Part shown: positions 1 to 38,652 of the stretch, one piece after another
Layout: every line of letters starts with the position of its first letter
Numbering within the stretch: position 1 is the first letter of the stretch
IMG/VR virus record: IMGVR_UViG_3300044681_000518
Location: 1-38,652 of that record
Source of the DNA: a virus
Reading direction: 5' to 3' (one strand)
Length of the DNA: 38,652 nucleotides
Translations under genes and position numbers: made by a program
Notes under the pieces: generated by a model
Databases searched by the model: none
What the model saw: only the letters and a program-made list of their open reading frames with translations
What the model was told of the DNA's origin: nothing

Positions 1-189
1 AATACTTCGTTGGATTGTGATATCATTAAAAGTAATGCATATGATTATATTACAGAAAGTAGTGAATTAAACCCATGGAATTATTACAATGAAAACGAAA
101 AATTGGGTTATCTTTTTCATATTAGTCATGAAAACTCTTTAAAACTTTCCGAATTATGGTATAATAAGATTAAAAAGTATTTTTTATGA
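1..189 (+). CDS. C-terminal end of an unidentified protein (5'-truncated by window edge)
   Basis: An open frame runs from the first base to TGA at 187-189, encoding 62 residues with no start inside the window. The stop overlaps the ATG of the next gene (ATGA), so it belongs to the same plus-strand operon. The tail is aromatic and lysine-rich and ends in WYNKIKKYFL. That amphipathic ending resembles the last helix of the SGNH-like neighbours (HLKKYLNE in the next gene), so a third SGNH-type protein is possible. The D-x-x-H signature of that family is not present here, so I do not assign a function. Confidence 0.6.
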   Translation, partial: NTSLDCDIIKSNAYDYITESSELNPWNYYNENEKLGYLFHISHENSLKLSELWYNKIKKYFL

Positions 190-953
190 AAAAAACTTTA
201 ATTGCGTCGGGATGTAGTTTTACATTCGAACCATGGAATTGGCCCAAATGGGTCTCTAAAGAAATGGGTTGGAATCTAATAAACGTGGGTATGGGGTCCA
301 CGGGAAACGGTTTAATATCTAAAAAAATCATCTACCAAGTTGAAAAACAATTAAAAGTACTCAAACCTGAAGATATTGTTGTGGGTGTAATGTGGAGCGG
401 TGTTGATAGAAAAGAATTCTATATTGACAATTCAAGAATGAGGAATAATAATGATGGGTGGTTTCAAAACCCAACAAACGTTATTGATCGAAGAAATAAC
501 TGGTTAATCACAAACATACATTGGAAATTAGAGGAATCGGAGATGTGGTATAGGAATTTTCACACAATTGTCGGGTCTTTTATAGAAACGATAGAGGATA
601 TCCTTAGAATACAATGGTATTTAGAGAAAAAAAATATAAAGTATTTTATGACAACTTATATGGACATCTTCGACGCCACATATAAGGATAAACATAAAAT
701 GAGTTTATTAGGTGGTGTTGGTGTTGATGTAAAAATCACAGAACATCCCGAAATAAAGTACCTGTATGAATTAATAGATAAAACAAAGTTTATTGATATC
801 AAAGGTTGTTATGAGTGGGTTATAGAAAATCATCCATTAGAAGGGATGCCAAATGGGACAATGGTATGGGGAACCCACCCAAATGAAGATGGTCACAGAT
901 TATTTAGTGAAGAAGTCATCATACCTCACTTAAAAAAGTATTTAAATGAATAG
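186..953 (+). CDS. SGNH/GDSL hydrolase-like protein
   Basis: This 255-aa protein probably has the SGNH hydrolase fold, whose members deacylate or transfer acyl groups on carbohydrates and lipids. The N-terminus carries the block-I motif GCSFT (nucleophile Ser about residue 11). A Gly-Asn pair in GSTGNG (about 38-43) fits block III, and the C-terminus has HPNEDGH, matching the D-x-x-H block V catalytic pair. No signal peptide or membrane segment is seen, so it should act in the cytoplasm or on the particle. It overlaps the previous gene by ATGA and the next by 8 bases. Its neighbours (another SGNH protein, a carbamoyltransferase and a glycosyltransferase-like protein) suggest a role in modifying a glycan, possibly O-acyl removal or transfer. 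The substrate is unknown. No Shine-Dalgarno precedes the ATG. Confidence 0.75.
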   Translation: MKKTLIASGCSFTFEPWNWPKWVSKEMGWNLINVGMGSTGNGLISKKIIYQVEKQLKVLKPEDIVVGVMWSGVDRKEFYIDNSRMRNNNDGWFQNPTNVIDRRNNWLITNIHWKLEESEMWYRNFHTIVGSFIETIEDILRIQWYLEKKNIKYFMTTYMDIFDATYKDKHKMSLLGGVGVDVKITEHPEIKYLYELIDKTKFIDIKGCYEWVIENHPLEGMPNGTMVWGTHPNEDGHRLFSEEVIIPHLKKYLNE

Positions 954-1620
954 TTTGTGGATTTTTGGGTGTTCGTTCTCATCGGGTTATCTTAATGTCG
1001 GTGTGAATAATTCCTATGGTAATTTAATAGGTAAGGAAATAGGTTGTTCCGTTAATAATCTCAGTAGACCGGGTAGTTCTAATGACATGATCTATTATGA
1101 CTTATTGAGAAATGTCCAACACATTAAAGAGAATGATCATATAATATTTCAGTTTTCTTCTTTTGATCGCATCGGACACTTCCATACAGATGACCCCAAT
1201 AGTTACTTTTCTACTGCGGGAATGGTCCATTTAGGTATTGACACTAAAATTAATGAATACCCATTTAGTGAATATGATAAAGATGAATTAGAAACCTTAC
1301 TAAAGTATGTAATTTACTGGCTACCTAAACGATCAAAATTCGATATTGATAATACAATATCAACACTTGACTTAATAAAGACTACAAAAAATGTAAAATA
1401 TTCCTTATTATGTGTCAATGACGGGGGATACGAGTTTAACGATAGAATAGTTAAGTTACCAACAGAAGAAAACAAAGAGAATGTCTCAATGTATGATTTC
1501 GTTGTTAAGGAAAAACTAACATTATCAGACGAATTCCCTGAAGATTTTGATTACTATGATACTCATCCAGGTGTCATCGGTCATCAAAGGATAAAAGACC
1601 ATATTATGAATCAATTTTAA
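946..1620 (+). CDS. SGNH/GDSL hydrolase-like protein
   Basis: This is a second, divergent SGNH-like protein of 224 aa. Block I is GCSFSSG (Ser about residue 10) and block V is the C-terminal THPGVIGH. A conserved-looking RPGSSND segment (about 41-47) sits where block II/III residues are expected. Like its neighbour it has no signal peptide. It starts 8 bases inside the preceding gene, and its TAA shares one base with the next ATG (TAATG), which implies translational coupling with the carbamoyltransferase. Two SGNH paralogues side by side suggest different acyl positions or substrates, but that is inference. The family assignment rests on motif order only. Confidence 0.75.
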   Translation: MNSLWIFGCSFSSGYLNVGVNNSYGNLIGKEIGCSVNNLSRPGSSNDMIYYDLLRNVQHIKENDHIIFQFSSFDRIGHFHTDDPNSYFSTAGMVHLGIDTKINEYPFSEYDKDELETLLKYVIYWLPKRSKFDIDNTISTLDLIKTTKNVKYSLLCVNDGGYEFNDRIVKLPTEENKENVSMYDFVVKEKLTLSDEFPEDFDYYDTHPGVIGHQRIKDHIMNQF

Positions 1621-3293
1621 TGTACTCGGTTGGGATATCAGCGTTTTACCACGATTCATCAGTTTCTCTTTTTAAAAACGGGGTACTAATATTTGCATGT
1701 GAAGAAGAGAAGTTTAGTGGTTTTAAACATGATAGTACATTTCCGACACTGACACTAAAATATATTATAAAAAAGTACGGACTCAATAGTCAAAATGTAG
1801 AATCGGTTTGTTTCTATGAGGACCCACAACTAAAAAGAGAAAGAGTAGTTGATCAGTTTAAAAAGAATATTTTAAAGAATCCAATTTACTCAATCAAAAA
1901 TTACTTATCATTTTTAAGTAACTATAGAGAATTAAAATTAGAATTAAAAAAAATATCTACTAATATTTTTTATTCTAAACATCACCATTCACACTTATAT
2001 TACTCTGCATTTAGTTCCCCTTTCATCGAATCCGCAGTAATTTCTATTGATGGGGTTGGTGAATATGATACAACCACAATTTCACACTACAAAAGAAATA
2101 AGTTGGAGGTTGAAAACATTTCTGAGTATCCCCACTCATTAGGTCTTTTTTATTCTGCGATGACCGCGTTCTTAGGTTTCAAACCAAATGAAGGTGAATA
2201 CAAATTAATGGGGTTAGCACCATACGGTAAAAAAACCAACATTGTCGACAAGGTATCGGAACTAGTTAAATTTAGTGATGGTAAGATAACCAATAACTTG
2301 AAATACTTTGAGTGGCATAGAACAGATAAAATCATGTTTAATATTGATTTATCTAAATTATTGGACATGTCACCCAGATTACCTGATGAGGAGATAAGGA
2401 AAGAACATAAAGACCTGGCTTACGCGGTACAATATGTCTATGAGAATGTATTTTTTCAACTACTTAACTATACCCAAACAAAATACAACACAACTAACCT
2501 CTGTTTAGGAGGTGGTTGTGCTTACAATGGTACCGCTAACGGAAAGATATATTATAGAACATCATTCAAAAATGTTTGGATACCGCCGGCCCCATCTGAT
2601 GCGGGTTCCTCCATAGGTGCGGTGATCAATTATTTTGTAAGTAAGGGTAAGAGACCTAAGATAACTGATAATCCATTTTTAGGTCCATCTTTTACCATCA
2701 ATAGTAAATTCAAAGAATCATTGGGTAAAAGAAGTTTCATATATGTTAGTGACGATAATCTTTTTAGATTAACCGCAAATGAAATAAAAAAAGGGAAAGT
2801 GGTGGGATGGTTTAGAGATGAGATTGAGTTCGGTGCAAGAGCGTTAGGGAATAGATCCATACTCGCAGACCCAACAAATCCAAACATGAAAAATAAAATT
2901 AATAGTTTAATTAAAAGGAGAGAAGGGTTTAGACCATTCGCACCGATGGTTACCAAAGAAAGACAAAGGGAATTCTTTGAGGTAAACGACGACATACCCT
3001 ATATGAATCAAGTTGTTCGAGTAAAAGAACCATATCGAGATAAGTTAGTGTCAGTGACGCATGTCGATGGGAGTGCTCGTGTTCAAACTGTCTCTAAAGA
3101 TAAAACAATACACAAATTATTACGTGCATATGAATCAATAAGTGGGTACCCAATACTATTGAATACCTCATTTAATGTCAAAGATGAAACCATGGTAATG
3201 ACCCCAAAACAGGCATTAGAGACTTTTGATAAAACCGACTTAGATATTTTGGTTTTACAAAATTTTATGATCTTTAAAAATAAAAAAAAATGA
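1620..3293 (+). CDS. Carbamoyltransferase, NodU/CmcH/TobZ family
   Basis: The 557-aa length is normal for the family, which moves a carbamoyl group from carbamoyl phosphate, via carbamoyl-adenylate, to a hydroxyl of a sugar or natural product. The N-terminal domain (Kae1-like) opens with VGISAFYHDSS and an EEEKFSG motif, and has the metal-binding HHHSH cluster at 121-125. A glycine-rich LGGGCAYNG follows around 298-306. The C-terminal domain has the family signature GARALGNRSIL, then RPFAPMV. In a phage the likely acceptor is a glycan on the virion or the host surface, consistent with adjacent SGNH and glycosyltransferase-like genes (inference). It is coupled to the upstream gene by TAATG and to the downstream 39-aa peptide by ATGA. 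Confidence 0.93.
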   Translation: MYSVGISAFYHDSSVSLFKNGVLIFACEEEKFSGFKHDSTFPTLTLKYIIKKYGLNSQNVESVCFYEDPQLKRERVVDQFKKNILKNPIYSIKNYLSFLSNYRELKLELKKISTNIFYSKHHHSHLYYSAFSSPFIESAVISIDGVGEYDTTTISHYKRNKLEVENISEYPHSLGLFYSAMTAFLGFKPNEGEYKLMGLAPYGKKTNIVDKVSELVKFSDGKITNNLKYFEWHRTDKIMFNIDLSKLLDMSPRLPDEEIRKEHKDLAYAVQYVYENVFFQLLNYTQTKYNTTNLCLGGGCAYNGTANGKIYYRTSFKNVWIPPAPSDAGSSIGAVINYFVSKGKRPKITDNPFLGPSFTINSKFKESLGKRSFIYVSDDNLFRLTANEIKKGKVVGWFRDEIEFGARALGNRSILADPTNPNMKNKINSLIKRREGFRPFAPMVTKERQREFFEVNDDIPYMNQVVRVKEPYRDKLVSVTHVDGSARVQTVSKDKTIHKLLRAYESISGYPILLNTSFNVKDETMVMTPKQALETFDKTDLDILVLQNFMIFKNKKK

Positions 3294-3409
3294 TACAAAG
3301 GATTTTAAAATGGTTCCGAGAAAGAAAAATAAGAAAGGAGAAGGAACAAGAGTATAAACGAAAAATTGAGGAACTTAAGAAAAGAGACCCTTTTATTTAT
3401 AAACATTAA
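3290..3409 (+). CDS. Small basic amphipathic protein, 39 aa
   Basis: A 40-codon frame starts inside the carbamoyltransferase stop (ATGA at 3290-3293) and ends three bases before the next ATG, so it fills the gap exactly and is probably translated by coupling. The product begins MIQRILKWF, continues as a long run of Lys, Arg and Glu predicted to be one helix, and ends KKRDPFIYKH. The hydrophobic first turn followed by a charged helix suggests peripheral membrane or protein binding. Small proteins with a similar DPFIYK-type ending are, to my recollection, common in marine T4-like phages, but no function is known to me. Confidence 0.65.
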   Translation: MIQRILKWFRERKIRKEKEQEYKRKIEELKKRDPFIYKH

Positions 3410-3412
3410 CAT

Positions 3413-4723
3413 ATGAGAGTTATACACACATACGGAGACAAGGATGGTATTATTTGGAAGGAATTGTTATATACCCAATATCTGAGTGCGGTTTTAGCAA
3501 AAAAACATTACGGGGATATTGTCTTTTATGGGGACGAACAAACTTCAAAAATGGTTAAAGAGTTAGGACTACCATATAGTGAGGTAAATGATACTATATT
3601 AAAAACAACTGATTCTAAAACGTGGAGTGTCCCAAAGATAAAGGTCTTCATGGATCAAAAAGAACCGTTTGTACATATTGATACGGATACTCTACTATTT
3701 GATAAAATTGATTTTAGTTCGTATGATAAGGATTATTTATTTAGTCATCGAGATATGGACATCCCTAATGCAGATTCCATATCTAAAACAGATATATTAA
3801 AGAATCTCTACATGACGTGGTTTTTTAATTTACCTGAAACAAACCATAATGTCCCCAAGAACCAAAAGTACCCATTCAAAGAATTTGTTAAGGAGTTCAA
3901 AGAACAAGTCCCCAATAATATACTAAAGTCGGGTAAAGAAGCGTACAAAGACTATTATTATTATAATCATACCTACACTAATTTATTTTTTGATTTATTG
4001 GAAAATATAGGTGAGGATATGTTCAATGACCTAAATTTTAAAACAGTACCTAACATGAATGTGGTTTATGTGAGAAATAATGAAAAATTTTCATTATCGT
4101 GTAAGGAAAGTTTAAAACATTATGAGGAAAATAAAAATAGGATTGATAAGGAGGAGTACGGATCGTGTTATATAGAACAATTTATGATCCATACACAACT
4201 TAGGTTTATTGATAAAAAATATAAAAAATCATCAGATAAAATGAAAAACTTTATTTTTCCTTCATTACCTCTGATGCAATTAGATAATCACAACAACACC
4301 CCTTTAATTGAAAATGTAAAATTCCCACTTAGGTTACAGTATAGTAATGGAAAACATTTCTCGTGTGCGTGTTGTGGTGAGGGGGTAATTTCGGCTCTCA
4401 CTAAATATACTAACGTATTGAACCACGATATATACTCCTTAGATAGTTTGGATGAAGAAAACGTAGAAGAATTCTTCAGGAATGAATTTAATGGATTCCT
4501 ACATCTAACTTATTTGAAGTGGTACGATATATTCCAAGCATATATAATAGATCGTTTACGTAAAGAAGTGGGTGATAATAAAATTAGAGAAATACATGGT
4601 TATTTTCGTAAAATCTACCCCTCAAAAAATTTAGCAACCAAATCGACAGGAGAAAAACTCTACACAAAATTAACGGGTTTCAAGTTTACTGATGATGAAG
4701 AGGTCGATTTATCAATAATATAG
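3413..4723 (+). CDS. Glycosyltransferase-like protein with DTD motif
   Basis: This 436-aa protein looks like a GT-A-type glycosyltransferase. The first 100 residues read as a nucleotide-binding Rossmann-like half (YLSAVLAKKHYGDIVFYGDE), followed by HIDTDTLLF, where DTD (90-92) fits the metal/nucleotide-sugar DxD motif. Later segments are rich in Tyr and Asn. A cysteine cluster, FSCACCGEG (about 315-323), is unusual for the class and could bind metal. A family of such uncharacterised proteins occurs in Bacteroidetes and their phages (I recall DUF6734, unverified). It is the last gene before the 97-bp gap ahead of the fibre gene. Acceptor and donor cannot be told; decorating the fibre or a capsid protein is an attractive guess only. 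Confidence 0.6.
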   Translation: MRVIHTYGDKDGIIWKELLYTQYLSAVLAKKHYGDIVFYGDEQTSKMVKELGLPYSEVNDTILKTTDSKTWSVPKIKVFMDQKEPFVHIDTDTLLFDKIDFSSYDKDYLFSHRDMDIPNADSISKTDILKNLYMTWFFNLPETNHNVPKNQKYPFKEFVKEFKEQVPNNILKSGKEAYKDYYYYNHTYTNLFFDLLENIGEDMFNDLNFKTVPNMNVVYVRNNEKFSLSCKESLKHYEENKNRIDKEEYGSCYIEQFMIHTQLRFIDKKYKKSSDKMKNFIFPSLPLMQLDNHNNTPLIENVKFPLRLQYSNGKHFSCACCGEGVISALTKYTNVLNHDIYSLDSLDEENVEEFFRNEFNGFLHLTYLKWYDIFQAYIIDRLRKEVGDNKIREIHGYFRKIYPSKNLATKSTGEKLYTKLTGFKFTDDEEVDLSII

Positions 4724-4820
4724 GAACCAAATTATTGTTATTTCGTTTAAGATGTGGTTAAAATTTAATTCACTATTGAATTATAAAGTATTTATCTATT
4801 AAAGAAAACACGTTTAATAG
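4724..4820 (+). promoter_or_regulatory. Intergenic leader of the giant fibre gene with possible late promoter TATTTAT
   Basis: This is the only sizeable gap between the left block and the fibre gene. It holds a weak inverted repeat (TAATTCA/TGAATTA, 4766-4783) and the octamer GTATTTAT at 4788-4795, 25 bases before the ATG. T4-like phages use TATAAATA late promoters; GTATTTAT is related and recurs before 34634. The flavobacterial-type TTG-N20-TATNTTTT element found elsewhere in the window is absent here, so a phage-specific late promoter is plausible. No Shine-Dalgarno is present. Confidence 0.35.
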
Positions 4821-7800
4821 ATGAATATATTTGATCCACACATTACAGGGTCGATGTCCGTATCGGCCTCAGCACAAATCGAAGGAGATTTAACGGTTTT
4901 AGGGACGATTTATGGTTCCGCGCAAATATCAGGACAGGTTGACAGTGCCACAAGTGCATCTCACGCTGCCCAATACCTTCTAACCTCAAGTTTTGAGGCG
5001 TACACTGGTTCATTAGCTACGACAGGTAGTAACACATTTATTGGGGATCAAACAATTAGTGGATCATTGCTGCCCCAAGGAACACTTACTCATGATTTAG
5101 GTAGTGATGGACAGAGATGGAGAGATATCTATTTGGCGGGTAACACAATTAATTTAGGTGGTACTAAAATCACCAAAAATGATGATGGTGATGTCGAAGT
5201 TAAAGATTCATCCAATAACTTAAAAAAGATTGTTGCCTCTGAAATTGAGATTGGGTCGGGTGATTCTAAAAAAATACTTAAGATTGATAACGGTAAATTT
5301 AAACTCATGGATAGTGGCGACACTAAAGATGAGGTGGCGGCGTTATCAGGATCATTTACGGGTTCCTTCGTTGGTGATGGATCTCGTTTAGTTAACGTAC
5401 CTGCCAGTGCGGTACAAGGATTAAGTCTTAATAGAATTTCTGATGGTGAGGTTACCGCATCTATTGGGAATGGTAAAATGACCCTTAATGCAAATTTTGA
5501 ACCTGATTTAACAGATACAAGAGATTTAGGATCACCCACCAAACAATGGAGGGACCTTTTCCTTTCTTCGGGTTCACTTTATATTAACGGACAACAGGTT
5601 ATCTCCACAACGGGTAACGAACTTAGGATCACAACCGATGAGGGTGAATCAATTAAGATAATTGAGACCGCATCGGATACAATTACTCTACAAACTGAGA
5701 ATGGTGATATCACATTAACCTCATCAGGTAATGGCAATATCGAATTAGATGCACCCATCCAAATTGGTGCGGGCAAAAAGATTCTCTCATCCGATGGTAA
5801 TTCTATATCATTCGCGAATGGTTTAGTCATCACAGGTAGTATTGTATTAAGTGGTGATGTTGATGGTGTGGATATCGCAAGATTAAAGTCTGATGTGGAT
5901 GCCATTCTATTAGGTTCATCTGCCGATAAAGACTCATTCGCCGAAATTGTTGGATTAATCAACTCCGTAGATACGGCAAATGACCAAGCATTCGCAGCAT
6001 ACTACACCGCAAGTAATAGTAGGTTTGCATCAATAGAATCCACCACCGCCTCATTCGATGGTAGATTGGATTCCTTAGAGGTAAAAACGGGTAGTATCCA
6101 AAGTGATATTACCAAACTATACAGTTCGGCATCTTTAGCGGCGTCATCAAACGCAAATGGTAACGACCGTTTAAATTCTATAGAATTAGTTACCGCATCA
6201 TTCGATGGAAGATTAGACTCCATCGAGACAGAGACAGGTAGTTTATCAACTAGAATTGGACTCTTAGAGGATGAGTCAGGTTCAATCAGAACAACATTCA
6301 ATAGTTATACTTCTTCCAACAATACAACAAATACAACCCAAAACAACAGATTAACCTCTATTGAGACTAAAACGGGAAGTATTGAGGCCTCAATATCTAA
6401 TATCAATACCCTTAACAACACACAAAATAGTAGATTAGGGTCATTAGAGACCTTTACAGGTAGTTTAGATGCAACCTTCGCAACCGATGCGGATGTCGCT
6501 TCGTTGAGGGGTACCTTAAACTCGTATACATCATCTAATAATTTAAGAAATGGAGATCAAGATGGTCGTTTAGACTCAATTGAATCATTTACCGCAAGTA
6601 TTGATGAGACCTACGCAACAGATTCAGATGTATCTGATCTAAGAGGTGACTTTAACACATATACGTCTTCCAATAATACAACGAACACTAACCAAAACAA
6701 CAGATTAACCTCTATTGAGACTACTACATCTTCATTCGATGGGAGATTGGATTCTTTAGAGACTAAGAGTGGTAGTGTTGATATAACGTTGGGTAATTTC
6801 GGAGGTCAACTATCCTCCTTAGACGGAAGGTTAGATTCTATTGAAACCTTTACAGGTAGTTTAGATGCAACATACGCAACTGATCAGGATGTAACATCTC
6901 TTAGAGGAACGTTAAACACGTACACATCATCTAATGATGTTAGAAACAACCAACAGGAAAATAGAATATCCTCATTAGAGGGTTTCACCGCAAGTATCGA
7001 TGAAACATACGCAACTGATGAAGATGTCAATAGATTTAGAGGTGACTTCAATACGTATACCTCATCCAACAACACAACCAACAATACACAAAACAATAGA
7101 TTAAATGCATTAGAAACTAAGAGTGGTAGTGTTGATACACTTAATAACACCCAAAACAATAGATTAAATGCCTTAGAGATTGCTACAGGTAGTATAATCA
7201 CAGTAAACAACACTCAAAATGGTAGATTAAACTCAATTGAGTCCGCAACGGCATCATTGGATGGTAGATTAGACATCATTGAGGGTGGATTAGAATTTAC
7301 AGGTTCAAACGTAACCGTAAAGGGTGATTTATTGGTTAAAGGTTCTACAGTAAGTATTAACTCTACTGAGATCGATTTAGGTGATAATATCATTTCTTTA
7401 AATGGCACAGGTGCTGCCAATGGAGGAATTAAAGTTAATGATGGTCCCGCATCGGGTTCATTATTATGGGACGGTACCAACGACTATTGGGTGGCAGGTA
7501 GAGAAAACGCGGAAGAAAGAATTATCACCGATGGTCCTTTCCATACCTATACGTCTTCTCTAAACAGTAAGATTAATTCAATTCACTCTACCACAGCATC
7601 ATTTGATGGAAGGTTAGATTCGATTGAATCATTCACAGGTAGTTTAGACGCAACATACGCAACTGATTCAGATGTAACGGCATTAAGAGGTACGTTAAAT
7701 TCATACACCTCATCTAATAACAATACCAACTCTACACAAAACAGTAGACTTTCATCTTTAGAAACTACGACAGGTAGTATAATCACAGTAAACAACACTC

Positions 7801-10800
7801 AAAATGGTAGATTAGATTCTTTAGAATCATTCACGGGTAGTTTGGATGCGACATACGCGACAGACGAGGACGTAACCAGATTAAGAGGGGACTTTAACAG
7901 TCACACATCATCTAATAATACTACAAATACAACTCAGAACAATAGATTAACTTCTATTGAAACTGCGACAGGTAGTATCATCGGTGTAAATAACGATCAA
8001 AATGTTAGACTCACCGCATTAGAAATTAAAACAGGAAGTTTAAGTGGGGATATCTCCTCATTAGATGGTCGTGTCGATTCGTTAGAAACAAAGACGGGCA
8101 GTCTAACAAATGATATCTCGATCTTAGATGGTAGAGTAGATTCAATTGAAGTTAAAACGGGTAGTTTCGAGACTTCGATAACTAATATTAATACGTTAAA
8201 CACTACTCAAAACAACAGATTGACTTCGATAGAGTCTACCACGGGTAGTATCATCGGAGTAAATAATAATCAAAATTCTAGATTGGATTCATTGGAAACT
8301 ACTTCAGGTAGTATCATTGGAATCAATAATAGTCAAAACTTAAGACTCACATCTTTAGAAACCACCACGGGTAGTATAATTAGTGTTAATAATACACAAA
8401 ACAATAGATTAACGTCAATTGAAAACACTACGGGTAGTATCATAAATCTGAACAACGCACAAAATGGTAGATTGGATGCCATTGAAGCACGTACAGGTTC
8501 ATATTTGACTGAACACCCAACCATCAATTCTGCCAATTCTTCCAACAACAGTGGAAGAACCTATATTCAGGATGTATTATTAGATGGTAATGGACACGTA
8601 ACCGGTTTAACTACCGCATCTGAGACAGTAGTAAATACTGATCGTTATGTGACGGGTGCCACATTTAATAATGGTACTGCGGACTTAACATTAACAAGAA
8701 ATGATGGTAACACAGTAACCGTTAGGTTATTAGATACCCTCTCTGATGTAACTGTTACAGGTGGTACATATAATTCAGGAACACAAACTTTAGTTTTAAC
8801 TAAATCAGATGGTAACACAGTTTCGGTAAGTGGATTTGCCGTTGATACTGATGTTAACTGGTATACAACAGGTGCGACATTCAACACCTCCACAGGTATT
8901 GTCCAACTATCAAGAAACGACGGTGGAACTGTATCGGTTGATTTAGATGGTAGATATTTACAATCTTACACTGAAACTGATCCAATATTCACCTCGTCCG
9001 AAGCATACAATATCACAAATGCCGATACCACTAATTGGGATACCGCATTTGGTTGGGGTAACCACGCAACAAGAGGGTATTTAACCGCACACCCAACGGT
9101 AGGTGCCGCGATTTCCTCTAATAATAGTGGTAGAACCTACATCCAAGATATTTTAGTTGACTCTTATGGTCACATTACGGGTTTAACAACCGCCACTGAA
9201 ACGGTTGTTAATACTAACTACTATGTAACGGGTGCAACCTTCAACACAAGTAACGGTGTTGTTACCCTAACAAGAAATGATGGATCAACAATCACTGTTG
9301 ATATTGACGGTAAATACGCCGAGGCGGGTCACAACCACGATAGTGCATATGTGAACGTTGGTGGGGATACCATGACGGGATCGTTAACCCTTCCTTCGAT
9401 GAGGATGGGTAATGTTATCTTATCCGCTTCTGGTGATCAAAACCACATACATTTTGACGGAAGTGCGTTAATTCCACTTACCACTACCACCGCAAGTAAC
9501 GCGAGTATGGGTAATTCGGGGTATAGATGGTCTAACGTCTATAGTGGTTATGGTAATTTCACTAATAGTGTAACCGCAAACGCATTTGCGAAAATTGGTG
9601 GTACCTCATCACAATTCTTGATGGCGGACGGTAGTGTGTCTACTAATCCAGGTTGGTTAACAACTGAAAGTGATCCAATCTTTACCGCATCTGAAGCATA
9701 CAATATTACAAATTCCGACACCACTAATTGGGACACCGCATTTGGTTGGGGAGATCACTCAACGAGAGGATACCTAACAACCTACACGAACAATTATGTT
9801 AATGCAGTTAGTTGGAATTCAAGCGATGGTGTTATTACAATTGGTAGACAAGGATTAAATTCATTAACATTAGATATTGACGGTAGATACCTAAATGTAA
9901 GTGGGGGTACGATTACAAAAACCTCAACACATGTGGCGCAGGGGTCTATATCCGCAAGTGATGCTCACTTAGATTTATATAATAATTGGGAATCGGATAC
10001 GGATCAAAAAGGATCAATATTAACTTTCACAGATAACTATTATGACGGTAGTACGTACCGTAAAACACTTAGGTCTGCGATTAAGGGTGGTACTGATACC
10101 ACAGGGAACACCGCGGATGGTTACTTAGAATTTTATGTCGATTCGGCAGGTGCAAATTCACCAAACCTTGTTTTAAGATTAGATAGAAATAAAAATGCCA
10201 ATTTCTACGGAACAATCATAACTAGTTCTCATGGAAGTTCTTCCAATTGGAAACAAGCATATGATTGGGGTGATCACGCAAGTGCGGGTTACCTAACGGC
10301 GTATAGTGAAACGGATACCTTAGCAACAGTAACATCAAGAGGTTCGTCAACAACATCCACAATTGATATCACCGCCGCTAATATTCTTAGAGGTTTTAAT
10401 GGTTCAGGAGGATCAACTGTTTTCCACCAATTAGAGACCTATTGGAACACAAATGCAGCAAGTTCCACCGCCACACTTAGATTCGATGTTGGTTTGTGGA
10501 GATTATGGAGTGGTATTTACGGGGGATACGTTCTTAATGTCCGTTCAAACGGTAATGTTGAGGTTGTCAATAATGTTACTGCCTCTTCATTCATTAAGAC
10601 TGGTGGTACATCTACTCAGTTCTTAAAAGCGGACGGTAGTGTTGATGCGAATACTTATTTAACCACCCACCCATCGGTGAGTGCTGCGAGTTCTTCAAAT
10701 AACAGTGGAAGAACATACATTCAGGACATTTTATTAGATTCCTTTGGTCATATAACAGGTTTAACTACCGCAACTGAAACGGTTGTTAATACGGACCGTT

Positions 10801-13800
10801 ACGTGACGGGTGCAACGTTTAATAATAATACCGCAGATCTTACATTAACAAGAAATGATGGTAACACAATAACTGTTAGATTATTGGATACATTATCCGA
10901 TGTAACAGTTACGGGTGGTACATATAATAGTAGTAATCAGACTTTAACACTTACTAAATCTGATGGTTCAACTGTAAACGTAAATGGATTCGCAGTAGAC
11001 ACCGACGTTAACTGGTACACCACAGGTGCAACCTTCAACACAGGTAATGGGATCATTACAGGTACTTTAAATAATGGCAGTACTTGGACTGTAGATATCG
11101 ATGGTAGGTTCTTAACCGCTGAGAGTGATACCTTAGCAACAGTAACATCAAGAGGTTCGTCAACCTCAACAGCACTGACATTTAATGGGGCGTTAACTCT
11201 TAACAACACCCTTACAATGACAAGTACATCTACCCAACCATTCTTCCTTCGTGGGGATAGTGCGGGATCTAATGGATTATTTAGAATTCAAATTGATGAC
11301 GTTAATGATTCATTCGGTACGGGTGCCAGAACTTTCTTAGGTGACGGCGGAATTGATGTCTTTATTGGAACTAGTAACGGTAGTTATACTCCGAACAATA
11401 CATATATTGCACTTAACCACAGTGGTGAAATTAGTATGGGTGCGGGATCCGCAACCAAACACTTAACACTTTCTACTTCAGGTAATTTAAGTGTAACCGG
11501 TACTTTATCTGCATCAGGTTACAATAAGTCTAATTGGGATACCGCTTATGGTTGGGGTAATCACGCAAGTGCTGGTTACGCGAATTACAGTCACAAATAC
11601 CATACATTCTCTAATGGGGATGAATACTACGATAGTTATGGTCAGAACAATAACTTAAGGTTATTCACCGAAAATGCCACATTTGATAATTTCCGTTTTA
11701 GAAGTTACTCAAACGTTGAATATTTTGATGGTACGAATTGGGTACCATGGGGACAAAGTTTAGACACCTTATTTGATGGTCGAGAAGAGACTGGATTTAG
11801 TTTGGGACATGCAAATTCTCATTTTAGATTTGAAATTAATAGAAGTTCAGGGTGGCCAACAACCGCATTATTTGTAATTCAAAGTTCGTGGACAGATACC
11901 AACAATCACACATGTGAGGTTACTTTAGAAACATGGAATGGAAGTGCGTGGGTACAGAAAGACAATTGGACGTACTCCAATTTCCAAAGAGGTATCAACT
12001 TACATACAACCTCCCAAACTCACGATGGTATTGGACAAATGCGTGTCACCATTAACATGGATTGGACGGATGCTAGTCACAACTACTATCCATTAAGAAG
12101 AATTCTTTTCTTAAGTAATTTCTCTGGGGGTGCTACTGATATGCAACCGTTTACTTGGGAATATAATAAGAATGTAACATTTAGTAATCAAATTTATGTT
12201 AGTGGTGGTGACTCATCACAATGGAACACAGCATATGGTTGGGGTAATCACGCAAGTGCGGGTTATTTAACTTCTTATACAGATACAAACCACTACACCA
12301 CAGGTGCAACATTTAATACGAGTGATGGTGTTATTACGTTTACAAGAAATAATGGGAATACATATACCGTAGATATTGACGGTAAATATTTAAACCTAAC
12401 TGGTGGTAGTGTTGCGGGTACTTTAAACCTAACATGGCCCACCACATCAACAACTAGTTACGAGTTATATTTCTATAACCAAAGTTATCACGCGAAAATC
12501 TACTCCACAGGTGGTGATTTAATCTTAACGAATGGAACTGGTGAGAAGTTTAGAACTACAACCGCAGGTGTAACCGTTTCAGGTGTTGTTACCGCAACAG
12601 GTGGTAACTCATCAAATTGGAATACCGCCTACGGTTGGGGGGATCACTCAACAAGAGGATATCTAACATCTGTTCCTTCCCCACAAAGTGGTGATTGGTG
12701 GAACGATGGTTTTGCTAGAGTTGGTACCGATGGTGTTATGGAAATTGGTAAGTATATTGATTTCCACGATTCGGATACAACCACTAGTGACTATAACTTT
12801 AGAATCACGAATTCGGGAGACAGACTGTACTTCAGTGGAGATATCGAATTAGATGGTGGAGACATCTACATCAATGATTCGAACACAAGACTTACTGAAG
12901 GTAACAGTAACGCACTCCGAATTCAAACAAATACGGGTTATGTAGATATCGGTTCTATGAACTCGAGTTGGGTTCACTTCCAAGCCGACCGTTCAGTTTA
13001 TATGTGGGCAAACGGTGGTTTATTCTCATTTGATGCCGATGTTATACCACACTCAAACAACACAAAAAATTTAGGTAGTAGTGGTAATAGATGGGCAACT
13101 ATATACGCTAACGGGGGTGATTCCACACAATGGAACACCGCCTATGGGTGGGGTAACCACGCAAGTGCTGGTTACTTAACCACATCAACTGCCGCAAATA
13201 CCTACGTTAAGAATTATTCACATCATACGTCGACTAATGCGGACTTCAATATCGCAAGATCTAGTGGTCTTTATACTTTAGACTATGGTGGACAGGCAAA
13301 CTTAAATTCACCTGATGGATCGGCATGGCATGGTCTAATCACAGTTAGATCGGGAAGTGTTAGACAGGTTCAAATCACTATTCCATATAATAGTGACAAC
13401 ATGTACTATAGAAGGGGTCATAACTCCAACGCCGAACAATGGAATGATTGGGTTAGACTTTGGGACACGAATGACTTTTCAGACACTAATGTGTCAAATT
13501 GGAATACCGCTTATGGTTGGGGTAATCACGCAAGTGCTGGTTACTTAACCTCACTTCCATCACACAATCACGATGGTGTTTACTTGCCTATTGGTGGTAA
13601 AGCTGCGGATTCCAATCTATTAGATGGTATTGACAGCACTTCATTCCTTAGAAGTGATACTAGTGACAGTTTCACAGGTGACTATTTAGGTTTCCCTACA
13701 CTAAGTCTTGGCATTGCCAATAATAACTCATCAAATGGTTACAACACATACTTTAGAGGAAGTAGTAGTCATTTCGTATTGGGTCTTACTGATGGTAACA

Positions 13801-16800
13801 CATTATACTTAAACTACGGAAACTCAAGTGGTTCGATGCGTACTTACGGTACGTGGTACCACGGTGACACACAAATTCTATCCTCTTCAAGGGCATTATC
13901 AAATGTTACAGGTAACATATCAATGTTTACCAACGATTCGGGATACATTACTTCAACGGCATCAATCTCAGGAAACGCGGCCACCGCATCCAAGTGGGCA
14001 ACCGCAAGAACGATAACTTTAAGTGGTGATCTTAATGGGTCTGTTTCTATTGATGGTTCTGCGAACGTAACCCTTAGTGCACAAGTAGTAAATGATAGTC
14101 ACACTCACGATGACAGATACTTTACTGAAACCGAATCTGACGCAAGGTACCCATTATCAAGAGGTGGTTTAGGTACTTCAACAACTGTTGGTGACACTAC
14201 GGGATGGGGAAATAACTTGGCCGCGGGAACATACACAAGAGGATATGTTGGTCATGGTGGTCAGGTGATTATGTCCCATGACACAGGAGGTAGTGTAGGT
14301 AATGTTGGTATTGAGGTAACTTACTATGGGGCAATGTATGTCCACACAAACGTGGATAGTAATCAGTGGGTTACTAAGCAAATTTGGACATCAGAAAACT
14401 TTACCTCTACAAATATTTCCAATTGGAATACCGCATATGGTTGGGGTAATCACGCAAGTGCGGGTTATGTAACCCATGACTACTATACCACAGGTGCAAC
14501 ATTTAACAGTGGTAATGGTATAATTACCTTTACGAGAAACGATGGTGGTACTTACACAGTTAATATTGCCGCAACCCTAACGGATGTAACCGTAACGGGA
14601 GGTACATATAATTCAAGTAATCAAACACTTACTTTAACAAAATCTAATGGTACGACAGTATCGGTAAGTGGATTTGCGATCGATACAGACGTTAACTGGT
14701 ACACCACTAGTGCATCATTCAATACAGGTAATGGTGTAATCACTGGTACAAGAAACGATGGTGGTACATGGACAGTAGACATTGACGGTAGATTCGTTCC
14801 GTACAGTGGTGGTAACATGACGGGTAACCTGAATTGGGGAACCACAGGTACAGGTTTAACATGGACAATGAACACCGATGGTGCCTACATCATATTCTAT
14901 AATACAGGTGATGGCGATACCGATTCAAGATTAGAGTACGGTACATCCGACAATGGTAACGAGTACCACAGATGGATGGTGTCTTCTATTGAGGAGATGA
15001 CCCTTAAGAATGACGGTTTACGTGTTACCAATGACATCTATATGGCGGGTAATATTGTGGCAACTCAGGCGTGGGTCTCTTCGAGAGGTTACCTAACATC
15101 TTATACAGATACTAACTACTACACTACAGGTGCAACATTCAACACAGGTAACGGAGTAATCACCGGTACTTTAAATAACGGTAGTACTTGGACTGTAGAC
15201 ATCGATGGTAGATACTTACAATCGTACACAGAGGTCGATACTTTAGCATCTGTGACCGCAAGAGGGTCATCCACCTCAAGTGACATTTTCTTGAATAACG
15301 CAGCACCAACACTATACTTACAGGATACTGATAATAGATCTGCGATGATCCATGTTAACAGTAACTACTTCTATATCCTAAATGGTAATGCTAATAACAG
15401 TACAAGTTGGGCTCAACAAGCAAACAGTAGATGGTTATTCCAAGGTAACTTAAATAATAACGATATTACATTTGGTGGTTCGGGTGACTTCGCCGGTGTT
15501 GTTACCGCAACAGGTGGTAACTCCAACAATTGGAACACGGCTTATGGATGGGGTAACCACGCAAGTGCGGGATACTTAACCGCACACCCAACAATTGCGG
15601 GTGCTAGTTCTAATAATAGTGGTAGAACATATATCCAAGATGTATTAACAGATGCTAATGGACACGTAACAGGTTTAACCACAGCGACTGAAACTGTAGT
15701 TAATACCGATACAAACTATTATGTTAATTCGGCTTCATTTACTAGTGGTATCTTAACACTTAACAGGATTGGTTTAGGTTCGCTTACAGTAAGTTTAGAC
15801 GGTAGATATCTACAATCAGAATCGGACACATTGTCAACCGTAACCGCAAGAGGTAACACTACTGGTAGTGCAATTGCGATAGGTGGAACATTAACAATTA
15901 ATAAATCAGGAACCGATTCATGGATTGTATTCCCCGCACAAACTAATGATCCGGGGTATATTAGACACTATGAGAGTAATAACACCTCAAGAATGTTATT
16001 CTCGGTATCCGATGACAGTGGTACTACCGATTACTTCGGTTTTGGTTACAATGGTGACGATACTCGTTTTGTTATTTACTCAAACGGTAATGTCTATGGT
16101 AAAGGAACCGCAGAATTTGATGGTAGAGTATACGCCGACGACGGTTTACACGTAAGAGGTGATTGGGTTCGTGTAGACGGAAGTAACGGTATCTACTTCA
16201 ACAGTTATGGTGGTGGATGGAGAATGACAGGATCATCATACGTTGAGATGTATGGTAGTAAGTCACTACACATGCAAAACGGTAGTATTGACTATGTTAC
16301 TCAACTACACTTTAACGATAATGTAAGATTCTATGATGAAGGTAATAACCAATACCTTAACTATAAATGGGGTAACGGTGGTGCAGGTGGTATCAAATTC
16401 GTTGACGGAGATAACTCCGTTCAAGGTTATGTATATGGTTCAGGAACAGGTTCCTTTGGATTGTTAGATAGTGGTGGTAACTGGAAAGTAAGAGTAGACG
16501 GCTCTAATGTTGAAATGTATGGTTCTCAATACCTTACAAATGTTTACGCCAATGTCTTCTACGATAGAGATAACTCGGCATACTACTTAAATCCAAATCA
16601 AGCGTCCAACTTAGCAACCCTTACACTTAATAGTCCAACATCAGGTACAACAGTATTCAATATTCAGGGTACTCAAGGACAATTGTTCTCGATCACCGAC
16701 GATTTAACGGGGGATCTATTCTCAGTATCAGACGCTTCGGGTGTTCCAATCTTTAATGTAAATGCCAACAGTAATGTCGACATTGACGGAAGATTAATTA

Positions 16801-17930
16801 TATCTAAGAATAATGCGTCGTCCCTAACGGCAAATGCACATTTATTGTTAGAGAATGGTACCACTTCCTCAGGACAAACCACAATTGGATTTAGACATGG
16901 TGGAACTGAAAAAGGTTCGATTAGAGTAGACTCATCGGGTAATCAGATATTCAACGCTGCGAGTGGTATTTTCTACTACAACAATGATTTTGGTGGAGAT
17001 TCACTAACATTTAGAAACGTTTCCACCACATTCATGACTGTTAGTAGTGGTACTGTTAGTTTCCCAAATACGGTTTCGGCAAGTATTAGTGGTAACGCAG
17101 CGTCGGCAACTAATTTAGGTTCACACTATACCGCAGATGATTGGTTTAGGGCAACTGCTGATAATAATATTGTTAAATTCTACGGTAACACAAGATCTAT
17201 CATATACCGTACTGACGGTGTAACGAATGAGCATGGTGGTGGAGGATATCCCCACATTTGGTACTATGGTGGTTCTGCTGATTCGAACAGAGTAATGATT
17301 ATTAACACAAGCGGTCAGTTGTGGATGAGCAACTACGGTTGGTTACACGATTATTTCCAAGCATCAGCTAGTGCAATCAATACAGGTAATATTGGTTCAC
17401 AATCAGTAAACTACGCAACAACCGCGGGATCCGCAACTTCAGCAACAACTGCGGGATATGCAACCACAGCAGGATCGGCAGATCAAATTGATGGTGTTGG
17501 ATTCAGAAACACAGGATCAAATGAAGGAATTAACGCTGACACCCTTAACAGTAATGGTATAACCTACTACACTGGTGGTGTAACAAACTTCTCAGGTAAC
17601 TCTACGGACGGTGCACTTTACTCACAAGCGTATAGTTCATCATGGCAACACCAAATTGCGGGTGATTATAGAAGTGGTCAAATTGCTGTTAGAGGTAAAA
17701 ATAATGGAACGTGGCAATCATGGAAGAAAGTCGCGTTGGTTAACACCGTTACCTTCACAAATGTTACATCAGTTTCATTTACTCACGGTTTAGGAACCGA
17801 TAATATAGTTGCTCAGGTATATGACGGTGGTGGTAGTTTATTCTTCCCGTCTGAGTTAAGATCTGCGGGTGGTATCGTTACTGTAACATTCGAAGTACCG
17901 AGATCAGGTAGATTAGTCGTAACGGGATAA
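4821..17930 (+). CDS. Giant repeat-built tail fibre / virion adhesin (4369 aa)
   Basis: One uninterrupted 13.1-kb frame. Layout by residue: 1-390 is an N-terminal region with two copies of LGSxxxxWRDxxL (93-107, 236-250), which recur as variants at 1563 and 2751. 393-1225 is a Thr/Ser/Asn-rich alpha-helical region of RLDSIET/NTQNNRL heptad-like repeats, with six copies of a TYATDxDV...LRG unit, interrupted near 825-913 by a beta domain. 1225-3600 has about 14 copies of a beta module (TTGATFNTGNGxIT...TVDIDGRY), four SGRTYIQD units and ten copies of AYGWGNHASAGYL. 3600-4369 includes FYDRDNSAYYLN (3913-3924), an ATTAGSA linker and a C-terminal THGLGTDNIVAQVYD domain (about 4305-4369). Such modules are typical of marine phage fibres. 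It probably forms a long trimeric fibre carrying receptor-binding parts. Attachment site and receptor are unknown. Confidence 0.9.
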   Translation: MNIFDPHITGSMSVSASAQIEGDLTVLGTIYGSAQISGQVDSATSASHAAQYLLTSSFEAYTGSLATTGSNTFIGDQTISGSLLPQGTLTHDLGSDGQRWRDIYLAGNTINLGGTKITKNDDGDVEVKDSSNNLKKIVASEIEIGSGDSKKILKIDNGKFKLMDSGDTKDEVAALSGSFTGSFVGDGSRLVNVPASAVQGLSLNRISDGEVTASIGNGKMTLNANFEPDLTDTRDLGSPTKQWRDLFLSSGSLYINGQQVISTTGNELRITTDEGESIKIIETASDTITLQTENGDITLTSSGNGNIELDAPIQIGAGKKILSSDGNSISFANGLVITGSIVLSGDVDGVDIARLKSDVDAILLGSSADKDSFAEIVGLINSVDTANDQAFAAYYTASNSRFASIESTTASFDGRLDSLEVKTGSIQSDITKLYSSASLAASSNANGNDRLNSIELVTASFDGRLDSIETETGSLSTRIGLLEDESGSIRTTFNSYTSSNNTTNTTQNNRLTSIETKTGSIEASISNINTLNNTQNSRLGSLETFTGSLDATFATDADVASLRGTLNSYTSSNNLRNGDQDGRLDSIESFTASIDETYATDSDVSDLRGDFNTYTSSNNTTNTNQNNRLTSIETTTSSFDGRLDSLETKSGSVDITLGNFGGQLSSLDGRLDSIETFTGSLDATYATDQDVTSLRGTLNTYTSSNDVRNNQQENRISSLEGFTASIDETYATDEDVNRFRGDFNTYTSSNNTTNNTQNNRLNALETKSGSVDTLNNTQNNRLNALEIATGSIITVNNTQNGRLNSIESATASLDGRLDIIEGGLEFTGSNVTVKGDLLVKGSTVSINSTEIDLGDNIISLNGTGAANGGIKVNDGPASGSLLWDGTNDYWVAGRENAEERIITDGPFHTYTSSLNSKINSIHSTTASFDGRLDSIESFTGSLDATYATDSDVTALRGTLNSYTSSNNNTNSTQNSRLSSLETTTGSIITVNNTQNGRLDSLESFTGSLDATYATDEDVTRLRGDFNSHTSSNNTTNTTQNNRLTSIETATGSIIGVNNDQNVRLTALEIKTGSLSGDISSLDGRVDSLETKTGSLTNDISILDGRVDSIEVKTGSFETSITNINTLNTTQNNRLTSIESTTGSIIGVNNNQNSRLDSLETTSGSIIGINNSQNLRLTSLETTTGSIISVNNTQNNRLTSIENTTGSIINLNNAQNGRLDAIEARTGSYLTEHPTINSANSSNNSGRTYIQDVLLDGNGHVTGLTTASETVVNTDRYVTGATFNNGTADLTLTRNDGNTVTVRLLDTLSDVTVTGGTYNSGTQTLVLTKSDGNTVSVSGFAVDTDVNWYTTGATFNTSTGIVQLSRNDGGTVSVDLDGRYLQSYTETDPIFTSSEAYNITNADTTNWDTAFGWGNHATRGYLTAHPTVGAAISSNNSGRTYIQDILVDSYGHITGLTTATETVVNTNYYVTGATFNTSNGVVTLTRNDGSTITVDIDGKYAEAGHNHDSAYVNVGGDTMTGSLTLPSMRMGNVILSASGDQNHIHFDGSALIPLTTTTASNASMGNSGYRWSNVYSGYGNFTNSVTANAFAKIGGTSSQFLMADGSVSTNPGWLTTESDPIFTASEAYNITNSDTTNWDTAFGWGDHSTRGYLTTYTNNYVNAVSWNSSDGVITIGRQGLNSLTLDIDGRYLNVSGGTITKTSTHVAQGSISASDAHLDLYNNWESDTDQKGSILTFTDNYYDGSTYRKTLRSAIKGGTDTTGNTADGYLEFYVDSAGANSPNLVLRLDRNKNANFYGTIITSSHGSSSNWKQAYDWGDHASAGYLTAYSETDTLATVTSRGSSTTSTIDITAANILRGFNGSGGSTVFHQLETYWNTNAASSTATLRFDVGLWRLWSGIYGGYVLNVRSNGNVEVVNNVTASSFIKTGGTSTQFLKADGSVDANTYLTTHPSVSAASSSNNSGRTYIQDILLDSFGHITGLTTATETVVNTDRYVTGATFNNNTADLTLTRNDGNTITVRLLDTLSDVTVTGGTYNSSNQTLTLTKSDGSTVNVNGFAVDTDVNWYTTGATFNTGNGIITGTLNNGSTWTVDIDGRFLTAESDTLATVTSRGSSTSTALTFNGALTLNNTLTMTSTSTQPFFLRGDSAGSNGLFRIQIDDVNDSFGTGARTFLGDGGIDVFIGTSNGSYTPNNTYIALNHSGEISMGAGSATKHLTLSTSGNLSVTGTLSASGYNKSNWDTAYGWGNHASAGYANYSHKYHTFSNGDEYYDSYGQNNNLRLFTENATFDNFRFRSYSNVEYFDGTNWVPWGQSLDTLFDGREETGFSLGHANSHFRFEINRSSGWPTTALFVIQSSWTDTNNHTCEVTLETWNGSAWVQKDNWTYSNFQRGINLHTTSQTHDGIGQMRVTINMDWTDASHNYYPLRRILFLSNFSGGATDMQPFTWEYNKNVTFSNQIYVSGGDSSQWNTAYGWGNHASAGYLTSYTDTNHYTTGATFNTSDGVITFTRNNGNTYTVDIDGKYLNLTGGSVAGTLNLTWPTTSTTSYELYFYNQSYHAKIYSTGGDLILTNGTGEKFRTTTAGVTVSGVVTATGGNSSNWNTAYGWGDHSTRGYLTSVPSPQSGDWWNDGFARVGTDGVMEIGKYIDFHDSDTTTSDYNFRITNSGDRLYFSGDIELDGGDIYINDSNTRLTEGNSNALRIQTNTGYVDIGSMNSSWVHFQADRSVYMWANGGLFSFDADVIPHSNNTKNLGSSGNRWATIYANGGDSTQWNTAYGWGNHASAGYLTTSTAANTYVKNYSHHTSTNADFNIARSSGLYTLDYGGQANLNSPDGSAWHGLITVRSGSVRQVQITIPYNSDNMYYRRGHNSNAEQWNDWVRLWDTNDFSDTNVSNWNTAYGWGNHASAGYLTSLPSHNHDGVYLPIGGKAADSNLLDGIDSTSFLRSDTSDSFTGDYLGFPTLSLGIANNNSSNGYNTYFRGSSSHFVLGLTDGNTLYLNYGNSSGSMRTYGTWYHGDTQILSSSRALSNVTGNISMFTNDSGYITSTASISGNAATASKWATARTITLSGDLNGSVSIDGSANVTLSAQVVNDSHTHDDRYFTETESDARYPLSRGGLGTSTTVGDTTGWGNNLAAGTYTRGYVGHGGQVIMSHDTGGSVGNVGIEVTYYGAMYVHTNVDSNQWVTKQIWTSENFTSTNISNWNTAYGWGNHASAGYVTHDYYTTGATFNSGNGIITFTRNDGGTYTVNIAATLTDVTVTGGTYNSSNQTLTLTKSNGTTVSVSGFAIDTDVNWYTTSASFNTGNGVITGTRNDGGTWTVDIDGRFVPYSGGNMTGNLNWGTTGTGLTWTMNTDGAYIIFYNTGDGDTDSRLEYGTSDNGNEYHRWMVSSIEEMTLKNDGLRVTNDIYMAGNIVATQAWVSSRGYLTSYTDTNYYTTGATFNTGNGVITGTLNNGSTWTVDIDGRYLQSYTEVDTLASVTARGSSTSSDIFLNNAAPTLYLQDTDNRSAMIHVNSNYFYILNGNANNSTSWAQQANSRWLFQGNLNNNDITFGGSGDFAGVVTATGGNSNNWNTAYGWGNHASAGYLTAHPTIAGASSNNSGRTYIQDVLTDANGHVTGLTTATETVVNTDTNYYVNSASFTSGILTLNRIGLGSLTVSLDGRYLQSESDTLSTVTARGNTTGSAIAIGGTLTINKSGTDSWIVFPAQTNDPGYIRHYESNNTSRMLFSVSDDSGTTDYFGFGYNGDDTRFVIYSNGNVYGKGTAEFDGRVYADDGLHVRGDWVRVDGSNGIYFNSYGGGWRMTGSSYVEMYGSKSLHMQNGSIDYVTQLHFNDNVRFYDEGNNQYLNYKWGNGGAGGIKFVDGDNSVQGYVYGSGTGSFGLLDSGGNWKVRVDGSNVEMYGSQYLTNVYANVFYDRDNSAYYLNPNQASNLATLTLNSPTSGTTVFNIQGTQGQLFSITDDLTGDLFSVSDASGVPIFNVNANSNVDIDGRLIISKNNASSLTANAHLLLENGTTSSGQTTIGFRHGGTEKGSIRVDSSGNQIFNAASGIFYYNNDFGGDSLTFRNVSTTFMTVSSGTVSFPNTVSASISGNAASATNLGSHYTADDWFRATADNNIVKFYGNTRSIIYRTDGVTNEHGGGGYPHIWYYGGSADSNRVMIINTSGQLWMSNYGWLHDYFQASASAINTGNIGSQSVNYATTAGSATSATTAGYATTAGSADQIDGVGFRNTGSNEGINADTLNSNGITYYTGGVTNFSGNSTDGALYSQAYSSSWQHQIAGDYRSGQIAVRGKNNGTWQSWKKVALVNTVTFTNVTSVSFTHGLGTDNIVAQVYDGGGSLFFPSELRSAGGIVTVTFEVPRSGRLVVTG
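6000..8490 (+). repeat. Heptad-like RLxSIExxTGS repeat region of the fibre
   Basis: About 830 residues are built from short helical units of the form (N)TQNxRLxSIExxTGS, mixed with six copies of a longer unit containing TYATDxDV and LRGTLNxYTSSNN. Spacing and hydrophobic pattern suggest a trimeric coiled coil forming a shaft. At DNA level, 7185-7229 and 7770-7814 are identical over 45 bases, so some units are recent copies. Confidence 0.75.
9033..15578 (+). repeat. Ten-copy NWNTAYGWGNHASAGYL module array in the fibre
   Basis: Ten copies of a 17-residue motif (consensus NWNTAYGWGNHASAGYL) start near 9033, 9725, 10246, 11533, 12220, 12615, 13130, 13498, 14421 and 15528. Three copies have the variant HxTRGYL, and the third has WKQAYDWGDH. 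Spacing is irregular (about 370 to 1290 bases) because different beta modules sit between them, so they look like punctuation between interchangeable domains. Exact DNA matches (11539-11579 = 13504-13544; 10314-10351 = 11127-11164) indicate recent duplication or gene conversion. Confidence 0.85.
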
Positions 17931-17936
17931 AAGGAG
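17931..17936 (+). promoter_or_regulatory. Canonical Shine-Dalgarno AAGGAG
   Basis: AAGGAG lies 7 bases before the ATG at 17944, directly after the fibre stop codon. It decides the start: an alternative ATG at 17940 is in another frame and too close. It stands out because almost no other start in this window has a recognisable Shine-Dalgarno, as expected for a Bacteroidetes-type translation system. Confidence 0.6.
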
Positions 17937-17943
17937 CATATGT

Positions 17944-19089
17944 ATGTTAAGAGAAAATGTAATAGTAAGTGGTTCGTTAGATGTACAAAGCGGACAGTTC
18001 ATTATACCAAGAGGAACGAGAGCTCAGAGACCTTCGAGTCCTGAGGTTGGTTCATTATACCTTGAAGAGTCCCCTAGTGGAAGTTTTGTTGTCACCTTTA
18101 CAGGTTCATCCAACTACGATGATGGTTGGGAACCCGTGGGTTCACAGAACACAGATAGAACTGCGTTTAAGTATAGAAACATAATTAACTACTCATACTT
18201 GGCCGGTGGATATAAGAATTCATCTCCATGGAAGAACGTTCATAAAACTATAAACGCTACCGATCAAACTTCACATATTGGTGAATTAATGGATTACCCC
18301 GCATCTTATACGTCAGGGGCGTGTAGTAAAACTATACTCTTTCTATGGTCAACCAATACGGATAATGTTTGGAAATCGGCAACTCAAGTTCATGGAACAC
18401 ATACAACGGGTGTACATATGGTTAACGAAACCGCATATGCACACCAGACAAAATGGGATTTATTAAATGAAAGGGACGATCCGGGAACTCTATTTAAAGA
18501 GACGGAATTTGCTTACATTTTTGGAGGTTCAGTTGCTGCGGTTGAGAAATTTAACCTCACTAATGAAACTATGTATACTACCTACTATCCAAGTGGGACG
18601 GGACCTTACACCACAACAACAACATCTATTACTAGTACTTTAGGTGCTTCAGGTTTCTCAGATGAAAACTATGGTTATGGGTATGGTTCTGAGAGTGGTA
18701 ATAAATGCCACTTCGCAACCGATACTTTTGAAACAAGGGCATCATCATGGGCATCAAGTGGTCAACAGAAGGGGATTAGTTCCAAAGTCGGTAAAGGATA
18801 TTGTGGTAATGAAGGGACGTATAATGGTGGGTATAACCTCAGGAGGTGGGATGCGTTTACTGAAACGAATATTGGTAACGTATCAAAACCACACCCAAAC
18901 TGTGGTGAAGAAAACTTCACTATGGGGCAAGACCACCAATACATGATAGCATGTTATGATGGTAGTGGTCAGAGTAATAATAGTTGGAAATTTAGTTACA
19001 CAACAGATACAGGAACTGTTAACCCATCGGGTCTTGCACCTGGTGTAAATGCCGGTGCGTCATCAGGACATTGTGGTTGGAGAAATTAA
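17944..19089 (+). CDS. Virion adhesin paralogue 1 (possible Kelch-like beta-propeller)
   Basis: This 381-aa protein is the first of three tandem paralogues behind the fibre. Residues 1-45 form a short anchor, ending in the RPSSPEVGSLYLE segment shared by all three. The rest consists of repeated blades with Gly-Gly and aromatic motifs: YLAGGYKNSSPW (85-96), AYIFGGSVAAVEKFNL (190-205), then GYGYGSESGNKCHF, GGYNLRRWDAFTETN and YMIACYDGS. Their form (x-hydrophobic-GG...ve-F-x-L) resembles Kelch repeats of beta-propellers; this is my reading of pattern, not a database match. The C-terminus ends SSGHCGWRN. It sits 13 bases after the fibre stop with a strong ribosome binding site. It is probably a receptor-binding or fibre-tip protein. 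Confidence 0.75.
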   Translation: MLRENVIVSGSLDVQSGQFIIPRGTRAQRPSSPEVGSLYLEESPSGSFVVTFTGSSNYDDGWEPVGSQNTDRTAFKYRNIINYSYLAGGYKNSSPWKNVHKTINATDQTSHIGELMDYPASYTSGACSKTILFLWSTNTDNVWKSATQVHGTHTTGVHMVNETAYAHQTKWDLLNERDDPGTLFKETEFAYIFGGSVAAVEKFNLTNETMYTTYYPSGTGPYTTTTTSITSTLGASGFSDENYGYGYGSESGNKCHFATDTFETRASSWASSGQQKGISSKVGKGYCGNEGTYNGGYNLRRWDAFTETNIGNVSKPHPNCGEENFTMGQDHQYMIACYDGSGQSNNSWKFSYTTDTGTVNPSGLAPGVNAGASSGHCGWRN

Positions 19090-19101
19090 GTATTTATAGG
19101 T

Positions 19102-20580
19102 ATGTTATTCGAAAATTTAGAAATAAGTGGATCATTAAAAGGACAGGGTATAACCAAACCACCGTCGGGAGGACCGTCGGGTAGACCCTCTAGTCCGGAG
19201 ACAGGTTCATTATATTTACAAGAAAGTAGTCTAAATGTTGGATGGGCGGATTACGGTGGTAATACCGCGAATTATAATATCTTAAATAATGATAGTATCA
19301 TTATAAGAAACACCTCCACGGGTTGGATTGGTTATTTTTATGGTAATGCTGCCCCTATTGGTAGGTACCTATTGAGATTCACCTACTATACTGATTCGGG
19401 AACCTCATCGCTAGTGGTTGATAATGACGGTATTGATGATAATACATTTAACACCACTTTAACGGCCACCATGGATCCCCAAACACACTACTCCACGGTA
19501 ACAACAACCGCAGAGGGTCAAATTCGAATGTTTCTAAGACATAATGGGGGTGGTGGTAATATCACCATCACTAACTTCAGAATGGTTTTAGAGTCGGATG
19601 CCAACAAAAGTTATTTAATGGTTTATACGGGTGTTGGTAATAATGACAGTGGATGGGAAAGAATATCTCAACAATCAAACTTTGGTCAGACCGCATACAA
19701 GTATAGAAGTATTATAAATTATTCATATTTGGCGGGAGGGTATAAATCCTCATCTCCATGGAGAAACGTACATAAAACAATCAACGCGACCGATCAAACT
19801 TCCCATTTAGGTGAGTTATTAGATTACCCCGCGTCATATACATCAGGTGCATGTGGTAGATTCATATTCTTTGTATGGTCGGTTAATACGAGTGGTGCAT
19901 TCATGGGACCGGGAAGTGTGAACTCAACCTATACTTCCGCAATTAATATGTGGAATGACACTAACTATACCCACAACGCTAAATTTGATTTGGCCAATTC
20001 TAGATCCGATTTAGGTACACTATTTAAAGAACAAACATATGCGTATGTGTTCGCGGGTGGTACCACTACAATGGAGATATTTGATCTAATTAACGAGACA
20101 GTCTTGACGAGAACAATATCCTCAAGTGACTCGGGAGATGGTGCGAGTGCATTTTCAGATGAACATTATGGATATGGTTGGGGATCATTCGGTGGATTTA
20201 AATTCAATTTTGCCACGGAGTCTCAAACATCGTCAACTATGTGGGGTGCACACGGACAACAAAAAGGAATTAGTTCCAAAGTCGGAAAAGGTTATGCGGG
20301 TAACGAAGGTTCGTATGCGGGGGGATATAACCTAAGAAGATGGAGTAACCAAACAGATACAAATTTGGGTAATGTGGCAAAACCACACCCAAACTGTGGT
20401 GAGGAAAATTTTACTATGGGACAAGATTGGCAATATATGTTGGGTAATTATGATGGTGCACAAAATAATACTAGTTGGAAGTTTAATTACAGTACCGACA
20501 CGGGAACTGTTAACCCATCGGGTCTAGCACCTGGTGTGAACGCAGGTACTTCATCCGGTCACTGTGGTTGGAGGGATTAA
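19102..20580 (+). CDS. Virion adhesin paralogue 2 with inserted beta-sandwich-like domain
   Basis: This 492-aa protein is homologous to its two neighbours: same anchor (GRPSSPETGSLYLQES), same core (NYSYLAGGYKSSSPW, AYVFAGGTTTMEIFDL, GGYNLRRWSNQTDTN) and same ending, SSGHCGWRD. Unlike them it has about 120 extra residues after the anchor (roughly 42-165), with a glycine-rich beta pattern (WIGYFYGNAAPIGRYLLRF, then GGGGNITITNFRMVLE) like carbohydrate-binding jelly-roll modules. The insertion leaves the shared SYLMVYTG strand of paralogue 3 intact behind it, so it looks like a clean domain acquisition. It starts 12 bases after paralogue 1. A TATTTATAGG stretch lies immediately before the ATG, too close for a normal promoter. 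It is probably an adhesin with an added glycan-binding module (inference). Confidence 0.72.
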   Translation: MLFENLEISGSLKGQGITKPPSGGPSGRPSSPETGSLYLQESSLNVGWADYGGNTANYNILNNDSIIIRNTSTGWIGYFYGNAAPIGRYLLRFTYYTDSGTSSLVVDNDGIDDNTFNTTLTATMDPQTHYSTVTTTAEGQIRMFLRHNGGGGNITITNFRMVLESDANKSYLMVYTGVGNNDSGWERISQQSNFGQTAYKYRSIINYSYLAGGYKSSSPWRNVHKTINATDQTSHLGELLDYPASYTSGACGRFIFFVWSVNTSGAFMGPGSVNSTYTSAINMWNDTNYTHNAKFDLANSRSDLGTLFKEQTYAYVFAGGTTTMEIFDLINETVLTRTISSSDSGDGASAFSDEHYGYGWGSFGGFKFNFATESQTSSTMWGAHGQQKGISSKVGKGYAGNEGSYAGGYNLRRWSNQTDTNLGNVAKPHPNCGEENFTMGQDWQYMLGNYDGAQNNTSWKFNYSTDTGTVNPSGLAPGVNAGTSSGHCGWRD

Positions 20581-20593
20581 AAAAGAATAGGTT

Positions 20594-21709
20594 ATGATAT
20601 ACGAAAATATGTCCGTTCAGGGTAAATTAAAGGTAGATAAGGTCACTGCTAGACCCCCTAAGGGACCCGCATCAAATAGACCGTCTAACCCCGTTTCTGG
20701 ATCCTTATACTTAGAAACATCTAACGAACACACTAGTTACCTTATGGTATATACAGGTGTTAGTAATATTGAAGATGGTTGGGAGAGGGTCGCCGCACAA
20801 CAAAACATGACCACCAATTTCAAGTACAGACAAATTATAAATTATTCATACTTAGCAGGAGGATACAAAAATAGTTCTCCATGGAAAAATGTCCACAAGG
20901 CAACTAATTCAACCGATCAAACATACCATATTGGTGAGTTATTAGATTATCCCGCGAATTATACTTCAGGTGCATGTAGTAAATCTATCTTTTTTATGTG
21001 GTCAGTTAATACTGATAATGCACACAAAGGACCAACCTCTATCCATAGTACCACCACATCCGCGGTGAATATGTTTACAGATACTAATTATGCTCACCAA
21101 TCACAACATGATATTCAATATACAAGATCAGATTGTGGTACCATTCATAAAGAACACGATTTCGCATGGATCTTTGGTGGTAATAGAACTGAAGTAGATA
21201 AATTTAACTTAAGTAGTGAAACGAGAATTCTCAATTACGGTGTTACCTCAGTAAATAGTGGTGGTGGTGTGAGCGCATTCTCTGATGAAAATGCGGGTTA
21301 TGTTTCGGCTGATGGTGGTAACATAAAAATGAATTTTAGTACTGAAACAATATCATCATCCTCAAATGCGTGGGCTGCACACGGACAACAAAAAGGTATC
21401 TCATCCAAAGTATCAAAAGGATATGCCGGTAATGAAGGATCATATAATGGTGGATATAACCTAAGAAGATGGGATCTAACCACCGACACTAATGTGGGTA
21501 ATATCGCTAAGATTCAAGGAAACACAGGTGAAGAGAATTTCACCATGGGACAAGACCATCAGTATATGTTAGGTAACTATAATGGTGTTCAGAATAACGA
21601 CACTTGGAAATTATATTATTACACTGACACGGGTATTTTTAATCCAACAGGGTTACAACCCGCGGTAAATGGTGGTACATCCTCAGGTCATTGTGGTTGG
21701 AGGGAATAA
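20594..21709 (+). CDS. Virion adhesin paralogue 3 (possible Kelch-like beta-propeller)
   Basis: This is the third paralogue, 371 aa, beginning 13 bases after the second. Anchor NRPSNPVSGSLYLETS, then SYLMVYTGVSNIEDGWERV, then the shared core (NYSYLAGGYKNSSPWKNVH, AWIFGGNRTEVDKFNL, GGYNLRRWDLTTDTN, QYMLGNYNG) and ending SSGHCGWRE. The core positions are conserved, but segments between the blades (about 120-180 and 215-255) differ strongly among the three copies, as expected of loops that contact different receptors. The run of virion-like genes ends here; the next gene has its own promoter. The Kelch-like interpretation is tentative. Confidence 0.73.
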   Translation: MIYENMSVQGKLKVDKVTARPPKGPASNRPSNPVSGSLYLETSNEHTSYLMVYTGVSNIEDGWERVAAQQNMTTNFKYRQIINYSYLAGGYKNSSPWKNVHKATNSTDQTYHIGELLDYPANYTSGACSKSIFFMWSVNTDNAHKGPTSIHSTTTSAVNMFTDTNYAHQSQHDIQYTRSDCGTIHKEHDFAWIFGGNRTEVDKFNLSSETRILNYGVTSVNSGGGVSAFSDENAGYVSADGGNIKMNFSTETISSSSNAWAAHGQQKGISSKVSKGYAGNEGSYNGGYNLRRWDLTTDTNVGNIAKIQGNTGEENFTMGQDHQYMLGNYNGVQNNDTWKLYYYTDTGIFNPTGLQPAVNGGTSSGHCGWRE

Positions 21710-21724
21710 TATCATCTAATCATA

Positions 21725-21742
21725 CGATATTTTAAAATATCG
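21725..21742. repeat. Perfect 18-bp palindrome between adhesin and accessory operons
   Basis: CGATATTTTAAAATATCG is a perfect palindrome lying 16 bases after the last adhesin stop and directly before the TTC-N20-TATATTTT promoter. It could be a transcript-end hairpin of the structural operon, although no U-tract follows, or an operator for a dimeric regulator acting on the downstream promoter. The sequence alone cannot decide. Confidence 0.5.
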
Positions 21743-21743
21743 C

Positions 21744-21774
21744 TTCATTAAACGATAATTTTTACGTATATTTT
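21744..21774 (+). promoter_or_regulatory. Bacteroidetes-type promoter, TTC-N20-TATATTTT
   Basis: A -7-type element TATATTTT (21767-21774) sits exactly 20 bases after TTC (21744-21746), and 19 bases before the ATG of 21794. Spacing and -7 sequence match five other intergenic elements in this window and the known Flavobacterium consensus. This copy has TTC in place of TTG and is the weakest of the six. Confidence 0.45.
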
Positions 21775-21793
21775 ATAGATAAAAATATTAATT

Positions 21794-22558
21794 ATGTCAG
21801 AAGGATACATCTACAACAAAGACAATAGTATAAATGATGAATTGGGTAAAAAATTACTCGACATTGCTGAAGGAGTCTCTTTCGCATTACCAAAATATAA
21901 AGCAGAAAATTTCGTAGGTGGTGCGCAGATCACACCCTACGCCAAACTAAAACAATGGTTACTTGAATTAAGAGGTAGAGAAGACATTGTTGAACATTTA
22001 GAATATACAGTTAGGAAACAAGAATTGGAAATTGAAATCCAAGAGAACAGTAAGGAGTTTTTAACTGACCCAAAAAGAAAGGAGTTGGTTGATTTAACAA
22101 TCGCAGATATGAAGATTGATCTTAGGAAATATAAAAGGAACCTAAGAGATGCGCATATCGAAAGACAAGGTTTTATAGATCTAATTAGAGATTTCTTAGA
22201 GAGCGAGGATTCAAAATTACCAGATGGTAATAACTTAATTAACGTGATTGGTAATAAAGAATTGGAACACCAATACGAACATGAGTATTGGACCGTTCGT
22301 ATGGCAAAACAAGCGATGTTAGATATGGTTTCATATGGACGTATTGGTACGGGTAACTTAGATTCCATCCTTATGATGTCCCCAAAACAACAAAAGGAAG
22401 TTTTATCTCTCGCATCTTCTTACACAGTATTTATAGATAAGAATATCAATCAATTAATGTCGAGTGCGACTTCTAACAATTTCTCCATTGAAGAATCTTT
22501 GAGAAATCAATTAAAGTTGGGTGAGGCAGATAAACCTGATACTGAAAAACTATTATGA
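21794..22558 (+). CDS. Hypothetical protein, charged and largely helical (254 aa)
   Basis: I do not recognise this protein. It is rich in Lys, Glu and Leu, with a predicted coiled-coil stretch around residues 60-130 (LRGREDIVEHLEYTVRKQEL onward). A second helical part runs about 155-220 and includes MLDMVSYGRIGTGNLDS. No signal peptide, membrane segment or cysteine is seen. It is the first gene after the adhesins with its own host-type promoter, and its TGA overlaps the next ATG (ATGA), so the two proteins are probably made together and may interact. A minor structural or assembly protein is possible from position, but nothing in the sequence proves it. Confidence 0.7.
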   Translation: MSEGYIYNKDNSINDELGKKLLDIAEGVSFALPKYKAENFVGGAQITPYAKLKQWLLELRGREDIVEHLEYTVRKQELEIEIQENSKEFLTDPKRKELVDLTIADMKIDLRKYKRNLRDAHIERQGFIDLIRDFLESEDSKLPDGNNLINVIGNKELEHQYEHEYWTVRMAKQAMLDMVSYGRIGTGNLDSILMMSPKQQKEVLSLASSYTVFIDKNINQLMSSATSNNFSIEESLRNQLKLGEADKPDTEKLL

Positions 22559-23295
22559 GACACATACTTTTTAAAATGACGGCAAATGTACCAGGGTACA
22601 TTAAACAGATCGGATCCTACATGAATTATATCTATGGTAAGATTGATGATGTGTATGATGATATGAGATTAGAACTCAATGAGTTGAATGCAATTGTCAT
22701 CCCCGAAGAAATCGCAACGGGGTTTGTTTTTGCCGACATTTACTTAGAGTATGTAAGTGTGAGAACAAACTCACACATTATGGATGAAATCCCTCAATTA
22801 GCCGAATCATCTGAAACCGAAGAAGAAAAGGTAAGGTACACATTAACCGCAGAGGATAGGGCAAAGGGTGTTGAGTTCAACAAAGTGGTAATGTTAAAAG
22901 TCATCGCTGACAGATTCTCTCAAAGACATAAAGACCTCATGGTTGACGCATCCAAATTAGAAAGGGCAACGTGGGAAGAACAGAAAAGAGAGGCATTTGG
23001 TTATCAAACAGACAATTCATACCCAACGCCTGTAATTGATATTTTATCTCAAGGAAGAAGTATTGATAAAACCACCCTCATTCAGAAAATCGTTGATAAT
23101 GTGAATGCGTACAATATCAAATTGGCGAATCTTCTTTTGGAACAACAATTATTGGAACAAAGAGTAAAAGAGTGTGTAACTCTTGCGGACTGTCACAGAC
23201 TTAAACATGAAAAGTTTGGTATCGCAATGAGTAAACAACAAAAGATTGACGAGAATATTGAGACGACACCCCTTACACTGAGAATGGATTTCTAA
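22555..23295 (+). CDS. Hypothetical protein (246 aa), coupled to the preceding helical protein
   Basis: No family recognised. The protein starts inside the previous stop (ATGA). It contains a central acidic stretch (ESSETEEEK, about 84-92) and a C-terminal helical segment with LLLEQQLLEQRVKEC (about 196-210), likely coiled coil. An in-frame Met at residue 8 (MTANVPGY) could be the true start, but the overlap at 22555 fits the coupling seen across the window. The next gene, a radical-SAM enzyme, begins 10 bases later, so this gene links a structural-like pair to an enzyme set in one transcript. Confidence 0.7.
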   Translation: MRHILFKMTANVPGYIKQIGSYMNYIYGKIDDVYDDMRLELNELNAIVIPEEIATGFVFADIYLEYVSVRTNSHIMDEIPQLAESSETEEEKVRYTLTAEDRAKGVEFNKVVMLKVIADRFSQRHKDLMVDASKLERATWEEQKREAFGYQTDNSYPTPVIDILSQGRSIDKTTLIQKIVDNVNAYNIKLANLLLEQQLLEQRVKECVTLADCHRLKHEKFGIAMSKQQKIDENIETTPLTLRMDF

Positions 23296-23305
23296 ATAGA
23301 TTTAA

Positions 23306-24304
23306 ATGAATTTAGCAATAAATGGATCATGTGCTAAAGGTTGTTCTTTCTGTTTCACAAAAGAGGATGCGAGATTAAAACACACTCTCGGTGAAATGTC
23401 AATTGAAAAGGTCGGGGAATTACTCGACCATTTTAATTTAGAGGGTGGTGACGAAGAGATTACCATCTTAGGTGGGGAACCGACACAACATTCAAACTTT
23501 ACGGGAATATTAGATTATATCTTTTCACGAGGTTTTAAAATAAATCTCGTTAGTAATCTTTTGTTTGGTCAGAAAACATTAGACTACATCACATCTAACA
23601 TTAAAAACATTAGATGGGTTCTACCAAATGGTGCGGAATTAAATGAGAAGAATAGAATAAATGTATTCCGTAAAAACTATCTATCACTATACTCTGCTTA
23701 TGCCAATACATGGGGTTTCGAAGATAATTCAAGACTGTTCATTGCCATTACACTTTCAAGTGATTGGAAGGAAAGACAGATGTATGAATACGTAAAATGG
23801 TTGTACCTCGAATTAGGGGGGAAGATAAATTCGTTTAGACTCGGATTAGACCTTACCGGTACTTACCTAATCAACAATAAAGAAATGGGTGAGGAGATCA
23901 CCAAAATCCTTAAATTCGGGCAATACAATAACGTCAAAATAGTTTCAGATTGTCAGGTCCCCCCATGTCTGTGGGAGGGTAAAACAAAAGAGTCTGTTAA
24001 CATGAACTCTTATGGGTTCGCCACTTTCAAACAAGGTAACTTAGAAACCATATGTGGTTACATGCCCTTAGACATATTCCCCGATGGCAGTTCTATACAC
24101 TGTTACCCCCTTCAAGACCAATTAAAAATTGACAATGTCTTGAATATCTCACCAAAAAACGGTATATTATCTCTCAGAGATGAGTTCGATAATTTATACA
24201 TAGAAAATCATAAAAATTACACCATACCCCAAGACTGTTTAGATTGTGTTTTTTATCTAACTGAATGTAACGGGATATGTGGTGGATGTTTACAAGGTGG
24301 ATAA
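23306..24304 (+). CDS. Radical SAM protein with SPASM-like C-terminal cysteines
   Basis: This 332-aa enzyme has the radical-SAM cluster motif Cx3Cx2C (C9, C13, C16 in CAKGCSFCF), which binds the [4Fe-4S] cluster that cleaves S-adenosylmethionine, and the GGEPT motif (56-60) that holds the SAM amino group. The C-terminal third has further cysteines: one in QVPPCLWE, two in CGYMPLDIFPDGSSIHC, and C311, C314, C321, C325, C328. This arrangement is typical of SPASM/twitch domains that hold auxiliary clusters. SPASM enzymes usually modify peptides or proteins, for example as RiPP maturases or sulfatase activators. No obvious precursor peptide is adjacent. It overlaps the U32-like gene by 8 bases if that gene starts at 24297. 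The substrate is unknown; a virion or host protein is conceivable. Confidence 0.85.
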   Translation: MNLAINGSCAKGCSFCFTKEDARLKHTLGEMSIEKVGELLDHFNLEGGDEEITILGGEPTQHSNFTGILDYIFSRGFKINLVSNLLFGQKTLDYITSNIKNIRWVLPNGAELNEKNRINVFRKNYLSLYSAYANTWGFEDNSRLFIAITLSSDWKERQMYEYVKWLYLELGGKINSFRLGLDLTGTYLINNKEMGEEITKILKFGQYNNVKIVSDCQVPPCLWEGKTKESVNMNSYGFATFKQGNLETICGYMPLDIFPDGSSIHCYPLQDQLKIDNVLNISPKNGILSLRDEFDNLYIENHKNYTIPQDCLDCVFYLTECNGICGGCLQGG

Positions 24305-25337
24305 AATATTTTCAATTCCTTTAAATCCCATGTTGAACGAAATAGCGTTCGAACATGTGTTCTATCCTTTTCTACAGAAGAACAAGGATTGGATCTACGA
24401 CATTTATTTTACTTGTAGGATTCCACCCTTCACCCAAGACGCAATGGGGTCTGTAATCCAAGAAAATGATCGAGATGTCGTATTTGAAAATGCGATGTTC
24501 ATACAAGAGTCGTTGGGTATTCGAGTTAGTGCTACTTTTAACAACTTCAATGTCTCACCTAAGTACGATAACTACAAATTATTTGTTGAGAACCTTAAAC
24601 CTCTTTATGAAAGGGGGTTAAGATCGATGACTATACCTCATGGACATTGGGTTGCTATGGGTCTTAAAGATCATTTCCCTGAAATGGAAATTAAGAATAC
24701 TATTTTAAGGAAGGTTGCCACCGCACAGGACTTTTGGTACAATGCGGAACAAGGATTCGATTACATTAATGTAGACCGTATTCTGATGAGGGACATAGAA
24801 GAACTCAAGAATATCAGACGAGCCCAACTAATGTTCCAACAGAAACACGGTAGGTATGTGAAGATTGCTCTACTAACCAATGAAGGTTGTTTGGGTAGAT
24901 GTCCTGTAATGGATGAACACTACTCCTATAATAACCTAAGACAACCTAATGAATTACCATACTTCCACCATGAGATATCCAAAGTAACTTGTGAGTATAA
25001 ATGGGAAAAAGAAATGGGTGCGTTCTTTTGGAAGACAGCAACAATCCCACCATTTAGAGAAGAGTTTGACGAATACTTAAATCACGTGGACATCTTTAAG
25101 ATGCACGGCCGAGATAGTTTCGACAGACTAAACGAAACAATGGAAATAGTGGACTCTTATGCTAAGGGCATGGATGTACTATCTGAAACGTCTCAAACTT
25201 ATTTAGATGGCGTACCCCATGAAGAACTTAGAGGGTGGAGAAATAAAATTAAGAAGTGTAAATTCCAATGTTGGGATTGTAACTATTGTGATATAGTTGC
25301 TGAACACAAAAAGAAACGTATTAATGGACTTAGCTAA
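24297..25337 (+). CDS. Peptidase U32-like (TIM-barrel, Fe-S) protein
   Basis: The protein opens with KIFSIPLNP, typical of the first beta strand of U32/collagenase-like TIM barrels. It carries the family hallmark NEGCLGRCPVMDEHY, with C198 and C202 (numbered from the GTG at 24297). More cysteines follow in VTCEY and the C-terminal QCWDCNYC, probably enough to hold an Fe-S cluster. Characterised U32 relatives (RlhA, TrhP, UbiU/V) hydroxylate RNA bases or ubiquinone precursors, using prephenate or O2, rather than act as peptidases. Starts available are GTG at 24279, 24282 or 24297; I chose 24297 because it gives MDKIFSIP, overlaps the upstream stop by 8 bases and wastes no residues (346 aa). 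Pairing with a radical-SAM enzyme suggests one modification pathway. Confidence 0.7.
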   Translation: MDKIFSIPLNPMLNEIAFEHVFYPFLQKNKDWIYDIYFTCRIPPFTQDAMGSVIQENDRDVVFENAMFIQESLGIRVSATFNNFNVSPKYDNYKLFVENLKPLYERGLRSMTIPHGHWVAMGLKDHFPEMEIKNTILRKVATAQDFWYNAEQGFDYINVDRILMRDIEELKNIRRAQLMFQQKHGRYVKIALLTNEGCLGRCPVMDEHYSYNNLRQPNELPYFHHEISKVTCEYKWEKEMGAFFWKTATIPPFREEFDEYLNHVDIFKMHGRDSFDRLNETMEIVDSYAKGMDVLSETSQTYLDGVPHEELRGWRNKIKKCKFQCWDCNYCDIVAEHKKKRINGLS

Positions 25338-25986
25338 ACATATTGAAGACTCTATTGAGTGGGGTGGTTTAGAAGTCTCCAAACTCAACCAAGACATTCT
25401 TAATATCCATGGGATTACCAGTAATAAAGTCAGATGTTTTCTAAATAACATTTGTTCGATTGGTGGGACTTACTTGGAAATCGGTGTATTCAGAGGAGCA
25501 ACATTTTGTTCCGCCATCTATGGTAATGATGTTTATGCGATTGGAATCGACAACTTTGCATCACCAAACCTAATGCCGATGGGTGTTAGTCAGAAATTGG
25601 CGGCATATCTAAAACAAAGGTTAGATGTTCCACCACAAGAAGATTTTTTAAACAATGTTAAACGGTTCGGAAATACCGAACAGATCGATGTTTATAAAGG
25701 TGATTACACAACATTCGATTACACCCAACTACCTAAGTTGGATATTGTATTTTATGATGGGGACACTCGTTTCCACGATCAATACGTCACTTTAAAGAAG
25801 ATTATACCACAATTCTCAGAGAGAACTATCCTAATCATGGATGATTGGAATTGGAATAGTGGTGCTATTGATCAAATCATTGAAGAAGAGGGTTTAGTAG
25901 TAACCCACAGAAGAGAAGTTTACACTAATGGTGAAGATATGGAATCCTATTGGAATGGATTAGGTATTTTCGTTATTGAGTCTTGA
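25324..25986 (+). CDS. Class I SAM-dependent methyltransferase
   Basis: This 220-aa protein has a Rossmann-type SAM-binding motif I, YLEIGVFRGATF (about 50-61), an acidic end of strand 2 in AIGIDNF, and FYDGDTRFHDQY near strand 4, a pattern seen in Methyltransf_24-type O-methyltransferases. LIMDDWNW further on resembles the strand-5 segment. An upstream TTG at 25297 would extend the frame by 9 residues, but ATG 25324 sits in the usual overlap with the preceding stop (14 bases), so I prefer it. It is the last gene before a new promoter, so it probably completes the transcript with the radical-SAM and U32-like enzymes. The substrate is unknown. Confidence 0.75.
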   Translation: MDLAKHIEDSIEWGGLEVSKLNQDILNIHGITSNKVRCFLNNICSIGGTYLEIGVFRGATFCSAIYGNDVYAIGIDNFASPNLMPMGVSQKLAAYLKQRLDVPPQEDFLNNVKRFGNTEQIDVYKGDYTTFDYTQLPKLDIVFYDGDTRFHDQYVTLKKIIPQFSERTILIMDDWNWNSGAIDQIIEEEGLVVTHRREVYTNGEDMESYWNGLGIFVIES

Positions 25987-26013
25987 TTAACCCCCTTATT
26001 TTTCGTATCTTTT
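25983..26013 (+). promoter_or_regulatory. Bacteroidetes-type promoter, TTG-N20-TATCTTTT
   Basis: TTG at 25983-25985 overlaps the end of the methyltransferase gene (its last sense codon and stop), and TATCTTTT is at 26006-26013, with exactly 20 bases between. The ATG of the outer-membrane protein is 42 bases downstream, leaving an AT-rich leader. Known Flavobacterium promoters have the same architecture, so the host sigma factor should read it without phage help. Confidence 0.6.
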
Positions 26014-26055
26014 ATCTGTACGTTTAGTACATAATTTTTCATTAAATATAATACA

Positions 26056-26982
26056 ATGAACAATGAAAACACGCCATCATTTTGGTTGGCAAAGTCGTCA
26101 AACACGATCATGAAGTTCGTACTTGGCAAAACAATGTTAGTTTTATTTTTGGTGGTCCTAAGTATTTCCAATTCATACGGACAATACACGGGACGAGCCC
26201 TAAACAATGGTGAACAACCACAAGATTCAGTACGTAGTCTTAAGGAGGTTATTGTTACCGCAAGAAAGTACTCTCAGTTTGAGTTAGTTGGTGAGAACCA
26301 ACAACCCGCTTGGACACTCGTCAGAAAGTTCCCTTCAACAAGAACATATATTATGGTTCCAAAAGGTACTGTTATGTATGAGAAATGGTTTGATATGAGA
26401 ACCCCTCGAAATGGTGACCCAACCGAAGTAAGAATGAGAGATGAGTTCGCATTCGGTCTCGCCAAAAGACTTGAATTGGATCTTTACATGCACACAGTTT
26501 ACAAGTACCAAGGTGAACAATCTTCATTTGGTTTCAGAGGATTCTCATGGGAAGTAAGGTATGCACTTGCTGATTGGGGTAAAATCCCTGGTAACCCAAC
26601 ACTCTACTTTGAACATAAACTATTAAATAATAAGAGAATGGGTATCGAACCCAAACTCTTATTGGGTGATAGAATCGGTAAACGAGGTATATGGGGGGTC
26701 AATCTAATTTATGAGGGTTATCTTTCAAAATATAGAGAGTTCCAAGAAAGAGAATACGCATATACCGCATCTTATGGTCAAGTCATCAATGATGATCTCA
26801 CCATTGGGGTATCAAATATGTTTAGACACAATGATGTGGATGGAACTAACGAGTGGTACTTAGGTCCCGCTCTTCAATATAGATTTAGTGGTAATGCCTA
26901 TATCAACTTTGAATTACTACCAGGTCTTAATGATGACGCAAAGAAATTTAGAAACACAATTATATTCGGATGGAGATTTTAA
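26056..26982 (+). CDS. Outer-membrane beta-barrel protein with signal peptide and TonB-box-like motif
   Basis: This 308-aa protein has a hydrophobic signal core (21-38, VLGKTMLVLFLVVLSISN) ending SYG|Q, a common flavobacterial cleavage pattern. LKEVIVTAR (62-70) follows, close to the TonB-box/plug-start consensus of Bacteroidetes receptors, but no plug domain follows. From about 115 to the end, alternating strands (FAFGLAKRLELDLYMHTVY, TLYFEHKLL, WGVNLIYEGYL, YINFELLPG) end in a terminal Phe (IIFGWRF), the classic barrel sorting signal. The start could instead be Met19 (26110), giving a more usual signal peptide. The stop lies 13 bases inside the next gene, a permease. An outer-membrane barrel is rare in a phage genome. 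It may be a porin, a specific channel or a surface/receptor modifier; the function is unproven. Confidence 0.72.
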   Translation: MNNENTPSFWLAKSSNTIMKFVLGKTMLVLFLVVLSISNSYGQYTGRALNNGEQPQDSVRSLKEVIVTARKYSQFELVGENQQPAWTLVRKFPSTRTYIMVPKGTVMYEKWFDMRTPRNGDPTEVRMRDEFAFGLAKRLELDLYMHTVYKYQGEQSSFGFRGFSWEVRYALADWGKIPGNPTLYFEHKLLNNKRMGIEPKLLLGDRIGKRGIWGVNLIYEGYLSKYREFQEREYAYTASYGQVINDDLTIGVSNMFRHNDVDGTNEWYLGPALQYRFSGNAYINFELLPGLNDDAKKFRNTIIFGWRF

Positions 26983-27974
26983 TTAAAGGTCAACACTTTT
27001 TATTATATCTAACATTCATCATGTTCGTGACGGGTATCCTTAAAGACAAAGGGTACCTGTCCGACGTGTTTCGTTGGATAGCGAGAAATGTAAAGTCAAA
27101 GAAAATGGTAGTCTTCTTTGTATCCTTATTCGGGGGAGTACTACCCATACCAGGTCGTGTTGCACTATCGGCGAGTATGTTGAATTCAATAGCGCCTGTA
27201 GATAGAAAGAAAAGAAAGACGTTTGGTATAATTGATTACTTAGCTACACATCACTATTACCTATGGTCACCACTTGAGAAAACAGTAATCATACCCATGG
27301 CGGTGATTGGATTCACCTACAAGGAGTTTATGACCCTCGTGTGGCCACTACTTCTTATTAGTGTTCTTTATATTGGGTATTATATTATGACACTAAAGGA
27401 TGATGAGATTGATTTGGAAATAACTGAAGAACCGACAGATTGGAGAAACATTGTATTTGTTGTGATCCCGTTCTTAACCACAATCTTAGTATCGTGTTTT
27501 ACCGATTATTATTTCCTCACATTCTTAACCTTTACAATATACCTAACCCATTACTCAAGTAGTTGGAAGAAGTTATATGATTATGTAAACGGTGAGTTAT
27601 TACTCGTTGTTGCGGGAGTAATCATCTTAGGTAACATTGCGGGTTATTACTATGAGGATATCGAAACATATATAAAAAGTTATACTGAACCCGAACATAT
27701 TATTGTTGTGTCAGTACTCGGATTTCTGTCCTCATTCTTATTGGGATCATCCGCAAAATATGCGAGTATTGTTAGTTTACTAACAGTTGTATTTGGTGTG
27801 GAATACTTCGTTCTATTCTTTACTTTAGAATATTCGGGATATTTAATATCACCATCACATAAATGTCTACCAATTGGACAGAAGTATTTTCACACGGGGT
27901 TTTTAACCTATTTGAAAGCACTTATAATTTGGATTGGATTTATGATCACTTATGCTTTAATAACGATCATTTAG
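26970..27974 (+). CDS. Polytopic inner-membrane permease, resembles DUF401 / ion-transporter superfamily
   Basis: This 334-aa protein has about 8-9 hydrophobic segments: near 9-24, 44-60, 92-125 (probably two), 157-190, 211-229, 244-262, 263-285 and 310-333. The re-entrant-looking GGVLPIPGRVALSASM (about 54-69) and the SGYLISPSHKCLPI segment near the C-terminus match what I know of DUF401 permeases (usually about 400 aa), related to citrate/gluconate-type transporters. Between them THHYYLWSPLEKTVIIP fits the conserved loop. It starts 13 bases inside the outer-membrane gene, so the two should be translationally coupled. Together they could form a route across both membranes for an anion or organic acid. 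The substrate cannot be inferred, and the family match is by eye. Confidence 0.65.
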   Translation: MEILIKGQHFLLYLTFIMFVTGILKDKGYLSDVFRWIARNVKSKKMVVFFVSLFGGVLPIPGRVALSASMLNSIAPVDRKKRKTFGIIDYLATHHYYLWSPLEKTVIIPMAVIGFTYKEFMTLVWPLLLISVLYIGYYIMTLKDDEIDLEITEEPTDWRNIVFVVIPFLTTILVSCFTDYYFLTFLTFTIYLTHYSSSWKKLYDYVNGELLLVVAGVIILGNIAGYYYEDIETYIKSYTEPEHIIVVSVLGFLSSFLLGSSAKYASIVSLLTVVFGVEYFVLFFTLEYSGYLISPSHKCLPIGQKYFHTGFLTYLKALIIWIGFMITYALITII

Positions 27975-27976
27975 AC

Positions 27977-28007
27977 TTGACAATTAAATAAATAATAATT
28001 ATATTTT
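27977..28007 (+). promoter_or_regulatory. Bacteroidetes-type promoter, TTG-N20-TATATTTT
   Basis: TTG (27977-27979) begins three bases after the permease stop. TATATTTT (28000-28007) follows after exactly 20 bases, and the ATG of the next gene is 17 bases further, after an A-rich leader typical of Bacteroidetes starts. It has the same geometry as five other elements in the window. Confidence 0.55.
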
Positions 28008-28024
28008 TAAAAAAACAGAAAAGA

Positions 28025-28471
28025 ATGACAACGAATTTAACTATTGACGAAATCTTACAACTCGAAGCCGAGATCAACGGGTTTACCACACCTCAGGGTC
28101 ATCAGGTTTACGAGGGTTTTAGTAAACAACCATTATCTATTCTTTTGAAATACGAACTTTCAGAATTCTCTAAGAAATTAAGAGAAGAAAGAGAGACCGT
28201 AGAAGGGTTAAGAAATGAATTGATCACGAAGTACGGCACGGAGCAGGAAGATGGATCAATTCAGATTAGCCCGACCATCGAAGAGACAAAAGGTAAAAAG
28301 ACTGAGACAGTTGAGAATCCTAAGTATACAAAATTCATCGAGGAATATGGAAGTCTCCTTAACAAGAAGATTGAATTAGATCATCCCGTAATCACCAAAG
28401 ATGATTTAAAAGATGCCGGTAAAACTAAGGATCAGTACAACATCTTATTTAGATTAGTGAGTAAGGATTAA
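28025..28471 (+). CDS. Small acidic helical protein (148 aa), unidentified
   Basis: The product is acidic and mostly helical: LSEFSKKLREERETVEGLRN (about 45-64), then a beta-like insert (EEDGSIQISPTIEE type) and ENPKYTKFIEEYGSLLNKKI (about 106-125). The pattern of two helices around a GSIQISP hairpin resembles small phage assembly proteins (I recall DUF1617, unverified). It has its own host-type promoter. Its TAA at 28469-28471 overlaps by 4 bases the stop codon of the convergent glycosyltransferase gene on the other strand, so no terminator separates the two converging transcripts. The function is unknown. Confidence 0.7.
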   Translation: MTTNLTIDEILQLEAEINGFTTPQGHQVYEGFSKQPLSILLKYELSEFSKKLREERETVEGLRNELITKYGTEQEDGSIQISPTIEETKGKKTETVENPKYTKFIEEYGSLLNKKIELDHPVITKDDLKDAGKTKDQYNILFRLVSKD

Positions 28472-29565
28472 ACCTTATTCCTAATCTCGATTAACAAATT
28501 TCCGATTTGATATTCCCCTACATCGTAGTGTGGAATTGACAATCGGATTTTGTTTATTGTATATATGTCCTCGTCAGTTATAGGTGATGTCTCATACACC
28601 ATGACATCAACCACATCGGTTAGGATGAATTTAGATCTTAAATCGTAGTTGGTATTTACCTGTTCATTTTTAATATACTCCTCAGGTATCCTCCCCAAAT
28701 CAATCTTATTGAAGTAGGGTTCTAAATTATAGAGTCTACTATCACTTCGAGTGGTAAGTCCCATCATAAAGGTTTTAAACCTGAAGATGTCGTCCTCCCA
28801 ATACCTCATCTCATTGAACACAGGGATTGTGGTACCCCATTTTCTGATGAAGTTTCTAATGTTGTTGTGTTCACTAAGTCTACTTTCTTCAGACCTAAGA
28901 ACTCTACTAGTTTTTGAAACGAAATGATATACAACCGCACATTCGGTGGTCATCAGTTTATATCCCTTAAGTTTAGCACGTATTAAAAAGTCATCGTCCT
29001 CACAAAAGAAAGGGTCGAAAGAAAATCCATCAAATAAACCAATATCAAAAAACGAAGATCTCATACCCGAAATAAAGAAGGTACCGCCTTCAACCATCGT
29101 TTTATTTTGTTTAACTTTTTCTACATATTGGTTAAACAAAACATAATTAAAATCAAAGAAGTTTGAACCTAAATCAAGGATAACCTTACCAGGTCTTTTA
29201 TGTCCCTTAAAAATCGGAGGTTCAATTGTGGTATATGTAACCATTGTCTTTTCATCGATCAATTCTGAGAGATTCTCGAGAAAGTTCTCCCCTATGATCA
29301 TATCATTATGAATCAACACTAATTTCTCAGTATCAACCAATTTAATCGCTGCGTTGTAATTGTCTGAAAAGGTTAGTTTATCATCGTCGTGGATGTAGGA
29401 AAGGTAATCATCATCCAATGACTCTAACCATTCTAATGTACCATCATTAGAACCACCACTACTTATTACGAATGGTGCTTCGGGATAGATATCACGAATT
29501 CTTTTATAACAATCTTTGGTGTAATCTAAGTTATTGTACACCGCTAACACTAATGATATATCCAT
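28468..29565 (-). CDS. Glycosyltransferase family 2 (GT-A)
   Basis: A 365-aa GT-A enzyme, last gene of the minus-strand sugar operon. The N-terminus SLVLAVYNNLDYTKDCYKRI and SSGGSNDGTLEWL form the nucleotide-sugar-binding half. LIHNDMIIG (about 93-101) holds the Asp equivalent to the DxD motif. FFCEDDDFLIRAKLKGYKL (about 193-211) is the ED-type catalytic-base region of family 2 enzymes. About 130 residues follow of unclear role. Its ATG shares one base with the stop of the upstream gene (TAATG). The lack of membrane segments suggests a cytoplasmic enzyme using a soluble or peripheral acceptor. Donor and acceptor are unknown. Confidence 0.85.
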   Translation of the reverse strand: MDISLVLAVYNNLDYTKDCYKRIRDIYPEAPFVISSGGSNDGTLEWLESLDDDYLSYIHDDDKLTFSDNYNAAIKLVDTEKLVLIHNDMIIGENFLENLSELIDEKTMVTYTTIEPPIFKGHKRPGKVILDLGSNFFDFNYVLFNQYVEKVKQNKTMVEGGTFFISGMRSSFFDIGLFDGFSFDPFFCEDDDFLIRAKLKGYKLMTTECAVVYHFVSKTSRVLRSEESRLSEHNNIRNFIRKWGTTIPVFNEMRYWEDDIFRFKTFMMGLTTRSDSRLYNLEPYFNKIDLGRIPEEYIKNEQVNTNYDLRSKFILTDVVDVMVYETSPITDEDIYTINKIRLSIPHYDVGEYQIGNLLIEIRNKV

Positions 29566-30200
29566 TACCTATTTCTTTGTAATTCTTCGTAAAGGTTGTT
29601 CTGTTTCTCCTGTCTATCAATTGTCTTCGGATGATGAAGTGCGTATGCCTCATCAGGAGGTAAATCAGTGTAGGTGTTATATCCAATTAAACGTTCGTGT
29701 ACCTTACCATACCACTTAATTTTTTCGTTCTTCTTCCAAATCCTTGTTTGATAGTCGGGAAAATTCACCCAACCTCTTTTATCCACATTCCATCTCCACT
29801 TATTGATATGTTCTTCTGTTAAACCTTCAACAGTGTTTACTCGAGAAACCAAAAATACCTCATTTTTTGGGTTGTGTTTTAAAATCTCAGGTAGTGATGT
29901 TATTAAGTTGACATGTGGTAATTCGTCCGCATCTAATTGAAAGATGTAATCACCACTACAATAATTGGTTAATTGGTTTTTCCAATCCGCAAAGTCACCC
30001 TCAAAGTAACCTCTCCATGTTTGGATGTTAGGATATTTATTGAACTTAATCAACCAATCAATAACCTCTTTGTCACCATTTCTTTGATCAAATAGAATGA
30101 CAATTTCATCTTGAGGTCTCTTGTTTTCTTTTAAAAACAAAAGTAGTTTCTGTATCTCTACAAACTCATTACATACCGTTATAGCATAACTTATTTTCAT
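29565..30200 (-). CDS. Glycosyltransferase family 2-like (GT-A), compact
   Basis: This 211-aa protein is a short GT-A enzyme. It begins ISYAITVCNEFVEIQKLL, has ILFDQRNGDKEVIDWL and DFADWKNQLTNYC segments, and carries the DxD motif in FQLDADELP (about 91-99). RGWVNFPDYQTRIWKK and KVHERLIG follow, as in lipopolysaccharide-type GT2 proteins that act near SPS/WaaE-like folds. It overlaps the epimerase gene by 4 bases (ATGA), and its stop overlaps the start of the next glycosyltransferase. No signal peptide is seen. It is likely one step of building an oligosaccharide with its four operon partners. Confidence 0.82.
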   Translation of the reverse strand: MKISYAITVCNEFVEIQKLLLFLKENKRPQDEIVILFDQRNGDKEVIDWLIKFNKYPNIQTWRGYFEGDFADWKNQLTNYCSGDYIFQLDADELPHVNLITSLPEILKHNPKNEVFLVSRVNTVEGLTEEHINKWRWNVDKRGWVNFPDYQTRIWKKNEKIKWYGKVHERLIGYNTYTDLPPDEAYALHHPKTIDRQEKQNNLYEELQRNR

Positions 30201-31048
30201 AGACTAAGAATATACTCTTTTAATCTGTTTTGTGGTGACCAACCTAATCTATCCAAACTATCGTCATTTTCTCTTTTAGTAACTCTGTAATTACCTGATT
30301 GGTCGGGTACATTAACCTTATTAATATGTGGGAATCGTTCCTTAAAGAAACCAAATACCTCATTAATTGAGTAGTTGGTACCTGTACCCAATTCCCATGC
30401 GTCTTCATGTTTTTCGTTGGACATACCTACTCGATACAATCCATCAACAATGTCTATTACGTGAGTGAAATCTCTACGTTGTTCCCCATCACCGACAATG
30501 GTTATGTCTTCACCATCTCTCACTTGTTTTCTCCAAATACCGATGACTGCCGCCCACGTACCGTCAACCAACTCACCGGGTCCGTATACATTATAGAAAC
30601 GACAGATTTCCGCATTAAGGTTATAGACTTTACGATATAATTTAAAGATCTCTTCACCAATGTGTTTGTAACATGCATAAGGTGACTGATATGGGTCGTG
30701 CCATCTGGAAGATGAACCCGCATAGACAACTTTAATATTATGTGTTTTACAATAATCAGCAAGAATTTGAGTACAAACGGTATTAGATCTAAATGTTTCT
30801 TTAGGATTATTAAAGGATGGTTGGATCCTACTTAAAGCCGCGAGATGGTAACACAAATCTATCTTACCTATTTTAAGTCTTGGTAAAACTTCTAAATCAG
30901 CATAGTGATACTCACATCCATCAACCTCATATTCTTTGAGTCCTGTAGATAAATTATCAATAGAACACACTGTGTGTCCCTCTTCTAAAAGTCTTTTAAT
31001 TAGGTTACTACCTATGAATCCATTCCCCCCTGTTACTAATATTCTCAT
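30197..31048 (-). CDS. NAD-dependent nucleotide-sugar epimerase/dehydratase (extended SDR)
   Basis: This 283-aa enzyme has the SDR dinucleotide-binding motif TGGNGFIGSN (6-15), the acidic residue for NAD ribose in SIDNLSTG, YHLAALSR around 67-74, and the catalytic Tyr-Lys pair Y124-x3-K128 with preceding Ser in AGSSS. RFYNVYGPGE (about 147-156) is typical of UDP-sugar epimerases such as GalE and UDP-glucuronate 4-epimerases. It is somewhat shorter than these (about 310-340 aa). It probably supplies the activated sugar for the four glycosyltransferases of the operon. It overlaps both neighbours by 4 bases. Confidence 0.88.
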   Translation of the reverse strand: MRILVTGGNGFIGSNLIKRLLEEGHTVCSIDNLSTGLKEYEVDGCEYHYADLEVLPRLKIGKIDLCYHLAALSRIQPSFNNPKETFRSNTVCTQILADYCKTHNIKVVYAGSSSRWHDPYQSPYACYKHIGEEIFKLYRKVYNLNAEICRFYNVYGPGELVDGTWAAVIGIWRKQVRDGEDITIVGDGEQRRDFTHVIDIVDGLYRVGMSNEKHEDAWELGTGTNYSINEVFGFFKERFPHINKVNVPDQSGNYRVTKRENDDSLDRLGWSPQNRLKEYILSL

Positions 31049-32304
31049 TTTTCTAATTTGGTTAACTCAGGCAGGACAAGTTTGGTCTTTTTGGGTTTCT
31101 CGACTAATAGAGGTTCCAACAGTTTCCTGAACTTATCTGTTATTGTTTCTAGTGAGAAACTGTCTCTATTTTCTAGTCTTAACGATTCAGATCTCTCTAA
31201 AAAGTCTTCGTATTTTTCATTAACAATCTTTAAAACCTCAACGACTTCATTGTAATTGGCGGTGAACCATTTAGAGGAGGTGAGGATAAAATCGTCTGCC
31301 GCACTCTCATGAACTTGTGTTAGTTTACCACCTAATAGGACCGACTTATTCATTGGTAGGAAGTCTTTGTGTCCTGACCAATTAGATGCGATGATGGGTT
31401 TACCTGTCATGCTAAACTCTAATAACGGTCTACCAAATCCCTCACCTTTGGTTAAACTCACCATTGATTTAACTTTAGGGTGGTTGTACAAACCATTCAT
31501 CTCATCATCAGTTAATTGACCAAAGAGAAGATAGATGGGTGGTGGGTTATCATAACTTCTGGTTATTCGTTGGATTTTTTGTCTAAGGTATTCTCTTTGT
31601 TTAATCGAGAATGTTGCCGACGATGTTTTCAGAATTAGTGCGGGATTAGTCTCCACACCATTAAATGATTCACAGAAACATTTAATCAACATACCAACAT
31701 CCTTTCTATCCTGACCAACGTCACCCTTTAACCAATGACCCACAAACAGAAATGCAAAGTCCTCTTTAATGTCTAATTTAAAATTAGACTCGTTGTTGTT
31801 GTATATAGATAGATCCACACCTTCATGGAGTATTTCAATCGGGGTGGTTATTTTATGTTGTTTAATTAATTTACCGGTAACCCTATCATTTTCGTTATAA
31901 ACGGTTTGTAATAAAACATCACGTGAGAATGTAGATGTGGTTATAACCATATCCATCCTATTAATACCGTCTATCCACGATTTAGGTGCTGCGGTCGTCT
32001 CAATACCCGCCGTAACACCAATATTGAATTTACCTTTTCTTTGGAATTCATTGGGTACGGTCACTTCCATATAAATGTCGGGTGTCTCACTTAAACGAGT
32101 AACGATACTGTCCTCAATCCATTTGTGAAATAGATTACCCTCAACATCCAATGCGGTCATTGGTGTGTTACCCCATACAGAACTATCAATCATAATATTG
32201 AAGAGTTCCATGTCGTAAAGGGATTTTAAAAGATCTCTTGAGTGTGAACCATAACCACTTAAAGTTTTTACTGGTCCTCTAAATAATAGTGTTGGTTTAC
32301 TCAT
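31045..32304 (-). CDS. Glycosyltransferase family 4-like (GT-B)
   Basis: A 419-aa GT-B enzyme. The N-terminal domain starts with LLFRGPVKTLSGYGSHSRDL, a glycine-rich acceptor-side loop. The C-terminal donor domain has FLFVGHWLKGDVGQDRKDV and the signature GEGFGRPLLEFSMTGKPIIAS (about 285-305), where the first Glu corresponds to the E of the E-x7-E motif that binds the donor. The end is lysine-rich. The gene shares one base with the stop of the upstream GT-B gene (TAATG). It probably acts on the same glycan as its neighbours; sugar specificity cannot be read from the sequence. Confidence 0.85.
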   Translation of the reverse strand: MSKPTLLFRGPVKTLSGYGSHSRDLLKSLYDMELFNIMIDSSVWGNTPMTALDVEGNLFHKWIEDSIVTRLSETPDIYMEVTVPNEFQRKGKFNIGVTAGIETTAAPKSWIDGINRMDMVITTSTFSRDVLLQTVYNENDRVTGKLIKQHKITTPIEILHEGVDLSIYNNNESNFKLDIKEDFAFLFVGHWLKGDVGQDRKDVGMLIKCFCESFNGVETNPALILKTSSATFSIKQREYLRQKIQRITRSYDNPPPIYLLFGQLTDDEMNGLYNHPKVKSMVSLTKGEGFGRPLLEFSMTGKPIIASNWSGHKDFLPMNKSVLLGGKLTQVHESAADDFILTSSKWFTANYNEVVEVLKIVNEKYEDFLERSESLRLENRDSFSLETITDKFRKLLEPLLVEKPKKTKLVLPELTKLEK

Positions 32305-33683
32305 TATACTATTTTATATAAACTAAATTTATTCTTAGGTTTCCACTTTTTAAATGTGGTTTCAATACCTCCAATAATACTATCACACATAAGTTTACTT
32401 GAGAAATTCTTCTCAACGTATTCTCTACCTAATAGACCAACTCTCTTTCTTTCTTCTCTTCCCATTTCATACATTTCTTTGATCGCATCGACCACGTCAT
32501 AGTGATTGATTCTATCATCGAATATGTAAGGGGTACTAGGTGATCCATTTAAGGTGATTGATGCCGACCATACAGGTGCACACCATTTACCCCATGTTAA
32601 TTTCTCAGGTAGTTCTCTTTCATTATGTAAAGACCCTAATTTGATATAATCCTCAGGACCAATTAGTTTACCATTTGATTTAAACCCACACTGATCTTGT
32701 AAACCACCCGTCACATTTACAATGATCGGAGTACCTGACATAAGAGATTCTGCGGTGGTCAGACCAAACCCTTCGTTGTTGGCAATATTGATAGTACAAT
32801 CCACCATATTATAGATTCTATTCAACCTATCCTGTTCGAATTTGTCATTGGTAAACTTTACATCGTAATCAGGACATAACTCATTTACAACCGCCACTAA
32901 ATCAGTTCCATTCTTATCGATTGATGCTGTGTGCATTAATAGAAGACACTTCTCCGATTTTTCCTTTGGTAGGGTATCACAGAACATCTTATATGAATAG
33001 ATTACATCGGAGGGTTGTTTCCTTTTAATATTTCTATTGTTGTAGAAGAGTATAAAATCATATTCTTTATTACCGTGTATGAATTTCTTCATTTCCTCAT
33101 CTTCACCTTCTAAAGGTTTGAACGTTTCAGTGTTTATACCGTGAGGTACATAACCAATCTGCCAATCTTTAAGTGGTTGATGAGTCATTTCTCTGGTAGT
33201 TTTACCGACTCTATGCACAATTCCGAAAGTTTGTTTAGAGATACAACCTAACCAATCACATGACTCATAATAATCCCTATTATAGTGGGGGTCAGGTAGG
33301 TCATCCCATATATGGTAGTATAGGATTGGGACCTGTTGTCTTATCTCTTGTTCATTGTCATATAACCACTGCCAATAATGAGGGTCAGTAAAGTGAAGTA
33401 TAGCATCAGGTTTCTCCTTTTCAATAATCTGACGTAATCTAAAAATATCACCATAACCATTGTTAGGATATATTTTAACATTTGCATCCTTTACTCCGGT
33501 CTTAGTTCTTACATCATCATTTAAATCGACAATCTTCCCATATTCGGGGTGTTTTATAGCAGCACCTAACTGAACCCAATCATATTTGTGTACAGTACCT
33601 GTTACTATTTCTCTGGACATTGTTGCTACCCCCGATGTCATTCTCATATCATCAGAAAGTAGTAGTATCTTTTTTTTACCCAT
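32304..33683 (-). CDS. Glycosyltransferase family 4-like (GT-B)
   Basis: A 459-aa GT-B enzyme. It opens KKILLLSDDMRMTSGVATM, with the GV-type loop of GT4 enzymes. DAILHFTDPHYWQWLYD and ILYYHIWDDLP follow in the N-terminal domain. In the C-terminal domain FILFYNNRNIKRKQP marks the donor-domain entry, and NNEGFGLTTAESLMSGTPII (about 300-319) is the E-x7-E donor-binding signature. The two GT-B proteins of this operon are only distantly similar, so they probably add different residues. It is coupled to the RHH-like gene upstream by one shared base. Confidence 0.87.
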   Translation of the reverse strand: MGKKKILLLSDDMRMTSGVATMSREIVTGTVHKYDWVQLGAAIKHPEYGKIVDLNDDVRTKTGVKDANVKIYPNNGYGDIFRLRQIIEKEKPDAILHFTDPHYWQWLYDNEQEIRQQVPILYYHIWDDLPDPHYNRDYYESCDWLGCISKQTFGIVHRVGKTTREMTHQPLKDWQIGYVPHGINTETFKPLEGEDEEMKKFIHGNKEYDFILFYNNRNIKRKQPSDVIYSYKMFCDTLPKEKSEKCLLLMHTASIDKNGTDLVAVVNELCPDYDVKFTNDKFEQDRLNRIYNMVDCTINIANNEGFGLTTAESLMSGTPIIVNVTGGLQDQCGFKSNGKLIGPEDYIKLGSLHNERELPEKLTWGKWCAPVWSASITLNGSPSTPYIFDDRINHYDVVDAIKEMYEMGREERKRVGLLGREYVEKNFSSKLMCDSIIGGIETTFKKWKPKNKFSLYKIV

Positions 33684-33886
33684 TAGAATCTTGATCCGCT
33701 AACCGCTAGTACATCGTGGTTATCAATCAATTTCTTGAAATCATCGTTAGTGTTGTATAAGTCTAAAGACCTATTAACTAATTTTTGGAAGTTAATACCT
33801 TCGTTTTCTATTGTACTAATTTTGAACTGTTTGTAAGTATCCTCAATAACATTCACAGTGGTCAATTTAGTGTTTGCTTTCTTCAT
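33683..33886 (-). CDS. Small ribbon-helix-helix-like protein, first gene of the sugar operon
   Basis: A 67-aa protein with the size and pattern of ribbon-helix-helix DNA-binding proteins: a short strand (KLTTVNVIE), a first helix (DTYKQFKISTIE) and a second (NFQKLVNRSLDLY). This is a by-eye fold guess. As the first gene of a five-enzyme glycan operon it could be an autoregulator. A 7-bp inverted repeat just upstream would be a suitable operator. It overlaps the GT-B gene by one base. An alternative is an unrelated small phage protein. Confidence 0.6.
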   Translation of the reverse strand: MKKANTKLTTVNVIEDTYKQFKISTIENEGINFQKLVNRSLDLYNTNDDFKKLIDNHDVLAVSGSRF

Positions 33887-33891
33887 ACGTG

Positions 33892-33909
33892 TATATATTT
33901 CTATATATA
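33892..33909. promoter_or_regulatory. AT-rich inverted repeat ahead of the RHH-like gene (possible operator)
   Basis: TATATAT-TTCT-ATATATA is a perfect 7-bp inverted repeat centred about 15 bases upstream of the ATG of the small RHH-like gene, where a -10 box or operator would lie. No TTG-N20-TATNTTTT element is found here, so this operon uses another promoter type. The low complexity of the sequence limits the weight of the observation. Confidence 0.3.
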
Positions 33910-33921
33910 TTGTTTATAACT

Positions 33922-33951
33922 AAAAAAAGCCACTAAAAATTCTCTAGTGGC
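33922..33951 (-). terminator. Rho-independent terminator of the MGCGC gene
   Basis: On the minus strand GCCACTA and TAGTGGC form a 7-bp stem around a 9-base loop, followed by seven T. It lies 31 bases after the stop of the 44-aa gene and before the sugar-operon start, so it separates the small gene from the sugar operon. Confidence 0.75.
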
Positions 33952-33981
33952 AAGAATTAGTCCCAATTCTCGATTCGAGAA

Positions 33982-34116
33982 TCACGAATTTTTCACCTCT
34001 TCCACAGTAACCGTTACAGGACTACTTTGAGTAGTGTTGGTAGGTTGTGCGACCGCACTTACTTGTTGTGGTTGAGTTTGAGTTGTTTGATTGTTTTTTT
34101 TACATCCGCATCCCAT
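33982..34116 (-). CDS. Small MGCGC protein (44 aa)
   Basis: A 45-codon frame starts ATG at 34116 and stops at 33982-33984. The product begins MGCGCKKNNQTTQTQPQQ and ends VTVTVEEVKNS: two N-terminal cysteines in a CxC arrangement, then a low-complexity Gln/Thr/Ser/Pro tail. A properly placed terminator downstream supports expression. Very short MGCGCKK-type proteins are, as far as I recall, recurrent in marine T4-like phages and have no known role. CxC could bind a metal. A short hairpin (ATTCTCG/CGAGAAT, 33966-33982) overlaps its stop codon. Confidence 0.65.
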   Translation of the reverse strand: MGCGCKKNNQTTQTQPQQVSAVAQPTNTTQSSPVTVTVEEVKNS

Positions 34117-34141
34117 GATAGTAGCTTTTAATTATAATTAT

Positions 34142-34172
34142 TTGGTTTTTCAAAAAACCTTTAGTATGTTTG
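34142..34172 (+). promoter_or_regulatory. Bacteroidetes-type promoter, TTTG-N20-TATGTTTG (exact consensus)
   Basis: TTTG at 34141-34144 is followed after exactly 20 bases by TATGTTTG (34165-34172), which fits the TAnnTTTG consensus fully. The ATG of 34211 is 38 bases downstream. This is the best of the six copies. Confidence 0.65.
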
Positions 34173-34210
34173 TTAAAGTATAAAAAAATAAAACCTTAAA
34201 ATAAAGTCTT

Positions 34211-34585
34211 ATGTCTGAAAAAATTTATGTTCGAAAGTGTGAGAAGTACACAGTTTGGGAGGCATCCAAACCAATTGAGGTGGATGTTGAGAAACTTCGA
34301 GAGTGTGAACCACCCTATCAGGGAACTACCAACGAGGAACTGTTTGAGTATCTTAGAAATGAGGTATTCGGTAACTATGATTGGGCGGAAGTAAACGGGT
34401 CAGTATATGGTGAGGACGAAGCATACGAATTAACATTTGACGAGTCTCCCGAGATGGAACCATATTCAGATAGTAGGGAAAAATTTGCCGATGATTGGTA
34501 TGAACTTGGTATACCAAACGAAGAATATCGTAAAGTCGGACGATTTGAAAGTTACCACGACAGTATGGAACGAAACGATTGGTAA
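34211..34585 (+). CDS. Hypothetical acidic protein (124 aa)
   Basis: No family recognised. The protein is strongly acidic and rich in Tyr and Trp, with CEKYTVWEASKPIEVDVEKL near the N-terminus and AYELTFDESPEMEPYSD near residue 80. No signal peptide or membrane segment is present. It is preceded by the best-matching host-type promoter of the window, so early, strong expression is likely. Small acidic proteins in this position are often phage host-takeover factors or DNA mimics, but that is only a suggestion. Confidence 0.7.
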   Translation: MSEKIYVRKCEKYTVWEASKPIEVDVEKLRECEPPYQGTTNEELFEYLRNEVFGNYDWAEVNGSVYGEDEAYELTFDESPEMEPYSDSREKFADDWYELGIPNEEYRKVGRFESYHDSMERNDW

Positions 34586-34609
34586 GGTAAAATTTTACTA
34601 AAAATGAGA

Positions 34610-34616
34610 TATTTAT
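34610..34616 (+). promoter_or_regulatory. Possible TATTTAT late-promoter element
   Basis: TATTTAT ends 17 bases before the ATG at 34634, similar to the element ahead of the fibre gene. It resembles a T4-type late promoter core but is short and AT-rich, so the support is weak. Confidence 0.25.
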
Positions 34617-34633
34617 AGTAAAAACACATATAT

Positions 34634-35179
34634 ATGGATACCTCAATTAGATACTCACTTTATTTCGATAACTGTGATGAAGATGCAATTAACAGACTAA
34701 AAGAGATCTTCGGTTACGATCCTAATTTTCCTGATACCTTTGTTGATGGAACATCTATTATTAATAATCTTTTCGGTGTTGACACCCTACTAAGTGTAGA
34801 CCAAGATTGGATTGATGATAATGTGGGTGTATCAGATTTTAGTGGTTTCATTAATGAGATTGATCTAATTAATCACAAAGTATCAGTGACCATTTCCTCA
34901 CCATCAGAATGTTTACCATTACTTGAGTCTATTATGACAAATATGATTACATCATATTGTCCCGATGTCTTTTTAAGTGGGGACTATAATAGATTTGATT
35001 ATACTGAGGTGGGTTGTATTGTCGGAGATAGAGTTATTACAAAATACCCGATGGATATCTCGTCCTTCAACGTAGGGAACTTTATTGAAGGGTCTGAAGA
35101 CTACGAAAGTTTTAAAAATGCACTATTTGATCATAGGTCGGCAAAATTTTCCGACTTTTTGATCTCACTCGAGAATTAA
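34634..35179 (+). CDS. Hypothetical acidic protein (181 aa)
   Basis: Not recognised. The product is acidic, with a mixed alpha/beta pattern: SIRYSLYFDNCDEDAINRLK at the start, VDQDWIDDNVGVSDFSGFIN in the middle (about 53-76), and a C-terminal half with VGCIVGDRVITKYPMD. No membrane segment or signal peptide. A strong terminator follows 7 bases after its stop. It is probably transcribed from the promoter at 34142 together with the preceding gene, possibly also from a TATTTAT element 17 bases ahead of it. Confidence 0.7.
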   Translation: MDTSIRYSLYFDNCDEDAINRLKEIFGYDPNFPDTFVDGTSIINNLFGVDTLLSVDQDWIDDNVGVSDFSGFINEIDLINHKVSVTISSPSECLPLLESIMTNMITSYCPDVFLSGDYNRFDYTEVGCIVGDRVITKYPMDISSFNVGNFIEGSEDYESFKNALFDHRSAKFSDFLISLEN

Positions 35180-35186
35180 AATAAAT

Positions 35187-35217
35187 CCCCCACCCAAAAG
35201 TGGGGGTTTGTTTTTTT
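35187..35217 (+). terminator. Rho-independent terminator
   Basis: CCCCCAC (35187-35193) pairs with GTGGGGG (35200-35206) around a 6-base loop, followed by TTTGTTTTTTT. It ends the 34211-35179 transcript. The T-tract itself contains the TTTG that serves as the upstream element of the next promoter. Confidence 0.9.
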
Positions 35218-35238
35218 AAAATATTTTTCTTATCTTTT
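35208..35238 (+). promoter_or_regulatory. Bacteroidetes-type promoter, TTG-N20-TATCTTTT, nested in terminator tail
   Basis: TTG (35208-35210) lies inside the U-tract of the preceding terminator, and TATCTTTT (35231-35238) follows after 20 bases. The ATG of the DNA methyltransferase is 19 bases downstream. Confidence 0.6.
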
Positions 35239-35257
35239 ATAAACAACGTAAAGAGAT

Positions 35258-35947
35258 ATGGAAAAAGATTTTAAAATGGTTAAGAGCGTGTACGGTTCCA
35301 ACCAAGAGGTAATTGAGAATATCATGCACCTATATAGTATAGATAGATTTGATTTGGACTGTACCTACTCTAAGGGTAATTTTTGGAAAGACTTACCACA
35401 CCCCACCCATAAAACTGATCTATATCCCCATTACGAGAATGTAATTCAAGCCGATTCGGAAGACCTACCCTTTGAGGATGGTTCTATGAGGGCAATCATG
35501 TACGATCCTCCTTTTGTTATTGTGGGTAGCGGTAAAGGACATAGGAGTAACGGACCGGGTAGTTCTATCATTGCTAAAAGGTTTGAAGGTTACGGGACAT
35601 ATGATGATTTAACATCAAACTACTATAACACCCTGAAAGAACTTTATAGATTGTGTGAAAAGGATGGTTTTGTTGTGATGAAATGCCAAGACACAGTATC
35701 GGGAGGTAAACAATACTTCTCTCACGTTCATGTCATGAATATGGCACTTGAAATCGGTTTCTATCCAAAGGATATGTTCGTCCTGACCTCAAACATCCGT
35801 GTTAACGCGTTTAACGGTACCAAGTGGAAACAACAACACCACGCAAGAAAATACCACTCCTACTTTTGGGTCTTCCAAAAGACGAAACCAAAGTTTAATT
35901 ATAAATTTACTGAACAGGATTCTGAGGTGTTCCAAGATAAAGATTGA
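35258..35947 (+). CDS. Orphan DNA methyltransferase (DPPF motif)
   Basis: This 229-aa protein has MYDPPF (D83-F86), the catalytic motif IV of N6-adenine or N4-cytosine DNA methyltransferases, preceded by ADSEDLPFEDGSM, typical of the strand before it. KDGFVVMKCQDT after it fits the next strand. An obvious FxGxG SAM motif is not visible, so SAM binding may be permuted or degenerate. There is no restriction endonuclease nearby, so it probably protects phage DNA from host restriction or marks it for packaging or transcription. Its last 41 bases overlap the convergent DUF192 gene. It has its own host-type promoter, which suggests early expression. Confidence 0.75.
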   Translation: MEKDFKMVKSVYGSNQEVIENIMHLYSIDRFDLDCTYSKGNFWKDLPHPTHKTDLYPHYENVIQADSEDLPFEDGSMRAIMYDPPFVIVGSGKGHRSNGPGSSIIAKRFEGYGTYDDLTSNYYNTLKELYRLCEKDGFVVMKCQDTVSGGKQYFSHVHVMNMALEIGFYPKDMFVLTSNIRVNAFNGTKWKQQHHARKYHSYFWVFQKTKPKFNYKFTEQDSEVFQDKD

Positions 35948-36266
35948 CTTTATCCCCAACCTTAAAGTTAGAACAGGTTCCTGAAGGGAATTCCACCACA
36001 TGATCACCAATACCTGAATATCTTTCGGGACAGTCCATGTCACATGGTTGACAATCATGGTGAATTCTGGATATACGATTGTTATTTACGAAAACAATAT
36101 CTAAAGGTATGAGACACCTTCTCATCCAAAAACGATGATGTCCTTTACCCATGTTAAAGACCATACACCCCTTGAGTTCTTTACGACCCATCATACCCTG
36201 TTTTATTTGTTCAGGTGTTGTCATGTATTCTGCGTCAAATACTTGACCATTCACTAATACTCCCAT
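35907..36266 (-). CDS. DUF192 family protein
   Basis: The 119-aa product has the DUF192 pattern: TPEQIKQGMMGRKEL (about 17-31), MVFNMGKGHHRFWMRRCLIPLDIVF-type core with FWM and PLDI around 47-59, an INR-like RISRIHHDC stretch, and a closing VVEFPSGTCSNFKVGDKV. Family members are small secreted or periplasmic proteins in bacteria and are common in marine phages; their role is unknown. Here no signal peptide is present. It also has several Cys around PCDMDCPE that could bind metal. The gene faces the DNA methyltransferase and shares 41 bases with it tail to tail. The 65-bp divergent gap upstream also carries the plus-strand promoter of the acetyltransferase. Confidence 0.85.
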   Translation of the reverse strand: MGVLVNGQVFDAEYMTTPEQIKQGMMGRKELKGCMVFNMGKGHHRFWMRRCLIPLDIVFVNNNRISRIHHDCQPCDMDCPERYSGIGDHVVEFPSGTCSNFKVGDKVNLYLGTPQNPVQ

Positions 36267-36278
36267 ACCTATAATTAT

Positions 36279-36309
36279 TTGACATTATCAATTTATTTCT
36301 TTATATTTT
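36279..36309 (+). promoter_or_regulatory. Bacteroidetes-type promoter, TTTG-N20-TATATTTT
   Basis: TTTG (36278-36281) and TATATTTT (36302-36309) are 20 bases apart, and the acetyltransferase ATG is 22 bases downstream. It probably drives the acetyltransferase, the 52-aa gene and thymidylate synthase as one transcript. Confidence 0.55.
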
Positions 36310-36331
36310 AATAGTAAATAGAAACATCCAC

Positions 36332-36763
36332 ATGGAGCAATGGTCCCTTGATCTTAGTAACCTAAAAGAATTAGAGACACACCCTAACATTAGACCCATC
36401 TATAACCCAAACTACGCAGATTTACGGAGAGAGATAATGTGCTTTAATGAAGAGATTAAATGGGATGGAATGTGGACGTTTCAAGATGCACAGGAACGTC
36501 TATCGAAGGAATGGTTTTTTGTGGGTCTATTCATAGACCACCAGATAAAAGGTTGGGTGTGGTTAGATAGGACACAAACAATTCGAAATCTTTATGTCAA
36601 TAAAGAATATAGAGGAAAGGGTTATGGTGAACTCCTGTTACATAGAATATCATTAATGGCAAGAGATCATGGATATGAAAAAATCACCTCGTTTATTGAC
36701 GAGTGGAATCAACCATCAATAAAAGTAGTAAAAAAACAAAATTGGACTAATGAAGAGATTTGA
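36332..36763 (+). CDS. GNAT-family acetyltransferase
   Basis: This 143-aa protein has the GNAT acetyl-CoA pyrophosphate loop YRGKGYG (93-99; motif Q/RxxGxG/A), preceded by the strand RNLYVN and followed by the helix ELLLHRISLMARDHG, then ITSFIDEWNQPSIKVVKKQNW, the usual last strand and helix where the product leaves. The N-terminal 45 residues are atypical. It transfers an acetyl group from acetyl-CoA to an amine; the acceptor could be a host protein, a small molecule or a sugar amine. The 52-aa gene starts 14 bases before its end. Confidence 0.85.
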   Translation: MEQWSLDLSNLKELETHPNIRPIYNPNYADLRREIMCFNEEIKWDGMWTFQDAQERLSKEWFFVGLFIDHQIKGWVWLDRTQTIRNLYVNKEYRGKGYGELLLHRISLMARDHGYEKITSFIDEWNQPSIKVVKKQNWTNEEI

Positions 36764-36908
36764 GACATATGTGCATAATAATGTGTGGCATTTAATTCCA
36801 ACCATACTAATAACGACCGATGGACCGATATATCTAAGTATCGATTTTGTTTGGTTAAAGTGGGGGATTAGTTTAATCGTAAAAGACGAATTAAAGAAGT
36901 ATGAATAA
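36750..36908 (+). CDS. Small protein (52 aa) bridging acetyltransferase and thyA
   Basis: A 53-codon frame overlaps the end of the acetyltransferase by 14 bases and the start of thymidylate synthase by 8 bases, so it spans the gap exactly, as expected of a translationally coupled gene. The product is MKRFETYVHNNVWHLIPTIL..., with two aromatic and hydrophobic stretches (HLIPTILI; IYLSIDFVWLKWGISLIV) ending in a charged tail. Proteins with a similar SFVWLKWG core occur, as I recall, in many marine T4-like phages, function unknown. It may be a small membrane-associated protein. Confidence 0.7.
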   Translation: MKRFETYVHNNVWHLIPTILITTDGPIYLSIDFVWLKWGISLIVKDELKKYE

Positions 36909-37989
36909 TTTAGATAAACAATATCAAACTCTTTTGGAGACTATATTAGAGTATGGTGTTGAAAAGGGTGACAGAACGGGTACCGGAACAAAGTCCATAT
37001 TTGGTTACACTATTAGACATAATATGTCAGATGGGTTTCCCCTACTCACCACTAAGAAGATGGCGGTCAAAACAATGATGACCGAACTGAAGTGGTTCTT
37101 AAAAGGAGATACCAACATCAAATATTTGGTGGATAATGGTTGTAACATTTGGAATGGTGATGCATATAAGAATTATCAACAAGAAGGCCCATATAGTGTA
37201 GAAGTTGAAAATGAAGAAAATACTTATAGGCAATTAACACAAGAAGAATTTATCAACGAAATCAAAACCGATGATGAGTTTGCTAAAGAATGGGGTGAGT
37301 TAGGTCCAATCTATGGTAAACAATGGAGGGAGTGGAAAACACAAGTATCAATACCTACAACATTAAAAGTTGATGATGGTGACGATAGTGAACCTTTATT
37401 TGTAAGAGGTACGAGATATATTGACCAAATTGAAAATCTAATCAACGACCTTAAAACAAATCCTGATAGTAGGAGATTAATGGTTTCTGCGTGGAATGTT
37501 GGTGATATGGGTGATATGGTTCTTCCACCATGTCACTATGGGTTCCAAGTTTATACGAGAGAGTTAAATTTAGATGAGCGTATTGATATTCACAATGGGT
37601 CGAGTGATCCACTAAATCGTTCTTCTGATTACTTTCATGAACACATGGATATCTACGGTGTCCCTCGTAGATCTATCTCATTAATGTGGAATCAGAGATC
37701 TGTTGACACATTTTTAGGCCTACCATTTAACATAGCATCTTATGGGATGTTATTGAGTTTAATTGCGAAAGAGGTTAATATGGTCCCCGAAGAATTAATA
37801 GGAAACTTGGGAGACACCCACCTATATCAAAACCATATTGAACATGCGGAGGAACAACTAACAAGAGAACCATTTCCACACTTACCAAAATTAAAATTGG
37901 GTAACGTAGATATATTGAATGGAGAGTTTGATTATGAGATTTTATATTATCATTCTCACCCAACAATTAAGGCACCCTTAAGTAATTAA
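36901..37989 (+). CDS. thyA: Thymidylate synthase (ThyA type)
   Basis: Converts dUMP to dTMP with methylene-tetrahydrofolate, supplying thymidine for phage replication. The 362 aa carry all key residues: R25 in DRTGTGT (phosphate), the ELKWFLKGDTNI segment, catalytic C211 in LPPCHYGFQ, RRSISLMWNQRSVDTFLG and N277 in LPFNIASYG. Asn at that last position marks a true thymidylate synthase; dCMP hydroxymethylases have Asp. It is about 100 residues longer than E. coli ThyA because of insertions near 97-130, 147-172 and 221-258. These are in loops, so activity should be kept. It is last in the acetyltransferase operon and runs 12 bases into the convergent gene. Confidence 0.96.
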   Translation: MNNLDKQYQTLLETILEYGVEKGDRTGTGTKSIFGYTIRHNMSDGFPLLTTKKMAVKTMMTELKWFLKGDTNIKYLVDNGCNIWNGDAYKNYQQEGPYSVEVENEENTYRQLTQEEFINEIKTDDEFAKEWGELGPIYGKQWREWKTQVSIPTTLKVDDGDDSEPLFVRGTRYIDQIENLINDLKTNPDSRRLMVSAWNVGDMGDMVLPPCHYGFQVYTRELNLDERIDIHNGSSDPLNRSSDYFHEHMDIYGVPRRSISLMWNQRSVDTFLGLPFNIASYGMLLSLIAKEVNMVPEELIGNLGDTHLYQNHIEHAEEQLTREPFPHLPKLKLGNVDILNGEFDYEILYYHSHPTIKAPLSN

Positions 37990-38652
37990 ATTTAAAAAGT
38001 GGTCTTCGAATTTTTTGATGTAATTAAAATCCAATTTAAATAGTAGTTCCCTATTTTTTCTTATTCTATCCTGTAAATTGGATTTAAGGGATGAGATGTC
38101 CTGTTTATTATATTTAATTTTTATGGAATTAATTAGATCCATAACTCCAACAATCCTTTCATCGTCATTTAAAATAACGTCGTAAGGGTGACCATCTAAA
38201 ATATCATCAAAGACATCAAAACCAATCTCCCTCATAATACTTACGGTTTTAGGTTGTGCCATCCAAATTGGTATTTGACAATAGTAAAAGGGTTTGATCG
38301 ACTTTTCTGTTATATAACCCCAACCATTCTGATGGTTGTTGATTGTTATGTGGGTTTCCACAACAATATTAAATAATTGGGTTATCATTTCTGGATTAAT
38401 TGATTTGTGTTGATCCTCGTCGTCTACCTTAGATGAATCAAAGAACATTAGGTCGACCTGAGACTCGGCATCATCAACGGGATCTCCAACACCAAAAGAA
38501 ACATCTAAAATGTCCCTATCATAGAACCAATCCAAATCTTTAAAATTATTAAGGAACACGACTCTTTCTGGTTTTGTCCTCCTCATTAGACACAAGAAGT
38601 GTTTGGTTGGGATGGTGTTTAAATAGTCGTTACTATCTTCATGGTTTATTAC
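37978..38652 (-). CDS. Glycosyltransferase family 10-like / ITEK-motif protein (5'-truncated)
   Basis: The frame is open to the window edge and no certain start is inside, so I call it truncated. An internal TTG at 38595 and an ATG at 38586 exist, but the reading frame continues upstream without stop. The visible 224 residues have KHFLCLMRRTKPERVVFL near the front and, about residues 105-165, ETHITINNHQNGWGYITEKS followed by KPFYYCQIPIW and GFDVFDDI. The ITEK-x-KP-F arrangement and GFxxFDD are the donor-binding hallmarks of fucosyltransferase-type GT10 proteins and their phage relatives. It is convergent with thyA and overlaps its end by 12 bases. Acceptor and donor are unknown. Confidence 0.6.
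   Translation of the reverse strand, partial: VINHEDSNDYLNTIPTKHFLCLMRRTKPERVVFLNNFKDLDWFYDRDILDVSFGVGDPVDDAESQVDLMFFDSSKVDDEDQHKSINPEMITQLFNIVVETHITINNHQNGWGYITEKSIKPFYYCQIPIWMAQPKTVSIMREIGFDVFDDILDGHPYDVILNDDERIVGVMDLINSIKIKYNKQDISSLKSNLQDRIRKNRELLFKLDFNYIKKFEDHFLNLIT

Follow-up and report, generated by a model that had tools for sequence, protein, structure and literature searches.

Overlapping genes for an outer-membrane barrel and an inner-membrane permease in a viral genome

The DNA analysed here (the window) is a stretch of 38,652 nt from an IMG/VR viral record, and two overlapping plus-strand genes lie in it at 26056-27974. The upstream gene (26056-26982) encodes an outer-membrane channel of 308 aa with a signal peptide and 12 strands, for which Met-19 (26110) is an alternative start, and the downstream gene (26970-27974) encodes a DUF401-family inner-membrane permease of 334 aa with a DASS/INDY-like anion-transporter fold. 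A first-pass annotation had reported that the two ORFs overlap by 13 bases, and we found both ORFs in place, with the shared stretch at 26970-26982 on the plus strand. The signal peptide and the C-terminal barrel signal that it had assigned to the upstream product were also recovered, as a hydrophobic N-terminal segment ending in SNSYGQ and a C-terminus reading TIIFGWRF. Among the matches listed, the same 13-nt overlap with a downstream permease gene occurs in 47 of about 70 distinct barrels, while other barrels sit 8 to 111 nt downstream of the permease. In both genes dN (0.06-0.20) is far below dS (1.6-2.2), which indicates purifying selection. The recurrence of the overlap, together with this selection, indicates that the pairing goes beyond chance. 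No phage/host junction was found near 25.9 or 28 kb; related viral contigs have the same genes on either side, and contigs related to the window carry phage neck and tail genes.

A promoter-like site of the Bacteroidota -33/-7 type, TTG-N20-TATCTTT, matches by pattern at 25983-26013 on the plus strand, and sites of the same layout occupy the corresponding gap in L005, L061, L008 and L009. Another pattern match (27977-28007, plus strand) precedes the next gene, which starts at 28025; since this promoter-like site belongs to the following gene, it sets the downstream limit of the pair, and the barrel and permease genes form one unit. The pattern has eight copies on the plus strand compared with about six expected, i.e. 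it occurs at chance frequency, and in five of the eight (25983, 27977, 34142, 35208 and 36279) the distance to a downstream start codon is under 80 nt. Because these five directly precede genes, the promoter type is phage-wide. The site at 25983 had been annotated as the pair's own host-type promoter; it is present, but it is not specific to the pair, and we downgraded it accordingly. Judging from the promoter type, the hosts of this phage are likely Bacteroidota. Immediately 3′ of the promoter lies an inverted repeat, TGTACGTTTAGTACA (26017-26031, plus strand), a possible operator or 5′ hairpin; at this position L061 has TGTGTCATTTGACACA, with both arms altered together.

The barrel has a TonB-box-like motif ahead of a predicted lumen segment

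An AlphaFold model of the barrel was built from an alignment of 26 relatives. Its overall pLDDT was 79.8, with values mostly exceeding 85 across the barrel, and the 12 strands at residues 106-307 form a closed barrel, within the 10-14 strands that had been expected. FapF was the best match among solved structures (Z 22.6, 2.5 Å over 220 residues, among them the plug region), and 4rl8, a COG4313 channel, matched with Z 20.7 and 2.9 Å over 215 residues; PDB families missing from the list of structure matches are not counted as excluded. The score against Pfam PF13557 was sub-threshold, at 17 bits compared with a cut-off of 22 bits, and the closest relatives scored 19-20 bits. A conserved segment at residues 73-105 (26272-26370, plus strand) is predicted to lie inside the barrel lumen and aligned to the plug region of FapF, in which the alignment of the window barrel begins at residue 73.

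A linker with predicted disorder connects the signal peptide to the lumen segment, and its one conserved island is the TonB-box-like motif LKEVIVTARK (residues 62-71; 26239-26268, plus strand). The TonB boxes of FhuA and BtuB read DTITVTA and DTLVVTA, respectively, and the motif of the barrel relatives takes the form LxEVxVTA. It was found in all 68 distinct barrels with a readable N-terminus among the matches listed, in some of them immediately after the signal peptide. A test pattern, [EDPST][VIFT]x[VI][TSEV], which was defined after inspecting the alignment, matched in 12 of 12 barrel clusters (75% identity), while shuffled linkers match it with a probability of 0.20 each. By this post hoc pattern, the barrel appears to carry a TonB box near its mature N-terminus, and we infer from the motif that it may be coupled to TonB.

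The window barrel differs from TonB-dependent transporters, whose hallmarks are the Plug domain PF07715 and a barrel of 22 strands: it is modelled with 12 strands and has no Pfam match to PF07715 or PF00593. The COG4313 channel (Pput2725, PDB 4rl8) has 12 strands and part of its N-terminus in the lumen (PMC4493636), both of which it shares with the window barrel. However, the paper on that channel makes no mention of TonB, whereas here the lumen segment comes after a TonB-box-like motif; moreover, the window barrel falls below the PF13557 cut-off and its gene is paired with a permease gene. FapF (PDB 5o65), a trimer with a long periplasmic coiled coil, exports amyloid and also holds part of its N-terminus in the lumen (PMC5557850). 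Common to FapF and the window barrel are the 12 strands and a plug inserted from the periplasmic side, but in place of the coiled coil the latter has a short linker bearing the TonB-like motif.

The permease belongs to the DUF401 family and is modelled with a DASS-like fold

The permease had been described as resembling DUF401, and this was borne out by a score of 45.2 bits against PF04165 (cut-off 24, E 1.1e-11) together with a full-length transporter fold. It matched PHROG_14035 at 1.4e-83, and its score against CitMHS (25.5 bits) was below the cut-off of 31.9. A model built from 54 sequences (pLDDT 91, pTM 0.86) showed the anion-transporter fold over the whole chain, as had been anticipated, with tied matches to NaDC1 (Z 24.6), LaINDY (24.4), Pho90 (24.0) and AtDiT1 (23.9), each over about 330 of the 334 residues. 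The NaDC1 alignment covered 328 of the 334 residues, and the two inverted repeats and re-entrant hairpins of DASS proteins were found. SNT (Ser-Asn-Thr) motifs are absent, the hairpin tips being VLPIPG and GSSAK, and we therefore regard the permease as DASS-like in fold without filing it as DASS. It shares its sequence family with DUF401 (PF04165)/TIGR00529 and its fold with the DASS proteins NaDC1, LaINDY and Pho90, but falls in a distinct phage clade, PHROG_14035, of about 330 aa.

The invariant residues of the permease cluster in GGVLPIPGR and GSSAK, and in HHYYLWSPLEK and SPSHKC. On the model, the former would be the two hairpin tips and the latter two broken helices, at the positions of the DASS substrate and cation sites. 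Given that the invariant residues at these putative sites include Arg, His and Lys (R63, H94, H95, K263, H297 and K298), an anionic substrate would fit. Searching the sequences of solved structures with profiles of the barrel, the permease, the TonB-receptor-like partner described below and phrog_1458 gave nothing useful.

The permease is paired with exchangeable outer-membrane partners

IMG/VR was scanned with permease queries (109, 165 and 276 matches), a barrel query (105) and a TonB-receptor-like partner query (23), and pairs and neighbours were counted among the matches listed, with at most 80 loci per scan. The adjacent barrel and permease genes recur in other phages. The permeases fell into 81 clusters at 90% identity, 70 of them with both flanks, and among these matches 40 of the 70 adjoin a gene from one of five outer-membrane families. 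The other 30, mostly from cyanophages, have no recognised outer-membrane neighbour, which suggests that the permease can work without one. Within eight clusters more than one kind of partner was present. In permease-centred loci among the matches listed, the outer-membrane families occurred 111 times adjacent and once elsewhere, a count in which loci were not de-duplicated and one profile had been trained on adjacent genes; the single non-adjacent match was a mis-included oxygenase-like sequence, i.e. false. One contig among the matches listed, the 119-kb L307, has the barrel without the permease. The premise of the first-pass annotation that phages rarely encode outer-membrane barrels proved too strong: BFVD holds many from uncultured caudoviruses, and aquatic phages encode such barrels more often than had been assumed.

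One partner exchange is seen between L086 and L087. The two share 95% identity along 7.1 kb up to and including the permease, differ in the partner gene that comes next, and match again at 92% beyond it. The partner is a TonB-receptor-like protein of 584 aa in L086 and the 12-stranded barrel in L087. In L036/L050 and L020/L042, the swap lies between a shared signal-peptide region and the permease start. The 590-aa TonB-receptor-like partner matches Plug only below threshold. In L139 and L130, a classic TonB-dependent receptor (PF00593 2e-43, Plug 1e-12), closest to siderophore receptors, comes next to the permease, 9 nt downstream of it. Among the matches listed, OMP_b-brl proteins also adjoin the permease, in 16 loci counted before clustering, and L101 and L077 have as neighbours a Gcw_chp protein and a secreted protein of 187 aa, respectively. 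Some partners are barrels of about 200 aa without an evident TonB box, perhaps too narrow for channels.

Several further genes occur at these loci. A pilin-like protein (GFTLIELLVVIAIIS) takes the place of the barrel directly before the permease at L074:5093-5998, and a membrane protein of 110-116 aa with no Pfam match lies directly upstream of the permease or barrel at L079:12-362, L047:4732-5064 and L080:5628-5978. A gene of the Asp/Asn beta-hydroxylase type overlaps the 3′ end of the permease gene at L020:6960-7568 and L047:6897-7571, and genes for 2OG-Fe(II) oxygenases or halogenases adjoin the permease in many other phages.

In three contigs, L317 (5122-6744), L318 (920-2554) and L314, permease and barrel form a single ORF. 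The junction comes after the last permease helix and reads TEAKA|DVIEEVIVEG or SAVNA|EEKEQIVEEVVVV, that is, an AxA-like site and then the TonB box. The L317 and L318 fusions are 63% identical; pN is much lower than pS in each half and over the junction as well, a sign of purifying selection. T4-type neck and tail genes are present on the L317 and L314 contigs. DASS proteins have their C-terminal end on the outside, which would fit export of the barrel from such a fusion. Judged from the junction sequences, the last helix of the permease could serve as the signal peptide of the barrel, and signal peptidase probably cleaves there. Taken together with the overlap and the exchange of partners, these observations make it nearly certain that barrel and permease function jointly, and very likely that their role is transport.

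Distribution of the barrel and the permease

The permease is encoded by the isolated cyanophages S-H25 and S-CAM4 and by the assembled genome metaG-MbCM1, in each case without a recognised outer-membrane partner, which points to the permease as the constant part of the system. The barrel protein was found in none of the isolated phages and plasmids searched. Among the bacterial genomes searched, only one, G001, had a relative of the permease (L085, 31%). A distant barrel homologue was present in 5 of 379 genomes of the same phylum, including G001 itself, where it lies on another contig (L354). In three of the five, the corresponding lumen segment is preceded by a motif of the type PIQVKG or PIEVKG. 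At L351:6821-10858 and L352:2557-9265, the bacterial homologue is encoded near a PBP_like_2 protein, a histidine kinase and a LuxR-type response regulator; the PBP_like_2 (PstS-type) neighbours give a weak hint of an oxyanion substrate.

A proposed TonB-gated uptake route and its alternatives

The first-pass annotation had suggested a route for an anion across the cell envelope, and the 12-stranded barrel, the DUF401 permease with its anion-transporter fold and the recurrence of the pair in phages all support it. The direction had been left open; we favour uptake, since the barrel has a TonB-box motif and is swapped for TonB receptors, and from these two observations import is the direction we infer. 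We propose, as a reading that is somewhat better than an even bet, a phage-borne, TonB-gated uptake route for a small anion across both membranes. The 12-stranded barrel would be the outer-membrane channel, with its lumen plugged by the N-terminal segment, and the TonB box before the plug would allow host TonB-ExbBD to pull the plug open. A small solute or a chelate, anionic in either case, would enter the periplasm through the opened barrel, and the DUF401 permease, acting as an elevator-type, DASS-like secondary transporter, would then bring it into the infected cell. The gene overlap may serve a matched ratio of barrel to permease, and the fused precursor of some phages would make the ratio strict, with signal peptidase I freeing the barrel. 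With true TonB-dependent transporters of the siderophore type (FhuA, PiuA), such as those adjoining the L139 and L130 permeases, the barrel would share the proposed energy source. As for the substrate, our guess is a phosphate-like oxyanion or a small di- or tricarboxylate, about equally likely, with iron or another metal chelate less likely than either.

The structural likeness to FapF, a secretion channel and the best match of the barrel, could also mean that, during infection, a FapF- or autotransporter-like barrel works with the permease to remove a metabolite, a waste anion or a signal from the cell, and exchangers such as LaINDY exist among transporters of the DASS fold. We consider such export improbable, as both the TonB-box motif and the swapping of partners with TonB-dependent receptors speak for an inward direction, and no periplasmic bridge or exported-substrate gene recurs next to the pair. 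Alternatively, the barrel might change the cell surface, either by blocking or replacing a phage receptor or by tying up host TonB through its TonB box and so keeping out rival phages that depend on TonB, with the permease as a passenger. TonB-dependent receptors are common phage receptors, the barrel is placed in the outer membrane by its model and has a TonB-like motif, and L307 carries it without the permease. Yet a surface role leaves the permease, the kept overlap, the fusions and the partner swaps unexplained, and unrelated outer-membrane proteins adjoin the same permease; superinfection exclusion thus explains less than the uptake route, and we hold a surface role to be unlikely.

It is likewise doubtful that function resides in the permease, with the outer-membrane genes being unconnected cargo inserted at one shared site close to tail genes. 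Many cyanophages do have the permease without a recognised outer-membrane neighbour, and phrog_1458 and oxygenase genes cluster at this spot as well. Against this stand the near-exclusive adjacency of the outer-membrane matches noted above, and the fusion ORFs and fixed 13-nt overlap, which require joint selection. The TonB-gated uptake route is the reading we retain, and the pair, present in many water-dwelling phages, is probably a joint, TonB-powered uptake system for a small charged nutrient.

To our knowledge, the phage auxiliary transporters known so far are single inner-membrane or periplasmic parts. SusC-like or putative TonB-receptor genes have been described in Mar_Mega_1 (PMC9723777) and pelagiphage Skadi-1 (PMC10504331), and the receptor of Mar_Mega_1 was proposed to raise uptake (PMC9723777); in the parts of these two reports that were covered, no matched permease of the inner membrane, no small barrel and no fusion is described. 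A full-text search with incomplete journal coverage returned phage TonB-receptor genes and no description of a barrel/permease pair. If the uptake route is correct, aquatic phages widely carry a matched route across both membranes, of which the outer-membrane part is swapped like a cassette while the permease stays constant. If the barrel is opened by TonB, receptors of 22 strands with a folded plug are not the only proteins gated in this way. In the fused versions, joint function could be tested directly, as could the use of a transmembrane helix as a signal peptide. More tentatively, and with somewhat less than even confidence in the reading as a whole, small TonB-gated 12-stranded channels with a short N-terminal plug may constitute a new class, which phages spread and diversified as part of a self-contained two-membrane importer, sometimes made as a polyprotein whose last permease helix doubles as the channel signal peptide.

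Other genes in the window

Just upstream of the pair, at 23306-25986, a radical-SAM gene is followed by a cysteine-rich protein with the phrog_1458 N-domain and a methyltransferase in overlapping frames. Genes of the phrog_1458 type were present in 37 of 71 representative permease loci among the matches listed, mostly 0.2-2 kb upstream, and the two domains are encoded by a single gene in cyanophages. A peptidase-U32-type Fe-S protein was considered for the upstream phrog_1458 protein and dropped, there being no PF01136 match. One ORF of 4369 aa spans 4821-17930, and the thymidylate synthase at 36901-37989 (362 aa) aligns with the full length of a 266-position profile and has about 90 residues more. 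A Nol-like carbamoyltransferase gene (1620-3293) and a block of genes for glycosyltransferases and epimerases on the minus strand (28468-33886) make up a surface-sugar or virion-modification set.
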